Below are positions 1 to 64,000 of a DNA stretch of 64,000 nt, one piece after another. The notes beneath the pieces were generated by a model. The model saw only the letters and a list, made by a program, of their open reading frames with translations. It was not told where the DNA came from and made no database searches. Each line of letters starts with the position of its first letter. Positions within the stretch are counted from its first letter, which is position 1. Source of the stretch: Gemmatimonadetes bacterium 2013_60CM_65_52 (GTDB lineage: Bacteria; Gemmatimonadota; Gemmatimonadetes; Gemmatimonadales; Gemmatimonadaceae); the NCBI GenBank assembly GCA_002215645.1, contig NGFI01000005.1:488678-552677 (forward strand). Direction: 5' to 3'. The translations under genes were made by a program, and so were the position numbers.

Positions 1-233
1 CGGTCGTCAGGAAGAAAACCGACGATCGCGCCGACCTTCGTCCGGACGTCCTCCATGCGTGCGGCCAGCGCGAGCGTCCACGCACGGTACTCGTCGGGGT
101 AGTGAAAGACGAAGTGCTCCGTTTCCACGGTCCGCCACGAGAGCCAGGGGCGCGGCTGCTGCCCGTTGGCTGCCGACGACAGCATCGCGAGCAACGCCAG
201 GCCCGCGACTGCGGACCGCGCGGGATGCGCCAC
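1..233 (-). CDS. Secreted protein, N-terminal part (cut by left edge)
   Basis: The minus strand is open from a GTG at 233 to the left edge, giving 77 residues; the rest lies outside. A signal peptide is clear: basic start (HPARS), hydrophobic run AVAGLALLAMLSSA, then ANGQQ. The mature part opens with WRTVETEHFVFHYPDEY and an amphipathic helix (ALAARMEDVRTKVGAIV). This kind of opening is seen in secreted proteins with a gluzincin (peptidase MA-like) or TolB-type propeller body, and the HELAH peptidase at 34.2 kb has a comparable N-terminus (GRFTVVYYPRDDR). The catalytic part is not visible, so the function stays open. TTG codons at 257 and 236 are alternative starts in the same frame. It is transcribed away from tilS, behind a small membrane protein gene on the same strand. 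Confidence 0.6.
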   Translation of the reverse strand, partial: MAHPARSAVAGLALLAMLSSAANGQQPRPWLSWRTVETEHFVFHYPDEYRAWTLALAARMEDVRTKVGAIVGFLPDD

Positions 234-306
234 CAAACGGGAAAGGGACGCGGGCAACGTGCGCGCGTCCCTCAGGCTGCAACCACCATTTTCTCGCCGA
301 CCTCGA

Positions 307-480
307 TCACCCACGCACTGCAGTCTTTCCGCGCAACCTGTCCTGCAGCCAGGTGAGCGGCACGATGAACAGCGGCGTCAGCACGACGCCGAGGAGCGTG
401 TTGATCCAGATGAGCGCGATGTAGAACGCGCAGAGGCCGAGACCAACCCAGAGGGTCGCGAGGGGGCCGTGAGTTTCCAA
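307..480 (-). CDS. Small two-helix membrane protein, 57 aa, unknown function
   Basis: A TTG at 480 with AGGAG about 10 nt upstream opens a 57-residue frame ending in TGA at 307. The product is strongly hydrophobic: ATLWVGLGLCAFYIALIW and NTLLGVVLTPLFIVPLTW are two likely membrane helices, followed by a basic tail (LQDRLRGKTAVRG) that would sit in the cytoplasm. The frame stays open upstream to 588 with protein-like sequence (HPFFGDRSDF) but has no ATG or GTG there, so TTG 480 is the best start. It precedes the secreted protein at the left edge on the same strand and is divergent from tilS. No family is recognised. Confidence 0.55.
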   Translation of the reverse strand: METHGPLATLWVGLGLCAFYIALIWINTLLGVVLTPLFIVPLTWLQDRLRGKTAVRG

Positions 481-589
481 GAGAAAGTCGCTCCTGTCGC
501 CGAAGAACGGGTGTACACCCGGAACATACCGAGGCGCGCGAGCGCGAGCCAGAGGCGGAGCGAGCGTGCGCCCCGAGCCTGTCGGGGAC

Positions 590-595
590 TATATT
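590..595 (+). promoter_or_regulatory. -10 box TATATT, 7 nt before the tilS ATG
   Basis: TATATT ends 7 nt before the ATG at 603, so transcription would start at or next to the start codon (leaderless-type). No good -35 hexamer is visible. One of several TAnnnT boxes in this position in the window. Confidence 0.45.
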
Positions 596-602
596 GCGAT
601 AC

Positions 603-1910
603 ATGACAGTCGATCCTGCGCGGGTGGTGGAGCAGGCGGCGGAGGCCACGCGAAACGGCGCCCCGCTTGTGCTCGCCGTCTCCGGCGGCATCGACTCGAT
701 GGTTCTGCTGCATGCCATGGCGCGAGTGGCCCGTACGCGCATCGCCTGCGTCGCGACGTTCGATCACGGCACGGGTGTCGCGGCCACGCGCGCGGCGGAA
801 CACGTGCGGAGCGAGAGCGAGCGGCTCGGCATCCCCGTGGCGGTGGCGCGGGCCGACGAAGCGCTGGACGTGCGCGAGGGCCATGAGGCCGCATGGCGTA
901 CCGCGCGGTACGCGTTCCTGCGACGGACCGCCGCGCAGCACGACGCCGTGTTGGTCACCGCGCACACCCGCGACGATCAGCTCGAAACGGTGCTCATGCG
1001 TATTCTGCGCGGTTCCGGCGCGCGCGGGCTCGCCGGGTTGTATGCGCAGAGCGACGTGTTGCGTCCATTCGTGTCCGTACGGCGAGCGGACATCGAGGCC
1101 TTCGCGACGCTGCACGCGGTCGATTGGCTGGAGGATCCCAGCAACGCGTCCGTGTTGCACTTCCGAAATCGCGTGCGTCGCGACTTGTTGCCGGCGCTGC
1201 GCAGAGCTCGACCCGGGCTCGAGGACGAGCTGCTCGCACTGGCGCGGCGCGCCGCCGATTGGCGGCTCGAGCTCGACACGTTCGCGCAGGATCACGTCGC
1301 CGCGCAACGCATCCAGGGAGGGCGTCTCGTCGTGCGCCGCCGGGAACTGGCCGGATACGATGAGGATTCGCTGGCCGTGCTCTGGGCATCCATCGCAAGT
1401 CGGGCGGGGCTGGCACTGGACCGGCGCGGAACGCGGCGCATTGCTGCGTTCACGAGCACGGGACCCACGAGCGGCGGCGTGCCGCTGGCGGGCGGATGGT
1501 GTCTCGACGCCACGCCGGACAGCTACATTCTCGGGCGCCTCGACGCGACTCCAGCGTGCACGAAGCTTCCCACGCACGGCTCGCTGGAATGGGGCGCTTT
1601 TCGGTTTCGCGTAACGTCCGGGGAGGATGTGCCATCCCCATGGGCGGCGGCGATTCCGGTGGCGGCTGGTGGCGTGGTGCGCGGCTGGAGCGCGGGAGAC
1701 CGGCTCGCGCCGGCGGGCGCTCAACCGTGGCGGCGTGTTACCCGTTATCTCTCAGACGTGGGTGTGCGCGGCAGGGAGCGGGCGGGCTGGCCCGTGGTCG
1801 TGTCGGGCGACGACGTCGTCTGGATTCCGGGAATTCGCCGCAGCGACGCGGCAACCGATCGGTCCGGCAGGCCGGTTCGACACTACGTGTGTGAGCGCAT
1901 CGACAGCTGA
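603..1910 (+). CDS. tilS: tRNA(Ile)-lysidine synthetase TilS
   Basis: TilS uses ATP and lysine to convert C34 of the AUA-reading tRNA-Ile(CAU) to lysidine, making the tRNA both isoleucine-accepting and AUA-reading. The 435-residue protein has the N-type ATP pyrophosphatase loop SGGIDS at residues 27-32 and the family motif HTRDDQLET from residue 121. The C-terminal half fits the usual TilS substrate-binding domains. ATG 603 is preferred. A TTG at 594 in the same frame has GGGGA just upstream and would add three residues. The -10-like TATATT ends 7 nt before the ATG. hpt overlaps the last 20 nt and ftsH follows, the common tilS-hpt-ftsH order. Confidence 0.93.
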   Translation: MTVDPARVVEQAAEATRNGAPLVLAVSGGIDSMVLLHAMARVARTRIACVATFDHGTGVAATRAAEHVRSESERLGIPVAVARADEALDVREGHEAAWRTARYAFLRRTAAQHDAVLVTAHTRDDQLETVLMRILRGSGARGLAGLYAQSDVLRPFVSVRRADIEAFATLHAVDWLEDPSNASVLHFRNRVRRDLLPALRRARPGLEDELLALARRAADWRLELDTFAQDHVAAQRIQGGRLVVRRRELAGYDEDSLAVLWASIASRAGLALDRRGTRRIAAFTSTGPTSGGVPLAGGWCLDATPDSYILGRLDATPACTKLPTHGSLEWGAFRFRVTSGEDVPSPWAAAIPVAAGGVVRGWSAGDRLAPAGAQPWRRVTRYLSDVGVRGRERAGWPVVVSGDDVVWIPGIRRSDAATDRSGRPVRHYVCERIDS

Positions 1911-2442
1911 TCCGAGGCTCGAGGGACGCGCGCTCAAGCGCGTCGTGTTCGACGCGGTGGACATCGCGGCGCGCGTGCGCGAGCTCGGCGCGGAGATCAC
2001 GGCGGCCTACCCCGATGGCGACCTGCTCGTCCTCGGCCTGCTGAAGGGAAGCTTCATCTTTCTCAGTGACCTCGTGCGGCAGATCAACCGGCCGCTGCAC
2101 GTGGACTTTCTCGTGGCGGCCAGTTACGGCGACGGCACGGTATCGAGCGGCAACGTGCGCTTGGTGTACGATCCGGAAACGCTGCTGGAGGGAAAGCACA
2201 TCCTGCTGGTCGAGGACATCGTGGATACGGGCCGGACGCTGAACCGGCTGATGGATCTGTTGAAGGCACGAAATCCGCGCTCGTTGGAGATCTGCGCGCT
2301 GCTGCACAAGCACATTGCTGACGAGCTCAGGTACGATGTGAAGTTTACGGGGTATGATGCTCCACACGAGTTTCTTGTAGGGTACGGTCTCGATCACGCC
2401 GAAAGCTTTCGGCATTTGCCTTATATCGCGAGCCTGCTGTAA
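1891..2442 (+). CDS. hpt: Hypoxanthine phosphoribosyltransferase
   Basis: Purine salvage enzyme joining hypoxanthine or guanine to PRPP to give IMP or GMP. The PRPP-binding motif EDIVDTGRTL lies at residues 108-117, with LLKGSFIFLSDL upstream and a C-terminal GYGLD segment as in the family. Start taken at GTG 1891, inside the end of tilS, giving 183 aa, close to the usual ~180. The frame is open further upstream but there it only shadows tilS. A GTG near 1942 would cut into the first conserved strand. The stop shares a base with the ftsH ATG (TAATG), so the genes are translationally coupled. The tilS-hpt-ftsH trio is conserved in many bacteria. Confidence 0.92.
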   Translation: MSASTADPRLEGRALKRVVFDAVDIAARVRELGAEITAAYPDGDLLVLGLLKGSFIFLSDLVRQINRPLHVDFLVAASYGDGTVSSGNVRLVYDPETLLEGKHILLVEDIVDTGRTLNRLMDLLKARNPRSLEICALLHKHIADELRYDVKFTGYDAPHEFLVGYGLDHAESFRHLPYIASLL

Positions 2443-4430
2443 TGCCTGGTCCCACTCCGCCGAAAAACACCAACAACGGATTCAACTGGGGGCGCTTCTC
2501 CAAGACGCTCTCGTTCTGGATCCTCATCATTCTCATCCCGGTCGCGCTGATCCAGATCAGCGGCTCCCGTGCCGAGTCGTCCCCGGAGATCTCCTACACG
2601 CAGTACAAGCAGGAGCTCGACCGCGACAACATCGCGGAAGTGACGATGTCGGGCGGGAAGAACGTCACCGGCTCGTTCCGCGAGCCCGCCGTGATCGCCG
2701 GCAAGACGGCGCGCAAGTTCACGGTGCAGTTGCCGATGGCGAACTCCCAGGCCGCGCTCGATCAGCTCGACGCCAAAAAGGTTCGGGTGACTTCTCAGGA
2801 CCCGAAGCCGAGCGTCATGGCGTGGATCATCAATTTCCTGCCATGGCTGCTCCTCATCGGATTCTACCTGTTCCTGTTCCGGCAGATGCAGGCGGGTGGC
2901 AACAAGGCGTTCTCCTTCGGCAAGTCGAAGGCAAAGCTGCTCACGGGCGACACGCCGAAGGTCACGTTCGCCGACGTGGCGGGCGCGGATGAAGCGAAGC
3001 AGGAGCTGGAGGAGATCATCGAGTTCCTGAAGGATCCGCAGAAGTTCACGCGGCTCGGCGGCCGTTTGCCGAAGGGATGCCTGCTCGTGGGCCCGCCTGG
3101 CACGGGCAAGACGTTGCTCGCGCGCGCGGTGGCGGGTGAAGCGGCGAGGCCCTTCTTCTCGATGTCCGGCTCGGACTTCGTGGAAATGTTTGTCGGTGTG
3201 GGCGCAAGCCGCGTTCGCGATCTGTTCGAGCAAGGCAAGGCGCACGCGCCCTGCATCATCTTCATCGACGAAATCGATGCGGTCGGACGTCATCGTGGCG
3301 CGGGCCTCGGCGGCGGGCACGATGAGCGAGAGCAGACGTTGAATCAGTTGCTCGTGGAGATGGATGGTTTCGAGTCGAACGACGGGGTCATCCTCATCGC
3401 CGCCACGAATCGCCCGGACGTGCTCGATCCCGCGCTGCTTCGCCCGGGCCGCTTCGATCGGCAGATCGTCGTCGACGCGCCGGACCTGCGCGGGCGCGAG
3501 GGCATTCTCAAGGTGCACCTGCGGAACAAGCCGGTGGGCGAGGACGTGGACATCACGACGCTCGCGCGCGGCACGCCGGGCATGGCCGGCGCCGATCTCG
3601 CCAACCTGGTCAACGAGGCGGCGCTGCTCGCCGTCCGTCGCGGGCACGACAAGATTTTCATGGACGACCTCGAGGAAGCCAAGGACAAGGTCATGCTTGG
3701 CGCCGAGCGGAAGTCCATGGTCATGAAGGAGGAGGAGCGGCGTCTGACCGCGTACCACGAGGCGGGTCACGCGCTGTGCGCCATGAAAGTCGTCGGGAAC
3801 GATCCCCTTCATAAGGTGACGATCGTGCCGCGCGGCCGTGCGCTCGGGTTGGCGTTCACGCTGCCGGAGGACGACCGCGTCTCGGTCACGCGCCAGCAAC
3901 TCGAGGCGGCGCTCGTCATGACGTACGGCGGACGGACGGCCGAGGAGTTGGTGTTCGGCTACGACAGAGTGACCACTGGAGCCTCGAGCGACATTCAAAA
4001 AGCGACGAGCATCGCGCGTCGCTATGTCACGCAGTGGGGACTCTCCGACGCCATCGGTCCCATTCTCGTCGGCGACAACGAGCAGGAACTGTTTCTGGGG
4101 CGCGAGATCCAGCATCGGCGCGAGGTGAGCGAGCAGACGGCGCAACTCGTGGACGCCGAGGTGAAGCGCGTCATCACGACGGCATACGAGCGCGCGAAGG
4201 ACGTGTTGAGCAAGAACCTGGACCTCCTGCACACCATTGCAGCGGCGCTGCTCGAGCGCGAGACGCTGACGGCGGAGGACATCAAGATGATTGCGCGCGG
4301 CGAGCCCCTGCCGCCGCGGGCGAGCGGTCTCCCGCCCGCAACGCCGATCGCTCCGCCGGCCGCTCCGCCGCCGGTGCTGGAACCGCGGAGGAAGCCGTTG
4401 CTCGGCGGACCGGAGCCTTCGCCAGCGTAA
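2442..4430 (+). CDS. ftsH: ATP-dependent zinc metalloprotease FtsH
   Basis: Hexameric inner-membrane AAA+ protease that degrades misfolded membrane proteins and short-lived regulators. Two N-terminal membrane helices flank a small periplasmic domain (first about residues 24-41, [15 protein letters not shown]; second about 127-147, [18 protein letters not shown]). The AAA+ module has Walker A GPPGTGKT near residue 216, Walker B IIFIDEID and the second region of homology ending in RPGRFD. The zinc site HEAGH is at about residues 438-442. The C-terminus is proline-rich ([14 protein letters not shown]), a normal variable FtsH tail. At 662 aa it is of normal length. It overlaps the hpt stop by one base and is followed by a strong terminator. 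Confidence 0.96.
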
Positions 4431-4447
4431 GCACCACGTGGCACCAT

Positions 4448-4485
4448 CGAAAGACGGGATGACAGTTCTGTCATCCCGTCTTTCG
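4448..4485 (+). terminator. Intrinsic terminator after ftsH (18-bp perfect stem)
   Basis: A perfect inverted repeat: arms 4448-4465 and 4468-4485 separated by TT, core GACGGGATGACAG / CTGTCATCCCGTC, with TCTTT at the 3' side. It closes tilS-hpt-ftsH. The arm ends only 2 nt before the putative -10 box of folP. Confidence 0.85.
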
Positions 4486-4486
4486 T

Positions 4487-4492
4487 TATCTT
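4487..4492 (+). promoter_or_regulatory. -10 box TATCTT, 5 nt before the folP ATG
   Basis: TATCTT lies between the ftsH terminator and the folP start, with 5 nt to ATG 4498. No Shine-Dalgarno sequence exists there, so a leaderless or very short leader is implied. A -35 box would fall inside the terminator hairpin and none is convincing. Confidence 0.4.
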
Positions 4493-4497
4493 GACGC

Positions 4498-5358
4498 ATG
4501 CCTTCCACCTGGACCGTCCGCGGCCGTCAACTCTCGCTCGACCGGCCGCTGGTGATGGGCATCATCAACGTCACTCCCGACAGCTTCAGCGATGGCGGGC
4601 GCTACGGGTCCGTCGACGAAGCGGTGGCTCGCGCGGGGCAGCTCCTCCGTGAGGGCGCGGACATTCTCGACATCGGCGGAGAGTCCACCCGTCCGCAGGG
4701 TGCGACAGAAGTGAGCGAGAACGTGGAGGCCCGCCGCGTCGTGCCGGTGATCGAGCGCATCGCTGCGCAGTATCCCGACGCAGTCATCTCGGTCGATACG
4801 GTAAAGAGCGGCATTGCCGAGACAGCCGTGGCTGCGGGTGCTCGCATCGTGAACGACGTATCGGCGTTTCGCCTCGATGCGCGGATGGCTGACGTCTGCG
4901 CGCGGACCGGCGTGGGGGTCGTGCTCATGCACTCGCGCGGCGGAATTTCCGACATGGCATCGTACGCGCGAGCGACATACGGAGCGAATCCACTGGACGA
5001 GGTATTGAGCGAGCTCCAGGCTCGCGTCGATGTGGCTCTGTCCGCCGGCATCGAACGCGCGCGCATCGCACTCGACCCGGGACTCGGCTTCAGCAAGCGC
5101 AGCGGGGATTCGCTCCGGGTGGTCGCGCGCCTCGATCGCCTCGCCGCATGGGGATTTCCGATCGTCGTGGGTGCATCGCGCAAGCGCTTCATCGGCGAGC
5201 TGACGGGTGGCGAGCCGAGCGAGCGTCTCTTTGGATCCGTGGGCGCCGCCGTGGCCGCGTACGAGCGCGGCGCGCATGTGCTTCGCGTGCATGACGTCGC
5301 CGCGACACGGCAGGCGCTCGATGTCGCCGCCGCCATCCGCGCCGCCGGAGCAGCGTGA
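4498..5358 (+). CDS. folP: Dihydropteroate synthase
   Basis: Condenses 6-hydroxymethyl-dihydropterin pyrophosphate with p-aminobenzoate in folate synthesis; the sulfonamide target. The first signature GIINVTPDSFSDGG is at residues ~21-34, the second DIGGESTRPQ around 58-67, followed by NDVSAF, LMHSRG, DPGLGFSK and GASRKRF, all in the expected TIM-barrel order. The 286 residues fit the family. ATG 4498 lacks a ribosome binding site and follows a TATCTT box. The stop shares its last base with the cdaA ATG (TGATG). The folP-cdaA pairing is also known from other phyla. Confidence 0.95.
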   Translation: MPSTWTVRGRQLSLDRPLVMGIINVTPDSFSDGGRYGSVDEAVARAGQLLREGADILDIGGESTRPQGATEVSENVEARRVVPVIERIAAQYPDAVISVDTVKSGIAETAVAAGARIVNDVSAFRLDARMADVCARTGVGVVLMHSRGGISDMASYARATYGANPLDEVLSELQARVDVALSAGIERARIALDPGLGFSKRSGDSLRVVARLDRLAAWGFPIVVGASRKRFIGELTGGEPSERLFGSVGAAVAAYERGAHVLRVHDVAATRQALDVAAAIRAAGAA

Positions 5359-6152
5359 TGGAGCTCGATCAGCTTCGTCTGCTCCACCCGGGATGGCGGG
5401 ACGCGCTCGAGATCATCGTTGTCGCCTATGCGTTGTATCGCGTGATGCGGATGTTCCACGGGACAAGAGGACGTCAAATCGCGAGCGGAGTCGTGGTGCT
5501 CGGACTGGCGTACGTCGCCTCGTGGATTCTGGGGCTTGAAATGCTGGAGTATTTGTTGGGCTTCGTCTTCCAGTACGGCGTCATCGCACTGCTCGTGGTG
5601 TTCGCGCCGGAATTGCGTGCGGCGCTCGCGCATCTCGGCGATGCGCAGCTTGGCCGCGTCCTCCACACGATGGAGGACCGCGAGGTGACGGAAGAGATCT
5701 TCGATGCGGTGGAGCGCCTCAGCCGCTCGGGCATCGGCGCCATCGTCGCGATCGAGCGTGAGGTGCCGCTCGACAGCTACGCGCAATCGGGATCGCTGTT
5801 GGAAGCCAAGGTGTCCGCCGATCTCATCACCACCATCTTTACGCCGTATTCGCCCTTGCACGACGGCGCTGCAATCGTCCGCGGCGACACGATCATCGCG
5901 GCGGGATGCATTCTGCCGCTGTCGCAGAAAACACTCGCAGACCGTTCGCTGGGCACGCGCCACCGCGCCGCGCTTGGCCTGACCGACGAGACCGACGCGC
6001 TCGTGCTGGTCGTGAGCGAGGAGCGCGCTACGGTATCGGTCGCGGAGCGCGGGCGTCTCTGGCGCGATCTCTCACCGCTCGAGCTGCGGGGAATGCTTTC
6101 GGGTCGGCTCCCGACGCGAAACGACAGCGAGCCGGCCGGAGCGGCAAGCTGA
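5358..6152 (+). CDS. cdaA: Diadenylate cyclase CdaA (c-di-AMP synthase)
   Basis: Membrane-bound enzyme making c-di-AMP from two ATP, a second messenger for potassium and osmotic balance and cell wall control. Three N-terminal membrane helices (about residues 12-27, 37-58 and 62-83) precede a DisA_N/DAC domain. The catalytic DGA motif starts at Asp169 (LHDGAAIV) and the RHR motif is at 201-203 (GTRHRAALG). 264 aa is typical of CdaA. ATG 5358 overlaps the folP stop by one base; a GTG directly upstream is unnecessary. No CdaR-type partner lies next to it. The next gene is a polytopic membrane protein with an apparent CTGA overlap. Confidence 0.92.
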   Translation: MELDQLRLLHPGWRDALEIIVVAYALYRVMRMFHGTRGRQIASGVVVLGLAYVASWILGLEMLEYLLGFVFQYGVIALLVVFAPELRAALAHLGDAQLGRVLHTMEDREVTEEIFDAVERLSRSGIGAIVAIEREVPLDSYAQSGSLLEAKVSADLITTIFTPYSPLHDGAAIVRGDTIIAAGCILPLSQKTLADRSLGTRHRAALGLTDETDALVLVVSEERATVSVAERGRLWRDLSPLELRGMLSGRLPTRNDSEPAGAAS

Positions 6153-8110
6153 CCACGCGCCGCGCGGCCTGGCTCACAGGCGCCACGCTGCTTGCCGTGT
6201 ACCTGTTGACCATGGCGCCCGGTGTCACGTTCTGGGACGCCGGAGAGTTCATCGCCGCGGCGAAGGTCTTCGGCATTCCGCATCCGCCGGGTACTCCGCT
6301 ATTCGTGGCCGCCGGCCGCGCGTGGATTTTCCTGCTCGGCGGCGTGCTCGGCGACGCCCGCGCGATGAATCTTCTGAGCGCGCTCGCCACGGCCACCGCG
6401 GGTGGCGTGACGGTGGGACTCGTTGCCGATGAGGGCACCGGCGGAAACGTGTGGGGCGCCGTGACGGGAGCGCTCTGCGCCGGCACGATGCTCAGCGTGT
6501 GGGCCAACGCCACGGAGACCGAGGTCTACGCCGTGTCGCTCGCACATGCCGCGCTCATGCTCTATGCAGCCAATCGTGCGGGCACGGAGCGAGAGGGCCG
6601 GTCGGGACGGTGGCTCCTCCTTACCGCGTATGCCATCGGGCTGACTCCCGCCGTCCATCTGAGCGCGCTGGTGGCGGCCCCCGCGGCGGTCGTCCTCGCG
6701 GCGCGCCATCGCGACGGACGCTGGTGCCTCGACCGCGCATTTCTGTTGATCGGCGCATTCGTCGTGGCGATGGGCGTGGGGCGGGTATCACCCCTTCTGA
6801 TTGCCGCCGGCGTGATTTCCATTCTCAGCTCGATTGCGCTGCGACGCAGTGCGGCAGGGCCCGCTCTACCTGCGGCGCTGGCGCTGATTCTCATGGCTGT
6901 CGCTACGTCGGCGCTGTTCATCCTGTTGGTGCGCGCGCGGTTCGACCCGCCAATCAATCAGGGTAATCCCGCGACGCTTTCGGCGCTGGCGGATGTCATC
7001 GGCCGCCGGCAGTACGACGTCGCCCCGCTCTGGCCGCGCCGTGTACCGGTCTGGATCCAGCTTGCGAATGTCGCGCAGTACGTGGACTGGCAGACGGCGA
7101 TGTCGTGGGGCAATGGCATCTTCACGCGGCCCGCGCGCGTCGTCGCGACGCTCGTCTTCATCATTCTCGGTGTGCAGGGGTGGCGGGCACTCAGGCGTGA
7201 TGCGACTCGCGTCGCGCAAGCGCTCGCCGTTCTGCTCGTGTGTGGCACGCTCGGCGTCGCCGCGTACCTCAATCTCCGTGCGGGCGCCTCCATCGGGTAC
7301 GGATTCGTTCCGCGTGACGCACATGAAGCGCGCGAGCGCGACTATTTCTTCGTGCTTGGCTTCTGGGCATGGGGAGTATTCGCGGGCTATGGGGCTTTCG
7401 ATCTCGTCAGGCGGCGCGCGTGGCTTCCGTCGCTCGCGTTGGCAGCCGTTGGGTTGACGCTCCTGGGGAATTGGCGAGCCGCCGATCGATCACGTGGCCT
7501 GGAGGCGACGGCAGCGCACGATGTCGCAGCCTCCCTCCTCTCGAGCGCTCCGCCACATGCGGTGCTCTTTCTTGCCGGCGACAACGACACGTATCCCGTC
7601 TGGTATCTCCAGCAGGTGGAGCACGTACGGACGGACGTCTCCCCGGTGACGTTGCCACTGTTGCCCGCCGACTGGTACGAGCGCGAGATCGGGCGACGCA
7701 ACGGTCTGTCGTGGTCCGAGTCGGAGATCGTTCCCGGTGCCAACACGCTGCAGCTTCACCGGGCGGCCTTGATCGCACGGGCGGCCGAGCGCGCAGGGAG
7801 GGTGGTCGCGGTCACGACGCAGGTGTCTGCGACCGAGCGCGACCTGTTGGGCTCGGCGTGGCGACTCGATGGGGTCGTCTACGTTGCTGGTGGACCCGCC
7901 AACGGTACCCATTGGCCGCCGGTAATCGACGCACGGCCGGTGGCCGCCGGCCTCCGTGAGGAGGGACGCTTCCGCACACGCTCGGCTCGCCTTCCCGACG
8001 ACGTGAGCGGCATGATGCTGCGGAGCCTCGCCTGCGGGCGGCTCGCCACCCTTCCGAGCGGCGTTTCGGCCTCCCGGGACTCGCTTGAAGTGACGTGCAA
8101 CCTTCGGTAA
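6149..8110 (+). CDS. TMEM260-like (DUF2723) polytopic membrane protein, probable CTG start
   Basis: A 653-residue protein of the DUF2723/TMEM260-like family, whose human member is an ER protein O-mannosyltransferase; bacterial function is not established. The family opening is clear: a first helix (TGATLLAVYLLTMAPG), then VTFWDAGEF and the HPPGTPL motif. Many membrane helices follow, and after about residue 455 comes a soluble C-terminal domain (LFLAGDNDTYPVWYLQQVEH). The only sensible start is CTG 6149, overlapping the cdaA stop as CTGA, with GGAG 7 nt upstream. Upstream there is no ATG, GTG or TTG in this frame before an ATG deep inside cdaA. The downstream GTG 6197 or ATG 6212 would cut the first helix. 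Confidence 0.82.
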   Translation: MTTRRAAWLTGATLLAVYLLTMAPGVTFWDAGEFIAAAKVFGIPHPPGTPLFVAAGRAWIFLLGGVLGDARAMNLLSALATATAGGVTVGLVADEGTGGNVWGAVTGALCAGTMLSVWANATETEVYAVSLAHAALMLYAANRAGTEREGRSGRWLLLTAYAIGLTPAVHLSALVAAPAAVVLAARHRDGRWCLDRAFLLIGAFVVAMGVGRVSPLLIAAGVISILSSIALRRSAAGPALPAALALILMAVATSALFILLVRARFDPPINQGNPATLSALADVIGRRQYDVAPLWPRRVPVWIQLANVAQYVDWQTAMSWGNGIFTRPARVVATLVFIILGVQGWRALRRDATRVAQALAVLLVCGTLGVAAYLNLRAGASIGYGFVPRDAHEARERDYFFVLGFWAWGVFAGYGAFDLVRRRAWLPSLALAAVGLTLLGNWRAADRSRGLEATAAHDVAASLLSSAPPHAVLFLAGDNDTYPVWYLQQVEHVRTDVSPVTLPLLPADWYEREIGRRNGLSWSESEIVPGANTLQLHRAALIARAAERAGRVVAVTTQVSATERDLLGSAWRLDGVVYVAGGPANGTHWPPVIDARPVAAGLREEGRFRTRSARLPDDVSGMMLRSLACGRLATLPSGVSASRDSLEVTCNLR

Positions 8111-8113
8111 ATT
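8085..8113 (+). promoter_or_regulatory. Promoter of yggS: TTGAAG-N17-TAAATT
   Basis: -35 TTGAAG at 8085-8090, a 17-nt spacer and -10 TAAATT at 8108-8113. The predicted start of transcription falls at about the ATG 8122, so the message would be leaderless or nearly so. This is the only good promoter ahead of the long gap-free gene run that follows. The -35 lies within the end of the previous gene. Confidence 0.65.
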
Positions 8114-8121
8114 CCCATGTT

Positions 8122-8805
8122 ATGCCTTTTCTGGACCTGCCGGCACGGCTGGCCGAGGTCGGCGATGTGATCGAGCAGGCGCGTGAGCGTGGGGGGCGGG
8201 GTCAGACGGTAACGATCGTGGCGGTGACCAAGACGCTCGGGCCCGAAGCGGCTGTTGCGGCGTGGAAGGCCGGACTGTCCGACGTGGGTGAGAATCGCGT
8301 GCAGGAGGCGGCTGAAAAGATGAGTCAGGTGTCAGAGCCGCTCAGGTGGCATCTCATCGGACATCTGCAGCGGAACAAGGTGAAGCAGATCGACGGTTTT
8401 CATCTGGTGCAGTCGATGGACAGCGCGCGCCTCGCGGATGCGCTCGATGAGCACGGCAGGCGCCGCGCCAATCTGGTGGACGTGCTCTTTCAGGTGAACG
8501 TCTCCGGAGAAGGGACGAAGGGCGGCTACGGACCGCAGGACGTGCAGCCGGAGGCCGAGCGGTTGATGGGGCTGAAAGGGTTGAAGGTTCGGGGCGTGAT
8601 GACGATGGCGCCAATGGATGCGGAGCCGGCCACACTTCGCGCGGTGTTCTCCGGGGCACGGCGGGCTGGCGAGCAGCTTCGCGCCGCGGGTCATCCGGCC
8701 ACGGAGCTGTCGATGGGCATGTCTGGCGATTACGTGATCGCCGTGGAAGAGGGTGCCACAATGGTGCGCCTCGGAACGGTGCTGTTCGGAGCGAGATCAG
8801 CCTAA
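8122..8805 (+). CDS. yggS: PLP homeostasis protein (YggS/YlmE/PLPBP family)
   Basis: Non-catalytic pyridoxal-phosphate binding protein with an alanine-racemase-like TIM barrel; it buffers PLP and affects amino-acid balance. The PLP lysine is K37 in VAVTKTLGP. Other family marks are GENRVQE, WHLIGHLQRNK, FQVNVSGEGTKGG, LMTMAP and the C-terminal SMGMSGDY and VRLGTVLFG. ATG 8122 gives 227 aa. The frame extends to an ATG at 8095, but that lies within the previous gene and upstream of the -10 box. It overlaps the next gene by TAATG. In Bacillus the orthologue ylmE also sits just ahead of divIVA and ileS. Confidence 0.93.
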   Translation: MPFLDLPARLAEVGDVIEQARERGGRGQTVTIVAVTKTLGPEAAVAAWKAGLSDVGENRVQEAAEKMSQVSEPLRWHLIGHLQRNKVKQIDGFHLVQSMDSARLADALDEHGRRRANLVDVLFQVNVSGEGTKGGYGPQDVQPEAERLMGLKGLKVRGVMTMAPMDAEPATLRAVFSGARRAGEQLRAAGHPATELSMGMSGDYVIAVEEGATMVRLGTVLFGARSA

Positions 8806-9350
8806 TGGACGAGACCTTTCATCTCACGGCGGTTGACGTACGTCGCTACGACTTCGGCCGCGCGCTGCGCGGCTACGAGCCCGAACGCGTCGAGCAGTTC
8901 CGAGAGCAGGTGGCGGAGGAGATCGAGCGGCTGACGCGGCTCTCCCAGGATTTCGAGCAGAAGGCAAAGGGATTCCACGAGCAGCTCAGGGCGTTCCGTG
9001 AGCGTGACAAGGCGCTGAACGACGCGCTCGTGAGTGCCCAGCAGTTGCGCGTGGAGATGCGCGAGACGGCGGAGCGGGAATCGGCGGTGCTGCTTCGCGA
9101 GGCGCAGAGTGAAGCCGACCGGCTGATCGATGCGGCGCGAAACGAAGTGCATTTGCTGGAGGCGCATCTCGCGGAGATCGATCGCGCGCGGCGAACCTAT
9201 CTCACGCAGATGCGAATGACGGCGGAGCGGCATCTCGCCGAGATCGAGTCGCAGGAATCCGCAGCGGTCGGTCAGCCGGTATCGGCACGCGCGAGCCTGC
9301 GCATGTCGAAGAGCGCCGTTCCGGTAACGGGAGACGCGACGGAGGGATGA
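8805..9350 (+). CDS. DivIVA-domain coiled-coil protein
   Basis: 181 residues with an N-terminal DivIVA/GpsB-like segment (LTAVDVRRYDFGRALRGYEP, residues 8-27, then ERVEQFREQVAEEIERL), followed by a long coiled coil to about residue 150 and a disordered tail. DivIVA proteins bind negatively curved membrane at poles and septa and place other machinery there. The conserved F and RGY turn of the membrane-binding loop are present. The start overlaps the yggS stop by one base; the stop overlaps the next start by four (ATGA). Its place between yggS and ileS matches Bacillus divIVA. Next to a large motility-polarity locus, a polar scaffold role is possible but unproven. Confidence 0.85.
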   Translation: MDETFHLTAVDVRRYDFGRALRGYEPERVEQFREQVAEEIERLTRLSQDFEQKAKGFHEQLRAFRERDKALNDALVSAQQLRVEMRETAERESAVLLREAQSEADRLIDAARNEVHLLEAHLAEIDRARRTYLTQMRMTAERHLAEIESQESAAVGQPVSARASLRMSKSAVPVTGDATEG

Positions 9351-10201
9351 CGTCCACGTTCGCCACGGAGAGCGCGAGCAGCGCTCACACACTGGAGGCC
9401 GTGGAAGCGGCCGCCGGAGTCGTTCGCGCGCGCTTTGCGCGCGTCCCGGACGTTGCGCTCGTCCTTGGCACAGGGCTCGGCGGCCTGGCGCGAGAGATCA
9501 GCGTCGACGCCTCGATCGACTATGCCGAGCTGCCAGGCTTTCCAGTCAGCACCGTGGAAAGTCACGCGGGGCGGCTGCTGTGCGGCACGCTGGGCGGCAA
9601 GACCGTCATGGCCATGCAGGGGCGCTTTCACCGGTATGAGGGATACACCCTCCAGCAGGTGACATTCCCCGTACGCGTGCTACGCGCGCTCGGCGCGTCC
9701 ACCCTGGTGGTGTCCAACGCGTGCGGCGGAATGAATCCGGAATGGGCGCCCGGTGATCTCATGCTCATCGCGGATCACATCAACCTGCTGGGCGACAGTC
9801 CGCTCATCGGCGCAAATGACGACCGGCTCGGCCCGCGCTTTCCCGACATGTCCGAGGCGTACGACGCCGACGTTCGCCGCCTCGCGCGAGAGGTCGCATC
9901 CGCTCAGGGGCTCACCGTACGTGAGGGCGTGTACGTCGCCATCTCCGGACCAAACCTGGAGACGCGCGCCGAGTATCGCATGCTGCGCACGCTGGGTGCC
10001 GACGTCGTCGGGATGAGCACCGTGCCGGAGGCGCTCGTCGCCGTGCACGCCGGGATGCGGGTGCTCGGCATCTCGATCATCACGGATTCGTGCATTCCCG
10101 AAACGCTGGAACCGGTGGACCTCGCGACCATCATCGCGATGGCGGGGAAGGCGGAGCCGAAGCTCACGTCGCTCGTGCGCGGCGTGCTGGAGCGTCTGTG
10201 A
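9347..10201 (+). CDS. punA: Purine nucleoside phosphorylase, trimeric (class I) type
   Basis: Phosphorolysis of purine nucleosides to base and ribose-1-phosphate. The trimeric PNP/MTAP fold is clear: LVLGTGLGGLA phosphate loop, the ESHAG histidine segment, QGRFHRYEGY, NACGGMNP, and SGPNLETRAEYRMLR with GMSTVPE. 284 aa is the usual length. The base-specifying position after GISIIT is Asp247 (ITDSC), where human PNP has Asn243 and MTAP has Asp220, so adenine-nucleoside use is possible. ATG 9347 overlaps the previous stop (ATGA) and its stop overlaps the ileS GTG (GTGA). This gene is the only insertion in an otherwise Bacillus-like yggS-divIVA-ileS order. Confidence 0.88.
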   Translation: MTSTFATESASSAHTLEAVEAAAGVVRARFARVPDVALVLGTGLGGLAREISVDASIDYAELPGFPVSTVESHAGRLLCGTLGGKTVMAMQGRFHRYEGYTLQQVTFPVRVLRALGASTLVVSNACGGMNPEWAPGDLMLIADHINLLGDSPLIGANDDRLGPRFPDMSEAYDADVRRLAREVASAQGLTVREGVYVAISGPNLETRAEYRMLRTLGADVVGMSTVPEALVAVHAGMRVLGISIITDSCIPETLEPVDLATIIAMAGKAEPKLTSLVRGVLERL

Positions 10202-13200
10202 GCGCCGCCGAGATGACGCAGCCGAGATTCGCGTTGCTTCCCGCCGAGCAACCGCCGGCGGAGTTGGAGGAGGCATTGCTCGCGCGCTGGCGCGAGGAAC
10301 GCCTGTTCGCGCGCACGCTCGAGACGCACGAGGGTGCGCCGTCGTTCGTGTTCTTCGAGGGTCCGCCGACGGCCAACGGCCGCCCGGGCATCCATCACGT
10401 GTTCGCCCGCACCATCAAGGATCTCTTCTGCCGCCATCGCACGATGAAGGGCTTCCGTGTGGAGCGAAAGGCTGGCTGGGACACGCACGGCCTGCCCGTC
10501 GAGATCGAGGTCGAGAAGAAGCTCGGTCTCAGCGGCAAGCAGGACATCGAGAAGCTCGGCGTCGCGGAATTCAATCGCCTGTGCCGCGAGAGCGTGTTCA
10601 CCTATCGCGCCGAGTGGGAGCGCATCAGCGAGCGGATCGGTTACTGGCTCGACTACGACCGGCCGTACGTCACCTATACGAACGACTACATCGAGAGCGT
10701 GTGGTGGTCGCTGTCCACGCTGTACGCGAAGGGCCTGATCTATCGCGGCCACAAGATTCTGCCGTATTGCTCCCGTTGCGGAACGGCGCTGTCGAGTCAC
10801 GAGGTGGCGCAGGGGTATCGCGACGTCGATGACCCGAGCGTGTACCTGGCGCTCGACCTCACCGAAGTGGCGGGGGGCGCCGTCGGCGACGCGCCGGACA
10901 TGCCCGGCCGTACGATGCGGCGCATGCTCGTCTGGACCACCACGCCGTGGACCCTGGTGTCGAACACCGCGCTCGCGGTGCATCCGACGCTCACGTACGT
11001 GGAGCTGCGCAAGACCGGCAGTCCCGATGCGCGCACCATCATTCTGGCGGAAGCACGCGCGGCCGCGGTGCTCGGCGACGACTACGAGTCCCGGTGGACG
11101 CGCGTCGGCGCGTTCGACGGAGCGCAGCTCGTTGGGTCGAAGTATCGCCGGCCGCTCGACTGGCTTCCGTACCCGGCGGGGACGAACCACGAGATCATCA
11201 TCGGAGAGGAGTTCGTTACGGCCGATGACGGGTCGGGGGTGGTGCACATGTCGCCCGCGTTCGGCGCCGACGACTACGCGGCCGGCACCCGGCACAATCT
11301 GGCGTTCCTGCTGCCCGTGGACGCGCGCGGCCAGTTTCCAGTCGATCTGCCGCTCGTGGGTGGCAAGTTCGTGAAAGCTGCCGATCCCTTGCTCATCGAG
11401 GAATTGCAGCGGCGCGGACTGCTGTGGAAGAGCGGCACCATCAACCACTCGTATCCGCACTGCTGGCGCTGCGGCACGCCGCTGCTCTACTACGCGCGCA
11501 GCTCCTGGTTCGTGCGCACGTCGTCGTACCGGGACGAGATGATCGCACGCAACGACGGCATCAACTGGATTCCGCCCGAGGTGGGAACCGGCCGATTCGG
11601 CGAGTGGCTCGAGAACAACATCGACTGGGCCATGTCGCGCGACCGGTACTGGGGCACGCCGCTTCCCATCTGGGTCTGCGACCAGACGAGCGAGCATCTC
11701 GACGTCATTGGCGGATACGCGGAGCTTTCCCGCCGCGCCGGCGCCACGCTCGGTGCGGACTTCGATCCGCACCGGCCGTTCGTCGACGCGTATGAATGGT
11801 CGTGCACGCACGACGGCTGCGGGGGCACGATGCGTCGCACGCCGGAGGTGATCGACGCCTGGTACGACTCGGGGTCCATGCCGTTTGCGCAGTGGCACTT
11901 TCCCTTCGAGAACCGCGACACCGTCGCGGGCCAGTTTCCGGGCGATTTCATCGCGGAAGGGCAGGATCAGACGCGCGGCTGGTTCTACACGCTGCTCGCT
12001 ATTGCGGCAGGGCTCGGCGACGCGCTGCCGAACAATGCGTCGCAGAGCGCGGCGCCGTACCGGGCCGTGGTGGTGAACGGCATCGTCACGGACGCCGAAG
12101 GGAAGAAGATGTCGAAGAGCCGCGGCAACATCGTGGATCCGTTCGAGGTTGTCGAACGGCATGGGGCCGATGCCGTGCGTCTCTTCCTCGTCAGCAGCAG
12201 CAAGGTGTGGGAGGAGCGGCGCTTCGACGAGAACGCCATCCGGCAGACCGCCGGGCGATTTCTGCGAACGCTTCGAAACATCTACAGCGGCATGTTCGCG
12301 AACCTCGCGAACTTTGGGTGGTCGCCGTCCGATGTCGATCCGGCCGTGCACGACCGGCCGCTGATGGATCGCTGGATTCTTTCGCGATTGTCGGCTGTCG
12401 AAGCCGAGGCGGATGATGCACTGTTGCGGTACGATGCCACGGGCGCGGCGCGGGCCGTGATGGAGCTCGTGGACGACGACGTGGCGAACTGGTACGTGAG
12501 GCAATCGCGCAGCCGCCTGTGGGCGAAGGACAACATCTTCGACGACGACACGAACGCCGCGTTCGCGACGCTGCACGAGGTACTCGTCGTCGTCTCACGG
12601 CTGCTCGCGCCGTTTACGCCGTTCATGTCGGACCAACTGCACCGCGAGCTCGCGGGAACCTCCGTGCACCTGGCCCCCTTCGTTCGGGACGCGGGGTCTC
12701 GATACCGCGACGAGGAGCTCGAGGCGGAGATGCGGATGATTCGCGCGCTGGCCACGTTGGGCCGCGCGGCGCGGGAGCAGGTGGGGATCAACGTGCGGCA
12801 GCCGCTGTCACGGATGGTGTGCGTTGCGCCTGGCGTGCGCCACGACCGGCTGCGCGAGCTGTTCCCCGTATTGCGCGCGGAGCTCAACGTGAAGCAGGTC
12901 GATCTGGTTTCCAGCGGTGACGCGTTGGTGACGCTCGAGGCGAAGCCGAACTTTCGGGCGCTCGGCAAGAAGTTCGGCAAGAAGACGCCACTCGCCGCGG
13001 AGGCGGTGTCGGCGTTCACCAGCGAGCACCTGCGCGCGTTCGAGCAGGGCGCCGAGCTGGTGGTGACGGTGGACGGCGAGACCCACGGCCTCGAGCCGGA
13101 CGACCTCACGATCGTGCGTCGCGCATCGAGCACGCTGGTGGTCGAGCATGATGGATTGCTCTTCGCGGCCATCGATCCCATCATCACGCCCGCGCTCAAG

Positions 13201-13470
13201 CGCGAGGGGTTGGCACGGGAGCTCATCAGCAGGGTACAGCGTATGCGAAAGGACGCCGGTCTCGCCGTGAGTGACCGGATCAGGTTGTGGGTGGACGGCG
13301 ATGCGGACGTCGTGCAGGCCGCGGCGGAGCATCGCGAGTGGATCGCCGATGAAGTGCTTGCGACGACCGTCGCGGTCGGCGAGGACGGACAAGGCAGGCC
13401 CATGCTGGCAAGGCAGCACGTGGATCTCGATGGGATCCAGGCTGACCTGGCCCTAACCCGGGAAGAGTAG
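10198..13470 (+). CDS. ileS: Isoleucyl-tRNA synthetase, IleS2 type
   Basis: Charges tRNA-Ile. The class I signature HIGH appears as HHVF at residues 66-69 within PPTANGRPGIHHVFARTIKD, and KMSKS is at 637-641. The ANG-x-PG-x-HH form of the motif and the length of 1,090 aa mark the IleS2 (eukaryote-like) type, members of which are often naturally insensitive to mupirocin. Editing-domain sequence (TTPWTLVSNTALAV) and the C-terminal tRNA-binding region are present. Start GTG 10198 has GGAG at 10188 and overlaps the previous stop (GTGA); ATG 10213 is the alternative but has no Shine-Dalgarno sequence. No T-box leader is present; the gene sits inside an operon. Confidence 0.96.
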   Translation: MSAAEMTQPRFALLPAEQPPAELEEALLARWREERLFARTLETHEGAPSFVFFEGPPTANGRPGIHHVFARTIKDLFCRHRTMKGFRVERKAGWDTHGLPVEIEVEKKLGLSGKQDIEKLGVAEFNRLCRESVFTYRAEWERISERIGYWLDYDRPYVTYTNDYIESVWWSLSTLYAKGLIYRGHKILPYCSRCGTALSSHEVAQGYRDVDDPSVYLALDLTEVAGGAVGDAPDMPGRTMRRMLVWTTTPWTLVSNTALAVHPTLTYVELRKTGSPDARTIILAEARAAAVLGDDYESRWTRVGAFDGAQLVGSKYRRPLDWLPYPAGTNHEIIIGEEFVTADDGSGVVHMSPAFGADDYAAGTRHNLAFLLPVDARGQFPVDLPLVGGKFVKAADPLLIEELQRRGLLWKSGTINHSYPHCWRCGTPLLYYARSSWFVRTSSYRDEMIARNDGINWIPPEVGTGRFGEWLENNIDWAMSRDRYWGTPLPIWVCDQTSEHLDVIGGYAELSRRAGATLGADFDPHRPFVDAYEWSCTHDGCGGTMRRTPEVIDAWYDSGSMPFAQWHFPFENRDTVAGQFPGDFIAEGQDQTRGWFYTLLAIAAGLGDALPNNASQSAAPYRAVVVNGIVTDAEGKKMSKSRGNIVDPFEVVERHGADAVRLFLVSSSKVWEERRFDENAIRQTAGRFLRTLRNIYSGMFANLANFGWSPSDVDPAVHDRPLMDRWILSRLSAVEAEADDALLRYDATGAARAVMELVDDDVANWYVRQSRSRLWAKDNIFDDDTNAAFATLHEVLVVVSRLLAPFTPFMSDQLHRELAGTSVHLAPFVRDAGSRYRDEELEAEMRMIRALATLGRAAREQVGINVRQPLSRMVCVAPGVRHDRLRELFPVLRAELNVKQVDLVSSGDALVTLEAKPNFRALGKKFGKKTPLAAEAVSAFTSEHLRAFEQGAELVVTVDGETHGLEPDDLTIVRRASSTLVVEHDGLLFAAIDPIITPALKREGLARELISRVQRMRKDAGLAVSDRIRLWVDGDADVVQAAAEHREWIADEVLATTVAVGEDGQGRPMLARQHVDLDGIQADLALTREE

Positions 13471-13472
13471 CA

Positions 13473-13901
13473 ATGGCCACGACAGACGGCGCGACCAAGA
13501 CCGCCAAGACGAAGCCGATGCCGAAGCGGCAGTTGCAGTACTTCGAGAAGCGGCTGCTCGAGGAGCGGAAGCGGGTGCTCAAGGAGCTGGGGCACTACGA
13601 TGAAGCGTTCGGCGCCACGTCGCAGGAGTCCGACGGCGACCTGAGCAGCTATTCGTTTCACATGGCGGATCAGGGGACGGATGCCATGGAGCGCGAGAAG
13701 GCGTTCCTCTTCGCGAGCCAGGAGGGACGCTTCCTCTGGCACATCGACGAGGCGCTCCGCCGGCTGTACCGTTCCCCCGAGACGTTCGGGAAGTGCCACA
13801 ATTGCGGTCAGGACATCGCGTTCGAGCGACTCGACGCACTGCCGCACGCCCGCTTCTGCATCGAGTGCAAGCAGCGCGAGGAAGATGCAAAGTCCAAGTA
13901 A
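13473..13901 (+). CDS. TraR/DksA-family zinc-finger protein (YlyA-like)
   Basis: 142 residues: a basic N-terminus, a long coiled-coil region (FEKRLLEERKRVLKELGHY, then MEREKAFLFASQEGRFLWHIDEALRRL), and a C-terminal zinc finger with Cys108, Cys111, Cys129 and Cys132 (CHNCGQDI ... CIECK). DksA relatives enter the RNA polymerase secondary channel and tune transcription with ppGpp; members of this subtype need not act exactly as E. coli DksA. The coiled-coil tip has DGDLSSYSFHMADQGTD rather than the classic DxxDxA tip. It starts 2 nt after ileS and overlaps lspA by 17 nt. The placement between ileS and lspA is the same as that of ylyA in Bacillus. Confidence 0.88.
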   Translation: MATTDGATKTAKTKPMPKRQLQYFEKRLLEERKRVLKELGHYDEAFGATSQESDGDLSSYSFHMADQGTDAMEREKAFLFASQEGRFLWHIDEALRRLYRSPETFGKCHNCGQDIAFERLDALPHARFCIECKQREEDAKSK

Positions 13902-14445
13902 GGCCGCGCTGTTCTGGCCGGTGTTCGGCGTCGTCGCGCTGGTGGATGCGGCGACGAAGGGCATGGCCGAGCGCGCACTGACGCCGCAGCGCATTCCACA
14001 CGGCGTCTGGGGCGACGGACTGCGTCTCACCCTCGTGTACAACCCCGGCGCCGCGTTCGGCCTGCATCTGGGCACGCAGTCGCGCTGGATCTTCGCCGCG
14101 CTCACGGTCGTCGCGCTGGTCATTCTCGCGCGGCTCTATCGCGCCACGGTTCGCGGCGACTGGCCGCGCACGTTCGCCATCGCGCTCGTATGCGCCGGCG
14201 CCATGGGCAACCTGCTCGACCGCCTGCGCTCGGAGCTCGGCGTCGTGGACTTCCTCGACGTCGGCATCGGCGACCTGCGCTGGCCCACGTTCAACGTGGC
14301 CGACATGGCCGTCACCAGCGGCGCGATGTTGCTCGCCTGGGTGCTCTGGCGCGAAGATCGGCGGAACGCCGACGCAGAATCCGAATCGCGCATCCTCGCG
14401 GCCGTGTCTCCAACGGGCTTCGCAGAGCCGGGAGAGCTCGTCTGA
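13885..14445 (+). CDS. lspA: Lipoprotein signal peptidase, copy 1
   Basis: Aspartyl protease of the inner membrane that removes the signal peptide from diacylglyceryl-prolipoproteins. The 186 residues contain four membrane helices and all LspA marks: VDAATKG near the N-terminus, YNPGAAFGL, the first catalytic aspartate Asp112 in GNLLDR, VVDFLDV, and the second, Asp140, in FNVAD. The residue after FNVAD is Met instead of the usual Ser. ATG 13885 lies inside the end of the preceding gene. The C-terminal tail beyond the last helix (about 30 residues) is longer than usual. A second complete lspA follows directly, so this is a tandem duplication. Confidence 0.93.
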   Translation: MQSPSKAALFWPVFGVVALVDAATKGMAERALTPQRIPHGVWGDGLRLTLVYNPGAAFGLHLGTQSRWIFAALTVVALVILARLYRATVRGDWPRTFAIALVCAGAMGNLLDRLRSELGVVDFLDVGIGDLRWPTFNVADMAVTSGAMLLAWVLWREDRRNADAESESRILAAVSPTGFAEPGELV

Positions 14446-15035
14446 CACAACCGTCCGGCGCGCGTTCGTCCGGCGCGCAGTTGTTCTGGGGCACCGCCGC
14501 GGGCGTCATCGTCCTGGACGTGGTCACCAAGGTGCTGGCGGAGCGGATGCTTGCGCCGCGCTACGTGCCGCATCATGTCATCGGCGACGTCGTCCGCTTT
14601 ACGCTCGCGTATAATCCCGGCGCGGCGTTCAGCATGTCGCTCGGCGCATACTCGCGGGTGATCTTCGGCGGGTTCGCCATCATTGCGCTGGTGGTGCTGT
14701 GGCGGCTCTACCGGATGACGGGCGCCGCGAATCGCGCCGGCGACACGCTGCGCATCTTTGCGCTCGGTCTCGCGTGGGGCGGTGCGGCGGGCAACCTGCT
14801 GGACCGAATCCGCTCACCGCTCGGCGTGGTGGACTTCATCGACATCGGTTACGGGGACGTCCGCTTCTGGACGTTCAATGTGGCCGATTCGGCCGTCACC
14901 ATCGGCGCGATCGTGCTCGCGTGGGCCCTGTCGCGCGAGGATCAGGCGTCACGCGCTCCCGCGCCGCCAGGCGCGGAGCCCATGGCGGAGCCACCGGCGC
15001 CGCAGGACGTCAGCACCGACTCGGGCGTCTCGTAA
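14442..15035 (+). CDS. lspA: Lipoprotein signal peptidase, copy 2 (probable CTG start)
   Basis: A second intact LspA, 197 aa from the proposed start. Conserved parts are LDVVTKVLAERML, YNPGAAFSM, Asp121 in GNLLDR, VVDFIDIGYGD, and Asp149 in FNVADSAVT; this copy keeps the usual Ser after FNVAD. The two copies differ at many sites, so the duplication is old. No ATG, GTG or TTG exists in frame ahead of CTG 14442, which overlaps the first lspA stop as CTGA and has GGGAGAG 5 nt upstream. The only alternative nearby is TTG 14481, without a Shine-Dalgarno sequence and right at the first helix. A proline/alanine-rich tail extends past the last helix. Confidence 0.9.
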   Translation: MTQPSGARSSGAQLFWGTAAGVIVLDVVTKVLAERMLAPRYVPHHVIGDVVRFTLAYNPGAAFSMSLGAYSRVIFGGFAIIALVVLWRLYRMTGAANRAGDTLRIFALGLAWGGAAGNLLDRIRSPLGVVDFIDIGYGDVRFWTFNVADSAVTIGAIVLAWALSREDQASRAPAPPGAEPMAEPPAPQDVSTDSGVS

Positions 15036-15039
15036 GCGG

Positions 15040-16023
15040 GTGGCTGATCCCACCACGCACGAGATCACGGCGCCGGACGGCGCGGCGCGACTGGATGTCC
15101 TCGTCGCTGGTGCGCTGGACGTCTCTCGAACGCAGGCGGCGACGCTCATTGCTACGGGAATGGTTGCCGTAGACGGGCGGAGCGAACGGGCGTCGTATCG
15201 TCCAAATCCGGGCGAGAAAATCGTGGTCCAGGTGCAGCCTCCGCCGACCCGCACCGTCACGGGCGAGGACATTCCGCTCAACGTCGTCTACGAGGACGAC
15301 GACGTGCTCGTCGTGGACAAGCAGGCGGGCATGGTGGTGCATCCCGCGCCCGGCAACTGGAGCGGTACCCTCGTAAACGCGCTCAAGGGTCGCGGCGGAC
15401 CGGCGGCCGACATCGGCGGCTCCGATCGCGAGGGGATCGTCCACCGGCTGGACAAAGAGACGTCGGGACTCCTCCTCGTGGCGCGCACCGAGCGGGCGCA
15501 CCGGTTGCTCAGCGCGGCCATGCAGCGGCGGGAGATCGTGCGGCGATACGCCGTCATGTGCTGGGGACACTTGAGCGCCGACCGCATCACCGTCGAGCAG
15601 CCGATCGCCCGCGATCCGCGAGACCGAAAGCGCATGGCAATCGTCATGAGCGGTCGAGCCGCGCGCACGGATTTCGTCCGTCTCGCGAGGTTCGACGCGG
15701 GGGATCTGCTGCGCGCGCATCTGCACACGGGGCGTACGCATCAGATTCGGGTGCATCTGGCGTCCATCGGGCATCCGGTGGCGGGAGACGACACCTACGG
15801 CGGCGGTGGTGGGCGGCGCCTGCTGACGCTGCCGCCCCGGCGACACTTCTTGCACGCCGCCTGGCTTCGTTTCAGACATCCGGCCACCGGTCAGGTCGTG
15901 GAGCTGCGCTCGCCGCTGCCGGAGGACCTGCGTCGTGCCCTGGAGAGTGCCGCTGGTTCCGACGTATCGTTTGCTGACACCGAACCGCTGGAGTATCTTG
16001 GGTTTTTCCGGGACGATGCCTGA
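15040..16023 (+). CDS. rluD: RluD-family 23S rRNA pseudouridine synthase
   Basis: Converts uridines in 23S rRNA to pseudouridine. An N-terminal S4 RNA-binding domain (about residues 10-75, RLDVLVAGALDVSRTQAATL) precedes the RluA/RluD catalytic domain. Catalytic Asp138 sits in HRLDKETSGLLL; HTGRTHQIRVHL follows with GHPVAGDDTYGG. 327 aa is normal. GTG 15040 follows the lspA stop by 4 nt; the Shine-Dalgarno sequence is weak, but there is no better start before the S4 domain. It ends inside the first cheW gene (8-nt overlap), so housekeeping and chemosensory genes are directly joined. The lspA-rluD adjacency is also seen in Bacillus (lspA-ylyB). Confidence 0.93.
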   Translation: MADPTTHEITAPDGAARLDVLVAGALDVSRTQAATLIATGMVAVDGRSERASYRPNPGEKIVVQVQPPPTRTVTGEDIPLNVVYEDDDVLVVDKQAGMVVHPAPGNWSGTLVNALKGRGGPAADIGGSDREGIVHRLDKETSGLLLVARTERAHRLLSAAMQRREIVRRYAVMCWGHLSADRITVEQPIARDPRDRKRMAIVMSGRAARTDFVRLARFDAGDLLRAHLHTGRTHQIRVHLASIGHPVAGDDTYGGGGGRRLLTLPPRRHFLHAAWLRFRHPATGQVVELRSPLPEDLRRALESAAGSDVSFADTEPLEYLGFFRDDA

Positions 16024-16447
16024 GGCGCGCGCCGCTGCTCGGACGCTGCTGTTCCGAGTGGCCGAGCGGGTGTTCGGCTGCGACATAGACGCGGTACGTG
16101 AGATCATCCCCTATCGCCGCGCGACGCGGCTGCCCGGCGCGCCGACGTACGTGCAGGGGCTGATCAACCTGCGTGGCACGATCGTCACGATGCTCGATCT
16201 GGGGGCGCGTCTCGACGCCGAGCGGGCTCCGGTGCGCGATGGATCCATCATTCTGGCCACGCACGGAACCCGCGTGGTGGGCATCGCGGTGGACGAGGTG
16301 ATGGACGTACAAATGATCAACGAAGAAGCGATTGCGGCGGGCGAGGGCGAAGCGGCCCGTGGGCTCGTCCGTGGTCTCGGTCACCTGGACGACGGGGTAG
16401 TCGTCCTGGTGGACATCCATGCGCTGGTGTCACAGGTCCTGCTCTAG
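16016..16447 (+). CDS. cheW: CheW-like coupling protein 1
   Basis: 143 residues forming one CheW domain, which links chemoreceptors to the CheA kinase. Visible marks are LLFRVAERVFGCDIDAVREI, then PGAPTYVQGLINLRGTIVTMLDL, then GIAVDEVMDV and a final VVVLVDIHAL. ATG 16016 overlaps the end of rluD by 8 nt with GGGA upstream, and cheY follows 11 nt after the stop. This is the first gene of the chemosensory locus, and two more cheW genes lie 16 kb downstream. Which CheW serves which array cannot be told from the sequence. No receptor gene is found in the window. Confidence 0.92.
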   Translation: MPEARAAARTLLFRVAERVFGCDIDAVREIIPYRRATRLPGAPTYVQGLINLRGTIVTMLDLGARLDAERAPVRDGSIILATHGTRVVGIAVDEVMDVQMINEEAIAAGEGEAARGLVRGLGHLDDGVVVLVDIHALVSQVLL

Positions 16448-16458
16448 GGGGCAATCGA

Positions 16459-16821
16459 GTGAGTCATACAGTTCTGATCTGCGATGACGCGATCTTCATG
16501 CGGACGATGGTCGGTGACATCCTCCAGCAGGCCGGGTTCGAGATCGTCGGCGAGGCCGAAACGGGCGTGCAGGCGGTGGAGAAGTACAAGCAGCTCCGTC
16601 CGGACCTGGTGACGATGGACATCGTGATGCCGGACATGGGCGGCATCGACGCCGTGCGTGAGATCACGAAGTTCGACCCGGGTGCCCGCGTGCTCATGTG
16701 CAGTGCAATGGGCCAGCAGGCACTGGTCGTCGAAGCCATCCAGGCGGGCGCGAAGGATTTCGTCGTCAAGCCGTTCCAGCCGAGCCGCGTGCTCGAAGCC
16801 GTCCAGCGCGTGCTGGGGTAG
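16459..16821 (+). CDS. cheY: CheY-type single-domain response regulator
   Basis: 120 residues, a single receiver domain. The acidic pair is Asp9-Asp10, the phosphorylation site Asp54 (VTMDIVMPDMGG), the switch hydroxyl Ser82 (MCSAMG) and the conserved lysine Lys104 (VVKPF). No output domain is present, so it acts by protein binding after phosphorylation by CheA. Start GTG 16459. It lies between cheW and cheA and is the only free receiver in the locus. With no flagellar genes here, its target may be a pilus or polarity protein rather than a flagellar motor; that is inference. Confidence 0.94.
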   Translation: MSHTVLICDDAIFMRTMVGDILQQAGFEIVGEAETGVQAVEKYKQLRPDLVTMDIVMPDMGGIDAVREITKFDPGARVLMCSAMGQQALVVEAIQAGAKDFVVKPFQPSRVLEAVQRVLG

Positions 16822-16833
16822 TGACCGCCGCGC

Positions 16834-18783
16834 GTGGATAGCGCCCAGTACGCCGAGCTCTTTCTCACCGAGAGCCGAGAACACGTCTCCGCGATCAACC
16901 ACGCGCTCCTCGACCTCGAGCGCGGGGACGGCGCGCGCGGCACCGACGCCATCGGAGCCATTTTCCGCTCCGTGCACACCATCAAGGGGATGAGCGCGAC
17001 GATGGGGTACGCGCCCGTCGCGGCGTTGGCCCACGAGCTGGAGACGCTGCTCGACATGATGCGGCGCGGCACCCGGACTGCGGACGCCACCGTGATGGAG
17101 CTCCTCTTCACGTCCGCCGATCTGCTCGAGCACGCCATCGAGGGCGCGGTGCAGGGGGTGCCGGTGTCGCCGGAGGTCGGCGTCATGACTGCGAGGTTGA
17201 AGGCGGAAGGAAAGGCCGGCGGCGACCAACGCTCGAGCGTCGCCATCCAGATGCCGGTCGACACGGGTGAGTGGAGCGCGCCTGCTCCCGACGGTGCCGG
17301 TTTGCTCGTGCGGGTGCGCCTCGTGGAGGGAACGCCACTCAAAGGTGTGCGCGCCTTCCTGGTGGTGCAGGCGGCACGAAAGCTCGGCGAGGTGGCGGCC
17401 GTCTCGCCGCCGCTGGATGAGCTTCAAGCCGACAAGTTCAATCACGATTTCGCGCTGCGACTGCACTCGGACCGGTCGCAGGGCGAGGTGACGACGGCGC
17501 TCCGCAACGCGGGCGACGTCGCCGAGGTGCGGATTGGAGAGGACGCTGACGTAGCGACTCCGGCTCACACGATGGAGTTCAGCGTCGCGGAACTGGCGCA
17601 GGGTGTGGCACCAGTGCCCGCAAAGGCGGCCACCGTCGTGCCACAGCAGCGCAGCGTTCGCATCGATCTGCGGCGGCTGGACACCCTGATGAATCTCATC
17701 GGCGAGCTGGTGATCACGCGCGGGCGACTCAATTCGCTCGCCGCCACGAGCGAAGATCCGGCGCTCGTCGAAACTGTGGCGCAGGCCTCGCGACTCGTGG
17801 CGGATCTCCAGGACGAGATCATGACGAGCCGCATGGTGCCGGTATGGCAGGTGTTCGACCGATTCCCGCGCCTCGTGCGCGACGCGGCGCGCTCGCTCGA
17901 CAAGCAGGTGGAGTTCACCGTGGAAGGCAAGGACGTGGAGCTCGACCGCAGCATGCTGGAGGAGGTGGGCGATCCCATCGTGCATCTCCTGCGCAACGCC
18001 GTGGATCACGGACTCGAGACGCCGCAGGAGCGTACGTCCAAGGGCAAGCCCGCCACGGGACGCCTGCTGCTGAGCGCCACGCGAGATCGCTCGGCGGTGG
18101 CCATCCGCGTCGAGGACGACGGCAGAGGCATCGACCGCGAGCGCGTGCTGCGACGCGCGCGCGAGAGTGGCCTGGTGGACGTGGGCAAGCTGGAGCTGAG
18201 TGACGAGGAGCTGGTGCGTCTCATCGCCCGTGCGGGCTTCTCGACGGCCGAACGCGTGACGGATCTGTCCGGCCGAGGCGTGGGCGTTGACGCGGTCTAC
18301 TCACGCGTGCGTGCGCTCGGCGGCTCGGTGGACATCCGCAGCGTGAAGGACGAGGGCACCACGGTGACGCTGCGTCTTCCATTGACGCTCGCCATCGTGC
18401 GCTCACTCCTCGCCCGCATCGGCGGCGAGACGTATGCGCTTGCGATGACGCACGTGCGGGAGACCGTGGAGTTCCGGCCGGCCCTGTTGCGCACGGTGCA
18501 GGGACGCGAGGTGCTGATGCTGCGCGACGAGGTGCTGCCGATCGTCCGCCTCCGGACGCTGGTCGAGTTCGACGGAGCACCGCCGCGCGGCCTCGAGCAG
18601 GCTATCATCGTGGAGCTGTCCGAGCGGCGGGCGGCGCTGGTGGTGGACGCGCTCATCGGCCAGCAGGAGATCGTCGTAAAACAGTTTGACGCCGTGCGCG
18701 ACGCACGCACCCTCTTCGGCGGCGCCACCATTCTCGGAGATGGTGCGCCGGCACTGATCATCGACGTGAGCAGTATTCTCTAA
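16834..18783 (+). CDS. cheA: Chemotaxis histidine kinase CheA
   Basis: 649-residue kinase with the full CheA layout. An HPt domain carries the phospho-accepting His48 (SVHTIKGMSATMGY). A P2-like ferredoxin-fold domain covers about residues 150-240. Then follow a dimerization segment (LRRLDTLMNLIGELVITRG), the ATPase domain with N-box HLLRNAVDHGLETP and G-box DDGRGI, and a C-terminal CheW-like regulatory domain ending at VSSIL. There is no fused receiver domain, unlike FrzE. GTG 16834 is 12 nt after cheY. The length is typical. The cheW-cheY-cheA-cheC order suggests one signalling unit. Confidence 0.95.
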   Translation: MDSAQYAELFLTESREHVSAINHALLDLERGDGARGTDAIGAIFRSVHTIKGMSATMGYAPVAALAHELETLLDMMRRGTRTADATVMELLFTSADLLEHAIEGAVQGVPVSPEVGVMTARLKAEGKAGGDQRSSVAIQMPVDTGEWSAPAPDGAGLLVRVRLVEGTPLKGVRAFLVVQAARKLGEVAAVSPPLDELQADKFNHDFALRLHSDRSQGEVTTALRNAGDVAEVRIGEDADVATPAHTMEFSVAELAQGVAPVPAKAATVVPQQRSVRIDLRRLDTLMNLIGELVITRGRLNSLAATSEDPALVETVAQASRLVADLQDEIMTSRMVPVWQVFDRFPRLVRDAARSLDKQVEFTVEGKDVELDRSMLEEVGDPIVHLLRNAVDHGLETPQERTSKGKPATGRLLLSATRDRSAVAIRVEDDGRGIDRERVLRRARESGLVDVGKLELSDEELVRLIARAGFSTAERVTDLSGRGVGVDAVYSRVRALGGSVDIRSVKDEGTTVTLRLPLTLAIVRSLLARIGGETYALAMTHVRETVEFRPALLRTVQGREVLMLRDEVLPIVRLRTLVEFDGAPPRGLEQAIIVELSERRAALVVDALIGQQEIVVKQFDAVRDARTLFGGATILGDGAPALIIDVSSIL

Positions 18784-18794
18784 CGACTCGAGCA

Positions 18795-19415
18795 ATGGAA
18801 GACATTCGGTCCCTGAAAGCGATTCAGCTCGATGCCTTGAGGGAGGTTGCGAACATCGGGGCGGGACACGCCGCAACGGCCCTGTCGCAGATGATCAACA
18901 GCACCATCATGATCTCGGTACCGACGATCAACGTCTCGCGCCTGGAGGAAGTCCCGCCGCAGATCTCGCGTCCGGAGGAACCGGTCGCCGCCGTCCTCAT
19001 GCACATGATGGGCGACCTCACCGGGCGCACGCTGCTCGTGTTTCCGAAGCCCACGGCGCTGCGGCTGGCCGAGATGATGCTGCGGCGGCCGCCTTCGTCG
19101 GCCACCGACCTGGGCGAGATGGAACAGTCGGCGATCAAGGAGGCTGGAAACATCCTGAGCAGCGCCTACATGAACGCCCTGAGCGACTTCATGGGGATGA
19201 TGCTGCTGCCGTCGCCGCCTTCCCTCGCGATAGACATGAGCACCGCGGTGCTGACGACGGCGTATCTGCAATTCGGCACGGACAAGGATTACGTGTTCTG
19301 CGTGGAGAGCGAGTTCTTCATGCAGGACGTCGGCGAAAAGCTGCGCGGCTTCTTCCTGCTGCTGCCCGATCCGGCATCACTCCAGGCCATTCTGCGCGCT
19401 GTCCGCGTCGCGTGA
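18795..19415 (+). CDS. cheC: CheC-family CheY-P phosphatase
   Basis: 206 residues of the CheC/CheX/FliY phosphatase family, which dephosphorylates CheY-P and is stimulated or bound by CheD. Both active-site motifs E-x-x-N are present: Glu17/Asn20 in LREVANIGAGHA and Glu116/Asn119 in IKEAGNILSSAYMNAL. Two intact sites mark the two-site CheC class. The protein ends with FLLLPDPASLQAIL, close to the CheC C-terminal form. There is no CheZ, so this is the likely signal-ending enzyme, with CheD encoded 10.5 kb downstream in the same run. The start follows cheA by 11 nt and the stop precedes the TPR gene by 4 nt. Confidence 0.92.
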   Translation: MEDIRSLKAIQLDALREVANIGAGHAATALSQMINSTIMISVPTINVSRLEEVPPQISRPEEPVAAVLMHMMGDLTGRTLLVFPKPTALRLAEMMLRRPPSSATDLGEMEQSAIKEAGNILSSAYMNALSDFMGMMLLPSPPSLAIDMSTAVLTTAYLQFGTDKDYVFCVESEFFMQDVGEKLRGFFLLLPDPASLQAILRAVRVA

Positions 19416-19419
19416 GTGG

Positions 19420-22137
19420 ATGACTGAGCCGCCCGTTGCATCCCTCACGTCCGAGCGCGACCGCGATGTCCTGCGGTCGTTCGCCCGCCGCATCGATCCC
19501 AGCGACGCGGGCGCGCACAACAACCTCGGCGTGCTGTACTACAACAAGGGGCTGCACGAGGAGGCGGTCGGCGCGCTCATGCGCGCGCTGGAGCTCGACC
19601 CGAAGATGCAGATTGCGCAGCGCAATCTCGAGGTCGCGTACTTCAGCACGGGCTACTATGACCGTCGCGTCGGCGAGCTGACCGAGCGGCTGCGGGCGCG
19701 TCCCGACGAGCGCGAGGCACTCTGGGAGCTGGGGCGCACGCACGCGCTGCTCGGCAAGACCGCGGAGGCGATCACCGTATTTTCGAACCTCCTCCGGTAT
19801 CATCCCAACGATATCGCCGCGCTCGTGCAGCTCGGCTTGGCGGAGCGCATCAGCGGGGACCTCGACCGTGCGCTTGGCTATCTCGAGCGGGCATTGGCGC
19901 TCGATCCGAATTCGTCGGTGGTGAACTTCTACATCGGCGAGGTGCTCTATAATCGCGGCGTGAACGAGGAGGCGCTCGCCGCACTCCGGCGGGCCATCGA
20001 GCTCAATCCGCACAATCCCGACGCGTACTATCTCATGGGGTTCGTGCTGGGGGACATCGGCCGTCAGGACGAGGCGCGCGAGGTCACGCGCCGCGCCATC
20101 CAGCTCAATCCGACGCTCTCTCGCGCACGGGCGAACCTCGTCATCGATGACCGCCGGCAGAATCGCCGGGACGACGCCACGCCGGCGCGGCCGTCGGCAC
20201 ACGTGCCGGCCATGGAGAGCACCGAGGGGCAGCTCGCCCAATACAATCTCGGTCTCGCCTTCCGTCAGAAGGGCTATTACGCGGAAGCCCTGCGCGAGTA
20301 CACGAGAGCGCTGGAGCGCGGTGAGGACCGGCCGCTCGTGCTCCAGGCGATGGCGGAGGTCTACCTGCTGCGCCGCGAGACGCGCGCCGCCGTGGAGCTG
20401 TACGACGAGCTGCTCTCCACCGCGCCGGTGAGTCCGAAGCTCTGGAACGAACGCGGCGTCGCACTGCATCAGGACGGTAAGTACGAAGAGGCGCTCGACA
20501 GCTACCGGCGTGCCGTTCGGGCGGATGCGAACTATGCGTTGGCGCACAACAATCTCGGCGTCGCCCTGAGTCATTTCGGCGAGACCGCCAAGGCGCTCGA
20601 ATCGTTCTGGGAGGCGTTGCGCGTTCAGTCAGCCTTTGGCAAGGCGCGCCTCAATCTCGCGCTGCTGCTGACCCGGCAGGGCAAGTTCCAGCTCGCGCTC
20701 GAGGCATATCGGACCGTGCTCCAGCGCGAGCCGGAGGATGCGGCCGCGTGGAATGGCGTCGGGCTGGTGCTCGTCGAGCTCAAACGCCACGGCGACGCGC
20801 GCAACGCGTTCGTGCGCGCCGTGGAAGCCAAGCCGCAATCCGCGGAAGCGCATTACAACCTGAGCTTCACGCTGTCGAACCTCGGCGACTTCGAGGGGGC
20901 GCTGCGCGAGACGAAGCGCGCGCTGGAGCTGGATCCGTATTACGTGCCCCAGAAGTTCGAGCTGGCTATCGACCTCGAGTACGAAGATCCGGATCTGTCC
21001 ATCAAGCCGGAGCTGGGCGCCGTGCAGCGTCTGGACGAAGCCGTGGAGGATTTCAGCTTCGACTCGAACGTGCTCGATACCATCTTCGAGCAGCTCACGC
21101 CAGCGCCGGCACCGGACGCAAGCGCTGGAGAGGCGGCAGCGGAGACGCCGTATGCCATGGCGGCGGACTATCTCTCAATGGGGCTGATGGACCGCGCCGC
21201 CGCCGAGGTGAGTCGCGCCATCGCGCGCGGTGCAGCGAAGGCCGAGGGATATGCGCTGCTCGGCGAGATCTATGCGCGGCAGGGTTTACATGGTGAGGCA
21301 CTCGAGCGGTATCGGTCAGCGCGCATCGAGGAGCCGTCGTCGCTGCGTGCGCAGCTCGGAGAGGCGTGGGCGTTGCTCGCCCTGAGCCGGGCTCGCGAGG
21401 CGCGTCCACTCGCCGAGACGCTGTTGGAGCAGCACGCGGGCGATGTGGACGTGGTGATGCTCGTGTCCGCCGCGCGCGCGGACTCGGGTGATCCTGCCTC
21501 CGCGCTCGCCGCACTGGATGAAGCGCGCAAGCTGGCGCCGCATCGCCCCGACGTGCACAAGCGCATGGGCGACATCGCCAGCGCGCTCGGCGACAACGAG
21601 GGGGCCATTGCCGCGTATCGCCGCGCGCTGGACCTCGACGGAGAATTCGCCGTCGTCCGCTATCAGCTCGCACGCCTGCTGCGCGCGAAAGCGCTCTTCC
21701 GCGAAGCGGAACAGGAGCTGGAGGCAGCGCTCGACGCCGTGCCGACCTATGCCGAGGCGACGCTGGAGCTGGCGTCGCTGCGAATTGCGGGCGGCCGAGC
21801 CGACGATGCGCTGAGTCAGCTCATCGCCCTGCTCGAGCGCGATCCGTATCACTTCGACGCGCTGCTCGGACTCGGCGAGACGCTCCTCGCTCTTGGACGC
21901 CGAAACGACGCGGGACATGCCTTTCGCCGCATTCTGCGCTTCGATCCGACGCACGTGGGCGCGCTGTACTATGACGGCGTGCTCCTCAACGAGCAGAAGC
22001 GCTTCCGCGATGCCATCATACGGTGGCGGCGCGTCATCGATCTCGAGCCCGCGGGCGAGTTCGCGCGGCGCGCGCGACGCGATGCGCGCACGGCGGCCGA
22101 CCTGCAGGCCATCTTCGCGTCGATGCGGAGCGCCTGA
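19420..22137 (+). CDS. Giant TPR-repeat protein (905 aa)
   Basis: A soluble protein built of tetratricopeptide repeats in two blocks, with the repeat marks N-N-L-G-V, A-Y-Y-L-M-G and D-P-x-x visible throughout. The first block covers about residues 25-510. An acidic linker (about 511-575, with LEYEDPDLS and EAVEDFSFDS) is followed by a second block to the end. No signal peptide or membrane helix is seen, so it should be cytoplasmic. TPR proteins are scaffolds; the flanking cheC, PATAN and MglA genes suggest it helps assemble this signalling complex. ATG 19420 follows cheC by 4 nt. The function is unknown and the partner is inferred only from context. Confidence 0.85.
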   Translation: MTEPPVASLTSERDRDVLRSFARRIDPSDAGAHNNLGVLYYNKGLHEEAVGALMRALELDPKMQIAQRNLEVAYFSTGYYDRRVGELTERLRARPDEREALWELGRTHALLGKTAEAITVFSNLLRYHPNDIAALVQLGLAERISGDLDRALGYLERALALDPNSSVVNFYIGEVLYNRGVNEEALAALRRAIELNPHNPDAYYLMGFVLGDIGRQDEAREVTRRAIQLNPTLSRARANLVIDDRRQNRRDDATPARPSAHVPAMESTEGQLAQYNLGLAFRQKGYYAEALREYTRALERGEDRPLVLQAMAEVYLLRRETRAAVELYDELLSTAPVSPKLWNERGVALHQDGKYEEALDSYRRAVRADANYALAHNNLGVALSHFGETAKALESFWEALRVQSAFGKARLNLALLLTRQGKFQLALEAYRTVLQREPEDAAAWNGVGLVLVELKRHGDARNAFVRAVEAKPQSAEAHYNLSFTLSNLGDFEGALRETKRALELDPYYVPQKFELAIDLEYEDPDLSIKPELGAVQRLDEAVEDFSFDSNVLDTIFEQLTPAPAPDASAGEAAAETPYAMAADYLSMGLMDRAAAEVSRAIARGAAKAEGYALLGEIYARQGLHGEALERYRSARIEEPSSLRAQLGEAWALLALSRAREARPLAETLLEQHAGDVDVVMLVSAARADSGDPASALAALDEARKLAPHRPDVHKRMGDIASALGDNEGAIAAYRRALDLDGEFAVVRYQLARLLRAKALFREAEQELEAALDAVPTYAEATLELASLRIAGGRADDALSQLIALLERDPYHFDALLGLGETLLALGRRNDAGHAFRRILRFDPTHVGALYYDGVLLNEQKRFRDAIIRWRRVIDLEPAGEFARRARRDARTAADLQAIFASMRSA

Positions 22138-22140
22138 CCC

Positions 22141-23283
22141 ATGGCCATCGAGGGACCGCTCCGCGAGCTCGGCATTCACGACGTCTTCCAGCTTCTCGAC
22201 CTGAGCCGGAAGACCGGCGCGCTGCGCGTGACGTCGGAGCTGCGCGACGACGAGGGGTTCGTGCTGTTCGACGGCGGGCGCGTCATTCACGCGAGCATCC
22301 GCAGCAATCCCACATCCATCGAGCGCATTCTCCGGCAGTCGGGAAAGCTCGGGGACAACGAGCTCGAGCTCGCGGCCAACGTCATCGACGATCCCACCAT
22401 GGGCCTCGGAGACCGCCTGGTGATGGCGCGCGTCATCACGCAGAAAGAGCTCGAGCGGCAACTCCGGCAGGCCATCGAGAACGTGGTCTTCGAGCTGATG
22501 TCGTGGCGCGAAGGATTCTTCTCGTTCGAGGAGCGGCAGGTGAGCGACGTGCCGCTCGACGCACGCATTCGCATCTCGACGGAGTCGCTCCTGATGGAAG
22601 GCGCGCGTCGTATCGACGAATGGTCGCGTATCGCCGACCGGGTGCCGAGTCTCGGGATCGTCCCGTCGTTCGCGCCGCTCGAGGACGACCGCGCCTCGGT
22701 GCTCGACCTGCTGCCCAACGAGTGGGAAGTGCTCATGATGATCGACGGCGAGCGCGACCTCCGTGAGATCGCGGCGGCGCTGGGCGCGGGAGAGTTCGAC
22801 GTCGCGAAAATCGTCTACGGATTGCTCTCCACCGGCATCGCCGAAGTGCATACGTCGGATCGTCCGTCGCAGCGGACACTGGAGCGGATCGACGACGAGC
22901 GTCCGGCCATCGCGCAGGCGCGTGAGGCGCTTGACGCGGGCCGATTCGAGGAGGCCATCGTCGCGGCGCGGACGGCGTCGGAGCTCGAGGGAGAATCGAC
23001 ACAGGGCCGCCTGCTGGTCGCCAAGGCGCTAGGGCGGCTCGGCCGGCGCCACGAAGCGGTGGACGAGCTGCGTCGCGCCGTGCAGGCCGACCCGCTCACG
23101 CCGGACGTGCATCTCAATCTCGGCTTCGCCGCCGTGAACGTCGGTGATTTCGCCAACGCGCGCGCCAGCTGGGAGCACTTTCTCCGTCTCTCGCCCGGGT
23201 CGGCGGATGCTGCCCGCATTCAGGCGGCGCTCGAGATCCTCAATCGTCTCCTTCACGTGCTCGAGGCCCATGGCGACGTCTGA
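22141..23283 (+). CDS. PATAN/DUF4388-TPR protein 1
   Basis: 380 residues. The N-terminal ~120 form a PATAN-type DUF4388 domain: LRELGIHDVFQLLDLSRKTG, then GFVLFDGGRVIHA, and FELMSWREGFFSF. PATAN domains occur in PatA-like regulators of type IV pilus motility and phototaxis. A middle helical region (to ~250) contains NEWEVLMMIDGERDLREIA, an element typical of the DUF4388 family. The C-terminal ~120 residues are TPR repeats (HEAVDELRRAVQADPLTPDV). There is no receiver domain. ATG 22141 follows the previous gene by 3 nt, and the stop lies inside the next gene. A paralogue with the same plan is at 27.5 kb; the two frame the roadblock/GTPase/AAA+ genes. Confidence 0.85.
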   Translation: MAIEGPLRELGIHDVFQLLDLSRKTGALRVTSELRDDEGFVLFDGGRVIHASIRSNPTSIERILRQSGKLGDNELELAANVIDDPTMGLGDRLVMARVITQKELERQLRQAIENVVFELMSWREGFFSFEERQVSDVPLDARIRISTESLLMEGARRIDEWSRIADRVPSLGIVPSFAPLEDDRASVLDLLPNEWEVLMMIDGERDLREIAAALGAGEFDVAKIVYGLLSTGIAEVHTSDRPSQRTLERIDDERPAIAQAREALDAGRFEEAIVAARTASELEGESTQGRLLVAKALGRLGRRHEAVDELRRAVQADPLTPDVHLNLGFAAVNVGDFANARASWEHFLRLSPGSADAARIQAALEILNRLLHVLEAHGDV

Positions 23284-24091
23284 CGACATCCGGCGCATGA
23301 GCGACGAGCTCGCACGTGACCCGGGAAGCCGAGTCTTCGTGCCGCTGGGCGACGTCCTGCGCCGTCAAGGGCAGTATGACATCGCGCTCAAGATGGCGCT
23401 CAAGGGTCTCGAGCGGCATCCGCACCTGGTCGAGGGCCACGACCTGCTGGCACGACTGTACGTGGACCGCGGCGAGTTCGAGAAAGGCTTCGACGAATGG
23501 GACATGGTGCTCCGACTTTCGCCGGGACACCTCGGCGCCTTGAAGGGGCTCGGGTTCATCTGCTACCAGCACGAACGCTTTGCCGACGCGGAGCGCTATC
23601 TGTCGGCGGCCGCCCGCATCGATCCGGCGGACGCCGAGGTGGCGAGCGCATTGGAGCACGTCCAAGCCGGACATTTGCAGGCCGCCCGGGCGGGTGAAAC
23701 CCCGCTGCCGGCCTCGATCGCCGCGGACAGCCGCTTTCTCTTCGTGGACGTGCTCCGCGAGGATGGGCAGACGGCCCTTCTCCTCGATCAACAGGGTCTG
23801 GTGCTCGCCGGCGCGTACTTCAACGCCGACGGGGTGGACGTGGCGCAGAACGTCGGAGCGGAGCTGAGTGGCGTCACGGACGCGGCGCGCCGTGCGACAC
23901 GTCACCTCGCCCTTGGCGACTGGTCCTCCATCGTGTTCGAGACGGAGGTTGCCGTGGTCGCGATGGCTCCGGCGCCATCCGATGGCCTCCTCGTGCTCGC
24001 GACGACGCGGGAGACACCACTCGGTCTCGTGAGACGCCTGCTCGACCGCTGCTCGGAGCACGCGGCGCGCTGGTTGAGAGGGTTGATCTAA
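23270..24091 (+). CDS. TPR protein with C-terminal roadblock-like domain
   Basis: 273 residues. The N-terminal ~150 are TPR-like repeats (RRQGQYDIALKMALKGLERH, then FADAERYLSAAARIDPADAE). From about residue 160 a roadblock/LC7-like fold follows: LLLDQQGLVLAGAYF, a helix with VGAELSGVTDAARRATRHL, SSIVFETEVAVVAMAP, and GLLVLATTRETPLGLVRRLL. Roadblock proteins such as MglB act on MglA-type GTPases as activating or exchange factors. ATG 23270 is inside the end of the previous gene and the stop overlaps the next ATG by one base. It is the first of three consecutive roadblock-like genes before the GTPase. Confidence 0.78.
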   Translation: MATSDDIRRMSDELARDPGSRVFVPLGDVLRRQGQYDIALKMALKGLERHPHLVEGHDLLARLYVDRGEFEKGFDEWDMVLRLSPGHLGALKGLGFICYQHERFADAERYLSAAARIDPADAEVASALEHVQAGHLQAARAGETPLPASIAADSRFLFVDVLREDGQTALLLDQQGLVLAGAYFNADGVDVAQNVGAELSGVTDAARRATRHLALGDWSSIVFETEVAVVAMAPAPSDGLLVLATTRETPLGLVRRLLDRCSEHAARWLRGLI

Positions 24092-24456
24092 TGGCGGGAG
24101 TCTTTACGCCCATGCTGCAGGCCATCGGTCGCCATCGCGGGGTCACTGCGGCGTTGGTGGTGGACGAGCGCGACGGCATCGTGGTCGAATCGCACTTGCA
24201 CGTCGGTGTCGAGGAGGATCGTGTGGCCGCGCTGGCCGCGTCGCTCTATCGGAAGGCACGCCTCTCCTCGCGCGCGGCCGGCATGGGCGCCGTGTCGTTC
24301 ATGCAGCTCGAGGCGCCCGGTGGCCGACTGTGTGCGATTGGTGCGGCCGAGCTGGTGCTCATCGTCGTGGCGCAGCCTTCGGTCAACGTCGGCCTGGTGC
24401 GGGTGGAGATGTTGCGGTCGATTGCCCGACTGGTCGAGGCGGGTGGCGGCGCATGA
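24091..24456 (+). CDS. Roadblock/LC7-domain protein (MglB-like)
   Basis: 121 residues matching a stand-alone roadblock domain. The first strand pair ALVVDERDGIVVES is followed by a helix with RVAALAASLYRKARLSSRAA, then SFMQLEAPGGRLCAIG, ELVLIVVAQPSVNVGLVRVEM and a final helix. This is the layout of MglB/roadblock regulators. Start ATG 24091 shares a base with the previous stop (TAATG), and the stop overlaps the next start as ATGA. The MglA-type GTPase is two genes on. Whether it acts as GAP, exchange factor or scaffold cannot be read from sequence. Confidence 0.8.
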   Translation: MAGVFTPMLQAIGRHRGVTAALVVDERDGIVVESHLHVGVEEDRVAALAASLYRKARLSSRAAGMGAVSFMQLEAPGGRLCAIGAAELVLIVVAQPSVNVGLVRVEMLRSIARLVEAGGGA

Positions 24457-24926
24457 TGACGATGGTCGTCGAGTCGTGGATCGAGGAGCCGCTGCGCCGC
24501 TTCGTGGACGATGCCCAGGTGGAGCTCGCGCTGCTCCTGCATCCAAACGGGCAGGTGCTGGCACAGCACGGTTTCACTCGCGCCGTGGACGTCATGACCG
24601 CGTGCGCGCTCGCGGCGGGGATTCACGCCACGAGCAACGAGCTGGGTCGGCTGGTGGAAGACAAGCCCTTCCGGGGACTGCACCACGCTGGCGTTGCCCG
24701 CCAGATCTTCATTTCGGAGGCACGCTCGCAGCGCGGAGCATACATTTTCCTAACGGTGTTCGGTTCGGAAAGCTCACTCGGTCTGGTCCGCCTGTATTTC
24801 AACGAGCTCGCAGCGGGCTTGGCCGCGGCGGCGCCTCCGGAGGGCGCCGCACCGGCGCCAGCGCTGGCGGAGCAGTTCGAGCAGGAGCTCAACCGAAATC
24901 TTGCCGTGCTGTTTGGCCGCGCCTGA
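24453..24926 (+). CDS. Roadblock-like protein, third of the series
   Basis: 157 residues. The core resembles a roadblock domain: LLLHPNGQVLAQHGF, VMTACALAAGIHATSNELGR, FRGLHHAGVARQIFISEA, YIFLTVFGSESSLGLVRLYF. An Ala/Pro-rich hinge and a short C-terminal helix follow (LAEQFEQELNRNLAVLF). The similarity to MglB is weaker than for the preceding gene. ATG 24453 overlaps the previous stop (ATGA); a second ATG lies one codon on. The GTPase gene begins 21 nt after the stop, the longest gap in the whole run. A dimeric partner of the GTPase is the most reasonable guess. Confidence 0.72.
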   Translation: MMTMVVESWIEEPLRRFVDDAQVELALLLHPNGQVLAQHGFTRAVDVMTACALAAGIHATSNELGRLVEDKPFRGLHHAGVARQIFISEARSQRGAYIFLTVFGSESSLGLVRLYFNELAAGLAAAAPPEGAAPAPALAEQFEQELNRNLAVLFGRA

Positions 24927-24947
24927 ATCCCCCACGACTGCTACTTC

Positions 24948-25562
24948 GTGTCGCTCGTCAACTACGCCACACGCGAGATTACGTGCAAGATCGTCTACTA
25001 TGGCCCGGGTCGCTCGGGCAAGACGACGAATCTGCATTACATCTACGGTCAGGTCCCTGAAGACAGAAAGGGGAAGATGGTCTCGCTGGCCACGCAGACG
25101 GACCGCACGCTGTTCTTTGACTTCCTGCCGCTCGACCTTGGCTCCATCTCGGGGTTCACCACCAAGTTCCAGCTCTACACCGTGCCGGGGCAGGTCTACT
25201 ATCAGACCACGCGGCGGCTCGTGCTCCAGGGCGCGGACGGCGTGGTGTTCGTGGCGGACAGCCAGACCCGACAGCTCGCCGAGAACATCGAGAGCTTTCA
25301 GGATCTGCATGCAAATCTGGCGGAGCAGGGTGTCGACCCGAGGACGATGCCGCTGGTGGTGCAATACAACAAGCAGGACCTGCCAAAGGAACTGATTCTC
25401 CCCGTCAGCGAGCTCTCGGACGCCATCAACTTTCGGGACGTTCCGGAATTCGCGGCCGACGCGCTGCACGGGCCCGGCGTCTTCGAGACGCTGCGAGGCA
25501 TCTCCGAGCTCGTCCTGCGACGGTTGAGCGCCGGAGCTGGCGCGACACCGGCCAGCAGATAA
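24948..25562 (+). CDS. mglA: MglA-type Ras-like GTPase
   Basis: Small GTPase of the MglA family, the polarity switch of gliding and type IV pilus motility in Myxococcus and Thermus. P-loop GPGRSGKT is at residues 19-26; the glycine-rich second half fits MglA. Next come TQTDRTLFFDFLPLDLG, the switch II region YTVPGQVYYQTTRRLVL, which has the MglA VPGQ form rather than the Ras form, and NKQD at 141-144 for guanine. 204 aa is the usual size. GTG 24948 is the only start before the first strand. It follows three roadblock-like genes and precedes the tandem DnaA-like gene by 2 nt. The GTPase-polarity role is known for the family; the target here is not. Confidence 0.92.
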   Translation: MSLVNYATREITCKIVYYGPGRSGKTTNLHYIYGQVPEDRKGKMVSLATQTDRTLFFDFLPLDLGSISGFTTKFQLYTVPGQVYYQTTRRLVLQGADGVVFVADSQTRQLAENIESFQDLHANLAEQGVDPRTMPLVVQYNKQDLPKELILPVSELSDAINFRDVPEFAADALHGPGVFETLRGISELVLRRLSAGAGATPASR

Positions 25563-25564
25563 CG

Positions 25565-27487
25565 ATGCAGGTCGATCCGCGCGCGCGCTTCGAAAACTAC
25601 GTCGTGGGCACGGCCAATCGGCTCGCCGTGGCCGCCGCGCGCGCTGTGGCAGAGTCGCCCGGCGCCGTGTACAACCCGCTCTTCGTCTACAGCGGGTCGG
25701 GGCTCGGCAAGACGCACCTGATCAACGCCATCGGCAATCACGCGCAGCAGCGGGCGCCGGAGCTCGGTATCGAGTACGTGGGGCTCGAGGACTTCGTGCA
25801 GCAGTTGCACGCCGCCATGGCGGCAGGCGAGATGGAGCGCTTCAAGCAGCGGTACGGACGCGTGGACGTCCTGCTCGTAGACGACCTGCAATTTCTCACG
25901 GGGCGCCGCGAGACCCAGAGTGAGCTGCTGCGCTTGTTGAACGCACTCCAGGGGAGCGGACGTCAGATCGTCATGACGAGCGATCGCCCGCCCGCGGAGA
26001 TCAGCGACGTCGACGAACGCCTGATCAGCCGCCTCAGCGGTGGACTCATCGTGGACATTGGCGCGCCCGATTACGAGACCCGCGTCGCCATTCTCCGCGA
26101 GAAGTGCGAGGAGCGGCAGATCTCCTTTGCGGCCGGCGTGCTGGAGGAGCTGGCGCGGGTGGAGTTCGGCAACGTGCGCGAGCTCCAGGGCGCACTGAAC
26201 CGCCTCAGCGCCCATCAGTCGCTCGACGGAACGCTCACGCCGGCGCAGGTGCGAAGCATCGCGGGCCTGCCCGAGCCCGCGGCGCCACCGGCGCGCACCT
26301 CAGTTCAGACCGACGAGTTCTTCAGCTTCCTCACCGACATCGCGAGCGCCGTCGCGGCGCACGTGGAGCCATGGAAGGTGCGCATCGGCGAAGCCGTGGC
26401 GTACTGGAGCGGAGAAGGTTACCGGACGTCGGCGCTCGAGACGATGATGTCGATGTCCGAGGCGCCACCGAACTATGAATCGTTGCTGCGCGGCTATGGA
26501 CAGGCCGTGGAGCAGCTCCGTGAGTTGGAGCGACAGGTGACGACCGTGGACGCGCGGCTTGGCGGAAGTGACCTGTTCCGGGATCCCGAGCGCCTGGCCG
26601 AAGCGACGACGTTCGTGCAGAACGCGCTTGCCGGCGCCGTTCCGCCAGGAGGACCGCAACCCGCGTTCGCTCGGAACGGATTCGAGGAGAGCGCCGCCAA
26701 TCAGATGGCGGTGCGCGCCGCGGATGTCGTCATCGCCGAGCCGGGGCAGCGGTACAATCCTCTCTTCCTGCTCGGTCCCACGGGCGTGGGCAAGACACAT
26801 CTCCTCAACGCCATCGGCAACGAGCTACAGCTGCGGTTCGGCGCCGGCGGACGCGTGGCATGCGTGAGCGCCCAGCTCTTCATCGAGGAGCTCATCGCGG
26901 CGCTGCAGGAGGGAACGGTCGAACGCTTTCGCGCGCGATACCGCGCGGCCGACGCGCTGCTGATCGACGACGTGCAGTTCGTGGGCTCCAAGGAGCGCAC
27001 GCAGGAAGAGCTCTTTCACGTCTTCAACCACTTTCACGCGGCCGGAAAGCAGCTCGTCTTCGCGAGCGACATTGCGCCCAGGAACATCGAGGGCCTCGAG
27101 GACCGCCTCCGTTCGCGCTTCGAGGGTGGTCTCGTGGCGGAGATCGGCCAGCCCGACCGGCCGTTGCGCGAGAAGCTGTTCATCCGGTTTGTCGCCGATG
27201 CGCGACTGAGCGTTCCGCCCGAGGTGATTGCCTATCTCGCGGACCGGCCGGCGACGAGCGTCCGCGAGCTGATGGGCACCGTACAGCGCCTGCGCGCCGG
27301 GCTGGAAAGCCTGGGCGTTGCGGCCACGCTTGCGACGGCGCGTCAGATTCTCGAGCCGTCGGGCATGACGCCGAGCAGCGCGCCCATCGCTGTGCGACAG
27401 GCGGCAGACACGTTCTTTCTGGACGACGAGAAGATCGTATGGGAGTGGCCCGACGTCGCCGGCCGCCTGGTGGAGGAGCTGCGCTGA
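25565..27487 (+). CDS. Tandem DnaA/Hda-type AAA+ ATPase without DNA-binding domain
   Basis: 640 residues with two complete DnaA-like AAA+ modules. Module 1 (about 5-235): FENYVVGTANRLA as in DnaA domain III, Walker A GSGLGKTH at 44-51, Walker B VLLVDDLQFL ending near 111, and sensor 2 NVRELQGALNRL. Module 2 (about 380-590): RYNPLFLLGPTGVGKTH, Walker A near 403, Walker B ALLIDDVQFV near 463, and sensor 2 SVRELMGTVQRL. Between them lies a helical linker of ~140 residues. The DnaA domain IV helix-turn-helix is absent, and the C-terminus ends in a short segment (DDEKIVWEWPDVAGRLVEEL). It is placed between the MglA GTPase (2 nt) and a PATAN-TPR gene (1-base overlap). No related family member is known to me from motility loci; function unknown. 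Confidence 0.85.
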   Translation: MQVDPRARFENYVVGTANRLAVAAARAVAESPGAVYNPLFVYSGSGLGKTHLINAIGNHAQQRAPELGIEYVGLEDFVQQLHAAMAAGEMERFKQRYGRVDVLLVDDLQFLTGRRETQSELLRLLNALQGSGRQIVMTSDRPPAEISDVDERLISRLSGGLIVDIGAPDYETRVAILREKCEERQISFAAGVLEELARVEFGNVRELQGALNRLSAHQSLDGTLTPAQVRSIAGLPEPAAPPARTSVQTDEFFSFLTDIASAVAAHVEPWKVRIGEAVAYWSGEGYRTSALETMMSMSEAPPNYESLLRGYGQAVEQLRELERQVTTVDARLGGSDLFRDPERLAEATTFVQNALAGAVPPGGPQPAFARNGFEESAANQMAVRAADVVIAEPGQRYNPLFLLGPTGVGKTHLLNAIGNELQLRFGAGGRVACVSAQLFIEELIAALQEGTVERFRARYRAADALLIDDVQFVGSKERTQEELFHVFNHFHAAGKQLVFASDIAPRNIEGLEDRLRSRFEGGLVAEIGQPDRPLREKLFIRFVADARLSVPPEVIAYLADRPATSVRELMGTVQRLRAGLESLGVAATLATARQILEPSGMTPSSAPIAVRQAADTFFLDDEKIVWEWPDVAGRLVEELR

Positions 27488-29106
27488 TGGCGATCAAGGG
27501 TAGCCTCAAGGAGGCCAGTCTCCCCGACGTGCTGCAGCTCCTTTCCATGGGGAAAAAGACGGGCTGCCTTGCCGTGACGCACCGCAACAACTTCGGGTAC
27601 GTCTACTTCGACAAGGGTCTCATCTCGTACGCGTCGATCGTGAATCGGCGCGACCGCATCGGCGACATCCTCGTCAAGGCCGGCGCCATCACGCAGACGC
27701 AGCTCGACGCGGCCATCAGCGCGCAGGCCCTGCATCGTGACAAGCGCATCGGCGAGCTCCTCGTGGCGCAGGGTGCCGTGAAGCGCGAGCAGCTCCATGC
27801 GCAGATCCGCCTCCAGATCGAGGAGGCGGTGTACTACCTGTTCACCTGGACGCAGGGGACGTTCAACTTCGAGGCCGACGTCCGTCCGGAAGAGCAGGAC
27901 TTCCTCGTCTCCATCAACCCGGAGTCGCTGCTGCTCGAGGGCGCGCGGCGCGTGGACGAGTGGAGCCTGATCGAGAAGAAGATCTCCAGCCTCGACCTCG
28001 TGTTCGACGTGGACCGCCGCAAGCTGGCCGAGAGCGGCGTCGAGCTTCCGGAAGATCAGCGGCAGATCATGGATCTCCTCGATGGGCGTCGCGACGTCCA
28101 GGCGGTGATCGAGGAATCGGGGATGGGCGAGTTCGACGTCGGAAAGGCCATCTTCGGCCTCGTGTCGGCCGGCTTTGCGCAGCGGGTGGGCAAGACGAAG
28201 GCGACGGAGCCCACGGTGAGCGACGCACGCGTCGACGAACATCGCAACCTCGGCATCGCGTTCTACAAGACCGGCATGCTCGACGAGGCCATGCGCGAGT
28301 TCCGCCGCGTGAGCGAGCTCCGTGAGCACGACGTGGAAGCGCGGTTCTACATCGGGCTCGCGCTCATGCGGCAGCAAAAATGGTCCGATGCGGTCGTCGC
28401 CTTCCGGGAGTGCGTCACGCAGCCCGGCGCGCGGCCGGCGGCCTTTCATAACCTCGCGCATGCGCTCGAGCGGTTGGGGCGCTTCGACGAAGCCAAGAGC
28501 GCGCTCGACGGCGCCATCCGTCGCGGCGGGGCGAAGGACCCGCGCATCCAGACGTCGCTCGGAGTCGTAGCCCTTCGCGGCGGCGACCTCGTGTCGGCGG
28601 ACTCCGCATTCAGCGCGGCTCGTCCCCTGTTTGGCACGAAGCCGCCGACGGCGCCCTGGTACCACTATGCGGCCCTCACGGCGGCGCTGCTCGGCGATCT
28701 CGAGCGGGCATACACGCTGCTCACGGAAGGCATCGGGTCGCACCCGCATGCCGCGCCGCTGCACAACAACATGGCCGCCGTGCAGGAGCGCCGCGGCTAC
28801 CACCCTGAAGCGCTGAGCGCGGCGGAGCGTGGCGTTCTCGAGGACACCGGCCTGCCGCAACTGCACAAGAATCTCGGCGACTGCCACTATCGCGCCGCGC
28901 GCTACGACGACGCGATGGAGTGCTATCTCCGCGCCGTGAAGCTGAGTCCCGCGCTGGGTGACGACATCTACCTCAAGCTCGGCAACATCCGCTTCAAACG
29001 GCAGGAGCGCGAGGAGGCCGTGCGCTGCTGGGAGCAGTCGCTCGCGCTCGATCCGGAGAACGCGATCGTCCGCACGAATCTCGAAGCTGTGCGGCAGGTG
29101 CTGTAG
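27487..29106 (+). CDS. PATAN/DUF4388-TPR protein 2, with MshEN-like segment
   Basis: 539 residues. The N-terminal PATAN/DUF4388 domain (KGSLKEASLPDVLQLLSMGK, KTGCLAVTHR, GYVYFDKGLISYASI) is followed by two RIGDIL/RIGELL repeats (about residues 57-110, RIGDILVKAGAITQTQLDAA and RIGELLVAQGAVKREQLHA). These resemble the MshEN/GspE N-terminal fold found in type IV pilus and secretion ATPases, where some copies bind c-di-GMP. Then come FTWTQGTFNFEAD, the DUF4388 tail element and about seven TPR repeats to the end. The ATG shares a base with the previous stop (TGATG). It is paralogous to the gene at 22.1 kb but carries the extra MshEN-like part. An adaptor between the pilus or polarity machine and Che signalling is inferred. 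Confidence 0.83.
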   Translation: MAIKGSLKEASLPDVLQLLSMGKKTGCLAVTHRNNFGYVYFDKGLISYASIVNRRDRIGDILVKAGAITQTQLDAAISAQALHRDKRIGELLVAQGAVKREQLHAQIRLQIEEAVYYLFTWTQGTFNFEADVRPEEQDFLVSINPESLLLEGARRVDEWSLIEKKISSLDLVFDVDRRKLAESGVELPEDQRQIMDLLDGRRDVQAVIEESGMGEFDVGKAIFGLVSAGFAQRVGKTKATEPTVSDARVDEHRNLGIAFYKTGMLDEAMREFRRVSELREHDVEARFYIGLALMRQQKWSDAVVAFRECVTQPGARPAAFHNLAHALERLGRFDEAKSALDGAIRRGGAKDPRIQTSLGVVALRGGDLVSADSAFSAARPLFGTKPPTAPWYHYAALTAALLGDLERAYTLLTEGIGSHPHAAPLHNNMAAVQERRGYHPEALSAAERGVLEDTGLPQLHKNLGDCHYRAARYDDAMECYLRAVKLSPALGDDIYLKLGNIRFKRQEREEAVRCWEQSLALDPENAIVRTNLEAVRQVL

Positions 29107-29107
29107 C

Positions 29108-29923
29108 GTGACGGACACGCAAGACGAAGCATTCGCGTCGCTCACCGAGAAGATCGCGCGAGAGCGCGGATTCGGTTGCGCAAGCTACAAGGAGAAGTGC
29201 CTGCGCCGCCGCATCGCGGTGCGCATGCGCGCGAAGGGCGTGCACACCTATGGCGACTACGCCCGCGTGCTCGACACGGATCAACAGGAGTACGACCGGC
29301 TGCTCGACGCGCTGACCATCAACGTCACGAAGTTGTTCCGCAACTGGGAGACGTATGCCGTGATCGCGGAGAAAGTCGTGCCGGCGCTGTGGGCCCGTTC
29401 GGGCCCGATCGACGTCTGGAGCGCCGGTTGTTCCTCCGGCGAAGAGCCCTATTCGCTCGGCGCACTCTTTCATCGCCACGCTGAATCGCTCGGCCAGCTC
29501 GCGGACCTCGCCAAGCGCGTCCGGATCCTCGGAAGCGACATCGACACGCGCTGCCTGGCGGCGGCAGAACACGGCACTTTCGAGGAAGGCGATTTTGTCG
29601 ATACACCGGCGGAACTCAGGCGTCGATACTTTGATTCCACCGCGCCATTCACGATCATCCCCGACGTCAGGCGTCTCGTGCGCTTCGAGCGCAGAGACCT
29701 GCTCGCGGAACCGGCCCCTCCCGGAACGTTTCACCTGATCTGCTGCCGCAACGTGCTCATCTACTTCGATCGTGAGACACAGGAGCGCCTGTTCGCGAAG
29801 TTTCGCGGCGCGCTCGCGCCGGACGGTTTTCTCGTGCTGGGCAAGGTCGAGACGCTGCTTGGCTCCGCGAGGACGCGCTTCGCCCCGGTGGACGGGCGCG
29901 AGCGCGTCTACCGGCCGCTGTGA
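29108..29923 (+). CDS. cheR: Chemoreceptor glutamate methyltransferase CheR
   Basis: Methylates receptor glutamates with S-adenosylmethionine for adaptation. 271 residues: an N-terminal helical domain with YKEKCLRRRIAVRMRAKGV and VTKLFRNWETY, then the SAM-binding VWSAGCSSGEEPYSLG, the LGSDID acidic loop, and the CheR hallmark FHLICCRNVLIYFDRETQ. There is no C-terminal pentapeptide tether or TPR. GTG 29108 follows the preceding stop by 1 nt, and its stop overlaps cheD as GTGA. A receptor must exist elsewhere in the genome for this enzyme to act on, since none is encoded here. Confidence 0.94.
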   Translation: MTDTQDEAFASLTEKIARERGFGCASYKEKCLRRRIAVRMRAKGVHTYGDYARVLDTDQQEYDRLLDALTINVTKLFRNWETYAVIAEKVVPALWARSGPIDVWSAGCSSGEEPYSLGALFHRHAESLGQLADLAKRVRILGSDIDTRCLAAAEHGTFEEGDFVDTPAELRRRYFDSTAPFTIIPDVRRLVRFERRDLLAEPAPPGTFHLICCRNVLIYFDRETQERLFAKFRGALAPDGFLVLGKVETLLGSARTRFAPVDGRERVYRPL

Positions 29924-30417
29924 CGACGTCGCTGATCGAGGTCCGTGTAAAGGTCGCGGACTTTGCCGTCCGCCAGGGCGACGTGGTGCTCACCACCATC
30001 GGTCTGGGGTCGTGCGTTGCCATCGCCCTGTACGACCGCGAAGCCCGCGTGGGCGGCCTGGCGCATATTCTCCTGCCGTCGCCATCGATGTCGCGCGAGA
30101 CGGCCAATCCGGCGAAGTTCCCCGAGACGATCGTTCCCGTGATGCGCGACGAGATGCGTCGCCTCGGCTCCGCGTCGGACGCGCACGTGAGCGCGAAGAT
30201 CGTGGGCGGGGCAAGCATGTTCGGCCAGCTCACCACCGGCGGCGGCATCAACGTGGGCGAGCGGAACGTGGCGGCGACGCGTGAGGTGCTCGCGGCGGCG
30301 GGCATTCCACTCCTCGCGGATGATACGGGGCTGGACTACGGCCGCAGCGTCTACTTCTTCCTGGATGACGGCCGCGTCGAGGTCCGGTCGCTGAAGAAGG
30401 GAGATCGTGTCATCTGA
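29920..30417 (+). CDS. cheD: Chemoreceptor glutamine deamidase CheD
   Basis: Deamidates receptor glutamines and binds CheC to modulate CheY-P loss. The 165-residue protein has the catalytic Cys32 in TIGLGSCVAIALYD and His49 in GGLAHILLP, with KIVGGASMF and NVGERN further on. Start GTG 29920 overlaps the cheR stop (GTGA) and the end lies 11 nt inside cheB. Together with the two-site CheC at 18.8 kb it gives the CheC/CheD feedback pair known from Bacillus and Thermotoga. Confidence 0.94.
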   Translation: MTTSLIEVRVKVADFAVRQGDVVLTTIGLGSCVAIALYDREARVGGLAHILLPSPSMSRETANPAKFPETIVPVMRDEMRRLGSASDAHVSAKIVGGASMFGQLTTGGGINVGERNVAATREVLAAAGIPLLADDTGLDYGRSVYFFLDDGRVEVRSLKKGDRVI

Positions 30418-31486
30418 CGCTCGGGCCACCGTCCTCGTGGTGGATGACAGCGCCTTCATGCGGCGCCTCATCGGCGAGATGGTGGACGCGTCGCAGGAAT
30501 TCCGCGTCATCGGCACGGCGCGCAACGGGCTCGACGCGCTGCGGCAGATCCATGCGCTCGACCCACAGATCGTCACGCTCGACGTGGAGATGCCGGAGCT
30601 CGACGGCCTTCAGACGCTCGGCTACATCATGAGTGAGACGCCTCGCGCGGTCGTGATGCTCAGCGCCGCGCAGTCGGTCGGCGGCGTGGACCTGACGCTT
30701 CGCTGCCTCGAGATCGGCGCGGTGGAGTTCATCAGGAAACCGTCGGGTGCCATCAGTCTCGATCTCGAGCGTGTGGGCGACCAGCTCGTGACCGCCCTTC
30801 GCGCGGCGCGCGAAAGCAATCTCCGCGGCGTCACGGCGCTGGCTCGCCCGCCCTGGGTGGAGTCGAGGCCGCCGCGCCCCGCGAGCGCGAATGTGAAGTG
30901 GGCGGTGGCCATCGCGACGTCTACGGGCGGTCCGCGAGCGCTCGCCGAGGTCATTCCGCACCTGCCGGCGGACCTCGATGCCACGGTGTTCGTGGTGCAG
31001 CACATGCCCGCCGGGTTCACCCGCGGACTTGCGCAGCGGCTCGACACCATGAGCCAACTTCGCGTGCACGAGGCGTCGGAAGGACAGGCGGTGGAGGTGA
31101 ACAACGTCTACGTCGCGCCCGGCGGGTTGCACATGCGCGTGGCCGGCAGGGGCGAGAGCGGCCGTCGCATCGCCCTGGACGACGGCCCTTCCATCTGGGG
31201 AGTGCGTCCCGCTGCAGATCCGCTGTTCGCCTCCGTGGCCGAGCAGTTCGGCCAGCACGCCGTGGGTGTGGTGCTCACCGGAATGGGGCGAGACGGAGCC
31301 GAGGGTCTGAAGGCCATCCGCCACGCGGGGGGCGGCGGAATCGTGCAGGACAAGGAGTCGTCCACCATTTATGGAATGCCCTTCGCGGCGCTGCAGCGCG
31401 CGGGCGCTGACCGGGTGTCGCCGCTCGATCACGTCGCACCGTCCGTGGTACAGATGCTCGCCTCACGACGGAAGGCGGTCGCATGA
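30407..31486 (+). CDS. cheB: Chemotaxis methylesterase/response regulator CheB
   Basis: 359 residues: a receiver domain with phosphorylation site Asp59 (VTLDVEMPELDG), a linker, and a methylesterase domain. The catalytic triad is visible as Ser172 (ATSTGGPRAL), His199 (VVQHMPAGF) and Asp296 (TGMGRDGA). It removes methyl groups added by CheR and may deamidate. Start GTG 30407 lies in the end of cheD, and its stop overlaps the next gene as ATGA. Motifs and length are regular for CheB. Confidence 0.95.
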   Translation: MSSDARATVLVVDDSAFMRRLIGEMVDASQEFRVIGTARNGLDALRQIHALDPQIVTLDVEMPELDGLQTLGYIMSETPRAVVMLSAAQSVGGVDLTLRCLEIGAVEFIRKPSGAISLDLERVGDQLVTALRAARESNLRGVTALARPPWVESRPPRPASANVKWAVAIATSTGGPRALAEVIPHLPADLDATVFVVQHMPAGFTRGLAQRLDTMSQLRVHEASEGQAVEVNNVYVAPGGLHMRVAGRGESGRRIALDDGPSIWGVRPAADPLFASVAEQFGQHAVGVVLTGMGRDGAEGLKAIRHAGGGGIVQDKESSTIYGMPFAALQRAGADRVSPLDHVAPSVVQMLASRRKAVA

Positions 31487-32283
31487 TCGAGGACCACTGG
31501 GCCCTCGAGCGTCGCGCATTCGCGAACACTCCCGATCCGGAGTTCATCTATCGATCGCCGTCGTTTGCCGAGGGCTATGCACGCCTGCTGCACGACGCGA
31601 CGGATCTTCGCGGCGGCCTGTCCCTCATCACCGGAGAGATTGGCTGCGGCAAGACGATGCTCGCGCGTGCACTGGCCGATCGGCTGGCTGGCTCCACGTG
31701 CGACCTCATCGAGGTGCCCTACCCGAAGGTGACGCCGACGCAGATGCTCCAGACCGTGGCCGGTGGACTCGGCATCCAGCCGCCGCCCAGGGGCAAGCTT
31801 GCTCTGGTGCAGGCCATCGCCGCGCGTCTGGCGGAGCGTCATGCCGAGGGGCGGAGGCCCGTGCTCATCGTTGACGAGGCGCAGCTCGCGACGCCATCGC
31901 TGCTCGAGGAAATCCGCCTGCTCACCAACCACGAGGCGCGGCAGGACAAGTACCTCCACGTGGTACTGTTGGGGCAGCCCGAGCTGCGGCAGCGGGTGAA
32001 ACAGCGTCCGCAGATCGATCAGCGCGTCAGCCTGCGGTTTCACGTGGAGCCGATGGAGGCGGAGGACGTTCGTGGTTACGTCGAGCACCGCTTGCGCGTA
32101 GCAGGATGGAAAGGCAAGACCATATTCACGCACGACGCGTTCACCGCGCTCGCTGCCCGCAGTGAGGGGATTCCGCGGCGCATCAACACGCTCGTGACGC
32201 AGGCGCTGTTCGTCGGCGCCATGCGGCAACTGACAGCCATCGACGGCGAGCTCATGTTCGACGTCGCGGACGACCAGGAATGA
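31483..32283 (+). CDS. ExeA/GspA-like AAA+ ATPase
   Basis: 266 residues of the ExeA/TniB-type AAA family. FANTPDPEFIYRSPSFAEG is the usual N-terminal signature, followed by LSLITGEIGCGKTMLARALA (Walker A at 51-58), VLIVDEAQL (Walker B), LLGQPELRQRV and EGIPRRINTL. ExeA/GspA proteins help place secretins of type II secretion or pili through peptidoglycan. The membrane helix and peptidoglycan-binding domain of full-length ExeA are missing here; only the ATPase part exists. It starts within cheB (ATGA) and overlaps the following cheW by 4 nt. Its presence inside a che operon suggests a motility-linked rather than secretion-linked role (inference). Confidence 0.85.
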   Translation: MIEDHWALERRAFANTPDPEFIYRSPSFAEGYARLLHDATDLRGGLSLITGEIGCGKTMLARALADRLAGSTCDLIEVPYPKVTPTQMLQTVAGGLGIQPPPRGKLALVQAIAARLAERHAEGRRPVLIVDEAQLATPSLLEEIRLLTNHEARQDKYLHVVLLGQPELRQRVKQRPQIDQRVSLRFHVEPMEAEDVRGYVEHRLRVAGWKGKTIFTHDAFTALAARSEGIPRRINTLVTQALFVGAMRQLTAIDGELMFDVADDQE

Positions 32284-32939
32284 AGAAGAAGCGTATCCGC
32301 TACAGCGAGCTCTCGCCCGTGCCGCGCGAGGAACAGAAGCGTCGCATCTCCACCCCCGTCGATCTCGCGCGCGCCATTGCGGCGGAGCGAGCCGCGGAGG
32401 CGGCGATGGCCGCGGCGGCCGCTGCACGTGACGCCCACGCATCGGCCGGCGACGAGTCGGTTCCGGCGTCGGCATCGGTCGCTCAGAGCGTGGATCAGCC
32501 GCGCGTGGCGCGGAGCGAGTTGCTCCTGTTCCGCGTGGCGCACGAGCGCTTCGCCGTTCCACTCACGGACGTGGAAGAAGCCGTTGACAGGGCGGTCGTG
32601 CATTTCGTCCCCGAGATGCCGCCATCCATGCTCGGCGTCGTCTCCCTGCGCGGATCGCTCGTGTGCGTCTTCTCTCCCAATCTGGCACTCGGGCTCCCCG
32701 CCACCGAGCAGCACACGGTGCTCATCTTTCATCAGGGCCCGACGCGCGTTGGCGTGCTCGTGGACGACGTCGAAGACGCCGTCACAGTGGATCCCAGCGA
32801 GCTGCGAAACCCGCCGATGGCCGAGCGGAGCGAGATGGTACACGCCGTCGCTCGAGTCGGTGATGAGCTCCTGTCCGTGGTGGATCCCCAGCGCCTCATC
32901 TCCGCGTGTCAGCGCGGAACGTTCGCGGAAGCCACATGA
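32280..32939 (+). CDS. cheW: CheW-like coupling protein 2 with long N-terminal extension
   Basis: 219 residues; the CheW domain starts near residue 78 (SELLLFRVAHERFAVPLTDV, then PPSMLGVVSLRGSLVCVFSP, VGVLVDDVEDAVTV, LLSVVDPQRLI). The first ~75 residues are a separate extension: a very basic start (MKKKRIRYSEL), then an Ala-rich helix (AAERAAEAAMAAAAAARDA). Nothing in the extension matches a known domain; it could be a tether to a partner. The start overlaps the ATPase stop (ATGA) and the stop overlaps the next cheW (ATGA). It is one of three CheW genes, and the most divergent of them. Confidence 0.88.
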   Translation: MKKKRIRYSELSPVPREEQKRRISTPVDLARAIAAERAAEAAMAAAAAARDAHASAGDESVPASASVAQSVDQPRVARSELLLFRVAHERFAVPLTDVEEAVDRAVVHFVPEMPPSMLGVVSLRGSLVCVFSPNLALGLPATEQHTVLIFHQGPTRVGVLVDDVEDAVTVDPSELRNPPMAERSEMVHAVARVGDELLSVVDPQRLISACQRGTFAEAT

Positions 32940-33415
32940 GTACACAGGGCAACAAGCTCGTCATCTTCTGCCTTGGCGAAGACCATTTCGCGGCCGACGT
33001 GCACGTCGTCGAGCGGGTGCTTCGCTACGCGTCGCCTACGCCGGTGCCGGACACGCCCGCCTACATCGAGGGGGTGCTGGACTACCTCGGCCGCGTGGTG
33101 CCGATCGTGAATCTCCGCCGCCGACTGGAGCTCGAGCCCCGCGAGGTGCGCCCCGAGACGCGCACGGTGGTCCTGAACGTCTCCGGCGAATGGATTGGGC
33201 TGGTCGTGGATTCGGTGACGGAGGTGGCGCCGTTCGAGCAGGCGAGCCTCTCGGCGCCGCCGAAGATGTTCCGCGGGCTCACACGCGATTACGTGAAGGG
33301 CATCGTGCGTCTGAACGGTAGGCTCGTCATCTATCTCGACGTGGAGCACCTGCTCAGCTCCACGGAGCGCATCGCGCTGCAGAGCTCCGGAGCGGAGGCC
33401 CTCGCCGGTGAGTGA
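32936..33415 (+). CDS. cheW: CheW-like coupling protein 3
   Basis: 159 residues, one CheW domain: LVIFCLGEDHFAADVHVVER, then DTPAYIEGVLDYLGRVVPIV, NLRRRLELE, WIGLVVDSVTEV and VKGIVRLNGRLVIYLDVEHLL. ATG 32936 overlaps the stop of the previous cheW (ATGA); the frame continues upstream to 32906 but only shadows that gene. Having two adjacent, different CheW genes plus one at the start of the locus points to more than one array or to a branched receptor-kinase link. Confidence 0.92.
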   Translation: MSTQGNKLVIFCLGEDHFAADVHVVERVLRYASPTPVPDTPAYIEGVLDYLGRVVPIVNLRRRLELEPREVRPETRTVVLNVSGEWIGLVVDSVTEVAPFEQASLSAPPKMFRGLTRDYVKGIVRLNGRLVIYLDVEHLLSSTERIALQSSGAEALAGE

Positions 33416-34244
33416 GCTGAGCGACGCATATCGCGCTCGCATCGTCGCCCTCGGCGCGCGTTTCGAGGCGCCCACCGCCATGGCGGAACGGGACGCAATC
33501 CGCGCTGAGCTCATCGCCCTTGGGAAGTCGCTGGAGCAGGACCTCGCGGACCTCACCACACTGAAGGAAGAGGCGCGGGGGCTCGTGGACCGTTGGAAGG
33601 CGCTCCAGGCCAACAGCGCGCCCGCCTTCAACGCCGACAAGCCAGTGGTCATGGATCACATCGGCGCGTCCACCTTCATGGAAAAAGGGTGGAGTCGCAT
33701 TTCCCTTGGTGACTACGCCGGCGCGGAGGACAGCCTGCACAAGGCACTCGAGCTCGTGCCCAACGATCCGCAGGCGGAATCGCTGCTCGGCTGGGCGCAG
33801 ATGCTCCAGGAGAAGTACGACGACGCCTTGATGCAGTTCCAGAAGGTGCTGATGCGCGAGCCCGCGAACGCGCTCGCCCGCATCAACGTCGGCTACATCT
33901 GCCTGAAGAAGCACATCTTCGGCGAAGCCATCGAGCATCTCTCGCGGGCCATTCGGTTGGACACCGATCGCAAGGCCACGCTCTACGCGCATTTCTACCT
34001 CGGCCTGGTGTACCTCGAGCGCGACATGTTCGAGGACGCCCAGACCTTCTTCCAGAAGACGCTCGCGCTCGGGCCCAACCTCATCGAGGCGTACTACGAG
34101 CTGGGACGCGCGTACTGGTTCAACGGCCAGCGCGAGGAAGCCTCCCAGGCGTGGCGGGACGGCTACGCGGCCAACAAGTTCAATCCGTGGGGCAAGAAGT
34201 GCGCGGAGGTACTCAAGGTGGTGGAGGAGGGCGGCGAGCCCTGA
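33408..34244 (+). CDS. Coiled-coil/TPR protein (278 aa)
   Basis: The first ~75 residues are a helical, partly coiled-coil part (ERDAIRAELIALGKSLEQDL, LTTLKEEARGLVDRWKALQ). Residues from ~85 on are TPR repeats (YAGAEDSLHKALELVPNDPQ, YDDALMQFQKVLMREPANAL, FGEAIEHLSRAIRLDTDRK, FEDAQTFFQKTLALGPNLIE). No signal peptide or membrane helix. Start GTG 33408 lies inside the end of cheW 3. It has the form of a Frz/Che-associated TPR adaptor such as FrzCD partners, but no specific family is recognised. The next gene starts in its stop codon. Confidence 0.82.
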   Translation: MSELSDAYRARIVALGARFEAPTAMAERDAIRAELIALGKSLEQDLADLTTLKEEARGLVDRWKALQANSAPAFNADKPVVMDHIGASTFMEKGWSRISLGDYAGAEDSLHKALELVPNDPQAESLLGWAQMLQEKYDDALMQFQKVLMREPANALARINVGYICLKKHIFGEAIEHLSRAIRLDTDRKATLYAHFYLGLVYLERDMFEDAQTFFQKTLALGPNLIEAYYELGRAYWFNGQREEASQAWRDGYAANKFNPWGKKCAEVLKVVEEGGEP

Positions 34245-35188
34245 GGCTCCGCGCGGCGCTGGCGTGCGTGTTCGCGGCGCTCCCCCTGGTGCTGCCGGCG
34301 CAGGACGACGCGCCGAAGCGCCTGGATAGCGGGCGGTTCACCGTCGTCTACTATCCTCGCGACGATCGGCTGGCGCACGCCCTCGTCGCCTCGGCCATGG
34401 TGAGCGACACCTTTCCATGGCTTCCCCGGCCGGCGCAGCGCGTGCTGATCGCCGTCGCTCCCGATGAGGCGCGCTTTCGCGTGTGGGCGGGACCCGATGC
34501 TCCCGAGTGGGGCGCGGCGCTGGCGTTCCCCGAATCGCGCCGCATCGTGATGCAGGGGCGGGCCGCCACGTCCGAGGCCGGCGATCCGGTGGAAGTGCTG
34601 CGGCACGAGCTTGCTCATCTGGCGCTGCACGAGCGGCTGGGCGACAAGCCACCGCGGTGGTTCGACGAGGGGTACGCGAGCGTCGCCGCTCGTGAGTGGC
34701 GGCGCGATGACGTGCTTGCGACGAACGTGGCCCTCGCGCTTCGGGGCGCGCCGACGCTCGACCAGCTCGAGGAGGGGTTTCGCGGCGGCGCCACCGCGGC
34801 GCAGTCGTCCTATGCGCTGGCGTTTCGGGCGGTGAGCGAGCTGGCGTCCCTCGATCCGCAGCGCGGTCTCACGCTGTTTTTTCGATACTGGGAGAGCGGA
34901 TCCACGCTGGACGGCGCGGTACGCCAGGCGTTCGGCGTAACCCTTTCGGGCTTCGAGACGCTGTATCGAGAACGGACGCGGCGACGCTACGGCGGGCTCG
35001 CCCTGTTCGCCGACGTCTCGATCGCCAGCTTCGTGCTGATGGTCCTGTTGACGCCGTTCGTGCTCGCGCGGCGCGCGCGCGACCGCCGTCGCCTGAGCGC
35101 CATGGTGGCGGCGGACGAGGCCGAGCAGGCAAGTGCCATCTCGGCGCTGCTCGGCGAGGAGAGTTCGGGCGATGCGACGGAACGGTAG
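34241..35188 (+). CDS. Membrane-anchored gluzincin (HELAH) peptidase, peptidase MA-like
   Basis: 315 residues from CTG 34241, which overlaps the previous stop as CTGA with AGGAGGG 9 nt upstream. A signal peptide follows at once (RLRAALACVFAALPLVLPAQ). The zinc motif HELAH is at 122-126, and the third ligand is probably Glu143 in WFDEGYAS, as in peptidase MA-like gluzincins. A membrane helix (DVSIASFVLMVLLTPFVLA, about 265-283) and a short basic then acidic cytoplasmic tail end the protein, so the protease domain faces the periplasm. An in-frame GTG about 42 nt upstream would add 14 glycine-rich residues and is a possible alternative start. It closes the 27-kb gene run. Confidence 0.8.
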   Translation: MRLRAALACVFAALPLVLPAQDDAPKRLDSGRFTVVYYPRDDRLAHALVASAMVSDTFPWLPRPAQRVLIAVAPDEARFRVWAGPDAPEWGAALAFPESRRIVMQGRAATSEAGDPVEVLRHELAHLALHERLGDKPPRWFDEGYASVAAREWRRDDVLATNVALALRGAPTLDQLEEGFRGGATAAQSSYALAFRAVSELASLDPQRGLTLFFRYWESGSTLDGAVRQAFGVTLSGFETLYRERTRRRYGGLALFADVSIASFVLMVLLTPFVLARRARDRRRLSAMVAADEAEQASAISALLGEESSGDATER

Positions 35189-35245
35189 GACGTACGCAGC
35201 GGCGGGAGCGGAAGGTTAAGTGTCCATTAAAGCAACGGGTCTCGC

Positions 35246-35275
35246 TTGACATCCACCGCTCATCGAAAATACCGT
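35246..35275 (+). promoter_or_regulatory. Consensus promoter TTGACA-N18-TACCGT
   Basis: A perfect -35 TTGACA at 35246-35251, an 18-nt spacer and TACCGT at 35270-35275 lie in the 96-nt gap after the peptidase gene. The expected transcript start is within a few bases of the ATG at 35285. Confidence 0.7.
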
Positions 35276-35284
35276 TAATGCCTT

Positions 35285-35455
35285 ATGTCACAAACGGATA
35301 CGCAACCGCAGGCACGCCCGTGGCTCTGGTGGGGGATCGCGGTGCTGACGATCCTTCTGGGCTATGCCGACCTCGCGCGCGGTGGGACGACAATTGCACC
35401 GATCTTGCTCGTGGCCGGATACTGCGTGCTGATTCCGGTGGCCATTCTCAAGTAG
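35285..35455 (+). CDS. Small two-helix membrane protein, 56 aa
   Basis: A short frame directly behind a consensus promoter. The N-terminal ten residues are polar (SQTDTQPQAR). Then follow two membrane helices, WLWWGIAVLTILLGYADLA and TIAPILLVAGYCVLIPVAIL, ending at Lys56. It looks like a real stand-alone gene: good promoter position, hydrophobic pattern, a clear stop, and no overlap with other genes. The ATG 8 nt upstream (35277) is in another frame. No family is recognised. tRNA-Val follows 88 nt later. Confidence 0.65.
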   Translation: MSQTDTQPQARPWLWWGIAVLTILLGYADLARGGTTIAPILLVAGYCVLIPVAILK

Positions 35456-35543
35456 GGGAGCTCAGAGCCGAGATTTTTGAACAACAGAGAGGTTCCCTGG
35501 CGAGCGCGGCCGGCGCGGGCCTCGCTCGTGCGAGCGTTTCGCC

Positions 35544-35617
35544 GGGCGAATAGCTCAGCTGGTTAGAGCACCTGTCTTACACACAGGATGTCGGGGGTTC
35601 GAATCCCTCTTCGCCCA
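35544..35617 (+). tRNA. tRNA-Val (anticodon TAC)
   Basis: A full 74-nt cloverleaf. Acceptor stem GGGCGAA pairs with TTCGCCC (35610-35616), discriminator A at 35617. The D-arm has AGCTCAGCTGGTTAGAGC. The anticodon arm is CCTGT-CTTACAC-ACAGG with anticodon TAC, and the T-arm is GGGGG-TTCGAAT-CCCTC with one G-U pair. CCA is not encoded. A single isolated tRNA gene; no phage or island boundary is visible beside it. Confidence 0.95.
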
Positions 35618-35699
35618 TGTCTCACCCCGCCACTCCGAGCGATCGGACCTGCGCGGCCTCGTCGGTGTACTGTTGGTCAACGTTTTGGAGGTTACGACA

Positions 35700-37421
35700 G
35701 TGAAGGCTCCGCATCGCTCTGCGCTTCTGGCTGCTGGAATCGCCGCGGCTTTTGCCGCGACGGCACTTCCGTCGGTCGCAGGCGCCCAGCGGCAGCAGCT
35801 CCCCGGTCCCGACACCAAGCGCGTGTTGGTGACGACCTTCCGCGGCGACGTGGAGGGCGGCATCAAGGCGGCCGACGAGGTGCGCAATCGCATTCAGGGT
35901 GAGTACAGCATCCGCACCCTGATGCCCAATCCGAAGAAGGACATCGACGCCACGCTCGTGCAGTCCGGCTATCGCCCGGATTCGGCGTTGAGCCCGAACG
36001 ACATCAAGGAGCTCGCCAAGCTGTTGCGCTCCGACGAGATCATTGACGGCACGGTGACGAAGACGGCGAACGGCTATCGCGTGCAGGCCCGCATGTTCCT
36101 GCCGCGCGACGTGTCGCTCACGCAGCCGCTGGTGAACATCGAGTCGAAGGACTTCGGCAGCATCGCGCGCCAGATCGTGGACGAGTACGACAGGGCGCGG
36201 AAGCAGATTCAGGACAATCAGGTGTGTGAGAACGCCATCCGCGCCAACACGCCGGCGGCGGCCATCGCGGCCGCGCGAAAGGGCATTTCGACATACCCGA
36301 AGGCGACGATCTCGCGGCTCTGTCTCGCGAGCGCCTATGCGGCGATGAAGACGACGGCGGACTCCACGGGGCCGTGGAAGGATTCCGTCATCGCCATCAC
36401 GAAGGACATCCTCACGCTCGATCCGCAGAGCCGCATCGCGTATCAGTTGGCGTACGACGCGTACAAGTCCAAGGGCGACACGGACAACGCGCTGCGCTCG
36501 CTCCTCGGCCTCATGGCCGCGGACCCGACGAACACGGCGCTGCGCGAGCAGGTGATCGCGGAGCTGATCAACTCGGGCAAGGCCGCGATAGCGGTGCCGA
36601 TCGTGAAGCAGCTCGTGGCCGAAAACTCTGGTGATCCGGCGTTCGCCAAACTGGCTTGGCAAGTGCTGCGCGCCGCGAAGCAGTACAAGGAGTCCGTGCC
36701 CGCCGGCGTGGCGTTCGTGACGATCGACACCGCTGCCGCCGATTCGAGCTACTTCCTGCGCCAGGTTCAGGACCTCGCAGCCGACAGCTCGTTCGCCAAG
36801 GCCGCGGAGTTCGCCGCGCAGGCGTCGGCGAAGTACCCGAAGAGCACGACCTTCCTGCTCCTCAAGGCGCAGAACGAACGGAAGGCGGGTCAGCTTCAGG
36901 CCGCGAAGGCGACGCTCGAGCGCGTGCTGGCAATCGATCCCAAGACGCCGCTCGCCGCCGCGCAGCTTGCAAACATCACGGCCGATCTCGGCAACCCCGA
37001 GGAAGCCATCAAGGTGCTCAAGGCGGACATCGCCGCCGATCCGACGAACAAGGAGCGAGATGCCGCGTTGGCATTGAGCTTCGGCAACACGCTGTACAAG
37101 GCGGCGGCGACGTCCAAGAAGGTGGAGGACTTCAAGCGGGCGCTGCCGATCATCGCTGCTGCCGACTCGATAACCTCGAGCGTCAACTCGAAGTTCCTCC
37201 TCGGCGTCACCGCCTACCAGGCGCTTGCCGCCTCGACGGATCAGTTGCGGACGTCCAAGTCCTGCGACGATTTCAAGCAGGCGAATGAGTGGCTGTCGCT
37301 GGTGAACCTCAACATGATCGGCGGAGCCCCTGTGGATAAGGCGCTTGCCGGCCAGATTCTCGCCGGCGCGCAGCAGTTCGCTCCCTTCCTCGAGGGCTCG
37401 CTCAAGAGGTACTGCAGGTAG
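35700..37421 (+). CDS. Secreted TPR-repeat protein (573 aa)
   Basis: GTG 35700 has GGAGG 8 nt upstream. A signal peptide (KAPHRSALLAAGIAAAFAATALPSVAGA, cleaved near AGA-QR) leads into an N-terminal domain with KRVLVTTFRGDVEGGIKAAD and SDEIIDGTVTKTANGYRVQA. This resembles the nucleotide- or ligand-binding-like fold seen in curli CsgG/TolB-type outer-membrane partners. After ~190 residues come TPR units (LTLDPQSRIAYQLAYDAY, FAKLAWQVLRAAKQYKES, LQAAKATLERVLAIDPKTPL). Periplasmic location is likely. A TACTGT box (35668-35673) could be its -10. It ends before a strong bidirectional terminator and faces a convergent lipid-kinase gene. The exact role is unknown. Confidence 0.82.
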   Translation: MKAPHRSALLAAGIAAAFAATALPSVAGAQRQQLPGPDTKRVLVTTFRGDVEGGIKAADEVRNRIQGEYSIRTLMPNPKKDIDATLVQSGYRPDSALSPNDIKELAKLLRSDEIIDGTVTKTANGYRVQARMFLPRDVSLTQPLVNIESKDFGSIARQIVDEYDRARKQIQDNQVCENAIRANTPAAAIAAARKGISTYPKATISRLCLASAYAAMKTTADSTGPWKDSVIAITKDILTLDPQSRIAYQLAYDAYKSKGDTDNALRSLLGLMAADPTNTALREQVIAELINSGKAAIAVPIVKQLVAENSGDPAFAKLAWQVLRAAKQYKESVPAGVAFVTIDTAAADSSYFLRQVQDLAADSSFAKAAEFAAQASAKYPKSTTFLLLKAQNERKAGQLQAAKATLERVLAIDPKTPLAAAQLANITADLGNPEEAIKVLKADIAADPTNKERDAALALSFGNTLYKAAATSKKVEDFKRALPIIAAADSITSSVNSKFLLGVTAYQALAASTDQLRTSKSCDDFKQANEWLSLVNLNMIGGAPVDKALAGQILAGAQQFAPFLEGSLKRYCR

Positions 37422-37457
37422 CGCCGTGGCGGGTTGACCGCTGTGGCTGAACTCCGT

Positions 37458-37490
37458 GAAAGGCACATCGACTTGCTCGATGTGCCTTTC
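37458..37490. terminator. Bidirectional terminator between convergent genes
   Basis: A perfect 14-bp stem with a 5-nt loop: arms GAAAGGCACATCGA (37458-37471) and TCGATGTGCCTTTC (37477-37490). A-tract on one side and T-tract on the other suit both the TPR gene on the plus strand and the lipid-kinase gene on the minus strand. Confidence 0.88.
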
Positions 37491-37507
37491 GCGTTTGCGG
37501 CATGTAG

Positions 37508-38407
37508 TCAGTCGCTCTCCCCGGGAAGATGCTGCACGTGCACCCGCAAATCCGCCCGCCGCGCGCGATAGTCACACGTCTGCGCCTCCACGCCTTCGCC
37601 GTCGAGATTGATGGACAACGGCACCGTGCCCACCACCTTGAGCCACGGCAACTGCACGTAGTGCACACCGCCCAGCCCAACGTGCTCGCCGCGCTTCACC
37701 CGCAGCGACAATCGTGCGAAGTCGCGGCGCGACATCGCCTCGATGACGCACAGGTCGAGCAGCCCGTCGGTGACGCTCGCGTCCGGGGTCATCATCGTGC
37801 CGCCGCCGGTGACACGTGTGCTCCCCACGGCGAACGCGAGAAAATCGGCGTCGAGCCCGAAGCCCGCGCTCATGAACGTGGCGTGACGCGGACTGTTCAC
37901 GGCCCACTTTCTCACCGCGGTGATGGCGTACGCGAGCGGCCCAAGCGATTCCTTGGTCTCGGCCGGCGTTTGCTGCGTTGCTTCCGCGCCGACGCCCCCT
38001 GTAGAGACGTTGAGAAATCGCCGTCCGTTCATGGACGCGGTGTCGATGCGCACGGGCTTGTGACGCAGGATAACATCCATGGCATGATCCGCGTCTTCGG
38101 GAATTCCGGTCTGTCGCGCGAAGTCGTTCGCCGTGCCCAGTGGCACGACGCCGACCGGCGTATCGCGCCCATCGAGGCCGTTGACCACCTCGTTGAGCGT
38201 GCCGTCGCCGCCACAGGCAATCACGACGTCGGTGCCGCGATCCGCCGCTTCGGCGGCAAGTGCCTCGGCGTCGCCCGGGTTCCAGGTCATACGAACGTCC
38301 ACCGCGTGTCCGCGGTCGCGGACCCACGAAATCATCTGGCGAAGGTCCGGACGGTCGGCGCGGCCGCCGTGGACGATGTACGTGAAGTGCCTGTGCTGCA
38401 TGGGCAT
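37508..38407 (-). CDS. Diacylglycerol kinase / YegS-family lipid kinase
   Basis: 299 residues of the DAGK catalytic family, which phosphorylates a lipid hydroxyl with ATP. The nucleotide-binding CGGDGTLNEVVNGL and PLGTANDFAR signatures, LNVSTGGVGAEAT, and the C-terminal SINLDGEGVEAQ (the GE-x-E/DGE element) are all present. Bacterial members include DgkB, YegS and LCB5-like kinases; the substrate is not determined by sequence. Start ATG 38407 (MPMQHRHF); a second ATG two codons on is possible, while the open frame upstream overlaps rsmH. It is divergent from rsmH, only 23 nt apart by the chosen starts, and convergent with the secreted TPR gene. The beginning of the dcw cluster usually carries mraZ here. 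Confidence 0.88.
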   Translation of the reverse strand: MPMQHRHFTYIVHGGRADRPDLRQMISWVRDRGHAVDVRMTWNPGDAEALAAEAADRGTDVVIACGGDGTLNEVVNGLDGRDTPVGVVPLGTANDFARQTGIPEDADHAMDVILRHKPVRIDTASMNGRRFLNVSTGGVGAEATQQTPAETKESLGPLAYAITAVRKWAVNSPRHATFMSAGFGLDADFLAFAVGSTRVTGGGTMMTPDASVTDGLLDLCVIEAMSRRDFARLSLRVKRGEHVGLGGVHYVQLPWLKVVGTVPLSINLDGEGVEAQTCDYRARRADLRVHVQHLPGESD

Positions 38408-38430
38408 CAGTGCATCGCGAGAGTGATGCC

Positions 38431-39366
38431 GTGACGTCCTGGGACACGGACTACCACGCGCCGGCGCTCGCGGCCGAGGTGGTGCAGTTGCTCGGCCACG
38501 CCCCACTCGTCCTCGATGGCACACTGGGTGGCGGTGGACATGTGGCCGCGTTGCTCGATGCCGGAGTCGCCCGTGTCATCGGGCTCGATCGCGATGCGGA
38601 GGCCGTGGCCGAGGCCACTGCGCGACTCGAGACGTACGCGACGGCCGGCCGGTTCAAGGCACTCGAAGGAAACTACGCCGACACGGACACGGTCGGCTCG
38701 TTGGAAGGCATGCGCTTCGACGGTATTCTGCTGGACCTCGGAATCTCATCGCACCAGATCGACGACGCCGCGCGCGGCTTCTCGTTCCGCGAGGGCGCGC
38801 CACTGGACATGCGCATGGGCCAGGATGCCGAACGCAGTGCGGCGGACGTCCTCAATGCTGCGGACGAAACAGAGCTGCGCGGCATTTTCCGCGACTTCGG
38901 TGACGAGCCAAGAGCCGCGCGCCTTGCCCGAGAAGTCGTGCGGCGCCGCGGCAACAGACCATTCGTCACGAGCGACGACCTGGTCGGTGCGATTCGCGGT
39001 GCGCTCGGTGCGCGCACCGGGCCGCCGGACTTCGCGCGACTCTTCCAGGCAGTGCGCATTGCTGTCAACGACGAGCTTTCAGGCCTGGATCGAGGGCTTC
39101 CGGCCTTGAGAGACAGACTGATAGGCGGCGGCGTCATTGCCATCATCGCGTACCACTCCGGCGAAGATCGCCTCGTGAAGCACGCCTTCAGGGAGTGGAG
39201 CCAGGCGTGCATCTGTCCGCCGAGACAACCGCTGTGTACGTGCGGGGCCAATCATGCGTTTGGAGAGACGATCACGCGCAAGGCGGTCACCGCGAGCGCG
39301 GACGAGGTGGCGCGCAATCCGCGCGCCCGGAGTGCGAGGCTGCGAGCATGGCGCCGCGCCGCGTAA
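38431..39366 (+). CDS. rsmH: 16S rRNA m4C1402 methyltransferase RsmH (MraW)
   Basis: SAM-dependent methylation of C1402 in 16S rRNA; usually at the head of dcw clusters. 311 residues starting WDTDYHAPALAAEVV. The SAM loop DGTLGGGGHVAALL, LLDLGISSHQID, GAPLDMRM, VNDEL and AYHSGEDRLVKHAFR are all in family order. A Cys cluster near the end (CICPPRQPLCTC) is typical. GTG 38431 is chosen because GAGAG precedes it and the family normally starts ~7 residues before H-x-P; GTG 38410 is an alternative. It overlaps ftsL by 19 nt. Confidence 0.93.
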   Translation: MTSWDTDYHAPALAAEVVQLLGHAPLVLDGTLGGGGHVAALLDAGVARVIGLDRDAEAVAEATARLETYATAGRFKALEGNYADTDTVGSLEGMRFDGILLDLGISSHQIDDAARGFSFREGAPLDMRMGQDAERSAADVLNAADETELRGIFRDFGDEPRAARLAREVVRRRGNRPFVTSDDLVGAIRGALGARTGPPDFARLFQAVRIAVNDELSGLDRGLPALRDRLIGGGVIAIIAYHSGEDRLVKHAFREWSQACICPPRQPLCTCGANHAFGETITRKAVTASADEVARNPRARSARLRAWRRAA

Positions 39367-39662
39367 AGGGTGGCGGCGGAGGCCGCGTCCGACTGGCCAT
39401 GCTGCTCGTGGCATTCCTGCTCATCGCGGGAACCGTCATTCTCCGGCGCTCGTTTGGAAATCGTGCTGCGCGAGAGCTTGAGGACCTGGATTCGCGGCGC
39501 GCGGCGCTCGCCGCGGAGAAGCTGCGATTGGAGGCGGACGTGCGCGCCGCATCGAGCCGCGCGCACATTCAGCCCATCGCCGAGCAGCGGTTGCAGATGC
39601 GCGTGCCCGCCGACAGTCAGGTGATCATCGTTCCGCCGCCGCGCCCGCATGACTCGCAGTAG
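39348..39662 (+). CDS. ftsL: Cell division protein FtsL (bitopic)
   Basis: 104 residues: a basic cytoplasmic start (MAPRRVKGGGGGRVR), one membrane helix (LAMLLVAFLLIAGTVIL) and a periplasmic helical/coiled-coil part (ARELEDLDSRRAALAAEKLR), ending Pro-rich. Sequence similarity in this family is weak; the call rests on the topology and on the position between rsmH and ftsI. FtsL with FtsB and FtsQ activates the FtsWI synthase at the septum. The end lies inside ftsI (14-nt overlap). Confidence 0.82.
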   Translation: MAPRRVKGGGGGRVRLAMLLVAFLLIAGTVILRRSFGNRAARELEDLDSRRAALAAEKLRLEADVRAASSRAHIQPIAEQRLQMRVPADSQVIIVPPPRPHDSQ

Positions 39663-41667
39663 GCGCATCGGCGTCATCCACCTCGTGCTGGCGGTGTTCG
39701 TCGTCGCCTTGCTCGTGAAGACGGCGCACGTGCAGTTCTGGCAGCGGAAGACATTGGCCGCGAGCGGGGCGCATCAGCAGAGCACCTCGCGGACGATTCC
39801 CGCGGCGCGCGGCGAGATTCGTGATGCGCGAGGAGTCATGCTCGCGCAGAGCCGCGAGATGGTGCGTCTCGACGTTGCGCCGCGGGAAGTGCGCGAGCTC
39901 AATCGTCTCCGGCACGCGTTGCTGCGGGCGGGCATTCCGTCGGACGTCGCGCTTCGTGCGACGGATACGGCACGTCGCTGGGTGTCGCTCCCGGGCGCGC
40001 ATCTCGCCATCGACGTCGCTCCGGTGAGCGCGATGCGCGGCGTCTACACCACGCCGCTCGTCGAGCGGTCGTACTCGATGTCGCCGGGAACGCGGCGCAT
40101 CGTCGGCCGCGTGGATCACGATGGACGCGGGCAGGACGGCGTGGAGCTCGCGCTAGACTCCTTGTTGCGCGGCACACCGGGCGTCGCGACGGTGATGAAG
40201 GACGCGCAGGGCCGCCGCTTCGACTCGCCCGCTGCCGCCGCGCATCCGCCGGTGTCCGGTAACACCGTCGTCCTCACGATCAATCAGGAACTGCAGGACA
40301 TCGCCGAGCGGGCGCTCGCGGACGCGGTCGCGCGGATGGGCGCGGAGGGTGGCGACGTCGTCGTGCTCGATCCCGCCGATGGCGACATCCTTGCGATGGC
40401 AAGCCAGCGCGAAGACCCGGCCTCGTTGGCCGCGACGGCGCTCACCGAGCCGTACGAGCCGGGCTCCACGCTCAAGCCGTTCATCGCGGCCACGCTGCTC
40501 GAGAAGGGAAGGGCGCGCGAGACCGACGTCGTGAGCACGTTTGGCGGAAAGCTCACCATCAACGGCCGCACCTTCACCGACGAGCACAAGGCGGATCACT
40601 TCACGCTGGCGGACGTCATTCGCTTCTCGAGCAACGTCGGCATCGTACAGTTCGCGGAGCGCCTGTCGCCGCGCGAGGAGTTCGAGGCGCTGCGCGATTT
40701 CGGCTTCGGAAGTCCCACGGGCGTTCCCTATCCTGTCGAGGCGGCGGGAACCCTGCGGGAGCCGGCGCGGTGGTCTCGCCAGTCCGGCAACTCCCTGGCG
40801 GTGGGCTACGAGATCGCGGTGACTCCATTACAGCTCGCGGCGGCCTATGTCGCCCTGGCCAACGGCGGCGAGCTGCTGGAGCCGGCACTGGTAAAGGAGG
40901 TCCGGGCGCCGGATGGCAGGGTCCTCTACTCCCACTCACGGCAGGTCGTCCGGCGGGTGGTGTCCCCCGCGGTGGCGCGCCGCGTGCGTACGATGCTGCT
41001 CGGCGTCGTGGAGGCGGGCGGAACCGCCAAGCGCGCCGATCTCGAGAGCTACTCCCTGGCCGGCAAGACCGGCACGGCCCGCCGTACGCAGCACGGCCGG
41101 TATGCGCCGTCGCAATACATTCCTACGTTCGTCGGCCTCTTTCCCGGCGACAATCCACAGTTTGTGATCCTCGTCAAGCTCGACAATCCGCGGGGCGCAT
41201 ACATGGGCGGTCTTACCGCCGCTCCGGTCACGAAGGCGGTGCTCGAGGCGGCGCTCGCCTCGCGTGACGCTTCGTTGAACAGGCGGTCGCTTGCCGCCAG
41301 CCGGCATGATCCCGTACGCGACACCGCCGCGTCGCGATCGGTGGCGAATCTCGCCGCGCGCCGCGACAGCCTTACCGTGCCCCAACGTGAAGCCCTTCGC
41401 CTCGCCGCCGACGCCGCGGCCGAGGACAGCGCGGGCATGACGCCGTTCGTCGCCCTGCTGCCGTCGTCACCACCGATGAAGGCGCTGCCGCTTCCGCCGC
41501 GTGTCGTTCCCGACGTACGCGGTTTGCCGATGCGCCAGGCGATTCATGCGCTGCACGCAGCGGGTTTTCGCGTGACGCTCGATTCCGGCGTCTCTGGCGA
41601 GACGAAACCCGCGGCGGGTGCGAGCATTGCGGCGGGAGCGGTCGTGCACCTGCTGGCGCGCCCATGA
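39649..41667 (+). CDS. ftsI: Septal transpeptidase FtsI (PBP3) with C-terminal PASTA domain
   Basis: Monofunctional class B penicillin-binding protein that cross-links septal peptidoglycan. 672 residues. One N-terminal membrane helix (IHLVLAVFVVALLVKTAHV) is followed by the pedestal beginning RGEIRDARGVMLA. The transpeptidase domain has the active Ser273 in GSTLKPF, SSN at 327-329 and KTGT at 473-476. After a long Ala/Arg-rich linker, a PASTA domain spans about 618-672 (VVPDVRGLPMRQAIHALHAAGF). PASTA is usual for Gram-positive PBP2x/SpoVD, less so for Gram-negative types. The ATG overlaps ftsL, and the stop overlaps the murE ATG (ATGA). Confidence 0.94.
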   Translation: MTRSRRIGVIHLVLAVFVVALLVKTAHVQFWQRKTLAASGAHQQSTSRTIPAARGEIRDARGVMLAQSREMVRLDVAPREVRELNRLRHALLRAGIPSDVALRATDTARRWVSLPGAHLAIDVAPVSAMRGVYTTPLVERSYSMSPGTRRIVGRVDHDGRGQDGVELALDSLLRGTPGVATVMKDAQGRRFDSPAAAAHPPVSGNTVVLTINQELQDIAERALADAVARMGAEGGDVVVLDPADGDILAMASQREDPASLAATALTEPYEPGSTLKPFIAATLLEKGRARETDVVSTFGGKLTINGRTFTDEHKADHFTLADVIRFSSNVGIVQFAERLSPREEFEALRDFGFGSPTGVPYPVEAAGTLREPARWSRQSGNSLAVGYEIAVTPLQLAAAYVALANGGELLEPALVKEVRAPDGRVLYSHSRQVVRRVVSPAVARRVRTMLLGVVEAGGTAKRADLESYSLAGKTGTARRTQHGRYAPSQYIPTFVGLFPGDNPQFVILVKLDNPRGAYMGGLTAAPVTKAVLEAALASRDASLNRRSLAASRHDPVRDTAASRSVANLAARRDSLTVPQREALRLAADAAAEDSAGMTPFVALLPSSPPMKALPLPPRVVPDVRGLPMRQAIHALHAAGFRVTLDSGVSGETKPAAGASIAAGAVVHLLARP

Positions 41668-43127
41668 CGCCGGTGCATCTCACCGCCATCACCGGCGCGC
41701 TGCGCCGCGCGGAGTTGCTTGTCGCCACTGAAGGTGAGCTTCCGTCGGCGGTGGAAGCCATCACGGACGACAGCCGCGCCGTGCGACGCGGAGCATTGTT
41801 CGTCGCCGTACGCGGATCGGAGCGCGACGGTCATGATTTTCTGCCGGCCGCGCTCGACGCCGGGGCGTCGGTTGCCGTGGTGGAAGACAGCGCCGCAACC
41901 GGCCTGCCGCGCCTCGTCGTTCGCGACGGCAGGCGCGCTGCGGCAATAGCTGCCGCCGCATTTTACGGCGAGCCCGCCCGCAAGCTGCGCCTCGTGGGCG
42001 TAACCGGCACCAACGGCAAGACGACGGTCGTCGGCATGCTGCGACATCTGCTCGACGAGCCCGCGTCCCGCAGTGCCTCCATCGGCACGCTCGGCACGCT
42101 GATCGGATCGCAGGGCATCGAGATGCCGGGCGGGAACGGTCTTACCACGCCAGGGCCGGTCGAGCTTCAGCGCGTCCTGTGCATGCTCGTCAAGGCCGGA
42201 GTTCGTACCGTCGCGATCGAGACGTCGTCGCACGCATTGGATCAGAGGCGGCTCGAGGGATTGCACTTTGCCGCCGGCGTGTTCACCAACGTCACGCGCG
42301 ACCATCTCGACTATCACGGCACCATGGAGGCGTACGTCGCTGCCAAAGGAGCACTCGTCGGCCTCATTGAGCGGGGCGGGACGGCCGTCGTCAATGCGGA
42401 CGACACGGTCTGGACGTCTCTCGCCGCGCGACGCCGCATGACGTTCGGACTGTCGCGCGACGCGAACGTGCGTGCGGAATCAGTCCGCTTCACGCCGAGG
42501 GGCAGCGAGTGGCAGCTCGTGATGGGCGACGCACGCTACGACGTCGCCCTCGGCCTTCTCGGCGCATTCAACGTGTCGAACGCCCTCGCCGCCGCGGCGG
42601 CCGCCAACGTGCTCGGTGCCGCGCCGGCGGCCATTGCACACCGCCTCGCGTCGTTACCGCAGGTTCCCGGTCGGCTCGAGATCATCAACGAGCGCCCCAC
42701 AGTGCTTCGGGACTATGCGCATACTCCCGACGCACTCGACCGCGCGATCGATGCGGTACGTCCGTTCACGACGGGTTCGCTCATCGTGGTCTTCGGCTGT
42801 GGCGGCGATCGCGACCGCGGCAAGCGTCCGGAAATGGGCCGCATCGCCGAACAGAAGGCGGACCGCGTCATCATCACGAGCGACAATCCGCGCACGGAGG
42901 ATCCCGAGCAGATCCTCGACGACATCGAGGCAGGCATGCGCGGCTCGCACGTCCGGATCACGGATCGGCAGGAGGCCATCGCATACGCCGTTCGTGAGGC
43001 GGCGAGTGATGACGTCATTCTGCTGGCGGGCAAAGGCCATGAGACCTACCAGATCCGGGGAACCGTGAAATATCCATTTGACGAGCGCGAGATCGTGCAG
43101 TCCATCGTCTCCACGGCGGTGCGGTAA
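41664..43127 (+). CDS. murE: UDP-MurNAc-L-Ala-D-Glu:meso-DAP ligase MurE
   Basis: Adds the third stem-peptide residue. 487 residues: the Mur N-terminal domain (ITDDSRAVRRGALFVAVRG), ATP loop VTGTNGKTT near residue 114, the central domain with TRDHLDYHGTMEAY, and the C-terminal domain with DYAHTPDAL. The amino-acid specificity motif DNPR at 407-410 (TSDNPRTEDP) marks meso-diaminopimelate use, so the peptidoglycan is of the direct mDAP type. Start ATG 41664 overlaps ftsI, and its stop overlaps murF by one base. Confidence 0.95.
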   Translation: MTPVHLTAITGALRRAELLVATEGELPSAVEAITDDSRAVRRGALFVAVRGSERDGHDFLPAALDAGASVAVVEDSAATGLPRLVVRDGRRAAAIAAAAFYGEPARKLRLVGVTGTNGKTTVVGMLRHLLDEPASRSASIGTLGTLIGSQGIEMPGGNGLTTPGPVELQRVLCMLVKAGVRTVAIETSSHALDQRRLEGLHFAAGVFTNVTRDHLDYHGTMEAYVAAKGALVGLIERGGTAVVNADDTVWTSLAARRRMTFGLSRDANVRAESVRFTPRGSEWQLVMGDARYDVALGLLGAFNVSNALAAAAAANVLGAAPAAIAHRLASLPQVPGRLEIINERPTVLRDYAHTPDALDRAIDAVRPFTTGSLIVVFGCGGDRDRGKRPEMGRIAEQKADRVIITSDNPRTEDPEQILDDIEAGMRGSHVRITDRQEAIAYAVREAASDDVILLAGKGHETYQIRGTVKYPFDEREIVQSIVSTAVR

Positions 43128-44515
43128 TGGCGGATGCGACGACGCCGCAGGCGAACGCACTCGAGCAGCCGCGCTTCTGGACACTCGACCGGATCGCCGA
43201 CGCGCTCGGCGCCGGTCCCCGTGGTGTGTCGCCTATCGCTCGCATCGATACGGATACACGGCAGCTCGCCGAGGGGAGTTGTTTCGTCGCGCTCAAGGGG
43301 CCGTCGTTCGACGGGCACGACTTCCTCGCAAAGGCCGTAGAGGCTGGCGCGCGGACACTCGTGGTCAGCGATGCGCGACGTGCGGCCGGACTTGGCGTTC
43401 CGGTCTACGAGGTTGATGACACACTCGCGGCGCTCGGCAAGCTCGGACGATATCGCCGGCGTGCATGGAGGAGACCGGTCATCGGCGTCGTGGGCACGAA
43501 CGGAAAGACCAGCACGAAGGAGCTGCTGCGTGCTGCGCTCGGTTCCGCGCTCGAGGTGCATGCTACGGTCGGCAACTACAACAACCTCGTCGGCGTGCCG
43601 CTGATGCTGCTCGCCATTCCGGATCACGCCGACGTCGCGGTCATCGAGATGGGCACGAGCCTGCCCGGAGAGGTGAGCGCGCTCCGCGAGATCGCCGAGC
43701 CCGACGTGGTCGTCGTCACGTCGGTGGCCGAGGAGCATCTCGAGGGACTCGGTGATCTCCATGGCGTACTTCGTGAGGAAGTCTCCGCATGTGTGGGAGT
43801 GTCGCTGGTCGTGACTCCTGCTGCTCAGCGCGAGATCGCCGATGCCGCGCGGCCTCTGGCGCAACGTGTCGTGGAAGCGGGGTTGGGGGACGGCGACGTG
43901 CGCGCGGAATCGTGGGAGATCGCGCCGGATGGGCAGGGAGTTCTGCGGTTGGACGGCGTCACCATCTCGGTGCCTTTGCGCGGCGTTCACAACCTCCGCA
44001 ATGCCATGTTGGCGCTCGCAGTCGCGCGCGAGCTTGGCGTCGATCTGCGCTCCGCCGCTCGCGGCATCGCGGCGATGCCCACTCCGGCAATGCGTGTAAA
44101 CGTGGCAATGCACGGTGCCGCGACAGTCATCAACGACGCATATAACTCGAATCCCGGTTCAGCGCTTGCTGCGCTGGAGCTGCTCGGCCATGTCGGAACC
44201 GGACGTCAGCGTGTGGCGGTGCTCGGCACGATGCTCGAGCTGGGCCCACACGCGGACCGGCTGCATGACGAAGTTGCTCGCGCGGCCCTGTCAGGGTCCG
44301 CGGATCTCGTGGTTGGCGTCGGCGCGGTTGGAGAGGCGCTTCGCCGCGTCGCCCCGGGAGACGCACGCACGGTATCCGGCGCCGATCCGGAATCCGCGTG
44401 GAATGCCGCTCGTTCGCGGCTCGCGCGGGATGCCGTTATTCTGCTCAAGGGCTCGCGAGGCGTACGACTCGAACGTCTCCTGCCCGTGATCGCGGAGTGG
44501 GCGCAGCACGCTTGA
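43127..44515 (+). CDS. murF: UDP-MurNAc-tripeptide:D-Ala-D-Ala ligase MurF
   Basis: Adds D-Ala-D-Ala to finish the stem pentapeptide. 462 residues with DTRQLAEGSCFVALKG, the ATP loop VVGTNGKTSTKELL, ATVGNYNNLVGVPLMLL, VIEMGTSLPGE, and the C-terminal VINDAYNSNPGSALAAL. It has an N-terminal extension of ~15 residues (MADATTPQANALEQ). The ATG shares a base with the murE stop (TAATG). The D-Ala-D-Ala ligase gene ddl is not in the cluster. Confidence 0.94.
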   Translation: MADATTPQANALEQPRFWTLDRIADALGAGPRGVSPIARIDTDTRQLAEGSCFVALKGPSFDGHDFLAKAVEAGARTLVVSDARRAAGLGVPVYEVDDTLAALGKLGRYRRRAWRRPVIGVVGTNGKTSTKELLRAALGSALEVHATVGNYNNLVGVPLMLLAIPDHADVAVIEMGTSLPGEVSALREIAEPDVVVVTSVAEEHLEGLGDLHGVLREEVSACVGVSLVVTPAAQREIADAARPLAQRVVEAGLGDGDVRAESWEIAPDGQGVLRLDGVTISVPLRGVHNLRNAMLALAVARELGVDLRSAARGIAAMPTPAMRVNVAMHGAATVINDAYNSNPGSALAALELLGHVGTGRQRVAVLGTMLELGPHADRLHDEVARAALSGSADLVVGVGAVGEALRRVAPGDARTVSGADPESAWNAARSRLARDAVILLKGSRGVRLERLLPVIAEWAQHA

Positions 44516-44540
44516 ACGCACTTCTCACCAGACCCGCCGC

Positions 44541-45674
44541 TTGCTCTACTATCTGCTCTTCCCGCTCGCTCCGCGCTATCACGCGCTGAACGTTTTCAAC
44601 TACATCACGTTTCGTGCGTTCGGCGCCGCGGTGACGGCGATCGTCCTCTCGTTCGTGGTGGGGCCGATGATCCTGCGGCGGCTGCACCGTGCGGCGAACT
44701 ATCAGGTGGTGCGTGAGGGGACGCCGGACTCGCATGCGTCGAAGGGGAAGACCCCGACGATGGGCGGGCTGATCTTCCTGTTCGCGGCCATCACCTCGAC
44801 GGTGCTCTGGGCGCGCGTCTTGAGCCATTACGTCGCGCTCGCTCTGTTCGCCACGCTGTGGATGGGCGCCATCGGGTTCATCGACGACTCGCTCAAGCTG
44901 AAGCAGCGGCGGCTGGGTCTGAAGAACGAAGGTCTCGTCGAGCGCAACAAGCTCATAGGCCAGATCGGCATCGGGCTCGCACTGGGTGTGTATCTCGTGC
45001 TGCACCCGATCGGCAACCTCCCGGGCGCGTCCACGACGCTGCCATTCTACAAATACGTGCTGGTGATTTTCACCTGGCCCGTGGCGTACGTGCTCTGGAC
45101 GACCTTCATTCTCACTGGCGTGAGCAACGCCGTGAACTTCACCGATGGTCTGGATGGTCTGGCGGCCGGAACGAGCGCCATCGCCTTCGCCACGCTTGCC
45201 ATCTTCGCGTACCTCATCGGGCGCGTGGATGCGAGCCGTTATCTCGGCATCTTCTACCTCCACAATGCCGGGGAGCTCACGATCTACTGCACGGCGATGT
45301 TCGGCGCGCTCATCGGCTTTCTCTGGTACAACACGTTTCCCGCGCAGGTGTTCATGGGCGACACGGGAGCCCTCGCCCTGGGCGGCGCGCTCGGGACCGT
45401 CGCCATCCTGCTGAAATCGGAATTTCTGCTGCTGTTCGTCGGCTGCATCTTCTTCGCGGAGATGATGTCGGTGGTGATCCAGCGGTTCGTGTTCAAGTAT
45501 CGAAGGCGACGTTTCGGGCTCGAATATGCGCAACAGCACCGCGTATTTCTGCGCGCGCCGCTGCACCATCACTTCGAGGTGAAGGGGTGGAGCGAGCAGC
45601 AGGTGGTGGTGCGCTTCTGGATCATCGCGATCATGGGCGCAATTGTCGCGATGTCCACGCTGAAGGTTCGGTGA
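44541..45674 (+). CDS. mraY: Phospho-MurNAc-pentapeptide transferase MraY
   Basis: Makes lipid I from UDP-MurNAc-pentapeptide and undecaprenyl phosphate. 377 residues with about ten membrane helices. Family marks: LNVFNYITFRAFGA, the loop SKGKTPTMGGL, GFIDDSLKL with the aspartate pair, NFTDGLDGLAAG, and the C-terminal LRAPLHHHFE histidine motif. It starts at TTG 44541; the opening MLYYLLFPL matches the family, and no ATG or GTG is near. The 25-nt gap after murF is the largest between rsmH and murG. The stop overlaps murD as GTGA. Confidence 0.96.
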   Translation: MLYYLLFPLAPRYHALNVFNYITFRAFGAAVTAIVLSFVVGPMILRRLHRAANYQVVREGTPDSHASKGKTPTMGGLIFLFAAITSTVLWARVLSHYVALALFATLWMGAIGFIDDSLKLKQRRLGLKNEGLVERNKLIGQIGIGLALGVYLVLHPIGNLPGASTTLPFYKYVLVIFTWPVAYVLWTTFILTGVSNAVNFTDGLDGLAAGTSAIAFATLAIFAYLIGRVDASRYLGIFYLHNAGELTIYCTAMFGALIGFLWYNTFPAQVFMGDTGALALGGALGTVAILLKSEFLLLFVGCIFFAEMMSVVIQRFVFKYRRRRFGLEYAQQHRVFLRAPLHHHFEVKGWSEQQVVVRFWIIAIMGAIVAMSTLKVR

Positions 45675-47083
45675 CACCGGTTCGTTCGCTCACGGAGGCG
45701 CTGCCCGCCGCGTGGACTCGCGGCGAGATCAGTGTCGTCGGCCTGGCCCGAAGCGGCCGCGCCGTCGCAGAGCTGTTGCGCCGCGCTGGTGCCGATGTGT
45801 ACGCCAGTGATTTCGCCTCCGGTCACGCCGTGCTGCGCGCGACGCTGGCACTCGAGCCACTCGGCGTTGACGTAGAGCACGGAGGTCATGATCTGGAGCG
45901 GATTGCCAGGAGTGCGCTGGTCGTCGCCAGCCCCGGTGTTCCACCCGCCGCGCCGCCGCTTCGCGCGGCTCGCGATGCCGGCGTCCCGGTCGTCGGTGAG
46001 CTCGAGGTTGCCCTTCAGTTCTTGCCCGGTCAGCGCTACGTCGCCGTCACCGGCACCAACGGCAAGACCACCACCACGGCGCTGGTGCGGGCGCTCCTCC
46101 AGGCGCTCGGCTACGATGCGATTTCCGGCGGAAACATCGGGACACCCCTCTCCGAAATCGCGCTTCGCAAGACGCAGCCCGACTGGATCGCTCTCGAGGC
46201 GTCGTCGTTCCAGCTCCATGACACGCCAAGCATTTCGCCCACCGTCGGCATCGTCACGAATCTTGCGCCCAATCATCTCGACCGCTACGAGTCCATCGAG
46301 AGCTATTATGCGGACAAGGCGCTGCTGTTTCGCAACGCCAGCGATCGCTCGGTGTGGGTGACGAATGCCGACGACGAGGCGCTCCAGCAACTCGTGCGCG
46401 ATGTTCCCGGACGCCGGCTCGCCTTTACGCTGGCAAGCGGCGCGGCCGACGCATACTACGATCGCGCCGGCGACCGGCTCGTGGTACTCGGCGCAACGCT
46501 GCTGCCACGTGACGATCTCACGCTGCTCGGCGACCACAATGTCGCGAACGTTCTTGCCGCGTCGCTCGCGGTCATGGCCTCGGACGAGGCGCACGCCACG
46601 GGCGATGCGCGGGCAAAGCTCGCGGACGCGTTGCGCGCCTTCCGTGCGCTCGAGCACCGCATCGAGCTCGCCGGCCGCTACCGCGACGTGGACTGGATCA
46701 ACGACTCGAAGTCCACCAACGTCGCATCCACGCTGGTGGCGCTGCGCGGCATGCGGCGTCCCACGATTCTGCTGCTCGGCGGACGCCACAAGGGCGAGCC
46801 ATATTCAGCGCTCGTTCCCGAGCTGAAGCGCATCGCCAAGCTCGTAATCGCCTACGGCGAAGCGGGTGCTCTCGTCGAAAAGGATCTCGAGGGCGCGGTG
46901 CCCGTGCGCAGGCTCGGATCGTCGTTCGAGGACGCGCTGACCATCGCGCGCGACGCCGCCCGACCGGGCGACGTGGTGCTGCTGTCGCCGGCCTGCTCGA
47001 GCTACGACATGTTCGACAACTATGAGGAACGCGGCCGCGTCTTCAAACAGCTGGCCGCCGAGCTGAATCAGGGAACAGCGTGA
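45671..47083 (+). CDS. murD: UDP-MurNAc-L-Ala:D-Glu ligase MurD
   Basis: Adds D-glutamate to UDP-MurNAc-L-Ala. 470 residues: N-terminal VVGLARSGRAVAELL, ATP loop VTGTNGKTTTTALV, ISGGNIGTPLSE, LEASSFQL, NHLDRYES, and the C-terminal INDSKSTN and LLLGGRHKG with LSPACSSYDMFDNYEERG. Start GTG 45671 overlaps the mraY stop (GTGA); the frame is open far upstream but only as a shadow of mraY. The stop overlaps ftsW as GTGA. Confidence 0.95.
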   Translation: MTPVRSLTEALPAAWTRGEISVVGLARSGRAVAELLRRAGADVYASDFASGHAVLRATLALEPLGVDVEHGGHDLERIARSALVVASPGVPPAAPPLRAARDAGVPVVGELEVALQFLPGQRYVAVTGTNGKTTTTALVRALLQALGYDAISGGNIGTPLSEIALRKTQPDWIALEASSFQLHDTPSISPTVGIVTNLAPNHLDRYESIESYYADKALLFRNASDRSVWVTNADDEALQQLVRDVPGRRLAFTLASGAADAYYDRAGDRLVVLGATLLPRDDLTLLGDHNVANVLAASLAVMASDEAHATGDARAKLADALRAFRALEHRIELAGRYRDVDWINDSKSTNVASTLVALRGMRRPTILLLGGRHKGEPYSALVPELKRIAKLVIAYGEAGALVEKDLEGAVPVRRLGSSFEDALTIARDAARPGDVVLLSPACSSYDMFDNYEERGRVFKQLAAELNQGTA

Positions 47084-48270
47084 CGACGGCAACGATGCCG
47101 CGCGCGTTGGCGGTGGATCACGTGCGCGAACGGTGGCGCATGGGACCCGAAGCGCGCGCGCTCACACTGGTGATGGTGCTCGTGCTCGTCTTCGGGCTCG
47201 CCGTGCTCTACAGCGCCAGCGCCATCATGGCGGAGCAGGAGAATCACAACAGTTGGTTCTACGCCGCACGCCAGCTCGGCGGCGTCGTCGCGGGCGCTGT
47301 CGTCTTTGCGCTCGCTGCCAAGCTCGACGCGGAGCGGCTGAGCGAGTGGGCGTGGCCCCTCATGTGGTTCACGATCGTCTCGCTGCTCCTCGTGCTCGTG
47401 CTGCCGGAGTCGATCGCGCCACGCGTCAACGGGTCGAAGCGGTTTCTCTTCGGCACCTCCATTCAACCCAGCGAGTTCGGCAAGCTTGGCGTCATCGTCT
47501 GGACGTCGATGCTGATCGTCAAGAAGGGCGATCAGTTGCGGCGGCTCACGAAGGGTGTGCTCCCGTTCTTCATCGTCATCGGCGTGCTGGACGTGTTGGC
47601 GGCGCTCGAGCCCGACCTGTCGGTGTCGATGCTCTACACGTTGCTGCTCGCGCTGCTCCTTTTTGCCGGCGGCGTCCGGATCGCCCACGTCGTCATCCTT
47701 GGCGCGCTGGCCATTCCGGTGCTGTGGAGCAAGGTCGAGCGGTTGCAGTACGCATTGCTCCGCATCATCGGGTTCCTCGATCCCGGGCAAGCCGCGGCGC
47801 AGGTAAATTATCAGCTCCGACAGTCGCTGATCGCCGTCGGATCCGGCGGCGCGCTGGGCGTCGGATTCGGGCAGGGCCGGCAGCAATACGGCTTTCTGCC
47901 GTTTCCCTACAGCGACTTCATCGCGAGCAACATCGGCGAGGAGTGGGGCTTCCTTGGGCTCGCCGCCGTGACGCTCGCGTTCGCGGCATACGCGCTCCTC
48001 GGCTTCCGCATCGCGCGCAAAGCGCGATCGCCGTTCCTTCAGCTCGTCGCTGTCGGTCTTACGTTCGTCACGGTGCTGACGGCGTACCTGCATATCGGCG
48101 TGGTCGTCGGACTCCTGCCGACGACCGGCCTCACGCTTCCGTTCGTGTCCTATGGCCGCTCGAACATCATCCTGTCCATGCTCATGACCGGCATCCTCGT
48201 GAACATCGGCAGCGAGAAGGAGCGCGTCATCGGCAGTGGCGCAACGGATCCCATGACGCTTCGCGCCTGA
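47080..48270 (+). CDS. ftsW: Septal peptidoglycan glycosyltransferase FtsW
   Basis: SEDS-family polymerase that, with FtsI, builds septal glycan strands from lipid II. 396 residues with about ten membrane helices. Visible SEDS marks are LYSASAIMA, GSKRFLFGTSIQPSEFGKL, LEPDLSVSM, YQLRQSLIAVGSGGALGVGF, NIGEEWGFLG and the final LTLPFVSYGRSN. Start GTG 47080 overlaps murD (GTGA). The first ~25 residues are cytoplasmic and variable. A 4-nt gap leads to murG. Confidence 0.95.
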   Translation: MTTATMPRALAVDHVRERWRMGPEARALTLVMVLVLVFGLAVLYSASAIMAEQENHNSWFYAARQLGGVVAGAVVFALAAKLDAERLSEWAWPLMWFTIVSLLLVLVLPESIAPRVNGSKRFLFGTSIQPSEFGKLGVIVWTSMLIVKKGDQLRRLTKGVLPFFIVIGVLDVLAALEPDLSVSMLYTLLLALLLFAGGVRIAHVVILGALAIPVLWSKVERLQYALLRIIGFLDPGQAAAQVNYQLRQSLIAVGSGGALGVGFGQGRQQYGFLPFPYSDFIASNIGEEWGFLGLAAVTLAFAAYALLGFRIARKARSPFLQLVAVGLTFVTVLTAYLHIGVVVGLLPTTGLTLPFVSYGRSNIILSMLMTGILVNIGSEKERVIGSGATDPMTLRA

Positions 48271-48274
48271 GCAG

Positions 48275-49366
48275 GTGAGCCGAGTCGTCTGGTTTGCCGG
48301 GGGCGGGACGGGAGGGCATCTCTATCCCGGGCTCGCAATTGCCAGAGCACTCGTTCGGCTCGACCCATCGGTGCGTCCGTTCTTCGTCGGCGCGGAGCGC
48401 GGCATCGAGCGGACCGTGCTTCCAGCGTCGGGCTTTCCATACGTGCTGCTGGATCTACATCCGCTTTATCGTACGAGGCCGTGGGAGAACTGGAGGACGC
48501 TTCGTGGCGCCGCTACTGCGTTGAGCGCGCTCGGACGCGCGGCTCGCGTGGATGCTCCGCGGCTCATCGTCGGGACCGGTGGTTACGCGGCCGGGGCCGC
48601 CCTCGCATACGGCGCCATGCACGGCATTCCGATCGTGCAGCAGGCTGGCGACAGCCATCCGGGTCTCACCGCGCGAGCATTTCGCCGCTGGACGCGCGAG
48701 TATTACCTCGCCTTTCCGGAGGCGGCGCGCGTCATTGGCGGATCGTCGTCCGTGTTTGTGGATGCCGGCGCCCCCATCGAGGCGCCACCGGCACCGCTGC
48801 CCGAACGCGCCGCGGCGAGGCGTGCCTGGGGCTTTCCGGAGCAGGGCACGGTCGTCCTCGTCTACGGCGGAAGCCAGGGATCGCGCGCCATCAATCTGAC
48901 CGTGGCCGACTGGGTGCTGCACGGGCAGCCCGACGGCATCCACCTGATCTGGGCGACAGGAAAGTCCGGTTATGACGAGTTTCGCCCGCTCGAGCGTCCC
49001 GGCGTGCGCGTGCGCGACTATCTCTCGCCGATCTCGGACGCATACGCCGCGACGGATCTCGCAATCGCTCGCGCCGGCGCAATGACCACCGCGGAGCTCT
49101 TCGCTTGGCACATTCCCGCGATCCTGGTGCCGCTGCCCACGAGCGCGGCGAATCACCAGACGGAGAACGCGCGCACGCTGCACGCGGCGGGCGCGGCCAT
49201 TCATCTGCCGCAAAGCGAGCTGACGGCGCAGCGTCTCGAGAGCACCGTACGCGACCTGCTCGACGCGCCGGCGAAGCTGGAGCGATTGCGTCAGGGCGCG
49301 GCGGCGCGCGCGCGGCCCGCGGCAGCCGAGGTGATTGCACGGCGGATTCTGGCGCTACTCGACTGA
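48275..49366 (+). CDS. murG: Lipid II synthase MurG (GlcNAc transferase)
   Basis: Transfers GlcNAc to lipid I on the inner face of the membrane. 363 residues, GT-B fold: VWFAGGGTGGHLYPGLAIA is the N-terminal glycine-rich loop, GTGGYAAGAALAYG follows, then VLVYGGSQGSRAIN, ARAGAMTTAEL and LVPLPTSAANHQTENA, the donor-site motifs. Normal length. Start GTG 48275. It is followed by a 61-nt gap carrying a promoter-like box before murC, so the dcw cluster may be split into two transcripts here. Confidence 0.95.
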   Translation: MSRVVWFAGGGTGGHLYPGLAIARALVRLDPSVRPFFVGAERGIERTVLPASGFPYVLLDLHPLYRTRPWENWRTLRGAATALSALGRAARVDAPRLIVGTGGYAAGAALAYGAMHGIPIVQQAGDSHPGLTARAFRRWTREYYLAFPEAARVIGGSSSVFVDAGAPIEAPPAPLPERAAARRAWGFPEQGTVVLVYGGSQGSRAINLTVADWVLHGQPDGIHLIWATGKSGYDEFRPLERPGVRVRDYLSPISDAYAATDLAIARAGAMTTAELFAWHIPAILVPLPTSAANHQTENARTLHAAGAAIHLPQSELTAQRLESTVRDLLDAPAKLERLRQGAAARARPAAAEVIARRILALLD

Positions 49367-49411
49367 CCCGCGGCGCGGCAGATCATACCGCGAACGAGCG
49401 TGAACGGCGCC

Positions 49412-49417
49412 TATATT
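49412..49417 (+). promoter_or_regulatory. -10 box TATATT, 10 nt before the murC ATG
   Basis: TATATT lies in the only sizeable gap (61 nt) between murG and murC; 10 nt separate it from ATG 49428. There is no Shine-Dalgarno sequence and no clear -35. It would let murC-ftsQ-ftsA be transcribed separately. Confidence 0.4.
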
Positions 49418-49427
49418 CCATCGCCGA

Positions 49428-50810
49428 ATGACACTCCTCGATCCTCGCGACAAACGGCCCATTCACTTCGTTGGCATCGGAGGCGCGGGCATGAGCGCGC
49501 TCGCACAGCTCTTTGCGCTCCGCGGGCTGCGTGTCACCGGGTGTGACCTGCATCCGGAAAACGCCGCGGATCTCGCGCGGCTCGGCATCGAGGTCGTCGC
49601 CGGTCACGATCCCGAGCACGTCGAGGGCGCACGGGCAGTCGTCGTCACCAGCGCCATGCCCAAACAACACCTCGAGCTCGAGCGCGCGCGCGCACTCGGC
49701 CTTCCGGTAATCCGTCGCGCCGAGGCGCTCGCCGAGGCGATCCGGGGCGCGATGGTCGTGGGCGTCGCCGGGACGCATGGCAAGAGCACCACCACCGTGC
49801 TGACCACGGAAGCGCTCGCCGCTGCGGGTCTGGATCCCACAGGGTACGTCGGCGCGCGCGTCACCTCATGGGGCGGAAACCTCCGCCAGGGAAGCGCCAG
49901 CAGATTCGTCGTCGAGGCCGATGAATACGATCGCTCCTTTCTCGCCCTCGAGCCCACGGTGGCCGTCGTCACCAGCCTTGAGGCAGATCATCTCGACATC
50001 TATGCGGGGCTCGACGACCTGCGCCGCACCTTCGCGCAGTACGTTCGCGGCGCGCGTTACATCGTCCTCTGTGCCGACGATGCCGAAGCGAACGTCCTCC
50101 CCACGCCTCCAACGGCGGAGGTCATTCGGTACGGAATCGATTCGCCGGACGCTCGACTCCGCGCGACGAATCTTCGCCGCGAGGGATTCGGAACGCGCTT
50201 CGACGTCGTCTACGACGCAAAGCCACTGGGAGAAGCGATGGTGGCGATGCCCGGCCTGCACAACGTGCGAAACGCGCTCGCAGCGCTCTCGGTAGGACTC
50301 GGATTTGGCGCGCCGCTCGAACAGCTGGCATCCGGCATCGCCACGTTTCAGGGTGTCGAACGCCGCTTTCAGCTACTCGGCGCCGCACGGGGCGTGATGA
50401 TCGTGGACGATTACGCGCATCATCCGACCGAGGTCCGCGCGACCATCGAGGCAGCCCGAGGGGCGGCACCCGAGCGGCGGCTCGTCGTCGCATTCCAGCC
50501 GCACCTGTTCTCGCGCACGCGCGATTTCGCCGCCGACTTTGCGGGCGCGCTGGCCCTCGCAGACGTCGTCTGTCTGCTCGACATCTATCCGGCGCGCGAG
50601 CAGCCCATCGTTGGCGTCACAAGCGATCTGATCGCCGCCGAGCTTCTCGCCCTCGACAAAGCACCCGCGTGGACCGGCGCGCGTGAGGCACTCGCTCCGG
50701 CGCTCGCGTCCCTCGTGCGGGCGGGCGACCTCGTCGTCACCATGGGTGCGGGCGATGTCACGCGGTCGGGACCGGAGCTCCTGGCGGCGCTCGGCGCCGA
50801 CGCCGCGTGA
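49428..50810 (+). CDS. murC: UDP-MurNAc:L-Ala ligase MurC
   Basis: Adds the first stem-peptide residue. 460 residues: HFVGIGGAGMSALAQLF, ATP loop GVAGTHGKSTTTVL, EADEYDRSFLAL, a LEADHLDIY segment, HNVRNALAAL, and the C-terminal IVDDYAHHPTEVRAT with FQPHLFSRT. Length normal. ATG 49428 follows a TATATT box. The stop overlaps ftsQ as GTGA. In many clusters murB and ddl lie between murC and ftsQ; here the junction is direct. Confidence 0.95.
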   Translation: MTLLDPRDKRPIHFVGIGGAGMSALAQLFALRGLRVTGCDLHPENAADLARLGIEVVAGHDPEHVEGARAVVVTSAMPKQHLELERARALGLPVIRRAEALAEAIRGAMVVGVAGTHGKSTTTVLTTEALAAAGLDPTGYVGARVTSWGGNLRQGSASRFVVEADEYDRSFLALEPTVAVVTSLEADHLDIYAGLDDLRRTFAQYVRGARYIVLCADDAEANVLPTPPTAEVIRYGIDSPDARLRATNLRREGFGTRFDVVYDAKPLGEAMVAMPGLHNVRNALAALSVGLGFGAPLEQLASGIATFQGVERRFQLLGAARGVMIVDDYAHHPTEVRATIEAARGAAPERRLVVAFQPHLFSRTRDFAADFAGALALADVVCLLDIYPAREQPIVGVTSDLIAAELLALDKAPAWTGAREALAPALASLVRAGDLVVTMGAGDVTRSGPELLAALGADAA

Positions 50811-51535
50811 GCAATCCCCTCGACGCGAGCCAGGAGCCGGCAACGAGCACGGGCTCGCGATGGCGAATCGTCGCGGGTGCGCTGGCGCTCCTCTTTCTCG
50901 CGTCCTCGCCGCTGTGGGGCCCGCGTCTCTTCAGTCGCTTCGCGTTCTTCCGCGTGCGACGTGTGGAAGTCGTCGGCACGCGATATACGCCCGCGGACGA
51001 AGTACTGGCGCGCCTTCGCGTCGATACGATGCAGAGCGTCTGGCAACCATTGGGTCCTCTCGTCGCGCGGGTCACCTCGCATCCGCAGGTCGCGAGCGTC
51101 GTCATCACGCGAAAGCTGCCGGGCACCCTGGTGGTCGCCGTCACCGAGCGGCGTCCCGTCGCCCTGATCTCCACGGCGGCGGGGCTCACGGCCGTGGACG
51201 CAGACGGACGTCTTCTGCCGCTGGACCCCAGCCGCACACCCGTAGACGCGCCAGTGGTCGCCGCCGCGGCCCGCGACGTCGCGGTGTATCATTTGCTGGG
51301 AATGATCCAGCGCGAGGCGCCCCGCCTCTATGCGCGAATCAACTCCGTCGGCCGCCCCGGTGCTGGCGAACTGCTGTTCCGTCTTCCCAACCTCCAGGTG
51401 CGGGCGATGACCAACGTTACGCTCGCGCGTCTAAGCGACATCGAACCTGTCGAGCAGGACATTGCCCGCCGCCAATTGCAAGTGACCGAGCTCGATCTCC
51501 GCTACCGCGACCAAGTGATCGCACGACTGCCATGA
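50807..51535 (+). CDS. ftsQ: Cell division protein FtsQ (POTRA domain)
   Basis: 242 residues: a cytoplasmic N-terminus of ~22 residues, one membrane helix (IVAGALALLFLASSPLWG), a POTRA domain starting VRRVEVVGTRYTPADEVLARL, then HPQVASVVITRKLPGTLVVAVTE (split over residues ~85-110) and a beta domain. FtsQ recruits FtsL/FtsB and holds FtsWI inactive or active at the septum. Start GTG 50807 overlaps murC; the stop overlaps ftsA (ATGA). Confidence 0.9.
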   Translation: MSNPLDASQEPATSTGSRWRIVAGALALLFLASSPLWGPRLFSRFAFFRVRRVEVVGTRYTPADEVLARLRVDTMQSVWQPLGPLVARVTSHPQVASVVITRKLPGTLVVAVTERRPVALISTAAGLTAVDADGRLLPLDPSRTPVDAPVVAAAARDVAVYHLLGMIQREAPRLYARINSVGRPGAGELLFRLPNLQVRAMTNVTLARLSDIEPVEQDIARRQLQVTELDLRYRDQVIARLP

Positions 51536-52791
51536 ACTCGGACCGTCTCGTTGCCGGCTTGGACATCGGGTCCGCCAAGACGACCGCCATCATCGCCGAG
51601 GTGGTCGGCGACCTCCCGAAGCATCCCACCATCAAGGTCCTGGGCGTCGGACAGGCGCGCACGACCGGAATGCGCCGCGGCATCGTCTCCGACATCGAGG
51701 AGACCACCCGCTCCATCCGCAAGGCGTTGCAGGACGCGGAGCGCATGGCGGGTGCCGAAGTCACGGACGTGTACTGTGGCATCGCCGGAGAGCACGTCCG
51801 CGCGATGACCTCCAAGGGCATCGTCGCCGTGAGCAACGACGAGATCGGAAAGGGCGACGTGGACCGCGCCAACGAGGTCGCCCGCGCGCAGGCCATTCCT
51901 CCCGATCGTGAGCTGCTTCACGCCATTCCTCAGGAGTACTCGGTAGATCGCCAGGCGGGCATCCGTGATCCCATCGGGATGAGCGGCACGCGCCTGGAGA
52001 CGGAGATGTATCTGGTCACCATCGGCTCGTCGCCGGCGGTCAACCTGCGCAAGAGCGTGGAGCGCGCGGGCTACAAGGTGCGCGAGCTCGTGCTGGAGCC
52101 CCTGGCCAGCGCGCTGGCCGTGCTCACGGAGGACGAAAAGGAGCTGGGTGTCGCCCTCGTGGAGATGGGCGCGGGGACGACCGACCTCGCCGTCTTCCAC
52201 GAGGGAAAGATCCGCCACCTCGGCACCCTCGCTTTCGGCGGCAACAACGTGACCTCGGACATCGTGCACGGGTTGGGCGTGACGCAGGCGGACGCCGAGC
52301 GGCTCAAGGAGCGGCACGGGTGCGCCTATGAGGCGCTCGTGGATCCGAGCGACATCATCCAGTTGCCAAGCACTGTGGCGCAGGGCGATCGGCAGATTCC
52401 GCGCGAGCTGCTGGCGCACATCATCCACCAGCGCATGGACGAGATCTTCGATCTGGTGCAGCGCGACGTGGCGTCCGCGGGTTTCGCGAACAAGCTGGCG
52501 GCGGGCGTGGTGCTCACCGGAGGCGCTGCGGCGATGCAGGGGAGCGCCGAACTGGCCAGCGACGTCTTCGGAACGGGTGTGCGGGTCGGGTCGCCGGCGG
52601 AGTCCATCGGTGGGTTGAGCGACTCCGTCGATGCGCCGCAGTTCGCGACCGTGGTCGGACTCGCGCAGTACGGCGCGCACCGCATGGCGCTCGGCGGCGT
52701 GTCGGCGTCGGCCAAGCGCATGAAGATTGCAGGAGGCGGCGTCGAGAAATTCGTGGATCGCGTGAAGTTCTGGCTTCAGGATTTCTTCTAA
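51532..52791 (+). CDS. ftsA: Cell division protein FtsA (actin-like FtsZ anchor)
   Basis: Actin-fold ATPase that ties FtsZ to the membrane and recruits later division proteins. 419 residues with VAGLDIGSAKTTAIIAEV (phosphate 1), the SHS2-type 1C domain with RSIRKALQDAERMAG, VEMGAGTTDLAVFHEGKI (phosphate 2), VVLTGGAAAMQG (adenosine site), and a C-terminal amphipathic helix KFVDRVKFWLQDFF for membrane binding. Start ATG 51532 overlaps ftsQ (ATGA). A 244-nt gap follows before ftsZ. Confidence 0.95.
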   Translation: MNSDRLVAGLDIGSAKTTAIIAEVVGDLPKHPTIKVLGVGQARTTGMRRGIVSDIEETTRSIRKALQDAERMAGAEVTDVYCGIAGEHVRAMTSKGIVAVSNDEIGKGDVDRANEVARAQAIPPDRELLHAIPQEYSVDRQAGIRDPIGMSGTRLETEMYLVTIGSSPAVNLRKSVERAGYKVRELVLEPLASALAVLTEDEKELGVALVEMGAGTTDLAVFHEGKIRHLGTLAFGGNNVTSDIVHGLGVTQADAERLKERHGCAYEALVDPSDIIQLPSTVAQGDRQIPRELLAHIIHQRMDEIFDLVQRDVASAGFANKLAAGVVLTGGAAAMQGSAELASDVFGTGVRVGSPAESIGGLSDSVDAPQFATVVGLAQYGAHRMALGGVSASAKRMKIAGGGVEKFVDRVKFWLQDFF

Positions 52792-52926
52792 GCGGGCCAC
52801 GTCAAAAATGTGATGTCGTCCGCGCCCATGTGGACAAATCCGCTGTCGCTTGTGTTGTGCTGTTTTGCGGGCTCGCTCGTCAAGGAACTGAAGCGATCGA
52901 GGGCTGGCCCGAAGTGAACTGCCGCT

Positions 52927-52932
52927 TATATT
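52927..52932 (+). promoter_or_regulatory. Possible -10 box TATATT in the ftsA-ftsZ gap
   Basis: The 244-nt gap 52792-53035 is the longest gene-free stretch of the dcw cluster and probably carries an ftsZ promoter. TATATT at 52927 is the best -10; no clear -35 stands 17 nt ahead. TGGACA at 52831 is another possible -35 without a good partner. The resulting leader would be ~100 nt, unlike the short leaders elsewhere here. No terminator is seen. Confidence 0.3.
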
Positions 52933-53035
52933 GCCCCATCGCTTCCGGGCATCTGCGCCGTCGCAGTGCCCGTGTCAATGCGCCTTCCCCGGTTAGTTCC
53001 CTCAGATACGACGTAGCACGGGAGTGTCGTACGCA

Positions 53036-54232
53036 ATGATCTTCGAGCTCGAAGAGACCGCGGCGCAGAACGCTCGCATGAAGGTGGTCGGCGTGGGTGG
53101 TGGCGGAGGCAACGCCGTCAACCGCATGATCGACGAGCACCTCGAGGGTGTCGAGTTCATCTCCGTCAACACCGACGCGCAGGCGCTTCTTGGCTCGAAG
53201 TCGGACCTCAAGGTCCAGATCGGGCGGAAGCTCACGCGGGGACTGGGCGCGGGCGCGCGGCCGGAAGTCGGCAAGCAGGCCATCGAGGAGAGTCGCGACG
53301 AAATGGCCAAGATGCTGGCCGGCGCGGACCTCGTCTTCATCACCTGCGGCATGGGCGGCGGCACCGGCACCGGTGCGGCGCCCGAGATCTGCGCCATCGC
53401 CAAGGAAGAGGGCGCCCTGACCGTCGGCATCGTCACGCGTCCCTTCCTGTTCGAGGGGCGGAAGCGCATGCGGCAGGCCGATCAGGGCATCGCCGAGATG
53501 CGGAAGCACGTGGACACGATGATCGTCGTGCCCAACGAGCGGCTGCTCGCCGTCGTGGGCAAGGGCATCCCGTTCCAGGACGCGCTCAAGAAGGCGGACG
53601 AGGTCCTGTTGCATGCGACGCAGGGCATCTCGTCGCTCATCAGCGTCACGGGTCTCGTGAACGTGGATTTCGCCGACGTCCGCACCGTCATGCAGAATGG
53701 CGGGTCGGCGCTCATGGGCACCGGCATCGGCCGTGGAGAGAATCGTGCGATGGAGGCGGCCCAGCAGGCCATCTCCAGCCCGCTGCTCGACAACATCAGT
53801 ATCTCGGGCGCGCAGGGCGTCCTCGTGAACATCACGGGGGGCGCGGACCTGACGCTCGGAGAAGTGCACCAGATCAACGAGATCATTCACGACGCCGTCG
53901 GCGACGAGGCGGAGATCATCTTCGGCGCGGTGCACGAGCCGGCCATGCAGGGGGAGATCCGCGTCACCGTCATCGCCACCGGCTTCGACAAGGCCGTGCA
54001 GCCCGGGCTCGTCACGCCGGCGCATGAGGCCAGTACCGTCGCGATCCCCAAGGGCGCGCCGGTCATTCCGTTCCCGCAGCGCCCGGCCCGCGCGAGCACC
54101 TCACCCGCTCCGCGCACGGGCAACGACATTCCTCGCGCCCCGCGGCCGTCGACGCCGTCGACACCGTCGGGCGGGTCGCAGGATCTCAGCGACATGGAGA
54201 TCCCGACCTTCATTCGGAGACAGATGGATTGA
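53036..54232 (+). CDS. ftsZ: Cell division GTPase FtsZ
   Basis: Tubulin-like GTPase that forms the division ring. 398 residues from ATG 53036, with GGGAG 11 nt upstream; a GTG four codons earlier (53024) is the alternative. Marks: [27 protein letters not shown], the tubulin signature [14 protein letters not shown], a LLHATQGIS segment, [11 protein letters not shown], and the conserved C-terminal tail [13 protein letters not shown] that binds FtsA and other partners. A Pro/Ser/Thr-rich linker precedes the tail. The stop overlaps the next start as TTGA. Confidence 0.97.
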
Positions 54233-55521
54233 AGAAGGGCAGTGGTGTTCGCGCCATCCCGTACGCGGTGGTGGCGCTCCTCGTCGTCGTCGCACTCCGC
54301 TACACCCCCGAGCTCCCCGTCCGACACGCTGCTGACGTACTTCAGCAGGGCGAGCCGCTCGCACCGCGCGCGCGCCCGTGGTCCCGTGTCGAGACGCTGA
54401 ATCGCGGCGAAACGCTCATCGGCCTGCTGCGTCGCGCCGGCGTGAGCGATCAGTCCGCGCGCGAAGTCGTCCGCGCTGCCACGGCATCCGCCGTCAACAC
54501 GCGCTATCTCCGTGCGGGCATGCCGGTGGACGTCACCTCCGACAGTGCCGGACAATCGCCGCGCGAGCTGGTGTTCCATCTCGGCATCGATCGCCTGCTG
54601 CGCATGACGTACACGGCCGCCGGCTGGATCGGCAACGAAGAGCGGCTGCCGTGGAAGACCGACACCGTCGTCGTGCGCGGAACGATCCACGCCAACCTGT
54701 ATCAGGCAATGGATTCCAGCGCGGCCGGCTTCTTTCCCGGCCACGCGAAGGACGAGCTGGCATGGGCGCTCGCCGACATCTTCGAGTATCGCGTGGACAT
54801 GAGCCGCGACCTCCAGGACGGCGACGGCTTTCATGCCCTGGTGGAGCGTGCCGTCGGCCCGGAGGGCATTACCAAGGTCGGCAAGATTCTCGCGGCGTCG
54901 TTCAGCCTTTCCGGCAGCAACCTTTCCGCCATCCGGTTCGAGGGACGCAACGGAACGGAGTACTACGACTCCACCGGCAAGTCGCTGCGCGCCGCCTTCC
55001 TGCGGGCGCCGCTCGAGTTCCGGCGCATCTCGTCCACGTTTGGCCTGCGCTTCCATCCGGTCCTCGGTCGATGGAAGCAGCATAAAGGCACGGATTACGC
55101 GGCCAGCTCCGGCACGCCGGTGCGCGCGGTCGGCAACGCGGTGGTGGCTCGAGCGGGGTGGTCCAACGGATACGGGAATCTCATCGAGCTGCGCCATCCG
55201 AACGGCTTCGTGACGCGGTACGGCCATCTGCGGGCGTTCGGCCGCGGTGTTCGAACCGGCGCACGGGTGTCCATCGGGCAGACGGTGGGATACGTCGGCA
55301 TGACTGGACTGGCCACCGGACCTCATCTCCACTTCGAGGTGCTCGTCGGCGGTGTGCAGCGCGATTCGCGTGTGGCGCTCAAGTCCATCGGCGGGGATCC
55401 GATTGGCCGCGGCGAGCGCGATGCGTTCGAGTCGCGCCGAGGGACGCTGCTCGCCATGATGACGGAGAACGCGGGCGTGGTACGGCTCGCGCAGGTCGAC
55501 CGCTCGTTGGTGACACACTAG
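54229..55521 (+). CDS. M23-family cell wall endopeptidase (MepM-like)
   Basis: 430 residues: an N-terminal membrane anchor ([15 protein letters not shown]), an OapA/LysM-like region ([20 protein letters not shown]), then a LytM/M23 domain. Zinc ligands and active site are visible: [21 protein letters not shown] (split; HxxxD in HKGTD, about residues 285-289) and PHLHFEV. Unlike degenerate EnvC-type activators, the metal residues are intact, so it should cut peptide cross-links. Start TTG 54229 overlaps the ftsZ stop (TTGA). Its coupling to ftsZ suggests a role in septal splitting or remodelling; that is inference. Confidence 0.9.
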
Positions 55522-55565
55522 CGGTCCACGGCGCCGCGGCTACAACGCGGGCCGCGCGCATCCCG

Positions 55566-55571
55566 TAACTT
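55566..55571 (+). promoter_or_regulatory. -10 box TAACTT, 6 nt before the next ATG
   Basis: TAACTT ends 6 nt before ATG 55578 within a 56-nt gap. No Shine-Dalgarno sequence is present in the short space, as at the other leaderless-type starts. No clear -35. Confidence 0.4.
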
Positions 55572-55577
55572 CCAGAC

Positions 55578-57368
55578 ATGATCGTCTGGTTCCTCTCGTT
55601 CGCCGCGGGCTTGCTCGCGGCGAGCGTGCACTATGGCAGGCCGGCGCCGGCAGCGCTCCTTCCCGCGCTCCTTCGGCTCGTGGCGGTCACGCTCGTGGTG
55701 GCGCTCGCCCTGGACGCACCGGCGGGGAGCGCATCCGCCCCCGCGTCGAAGGTGGCGCTCGACGTGTCGGAGAGCTGGGTGCGCGCAACGGATTCCACGG
55801 CGTGGAAGGCAGCGCTGGATTCTGTGCGTCGAATCGGTGGGCCGTTGAGCTATTTCGGCGATTCGCTACGTGACGCGAGCGTTCCGGTGACGCCGTCCGA
55901 TCACGCGACGCGGCTCCGGGGCGTGGTCGATGCGGCATCCGCGGCCGGTGCGCCCGTGGCCGTCGTCACCGACGGCGAGGTTGAAGAGCCGGAGCTGGCT
56001 GCGACGCTTCCGCGCGGATCGCGTTTCATCGTCCTGCCCAAGCGTGAGCGGCGCGATTTGGCCGTGACCGCGCTCGACGCCCCACGCGCACTGCTCAGCG
56101 GAGACACGATCTCGGCGCATGTGACGGTGCTCGCCGGGAATGCGGGCAGCGGGGCAGGACGCGTGGAGCTCCGGCTCGACGACGTCATGCTCGATACCGC
56201 CGCCGTTCCGACGCTCAACGCATTCTCGGAGCGCGTCTTCGCCCTCAAGGGAAGAGCAATGGGCGGCGAGCGCACCGCCGTCCTTCGCGCGGTAGTGCGC
56301 GTGCCGGGCGATGGTGAGCCGCGCAACGACACGCTCGCGCTCGGTGTCGACGTCACTCGTGCGCCAGCTGCTGTCTTCGTCTCGTCGGCGCCCGACTATG
56401 ACGCGAGAGAGGCGATCGCGGCGCTGCGCGGCGTGACCTCTCTTCCCACGCGCGCTTTTCTGCGCGTGGCGCCCGGCATGTGGAAGACCGATGCGGGTCT
56501 TGCCAGCGTTGATGAGCGAACGGTTCGTGAGGCGGTCCGCGACGCGCCGCTCGTCGTGCTGCACGGCGACACCGCGCTCTTCGGCGCGCCGCGCTCGGTC
56601 ACTCGCGGAGCGCTGCTGCTGTTTGCCCCTCCCTCTACGGACGACGGCGAATATCTCGCCATCGCGGCGCCTGCGTCGCCCCTCGCGGCAACGCTCGGTG
56701 GACTTCCCTTCGACAGCCTGCCGCCGGTGTCCGTGGCGCAGCGGATTCCGCGAGGCGAGTGGGAAGGGCTCGTCACCAGACGAGCCGGCAGTACCGACGA
56801 CCAACGGGTGGCCCTCGTCGGCTGGGAGACGCCGCGCCGAGTGGCGGTGTTGGGCGTGTCCGGTCTGTGGCGATGGCGCTTTCGTGGCGGTGCGCGCTCC
56901 GACGCGTACGCCGCACTGTTTGGGTCGCTCTACGATTGGCTTGCGGAGGGTCGAACGGATCGCCGCGCCGTGGTGCCCGATGCGCAGGTCACGCGCGCCG
57001 GAGCGCTTGTGCGATGGCATCGCGGATCGCCGGCTGATTCCGCCGCGCTGCTCATCGTCGTGAAACGGGGAGCCACTCGTCGAGACACGTTGCTCGTGCA
57101 TTTCGACGCTGGTTCCCTGGTGGCGGAAACGCCGCCGCTCGCGGTCGGCGTCTATGACGTCTCGACCTCGGGTGGATCGTCCGTCCTCGTCGTGAATCCC
57201 TCGGCGGAGCTGCTCCCACGGCGGCCGACAGTGAGCTCGGCAGCCGTCGGTGGGGCAGCGTCGCTGTCCGACGCGCCCTCGCTACGGGACAAGGGGTGGT
57301 CATACGTCCTCGTCGTGCTGTTGCTCTGCGGGGAGTGGCTACTGCGCCGCCGCAGCGGACTGCGCTGA
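55578..57368 (+). CDS. BatA/VWA-like membrane protein (596 aa)
   Basis: The layout is that of proteins related to BatA/aerotolerance regulators. Two N-terminal membrane helices (IVWFLSFAAGLLAASVHY and ALLPALLRLVAVTLVVALAL) precede a region that resembles a von Willebrand factor A fold (VALDVSESW in place of the usual DxSxS, VAVVTDGEVEEPEL). A beta-rich part (~170-265), a GATase-like section (VFVSSAPDYDAREAIAALRG) and a single C-terminal helix (WSYVLVVLLLCGEWLL) follow. The metal-site motif DVSES has a D-x-S-x-S-like form (DVSES), so binding may be retained. It follows the M23 gene by 56 nt. No specific function can be given. Confidence 0.75.
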   Translation: MIVWFLSFAAGLLAASVHYGRPAPAALLPALLRLVAVTLVVALALDAPAGSASAPASKVALDVSESWVRATDSTAWKAALDSVRRIGGPLSYFGDSLRDASVPVTPSDHATRLRGVVDAASAAGAPVAVVTDGEVEEPELAATLPRGSRFIVLPKRERRDLAVTALDAPRALLSGDTISAHVTVLAGNAGSGAGRVELRLDDVMLDTAAVPTLNAFSERVFALKGRAMGGERTAVLRAVVRVPGDGEPRNDTLALGVDVTRAPAAVFVSSAPDYDAREAIAALRGVTSLPTRAFLRVAPGMWKTDAGLASVDERTVREAVRDAPLVVLHGDTALFGAPRSVTRGALLLFAPPSTDDGEYLAIAAPASPLAATLGGLPFDSLPPVSVAQRIPRGEWEGLVTRRAGSTDDQRVALVGWETPRRVAVLGVSGLWRWRFRGGARSDAYAALFGSLYDWLAEGRTDRRAVVPDAQVTRAGALVRWHRGSPADSAALLIVVKRGATRRDTLLVHFDAGSLVAETPPLAVGVYDVSTSGGSSVLVVNPSAELLPRRPTVSSAAVGGAASLSDAPSLRDKGWSYVLVVLLLCGEWLLRRRSGLR

Positions 57369-57449
57369 ACCGGCGACGATAGCCGCCGCCGAGCATTGCT
57401 GCCATCTTCCTGCCTCATCGCAATTCCTTCGTATTCACGGAGATCGTTC

Positions 57450-60400
57450 GTGCGACACTACCGACTGCTTTCGCTGATCGCCCTCGTCGCCCTTGCGACG
57501 ACATCTCCCGCTTCCGCGCAGTCGACGGATCCGGCGTCGGCCATGCGATGGCGGCAGATTGGACCGCCTCGCGCGGGGCGAGCGCGAACGGTCGCCGGCG
57601 TGCCGGGGCAGCGCAATGTCTACTATGTAGGCTTTGATAACGGCGGCGTGTGGCGCACCACCGACTACGGGTCCACATGGACGCCGCTGTTCGACGACCA
57701 GCCCACCGGCTCCATCGGCGCCATTGCAATTGCACCGAGCAATCCCAAGGTCATTTACGTGGGCAGCGGGGCGGGCATCATTCGCCCCGATCTTGCCACG
57801 GGAGACGGCGTCTACAAATCAACGGACGGCGGAAAGTCGTGGACGCACCTCGGCCTGCGCACGAGCCAGATGATCGCGTACATCGACGTGGATCCGCGGA
57901 ACGCCGATCGGCTGTTCGTCGCGGTGCTGGGGCATCCGTATGGGCCGAGCGCCGAGCGTGGCGTTTTTCGCTCGACGGATGGCGGAAAGTCGTTCGAGAA
58001 GGTGCTGTACAAGGACGAGTACACGAGCGCAAACGAAGTGCGTATCGATCCTCGAAATCCCGACGTCGTGTATGCCGCGCTCTGGCAACAGCAGCAGAGC
58101 TTCATCGAGGGGCAGGGCTTCGGCGGAACGGGCGGCGGCGTCTTCAAGTCCATTGACGGCGGCACCACCTGGAAGCAGTTGACGGAGGGACTTCCCGCCG
58201 TCATTCAGGCGAATCTCGCGATCGCACCGAGCAATTCCGCGATCGTCTACGCAACGGTAGCTGGCGCGACGGGCGGCAACAGCGTCACCGGCACGGTGAA
58301 CCTCTACAAGTCCGTGGACGGCGGCGAGCACTGGACCATTGCCAACGCCGGCGTGTCCACGGCCGATCCGCGTCCCCTCGCGCGCATCGGTGGCGGCGAT
58401 CTGCCGACGCTCGCGATCGACCCGACGAACGAGAACGTGGTGTACACGGCGTCCACCGTCATGTGGCGCACGGAAGACGGCGGAAAGACGTGGACCGCCG
58501 TCCGTGGCGCACCCGGTGGCGACGACTATCAGCGCGTCTACATCAATCCCGAGGATCCGAGGATTCTCGCCGTCGTCGCCGATCAGGGCGCAGTGATTTC
58601 CGCCAACCGCGGAGAGTCGTGGAGCAACTGGTATACGCAGCCCACGGCCGCGATGTACCACGTCAGCACCGACAACGCGTTCCCGTATCGCGTGTGTGGC
58701 GGCCAACAGGACTCCGGTTCGGCCTGCGTGGACAGCCGTTCGATGGACGGCGAGATCACGTTTCACGACTGGCATCCCGCGAACATTCAGGAGTACGGCA
58801 TCGCTGCGCCCGATCCGAGGGATCCCGATCTCGTGTTCGGCAGCGCGCGCTCGAACGTCTCGCTCTACGACCGCCGTACGGGCCAGACGCGCCTTGTTGG
58901 CCCCGCATCTGATGCGCGACAGCCGGCGTTCAACCGCAACGTCCGCACGATGCCGCTCGTGTGGGCAAATGACAATAACACGCTCTTCTACGCCTCGAAC
59001 GTCGTGTGGAAGACGACTGACCGTGGCCACTCGTGGACGCGCATCAGCCCCGACCTCACGCGCGCGACGTGGGGAGTTCCGCCCACCACAGGCAAGTACG
59101 GCAGCACGGTGACGGCGACGCCACTCGGTTCCATCACGGCCGTGGCCCCGTCGCCGCGAGACATCGGTGTCATCTGGGCGGGCACCGACGATGGCGCGGT
59201 GCAGGTCACCATGGATGGCGGAAAGAGCTGGTCGAACGTCACGCCGTCCGCCATCCAGCCATGGACGCGCATCTTCAACGTCGACGCCGGACACTTCGAC
59301 GCGAGGACGGCATACATCGCGGCGAACACGCTTCGTGTCGACGACATGAATCCGCATTTCTTCCGCACGCACGACGGCGGAAAGAGCTGGACGGAGATCA
59401 ACAGCGGTGTCGCGCCCGGCGCCGTCGTGAACGCCATTCGTGAGGATCCGAGGCAGAAGGGGTTGCTGTATGGTTCGACCGACACCCAGGTCTGGGTCTC
59501 GTATGACGACGGCGACCACTGGGAGTCGCTACGCCTCAACATGCCGGCCATCTCGGTGAGAGACATCGCCGTGAAAGACGACAGCACCTGCCTGTGCGCC
59601 GATCTCGTGGCAGGCACGCACGGCCGTGGCTTCTGGATTCTCGACGACCTCACGCCCCTGCGGCAGACCGCTGCAATTCGACAGGCCGTCGCGTCGCGCT
59701 CAGCGTATCTCGTGAAGCCGCACACCGCGGTTCGCGTGCGCTTTGCGACAAACGAGCCCACGCCGTGGCCGCCCGAGCTTCCGGCCGGCGAGAATCCGCC
59801 GCCGGGTGGCGTGCTCGATTACTATCTCCCGACCGCGTCAGCTCTGCCAGTCTTCCTCGACGTGCTCGACAAGAACGGGCGGCTCATTCGCCATTATACG
59901 AGCTCCGACACAGCGCCGAATCCGGACGCGGGCGTCGATCCCGCCGGATACAACCGTGTCTGCCAGCGTCAGCCCTCGGCGCCGCACTGCTCGGTTCCCC
60001 TCTACTGGGCCGCGCCGACACAGACGCTCTCCTCGGCCGCTGGAATGCATCGCTTCAGTTGGGACCTTCAGCTCGATCCGGTCGGTGATGAGGGCGTGGC
60101 CCCGGGCGAGGCGGGCGCCGTTCCGCACCGGACGTATCCGTCAGTGAGCTCACCGTGGGCGCCGCCGGGTGAGTATGTCGTCAGGCTCACGGTGGATGGA
60201 CGCAGCTACTCGCAGCCGCTCACGCTGAAGCTCGACCCGCGTGTGAAGACGCCGGCATCAGCGTTGAATGAATTGGCTGTCGTGAGTCGCGCGCTGCACG
60301 ATGACGCTGGCGCCGTACAGCGTGCACTGATCGACGCGCGCTCTCTCTCGGCGAAGCTCGGTCGGGAGACGGGCACGGACGAAGCGTCGCTCAAGGCGCG

Positions 60401-60698
60401 AATCGATTCACTCGCTCCACCACCTGCGCGAGCAGGGCGAGCGGGAGGAGGAGGGATTCGTCAGCCTGCCACCCCCGCTCCGAAAACACTCGTCAGCGTC
60501 CGGTCGGCGCTGGTGGGCGCTACCATGGCGATGCAGAGCGCTGATGCTGCGCCAACGGCGGCCGATCTCTCAGCAGCCGCGCGCGCTCGCGCTGACGCGA
60601 AGGACATTCTGGCGTCGTGGAACGCGTTGACCGCAAAGGATCTCGCTGCGCTCAATGCGCGGCGCGTTGCAGCGGGACGTCCGAAGATCGAGCCGTAG
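57450..60698 (+). CDS. Secreted VPS10/sortilin-type beta-propeller protein (1,082 aa)
   Basis: GTG 57450 has GGAGA upstream and starts a signal peptide (YRLLSLIALVALATTSPASA). The body consists of BNR/sortilin-like repeats: GVWRTTDYGSTW, GVYKSTDGGKSWTHLG, GVFRSTDGGKSFEKV, GVFKSIDGGTTWKQL, WRTEDGGKTWTAV, VWKTTDRGHSWTRI, VTMDGGKSWSNV and FRTHDGGKSWTEI. These form one or two large propellers. A C-terminal domain from about residue 780 has beta-sandwich character (FSWDLQLDPVGDEG, PGEYVVRLTVDGRSYSQPLTL). Such proteins are often annotated as glycosyl hydrolases, but no catalytic residues are evident. A helical/Ala-rich segment ends the protein. Confidence 0.88.
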   Translation: MRHYRLLSLIALVALATTSPASAQSTDPASAMRWRQIGPPRAGRARTVAGVPGQRNVYYVGFDNGGVWRTTDYGSTWTPLFDDQPTGSIGAIAIAPSNPKVIYVGSGAGIIRPDLATGDGVYKSTDGGKSWTHLGLRTSQMIAYIDVDPRNADRLFVAVLGHPYGPSAERGVFRSTDGGKSFEKVLYKDEYTSANEVRIDPRNPDVVYAALWQQQQSFIEGQGFGGTGGGVFKSIDGGTTWKQLTEGLPAVIQANLAIAPSNSAIVYATVAGATGGNSVTGTVNLYKSVDGGEHWTIANAGVSTADPRPLARIGGGDLPTLAIDPTNENVVYTASTVMWRTEDGGKTWTAVRGAPGGDDYQRVYINPEDPRILAVVADQGAVISANRGESWSNWYTQPTAAMYHVSTDNAFPYRVCGGQQDSGSACVDSRSMDGEITFHDWHPANIQEYGIAAPDPRDPDLVFGSARSNVSLYDRRTGQTRLVGPASDARQPAFNRNVRTMPLVWANDNNTLFYASNVVWKTTDRGHSWTRISPDLTRATWGVPPTTGKYGSTVTATPLGSITAVAPSPRDIGVIWAGTDDGAVQVTMDGGKSWSNVTPSAIQPWTRIFNVDAGHFDARTAYIAANTLRVDDMNPHFFRTHDGGKSWTEINSGVAPGAVVNAIREDPRQKGLLYGSTDTQVWVSYDDGDHWESLRLNMPAISVRDIAVKDDSTCLCADLVAGTHGRGFWILDDLTPLRQTAAIRQAVASRSAYLVKPHTAVRVRFATNEPTPWPPELPAGENPPPGGVLDYYLPTASALPVFLDVLDKNGRLIRHYTSSDTAPNPDAGVDPAGYNRVCQRQPSAPHCSVPLYWAAPTQTLSSAAGMHRFSWDLQLDPVGDEGVAPGEAGAVPHRTYPSVSSPWAPPGEYVVRLTVDGRSYSQPLTLKLDPRVKTPASALNELAVVSRALHDDAGAVQRALIDARSLSAKLGRETGTDEASLKARIDSLAPPPARAGRAGGGGIRQPATPAPKTLVSVRSALVGATMAMQSADAAPTAADLSAAARARADAKDILASWNALTAKDLAALNARRVAAGRPKIEP

Positions 60699-60730
60699 AG
60701 TGTTCGAACAAAAGCCGTGAACAACAATTG

Positions 60731-60811
60731 AACCACAGAGCACACAGAGGGCACAGAGCCTTCAAAACAACAAAGACGTTGTTCTCTGTGCTCTCTGTGT
60801 CCTCTGTGGTT
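60731..60811. repeat. 81-bp imperfect palindrome of CACAGAG units
   Basis: Arms of 28 nt at 60731-60758 and 60784-60811 are inverse complements with two mismatches, beginning AACCACAGAG and ending CTCTGTGGTT. Within each arm the heptamer CACAGAG recurs in three steps. The 25-nt centre holds its own 6-bp hairpin (AACAAC/GTTGTT). The region is far richer in A+T than the flanking genes. It lies between a VPS10-type gene and an SDR gene and could stop transcription as RNA. AACCACAGAG-type elements are scattered through many unrelated bacterial genomes, so it may be a dispersed repeat. Confidence 0.85.
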
Positions 60812-60861
60812 AATTCCCGTTGGTTTTTTGTAATAAAGGCGCACTCTCTGCACAAATCGAA

Positions 60862-61644
60862 GTGAAAGACGAAAGATTAGTTGCAGCGATTACTGGCGGC
60901 GCCCAGGGTATCGGGCGCCGGACAGCTGAGGTACTCGCGGAACGGGGCTTCCGCATAACGTTGACCGATCTGCGGCAGCCCGAAGAGACGATCGCATCGA
61001 TTCAGGCAAATGGCGGTGAGGTGACCGCCGTCATGGGCGACATCTCGGACGAAGCCATCGTCAAGACGTTTGTCGATCACGTCTACGACCAATGGGGCCG
61101 CGCCGACGTCCTGGTCAACAATGCCGGAATCAGCGCCATCGTCCCCGCCGAGAGCATGTCAGGAGCGGATTTCAGGCGCGTGCTCGACGTGAATCTCGTC
61201 GCACCCTTTCTGTTGGCGCGGGAATTCGGAAAGCGAATGCTCGCCGCAAAGAGCGGCTGTATCATCAACGTGGCATCGATCGCCGGCCTGGTTGGAATCG
61301 CCGACCGCGCCGCATACAACGCCTCGAAGCATGGACTGATAGGCCTCACCCGGACGCTTGCCGCCGAGTGGGGCGGCCGAGGGATTCGCGTGAACGCCGT
61401 GTGTCCCGGATGGGTCAAGACCGAGATGGATGCGGCCGACCTGGGGGCTGGGTACTACAGCGACGACGACATCACAGGCCGCGTGCCAATGGGCCGCTTT
61501 GCAACGCCCGCGGACATCGCCTCGGCCGTCGCGTTCCTCGCGAATGAGCGGGAGAGTGGCTTCATCAACGGCCACACGCTGACTGTCGACGGGGGGTGGA
61601 CCGCGGATGGAAGTTGGCAGTCCCTGCGCATGCGCCATCGCTGA
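60862..61644 (+). CDS. Short-chain dehydrogenase/reductase (SDR)
   Basis: 260 residues of the classical SDR family. The cofactor loop TGGAQGIGRRTAE is at residues 11-23, NNAG is present, and the catalytic residues lie in VASIAGLVGIADRAAYNASK (Ser, then Y-x-x-x-K). The C-terminal FINGHTLTVDGGW is typical of 3-oxoacyl-ACP-reductase-like or sugar/alcohol dehydrogenases. Asp after the second strand (TLTDLRQ) suggests NAD(H) use. The substrate is not determined by sequence. GTG 60862 is chosen; a TTG at 60820 in the same frame would add 14 residues encoded by A+T-rich spacer. SemiSWEET follows. Confidence 0.9.
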   Translation: MKDERLVAAITGGAQGIGRRTAEVLAERGFRITLTDLRQPEETIASIQANGGEVTAVMGDISDEAIVKTFVDHVYDQWGRADVLVNNAGISAIVPAESMSGADFRRVLDVNLVAPFLLAREFGKRMLAAKSGCIINVASIAGLVGIADRAAYNASKHGLIGLTRTLAAEWGGRGIRVNAVCPGWVKTEMDAADLGAGYYSDDDITGRVPMGRFATPADIASAVAFLANERESGFINGHTLTVDGGWTADGSWQSLRMRHR

Positions 61645-61680
61645 CCGACAACAACCATCGAGCCACGAGCGAGGAAAGTC

Positions 61681-61956
61681 ATGGAAAGCAGCCAGGCCGC
61701 AACGATCATCGGAACTGCGGCGGCGACCTGTACCACGATCGCGTTCGTGCCGCAGATCCAGAGAATCCTGAAGACCGGCGGCAACGACGTATCGTACGCG
61801 ATGCTGGCGCTCTATCTGATGGGCGTCTCGCTCTGGCTCGCCTACGGATTGGTCATCGGCGCGCTGGCGCTGACCATTGCCAATGGTTTGTCCATCGTGT
61901 TCGTGAGCACTTGCATCGTCCTCAAGATGATGAAGGGGCGCGCGAAGATCGATTAG
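61681..61956 (+). CDS. SemiSWEET sugar transporter
   Basis: 91 residues with three membrane helices, the half-size relative of SWEET sugar uniporters, active as a dimer. The PQ-loop motif appears as TTIAFVPQIQRILKTGGNDV, followed by YAMLALYLMGVSLWLAYGL and ALALTIANGLSIVFVSTCIVL. Start ATG 61681 has GAGGAAAG about 5 nt upstream. Its stop overlaps the convergent stop of the next gene by 3 nt. Together with the SDR gene it may form a small sugar-handling unit (inference). Confidence 0.93.
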   Translation: MESSQAATIIGTAAATCTTIAFVPQIQRILKTGGNDVSYAMLALYLMGVSLWLAYGLVIGALALTIANGLSIVFVSTCIVLKMMKGRAKID

Positions 61957-64000
61957 CGATCGCGCTCCTCCCGATCCTCATCCGCAATGTCCAGCGACAT
62001 CGGGAAGAACAGCGCGCGGCGAACTGCGGGGTACGGTGTCTGCCACCCCTTTGCATTGTGCCACAGCAGGCGATTCAGCTTGTCGCTCGGCGCGGCATCG
62101 GGCTGATCGAAGCGCATGCGCGCCGAGGCGAGCGCGGCACGCCGTTCCGCGCCTGCATGCGGGCCGGTGAACGATGTGGCGCGGCGGTTCTTGTCGAGCA
62201 GCGACTGGTTCGGCTCGAGCGCCCGATACTGTGTGAGATCCGCGACGTCCGTAAAGCTCGCGCGCATGTCGGTCGCCACGAGATCGAAGATCGACATTGC
62301 CGGAAGGCCGAGCATGAGCTCGACGGTCTTCACCATGCTGGGCTGGACGTAGAACGTCGAGTCCACCGACCCGTGTCGCGAGTAGGGTGAGATGGCCAGT
62401 GCGACCGTGCGGTGTCCGTCGATGTGATCGACTCCGTTCTGTGCGTCGTCCTCCACCACGAGGATCGCCATGTCCTTCCAGAAGGAGGACTTCGTGAGCC
62501 CCTCGACGATCTTTCCAAGCGCGAAATCGTTGTCCGCCACGCACGCTCTCGGCGTGCACCATCCCGGAGTGGTTCCCTCCGTATGATCGTTGGGCAGGAT
62601 GATCATCACGAGGTTCGGCATGTCGCTCGCGGATTCCCACTGCGCGAGATGGTAGAGGATGTCTCCCGCCTTGACGACGTCGGGCGCCTCCTGCGTCCAG
62701 CCCGGATACTCCGGTACGAGCAGCCGATCGAGCGACGCGATCTGCGAGTGGGTGTTGTAACGCTCTCGGAGTAGCTCACGGTGATATGCGTAATCGCTCG
62801 GCCGTGCGAGGTAGTGCCCCATCATCGAGTCGCGCTGCGATGCGAGGCTCGTGCGCGGAGACGGTGCATACTCGCCGAAGATGGTCACGCTCTTGTTGCG
62901 GGCGACTGCCGATTCCCAGAGAAATCCACCAGCCGAATACGCGAGTGGATCCTCGCCTTCCGACGGGTAGCTCCGCCCGAAGTACAGCGGCCACATGGGA
63001 TAGTCCGTCTCGTTCGCCTGCGTCAGCCAGTTGTGCCCGTCCGCGGAATTTCCGCCGCTCGCGAAAAAGTGATCGAGTGTGACGAATTGCTCCGAGAGAG
63101 CGTGCGCATTGGGTGTCACGTCGCGGCCATACATCACGAGTGACGTGTCACTCGCACCGCGGCCGAGGTCGCCGAGTATCTGATCGTACGTCCGGTTCTC
63201 GCGGATGATGAAGACGACGTGATTGATCAGCGACGGATCTCCCGGGCGTTCCGGCACGGCCCGAGGCACATTACCGGCGACGATGACGTTCGTTCCGTTC
63301 GATGACGCAGGCGTCAGCCGATTGTTCGCTGCGACTGCCGTGGAGTACGCGGCCAGCTCGGCGGCAGATGGCACCGCGAGCACGTTCACCGATCCGCGCA
63401 CCGCGTGCACGTAACGGCCGACCTTTCCGCCCGATGTGCCCACTCCCGAGCCAGCACCGAGGAGCGCGCCTACCGCGAGAAAGCGTCCGTCGGGACTGAC
63501 GTCGAGACTCGCGGGATACCATGCGGTAGGGATGAGTCCAAGCAGTCGTGCCTTTGTTGGTCCCGCGCTTATGTCATACATCGCAACTGCATTCGCTCCG
63601 CCCAGGGCGACGTATAGCGTATCACCTCGTGGTGACAATGCGAGCGCTGTCGGAGCAAGCCCTGTCTGACGTTCGCGGAATGGTGCAATGGCAATCGTCG
63701 TCTCCACGACATCCCGCTTCGTGTCGATCACTCGCACGGAGTCGCTCACTCCCTCCGCGACGTACAGATGGCCGCCGCGGTCGTTCAGCACCAACCCGGT
63801 GGGATGCCGCCCGACGGGGATGTCCTTCACCACCGTACCTGCGTCGAGATCGACGACGCTGACGGAGCCGCCCATCGCCATGCCACGCTCGTCCACGCGA
63901 ACGGCTTCCGCTCGCGGATCGCAGCATTGGCGCGCCGAGGGTTGCCGCGCGGTCGGCTTTGCGCCACCGAGAATGGATACGTACGCGGTACGGCCGTCGC
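61953..64000 (-). CDS. YncE-like propeller / phosphoesterase protein (5' end cut by right edge)
   Basis: The frame is open from the right edge to TAA at 61953-61955. Its N-terminal part is a beta-propeller of YncE type (GGSVSVVDLDAG, GRHPTGLVLNDRGGHLYVAE, ALALSPRGDTLYVALG). The C-terminal ~400 residues match the phosphoesterase family of phospholipase C-like acid phosphatases: HVVFIIRENRTYDQILGDLG, TLDHFFASGGNSADGHNW, NDHTEGTTPG, VVEDDAQNGVDHIDGHRT and ISPYSRHGSVDS carry the metal-site residues. Such fused proteins are annotated as bifunctional YncE/alkaline-phosphatase family. The start is beyond the window, so a signal peptide is not seen. An in-frame GTG at about 63896 is inside the propeller and is not the start. 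The stop overlaps the SemiSWEET stop. Confidence 0.9.
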   Translation of the reverse strand, partial: DGRTAYVSILGGAKPTARQPSARQCCDPRAEAVRVDERGMAMGGSVSVVDLDAGTVVKDIPVGRHPTGLVLNDRGGHLYVAEGVSDSVRVIDTKRDVVETTIAIAPFRERQTGLAPTALALSPRGDTLYVALGGANAVAMYDISAGPTKARLLGLIPTAWYPASLDVSPDGRFLAVGALLGAGSGVGTSGGKVGRYVHAVRGSVNVLAVPSAAELAAYSTAVAANNRLTPASSNGTNVIVAGNVPRAVPERPGDPSLINHVVFIIRENRTYDQILGDLGRGASDTSLVMYGRDVTPNAHALSEQFVTLDHFFASGGNSADGHNWLTQANETDYPMWPLYFGRSYPSEGEDPLAYSAGGFLWESAVARNKSVTIFGEYAPSPRTSLASQRDSMMGHYLARPSDYAYHRELLRERYNTHSQIASLDRLLVPEYPGWTQEAPDVVKAGDILYHLAQWESASDMPNLVMIILPNDHTEGTTPGWCTPRACVADNDFALGKIVEGLTKSSFWKDMAILVVEDDAQNGVDHIDGHRTVALAISPYSRHGSVDSTFYVQPSMVKTVELMLGLPAMSIFDLVATDMRASFTDVADLTQYRALEPNQSLLDKNRRATSFTGPHAGAERRAALASARMRFDQPDAAPSDKLNRLLWHNAKGWQTPYPAVRRALFFPMSLDIADEDREERDR

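Follow-up and report, generated by a model that had tools for sequence, protein, structure and literature searches.

A chemosensory gene cluster of Gemmatimonadota encodes three distinct roadblock proteins (C, D and E) directly ahead of an MglA-type small GTPase (F), and the four genes form one tight set that is found again in six of the ten families sampled across the phylum and has suffered natural deletions in different combinations. We tentatively propose, with a confidence somewhat short of an even chance, that E, the MglB of the set, is the GTPase-activating protein (GAP) of F, and that C and D would together serve the MglA–MglB unit as a non-enzymatic platform tethered by TPRs.

In the window, by which we mean the whole stretch of 64,000 nucleotides that was analysed, the set lies on the forward (+) strand. 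Gene C (23270..24091) encodes a 273-aa protein with a TPR array and a roadblock domain, as seen with Pfam and in an AlphaFold2 model; gene D (24091..24456) encodes a stand-alone roadblock protein of 121 aa, recognized by Pfam, by profile search of the PDB and in its model; gene E (24453..24926) encodes a 157-aa MglB-type roadblock protein with a conserved C-terminal motif, identified by its profile match to MglB; and gene F (24948..25562), which begins with GTG, encodes a 204-aa MglA-type GTPase that matches solved MglA. C and D overlap by 1 base and D and E by 4 bases, and 21 bases separate E from F. The preliminary description of this DNA had proposed three consecutive roadblock genes ahead of the GTPase, the first of them a TPR–roadblock fusion, and this arrangement was borne out: all three window proteins exceed the Pfam Robl_LC7 cut-off of 23 bits (C 33.4, D 36.7 and E, barely above threshold, 23.7 bits), F is the next gene, and C carries Pfam TPR and Robl_LC7 matches in one protein. 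The first and third proteins, whose fold was the point on which that description could have failed, both carry a roadblock domain by sequence. Among aligned relatives, 38 of 44 C proteins matched Robl_LC7 at an E value of ≤0.001; at ≤0.01, so did 41 of 42 D proteins and 30 of the 40 E proteins. A recent triplication of the roadblock genes was rejected, as D and E match different solved relatives and the C-roadblock, D and E profiles score each other's proteins at only ~5–30 bits.

Gene E is the predicted MglB of the locus, with a roadblock domain and MglB as its best solved match. Myxococcus xanthus MglB was found at an E value of 8.4e-09 with the single sequence, which matches solved MglB chains across 105 residues, and at 1e-15 with the profile; E is accordingly the MglB-type protein of the three rather than merely the divergent one, as had been supposed. 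The E family shares a C-terminal tail (consensus DFERELNRNLAxLFGR) that, in the alignment, occupies the place of the C-terminal helix of M. xanthus MglB, the element that drives nucleotide exchange in that species (PMC6785124). The charge pairs with F differ, the partner lysines for this helix being replaced in most of 91 F rows (K181 is R in 68/91 and K in 21/91; K185 is E in 83/91). Two residues that serve GAP activity in M. xanthus MglB, N37 and R98 (PMC11016934), are mostly not kept: the N37 equivalent is S in 54/78 E rows and N in 5/78, the window among the 5, and the R98 equivalent, in a gappy stretch, is R in 13/78, with the window lacking it. Because the Thermus MglB row is also without both, these residues do not define MglB, and a GAP activity of E is suggested by its protein family. 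In the KRK patch through which Myxococcus MglB contacts MglC, R115 is present in 23 of the 78 E rows, including that of the window, and is Q in 55 of 78, and K120 is replaced by glutamate (E) in 56 of 78, again including the window; judging from these positions, the Myxococcus MglB–MglC contact appears mostly not conserved in E.

D seems to be a roadblock of a different kind. In a profile search of the PDB, its top matches were archaeal roadblocks (1.4e-9) and then dynein roadblocks (5e-7), followed more weakly by CvnB5 (E = 0.0088), LAMTOR2 (0.03–0.09) and MglB (0.097); by this measure D is apparently nearer in sequence to archaeal and dynein roadblocks than to MglB, and the earlier label 'MglB-like' for this second protein, which would imply a close relationship, did not hold up. 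The D model (pLDDT 94.6) gave several near-tied fold matches, with Z scores of 19.1 for an Asgard roadblock, 17.9 for an actinobacterial one, 17.8 for LAMTOR2, 16.8 for MglB and 13.4 for MglC (7ct3), the last at rank 33 in a search where ranks 1–24 reached Z 16.0–19.1. MglC was absent from the matches listed for the D profile against the PDB. The FDI motif of MglC (F25, D26 and I28 around G27) is not reproduced in the D family, in which D is found in 74/76 rows, G in 76/76 and I in 42/76, and the five letters seen most often at the first position of the motif in these 76 rows do not include F. Given this motif, and a partner KRK patch that is mostly not kept in E, the identification of D as MglC was rejected.

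In C, the Pfam TPR matches fall inside residues 25–128 and the model helices inside residues 4–142, and the roadblock domain covers residues 168–272. The canonical roadblock order is a1-b1-b2-a2-b3-b4-b5-a3; the AlphaFold2 model of C shows b-b-a-b-b-b-a, with the domain match present but without a clear helix 1, and the Robl_LC7 match begins at model position 17 (spanning 17–90/91). The model has a mean pLDDT of 93.2 and a pTM of 0.60, a value that leaves open the orientation of the TPR array to the roadblock domain. The 50 rows listed by a fold search with C are all TPR matches and are uninformative on the roadblock part. Two NCBIfam Shiga toxin models also hit C, and were dismissed as chance matches (E = 0.09 and 12 bits, where the models demand 733 and 736).

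F is predicted to be a Group 1 MglA, by the features set out in parts of PMC4316618. It matches solved Myxococcus MglA at an E value of 1.7e-74 and has the TVPGQ motif and the R-T motif (an arginine beside the G2 threonine), and its nucleotide-binding and catalytic positions are kept (R53 in 89/91 and Q82 in 90/91 full-cluster rows). That the roadblock proteins face one GTPase, as first described, is true of the locus and not of the genome, which holds a second, ordinary mglB–mglA pair at contig C13:76848-77767; an orphan D-like roadblock is also present in the genome.

The set is embedded in a chemosensory cluster on the same (+) strand. CheA (16834-18783) and CheC (18795-19415) lie at its upstream end, followed by a long TPR protein of 905 aa (19420..22137) and a DUF4388-TPR protein (22141..23283; DUF4388 101.7 bits) directly upstream of C, which it overlaps. 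Downstream of F are a protein with two DnaA-type AAA+ domains (25565..27487; Bac_DnaA in two stretches), a second DUF4388-TPR protein (27484..29106; DUF4388 132 bits) that also matches the MshE-related c-di-GMP-binding model NF053729 (47.2 bits, cut-off 38), and then CheR, CheD, CheB, an AAA_22 ATPase and two CheW proteins (29102..33415). The sole Bac_DnaA_C match of the genome is elsewhere (C14:101910). In this genome the pilus/secretion ATPase family is matched ten times and chemoreceptors five times, in no case within the window. We take DUF4388 to be PATAN-like. In a cyanobacterium, the pilus extension motor PilB is bound by PATAN domains (PMC10519157, citing Han 2022), and PMC4316618 reports MglA loci close to PATAN genes. 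The protein families suggest that the output of the cluster may be a type IV pilus.

Among loci picked by their MglA, all five parts (C's TPR, C's roadblock, D, E and F, with separate profiles for the two parts of C) were found in 71/80, these being the best 80 of 234 confirmed MglA loci and biased toward close relatives; in each of the remaining 9, no more than 130 bases lie between a contig end and the start of the first part detected. Because gene order is conserved to this extent, with 71 loci complete and 9 cut by contig ends, chance can be excluded. A stricter synteny criterion gave 51/69, the shortfall coming from C matching in two pieces or from gap limits. All 30 loci picked by C hold every part, an outcome that the choice by C favours. 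One of the best 80 loci (L053) is titled outside Gemmatimonadota, as Planctomycetota. Of 200 Gemmatimonadota genomes, at thresholds set by hand and eye, 92 have D and 89 have E, with 88 carrying both; a cluster-type F occurs in 103, and 82 combine D, E and F. A diverged F adjoins E in five further genomes. Cluster-type D was seen in families f1, f2, f3, f4, f6 and f9 and not in the sampled genomes of f5, f7, f8 and f10.

Natural deletions show which genes go together. In 18 of the 103 genomes with a cluster-type F, C, D and E are missing as a unit and F is kept; the DUF4388-TPR, DnaA-like and Che genes are still present in 15 of these F-only loci, and a larger part of the cluster is gone in the other three (L130, L131 and L147). 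The F-only loci occupy three places on the F tree, and one of these places falls within a group supported at 98/94 that also holds full and C–D–F loci. Taken by themselves, the starred branches of this tree require no more than two changes for the F-only label, which there also covers seven other-type MglA rows. Loss of C–D–E is likelier than repeated gain, because other families of the class hold the full set (L142, L156–L160). E alone is missing from L143 and L144, both E and F from L145, which keeps C and D, and F from L135; tblastn found no remnants of the lost genes in these four loci. No C-type TPR was detected in L135 or L162. C's roadblock and D are both there or both absent in 41/41 region loci, 7 of which are other-type MglA loci without either, and from this pattern and from L143 and L144 we conclude that C's roadblock and D go together and that E can go alone. 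As L143 and L144 on one side and L145 on the other indicate, C and D can apparently do their work in the absence of E, and perhaps of F as well. In one further genome (G105) D is present, E is matched only over residues 6–69 and the contig ends ahead of F; this E appears to be broken, by mutation or by the assembly. In another locus (L155), a TPR array is fused to an MglB-type domain and accompanied by MglA, with neither D nor C's own roadblock. This natural TPR–MglB fusion makes the scaffold-tethered TPR regulator envisaged in the preliminary description likelier, as a proposal. In F itself, 14 of 66 changed conserved positions in C–D–E-less lineages fall in the MglB-helix pocket, against 10 of 114 in divergent keepers (one-sided p = 0.018, with hand-chosen pocket limits). 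One lost lineage (g9) gave 0/7, and within the lost lineages p was 0.009–0.021 for change in at least one lineage and 0.10–0.23 in at least two. Taken together, this is a weak signal of change in the MglB-helix pocket in lineages without C–D–E.

Evolutionary rates tell a related story. We correlated pairwise distances corrected for how far the downstream DUF4388-TPR protein has diverged, using 73 loci, 65 loci (with loci carrying a wrongly assigned DUFa ORF dropped) and the 63 closest loci. C's roadblock, D and E correlate with one another at 0.50–0.61, 0.44–0.57 and 0.62–0.74 in the three sets, respectively, and this covariation holds in every locus set tried. In 300/300 resamples of the 73 loci, the mean correlation among the roadblocks was higher than that with the DnaA-like protein or with C's TPR; in 34/300, F matched the roadblocks' mutual correlation. 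Covariation of the roadblocks with F (0.16–0.39, 0.35–0.54 and 0.57–0.61) and of C's roadblock with its own TPR (0.41, 0.17 and 0.23) is unsteady, varying by locus set. The rate covariation suggests, though it does not establish, contact among the C, D and E roadblocks, and a joint action of the three proteins is supported by their co-loss together with the covariation of their roadblock domains.

We read E as the strict regulator and C–D as a platform because E keeps the C-terminal motif, F keeps its nucleotide-binding and catalytic positions, and the MglC patch is mostly not kept in E. E would be the GTPase-activating partner of F; C and D would form a second, paired roadblock layer without GAP activity of its own, which would bind the MglA–MglB unit; C's TPR repeats would anchor this unit at that side of the chemosensory pathway where the DUF4388-TPR proteins and the pilus motor lie; and the chemosensory genes would determine the place or time at which MglA-GTP is turned off. 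Here, C–D pairing, the docking of C–D on E or F and the TPR tethering are what we infer. The platform reading is favoured by the conserved block, the co-occurrence of C's roadblock and D, the co-loss of C, D and E, the covariation, the L155 fusion, and the fact that E matches MglB and D does not. It has precedents in Myxococcus, where MglC layers on MglB (PMC10329633), and, on the pilus side, in the binding of PATAN domains to the PilB motor (PMC10519157, citing Han 2022), and pilus/secretion-type ATPases occur in this genome. However, F does without C–D–E in 18 genomes, C and D persist without E or F in L145, covariation with F is unsteady, residues 37 and 98 and the MglB–MglC contact are mostly not kept in E, and L155 combines TPR, MglB and MglA without D or C's roadblock. 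A more specific version, in which a C–D heterodimer would stack on an MglB homodimer and MglA in a Ragulator–Rag-like manner, with its TPRs holding it at a chemosensory hub of DUF4388 proteins and the pilus motor, and would be assembled or taken apart according to the nucleotide state of MglA, we consider rather doubtful.

Labour may instead be divided, along the lines suggested in the preliminary description, with E as the GAP and the C–D pair working on MglA itself as a distinct exchange factor or receptor. Loci with C, D and F and no E (L143 and L144) would fit this division, as would the covariation of D with F at 0.39–0.61 in every set (E with F, 0.16–0.57), and heteromeric roadblock/longin complexes are often GEFs or GAPs (PMC9481161, PMC10933270). 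However, a single Myxococcus MglB does both the GAP and the exchange job (PMC6785124, PMC11016934), E keeps a motif at the place of the exchange helix, and C and D are found without E or F in L145, so that we regard the divided arrangement as unlikely. L145 is also what speaks for C and D as adaptor roadblocks of the chemosensory/DUF4388 machinery that would be neighbours of MglA through a shared pathway and make no contact with it. Some roadblock/longin proteins do act apart from GTPase control (PMC10933270), and C's roadblock covaries little with F (0.16 with 73 loci). That adaptor role is nevertheless quite unlikely in our view, since C and D are lost with E in 18 F-keeping genomes, in 15 of which the Che, DUF4388-TPR and DnaA-like genes are still in place, and since C and D covary more with E than with the DnaA-like protein. 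We think it very improbable that E is simply a homodimeric MglB and C and D are decaying or redundant paralogues without a distinct job. All three genes can be lost and they evolve fast, with a median identity of relatives to the window of 50% for C, 50% for D and 58% for E against 83% for F, but reading frames and gene order are kept across the six families, the C and D families contain invariant positions, and their models are confident.

Several roadblock proteins per MglA are not new, as MglB/MglC and loci with two mglB genes per mglA are already known. The M. xanthus polarity module (MglA, MglB, MglC, RomR/RomX and the co-GAP RomY) resembles the present set in its Group 1-type MglA, true MglB, one extra roadblock protein and chemosensory control; here, by contrast, there are two extra roadblocks, one of them TPR-fused, their genes overlap mglB, and the MglB–MglC contacts are mostly not kept. 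In M. xanthus, mglC sits at a separate place. The neighbours of romY include no known motility gene, as described in PMC9481161. The 2014 survey of Wuichet and Sogaard-Andersen (PMC4316618) described two-MglB-per-MglA loci, which qualifies the earlier statement that most MglA loci carry one MglB; these loci likewise have extra roadblock genes and a reported PATAN link, but the present set has three, one of them TPR-fused, inside a Che cluster, and the relevant parts of that survey report no triple. Ragulator (LAMTOR2/3 and 4/5) with the Rag GTPases also places several roadblocks near one GTPase system, and the model of D aligns with LAMTOR2 (Z 17.8, with MglB at 16.8); by sequence, however, D is no closer to LAMTOR2 than it is to MglB, there is no Rag-type GTPase with its own roadblock here, and the present set was analysed as genes and single-chain models. 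Actinobacterial conservons (CvnB/CvnD) join a roadblock and an MglA-family GTPase in one operon, and the D profile finds CvnB5, but they have one roadblock, a sensor kinase and a Group 2 GTPase (PMC4316618), whereas F keeps the Group 1 arginine. In Bdellovibrio, MglA has a TPR partner, Bd2492, in a lineage that has lost mglB; passages of PMC3983030 on this protein mention no roadblock domain. In the open-licence literature, searched by titles and abstract openings, we found no description of the TPR fusion, the fixed triple or the Che/DUF4388/DnaA-like setting.

In summary, our genome searches, which centred on Gemmatimonadota, reveal a locus in which three distinct roadblock proteins and an MglA form one tight set with natural deletions in different combinations. 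In M. xanthus, a single MglA is served by MglB, by MglC and by RomY as co-GAP (PMC10329633, PMC9481161), and layered, GTPase-controlled roadblock complexes have been proposed to be ancient (PMC10329633). The linked keeping and loss of the three regulators suggests a larger regulatory platform than in the one-regulator systems studied. The locus thus offers a test bed for the origin of multiple roadblock regulators per GTPase and for the wiring of chemosensory pathways to MglA outside Myxococcus.

Directly 3' of the MglA-type GTPase gene, the forward strand of the window encodes a protein with two DnaA-type AAA+ domains (25565-27487; Bac_DnaA matches), and such a protein adjoins mglA in 77 of the 80 loci whose MglA is closest to that of the window (the best 80 of 234), the other three (L052, L078 and L085) stopping at mglA. 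A domain search of the source genome placed its single DnaA with a C-terminal DNA-binding domain elsewhere (C14:101910). A reused replication-initiator ATPase in a motility-type cluster is odd. Among the relatives, the contig of L053 is titled Planctomycetota and its MglA shares 87% identity with that of the window; it is probably mis-binned. At L155, a C-type TPR region and an MglB-type roadblock are joined in one gene (4231-5109) immediately 5' of mglA, and neither D nor a C-type roadblock was found at the locus searched.

Elsewhere in the source genome, contig C13 carries a canonical second mglB-mglA pair (about 76.4-78.0 kb; L169 6411-7966), whose MglB ends in an acidic C-terminal tail and, by alignment, keeps R98 and R115 of Myxococcus xanthus MglB. 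The same contig holds an orphan D-type roadblock gene (C13:682169; L001 1429-1809), adjoined by an ORF matching the receiver part of CheB.

The window also encodes a second DUF4388-TPR protein (27484-29106, forward strand; DUF4388 match), which is matched by an MshE-related c-di-GMP-binding model as well (47.2 bits; cut-off 38). With this match, the protein may provide second-messenger input.

Follow-up and report, generated by a model that had tools for sequence, protein, structure and literature searches.

To our knowledge, DnaA-type ATPases are known only in DNA handling or in the regulation of DnaA, replication and transposition. The pocket with which Bacillus subtilis DnaA holds single-stranded DNA comprises Asn187, Ile190, Ile193, Arg202 and Glu228, and Asn187 captures a base (PMC10721633). 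PATAN proteins of Synechocystis bind the pilus extension motor PilB1 (PMC9090330), PATAN genes have earlier been noted close to MglA and MglB genes (PMC4316618), and in Myxococcus a network of MglA, SgmX, FrzS and SopA controls PilB (PMC11580455). In the open-access literature searched we found no account of a DnaA-type protein in an MglA, roadblock, AAA+ or chemosensory context. The analysis reported here suggests that a replication-type ATPase has been recruited for a motility or surface-sensing switch across the Gemmatimonadota, a class of soil and water bacteria.

The window, i.e. the whole stretch of 64,000 nucleotides analysed, comes from contig NGFI01000005.1 of Gemmatimonadetes bacterium 2013_60CM_65_52. 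The ORF singled out by the original prediction, which was made from the sequence alone, has the length and coordinates given there, and the following features were assigned to it.

25565..27487, forward strand: double DnaA-type AAA+ protein of 640 aa (from ORF and profiles; GC3 0.85)
25571..26230, forward strand: first module (M1), DnaA domain III-type AAA+, residues 3-222, with Walker A/B, box VII Arg and sensor 2 Arg present
26312..26638, forward strand: helical middle domain, residues about 250-358, a fold of its own with Trp270 and Gly285 invariant
26660..27358, forward strand: second module (M2), DnaA-type AAA+, residues 366-598, with Walker motifs intact in the window copy and lost in family f5
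27428..27484, forward strand: C-terminal motif EKIVWEWPDVAGRLVEELR, residues 622-640, from the alignment; a proposed docking peptide

The Bac_DnaA profile (PF00308) matches the protein in two stretches with a whole-protein E-value of 9.2e-108, and the two modules taken separately score 191.7 and 173.2 bits. In the window protein both modules possess the Walker A Lys/Thr, both Walker B Asp residues, the box VII Arg and the sensor 2 Arg; in M2 an Ile replaces the Arg beside the sensor 1 Asp. AlphaFold2 modelling gave two confident AAA+ folds (pLDDT mostly >90; overall 88) and a helical middle, with a full-chain pTM of 0.49, so that the mutual placement of the modules is not trusted. The profile matches, the catalytic residues and the folds thus agree with the prediction of two full DnaA-type modules with intact motifs. 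Among the homologues, M1 has the Walker A Lys in 69/69, the first Walker B Asp in 69/69, the box VII Arg in 61/69 and the sensor 2 Arg in 57/69; its catalytic residues are kept nearly everywhere, while the Walker motifs of M2 are lost in family f5. Whole-model Foldseek matches to p97 and Rix7 were rejected as generic tandem AAA+ similarity (rmsd >20 A).

As predicted, no domain IV follows M2: the profile of the domain IV helix-turn-helix, Bac_DnaA_C (PF08299), has no match in the 640-aa protein. The lack of a match cannot be put down to the method, because the same library found PF08299 in single-module DnaA paralogues of the genus. These paralogues, present in genomes G002, G003 and G004 of the window's genus as a second, short DnaA-like protein (about 380-425 aa), are located as follows; no such second protein was found in the window genome with PF00308 at an E-value of 0.001.

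L071, 535-1722, reverse strand: short DnaA-like protein with domain IV
L072, 2060-3187, forward strand: short DnaA-like protein with domain IV
L073, 9683-10957, forward strand: short DnaA-like protein with domain IV

The region between the modules had been described as a helical linker of about 140 residues. The length holds (roughly 145 aa), but the region contains a folded domain of its own at about residues 250-358 (109 aa), which reached a pLDDT of 88.7 and a pTM of 0.74 when modelled alone with AlphaFold2. A search of the PDB by sequence gave no match to this middle domain, and a fold search, itself weak, gave four Foldseek matches, all with E >4, plus helical ones of low Z. A DNA-binding middle domain was considered; within the limits of that search no DNA-binding domain was recognised there or in the tail, and the original prediction of a protein without one stands. 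At the positions of the single-stranded DNA pocket the window protein has Q/H/M/K/E in M1 and E/I/L/R/E in M2. Asn187, present in 19/19 of the DnaA set, is thus replaced by Gln (M1) or Glu (M2) in the window protein, and the homologues mostly have an acidic residue there; at the Ile190 position most M1 copies carry His, Thr or Ala. It is quite improbable that the double AAA+ protein still binds DNA through its module surfaces or middle domain, for example to place a signalling complex on the nucleoid. The M2 homologues do retain much of the pocket (Ile/Val at the Ile190 position in 49/56, Arg202 in 55/56 and Glu228 in 54/56), so that some nucleic-acid binding by M2 may persist, but domain IV is missing, Asn187 is replaced in both modules, Ile190 is changed in most M1 copies, and the middle domain has no DNA-binding match, though in a weak search.

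A quick maximum-likelihood tree, which took in M1, M2 and DnaA, placed each of the three in one clade (SH-aLRT 98, 97 and 98, respectively). The modules are therefore not recent dnaA copies, a candidate explanation excluded by their position outside the DnaA clade, and both predate the families sampled. By the tree the modules fall outside true DnaA, and membership in Hda was judged by profile score and clamp motif. The Hda profile TIGR03420 scored 169.8 bits against a cut-off of 194.8, despite the two modules being summed, and none of the homologues checked has the clamp-binding motif Q[LIM]x[LM][FPW] within its first 40 residues. The IstB profile NF038214 reached 108.5 bits against a cut-off of 200, and the DnaC and DnaI profiles remained far below their cut-offs; the loose cut-off of PF01695 was passed via the shared AAA+ core. 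The DnaA equivalog profile TIGR00362 gave the whole protein 520 bits against a cut-off of 344, probably because the two modules are summed. Annotators should be cautious, since automatic annotation may name the double AAA+ protein DnaA on the strength of TIGR00362.

The gene encoding the double AAA+ protein sits within a complete chemosensory cluster, which extends from CheW, CheY and CheA upstream to CheR, CheD, CheB and CheW downstream. The flanking MglA GTPase and PATAN protein of the original prediction were both confirmed; the cluster around them had been overlooked. The stop codon of the gene overlaps the start of the PATAN-MshEN-TPR gene (TGATG). The genes of the cluster are as follows.

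15935..16447, forward strand: CheW
16459..16821, forward strand: CheY receiver
16834..18783, forward strand: CheA histidine kinase
18795..19415, forward strand: CheC
19420..22137, forward strand: 905-aa TPR-type protein (ORF, named by inspection; synteny-conserved)
22141..23283, forward strand: PATAN-TPR protein
23276..24091, forward strand: TPR-roadblock protein
24091..24456, forward strand: roadblock protein
24417..24926, forward strand: roadblock (MglB-like) protein (Robl_LC7; weak MglB profile match)
24948..25562, forward strand: MglA-type small GTPase
27487..29106, forward strand: PATAN (DUF4388)-tandem MshEN (c-di-GMP-type)-TPR protein, the constant neighbour
29083..29923, forward strand: CheR methyltransferase (start approximate)
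29920..30417, forward strand: CheD
30407..31486, forward strand: CheB
31483..32283, forward strand: second, unrelated AAA ATPase (PEP-CTERM/XrtA-type, AAA_22)
32280..32939, forward strand: CheW-domain protein
32906..33415, forward strand: CheW
33408..34244, forward strand: TPR protein (synteny-conserved)

The AAA_22 ATPase scores 201 bits with the XrtA/PEP-CTERM profile against a cut-off of 324, and is absent from the clusters of many relatives. Upstream of the cluster lie ileS and rluD, recognised in the window by inspection and in the syntenic locus L144 by profile. A divIVA gene is found at 8805-9350 of the window, upstream of the signalling cluster, and the order divIVA-ileS-rluD is common to the window and family f5. 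Division and wall genes (an FtsI-type PBP, murF, ftsW and ftsZ) are located downstream at 39649-54229. A further MglA-type gene elsewhere in the genome (G000:C13:77291-77767, L297) shows 62% identity over 161 residues. No replication gene was found among the neighbours scanned, in line with the original prediction, and dnaA is on another contig.

The middle domain was detected in 176 of the 298 Gemmatimonadota genomes, belonging to 86 of the 119 genera, and most of 60 near genomes have a full-length relative. The double AAA+ protein is class-wide in Gemmatimonadota and not a local oddity. When the PATAN alignment was used for searching, none of the best 80 of 327 matches was labelled as another phylum, and a few were labelled only 'bacterium'. 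A plasmid collection yielded an unlinked DUF4388 gene in Thermomicrobium and otherwise matches to the AAA+ part only, annotated dnaA where annotated.

The order MglA, double AAA+ gene, PATAN-MshEN-TPR is kept in families f1-f4, f6 and f9. In nearly all of the 20-kb neighbourhoods examined from families f1-f6 and f9 the PATAN-MshEN-TPR gene lies next to the double AAA+ gene with the order unchanged; the exceptions are truncated contigs and one frame-disrupted f5 copy. In the distant family f5 the AAA+/PATAN pair stands alone at the ileS-rluD locus, with no che, roadblock or mgl genes alongside, and the f5 genomes carry MglA elsewhere. A conserved in-frame TGA in the f5 MglA matches was dismissed as an ordinary stop inside the alignment. 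A PATAN protein (E-value 1e-30 or better) is present in 176/176 genomes with the middle domain (Fisher p 1e-52, uncorrected for kinship), and 28 genomes have a PATAN protein with no middle domain detected. In genome G233 (locus L160) the AAA+ and PATAN proteins are fused in one ORF of 1051 aa; only this one MAG gene shows the fusion, and in the congener G238 the two genes are separate. Locus L148, considered as a second fusion, proved to be a frame-disrupted copy. As judged from these gene arrangements, the constant partner is probably the PATAN-MshEN-TPR protein. That the protein serves foremost as an effector or regulator of MglA, with the PATAN gene merely next in the operon, would fit its position directly 3' of mglA in families f1-f4, f6 and f9, but seems unlikely, because the f5 copy lies beside the PATAN gene and away from mglA, which is elsewhere in the genome, and because the one fusion joins PATAN and not MglA. 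The original prediction had proposed recruitment into a signalling or motility complex. The class-wide context supports this well, for the gene lies in and co-evolves with the genes of CheA-CheW-CheR-CheB, roadblock, MglA and PATAN, a link that fails for che and mgl in f5; MglA, as f5 and the fusion show, is not the constant partner.

The AAA+ modules are less constant than the PATAN partner. Two modules are present in families f1-f5, and a protein of about 400 aa with one module and the middle domain is found in f6, f9 and some of f1. Loci L056 and L138 have the middle domain without AAA+ modules. Three-prime of M2 a tail motif of about 20 residues is conserved (consensus EKxVWEWPDxxxRxIEELR), which is retained in lineages whose AAA+ modules are gone. 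In five loci an ORF of 67-104 aa (stop to stop) with this motif lies directly 5' of the PATAN gene; such short ORFs are probably easily missed in annotation.

L274, 9881-10081: short ORF with tail motif
L275, 8570-8806: short ORF with tail motif
L277, 2097-2408: short ORF with tail motif
L278, 9458-9691: short ORF with tail motif
L281, 11923-12144: short ORF with tail motif

L274 and L065 retain helix 1 of the middle domain as well. Among the genomes that have no middle domain, several have a PATAN homologue without residues 1-108 (the match starts at about 108), and hence without the first part of PATAN and the greater part of the MshEN pair; thus the absence of the MshEN-bearing N-terminus appears to accompany that of the middle domain, a pattern seen in a few lineages. 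Since the AAA+ modules are lost in some lineages, control by ATP cannot be essential to the core function. The constancy of the tail and the middle domain points to a docking role on the PATAN protein, and the variability of the modules to a regulatory one. With the natural series from two modules to one, to none and to a peptide, the role of ATP can be tested directly.

These remnants also bear on whether the protein is a replication regulator, distantly Hda-like or DnaA-interacting, through which signalling or the state of the cell cycle would act on initiation by DnaA. DnaA-type modules in which the box VII and sensor 2 residues are conserved, divIVA upstream and the ftsI-ftsZ division cluster downstream would suit such a role, which we nevertheless consider highly unlikely: the Hda score is below the cut-off and no clamp motif was seen in the homologues checked, neither dnaN nor dnaA is nearby, the module clades stand apart from DnaA, and the remnant of the gene stays in the same signalling locus after loss of both modules.

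We consider the odds about even that the double AAA+ protein is a dedicated, ATP-switched AAA+ adaptor of the adjacent PATAN-MshEN-TPR effector, with the type IV pilus as its most likely target. Docking onto the PATAN-TPR protein would be through the C-terminal motif and helix 1 of the middle domain, and the DnaA-type modules would bind ATP, M1 in nearly all lineages and M2 only in some. As in DnaA, ATP, the arginine finger and sensor 2 would set an assembled versus a disassembled state. This state may then gate the engagement of a target by the PATAN protein with its c-di-GMP-type MshEN pair; the machinery of type IV pili is the likeliest target, and the gate would receive input from CheA signalling and from the MglA/roadblock switch wherever these are present. 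Physical binding, ATP-driven assembly, pilus output and c-di-GMP control of the pair are all inferred. An assembly switch controlled by ATP is a tentative proposal, somewhat short of an even chance. The fuller account, in which a duplicated replication-initiator ATPase became a DNA-free assembly switch for a c-di-GMP-reading pilus PATAN effector and was later stripped to a docking microprotein, is possible but rather doubtful. If true, it would mean that the assembly engine of DnaA is reusable as a protein switch without DNA.

The tandem MshEN profile NF053729 was found in 14/14 PATAN proteins (49.4 bits in the window, cut-off 38), and from its sequence the MshEN pair of the partner predicts c-di-GMP input. 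With respect to the output, the 14 genomes without any PilT-family match all lack the middle domain, and in f5 at least 5 PilT-family matches were obtained in 22/24 genomes with the middle domain versus 6/48 without, in counts that take in related ATPases and are uncorrected for kinship. PilT-family genes are present in most genomes without the double AAA+ protein too, and PilM matches discriminate poorly. Given the related ATPases in the counts, the uncorrected kinship and the poor discrimination by PilM, the evidence for a pilus output is suggestive only, and we give an output on type IV pili roughly equal chances of being right or wrong. An output on an envelope function other than pili, for instance the export of exopolysaccharide or a chemosensory pathway of the alternative-cellular-function type, with the PATAN protein still the partner, is less probable, though a real possibility. 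The PEP-CTERM/XrtA-type ATPase family is linked to exopolysaccharide systems, and one such ATPase is present in the chemosensory cluster, within which no pilus gene was found; the PilT-family association and the PATAN-PilB binding known from cyanobacteria argue instead for the pilus.

Compared with the known systems, the double AAA+ protein is closest in its modules to DnaA domain III, with which it shares the fold and the catalytic motifs; M1 is 44% identical to the organism's own DnaA, and the best Foldseek matches are DnaA. It differs from DnaA in having two modules per chain, no domain IV and no base-capturing Asn, and in its own tree clades and signalling context. Hda is likewise a DnaA-type AAA+ protein without domain IV, whereas the protein described here has two modules, no clamp motif, a sub-cut-off Hda score and no replication context. 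With the PixE-type PATAN-REC pilus regulators of Synechocystis the locus has in common the PATAN domain and che and MglA/roadblock neighbours; here, in contrast, the partner is a PATAN-MshEN-TPR protein without a receiver and is paired with an AAA+ protein, a pairing unreported in the literature found. The feature shared with the MglA/SgmX/FrzS/SopA network of Myxococcus is MglA together with a TPR protein controlling pili, but no AAA+ adaptor has been described in that network, whereas the CheA, roadblock, MglA and PATAN genes lie here in one cluster.
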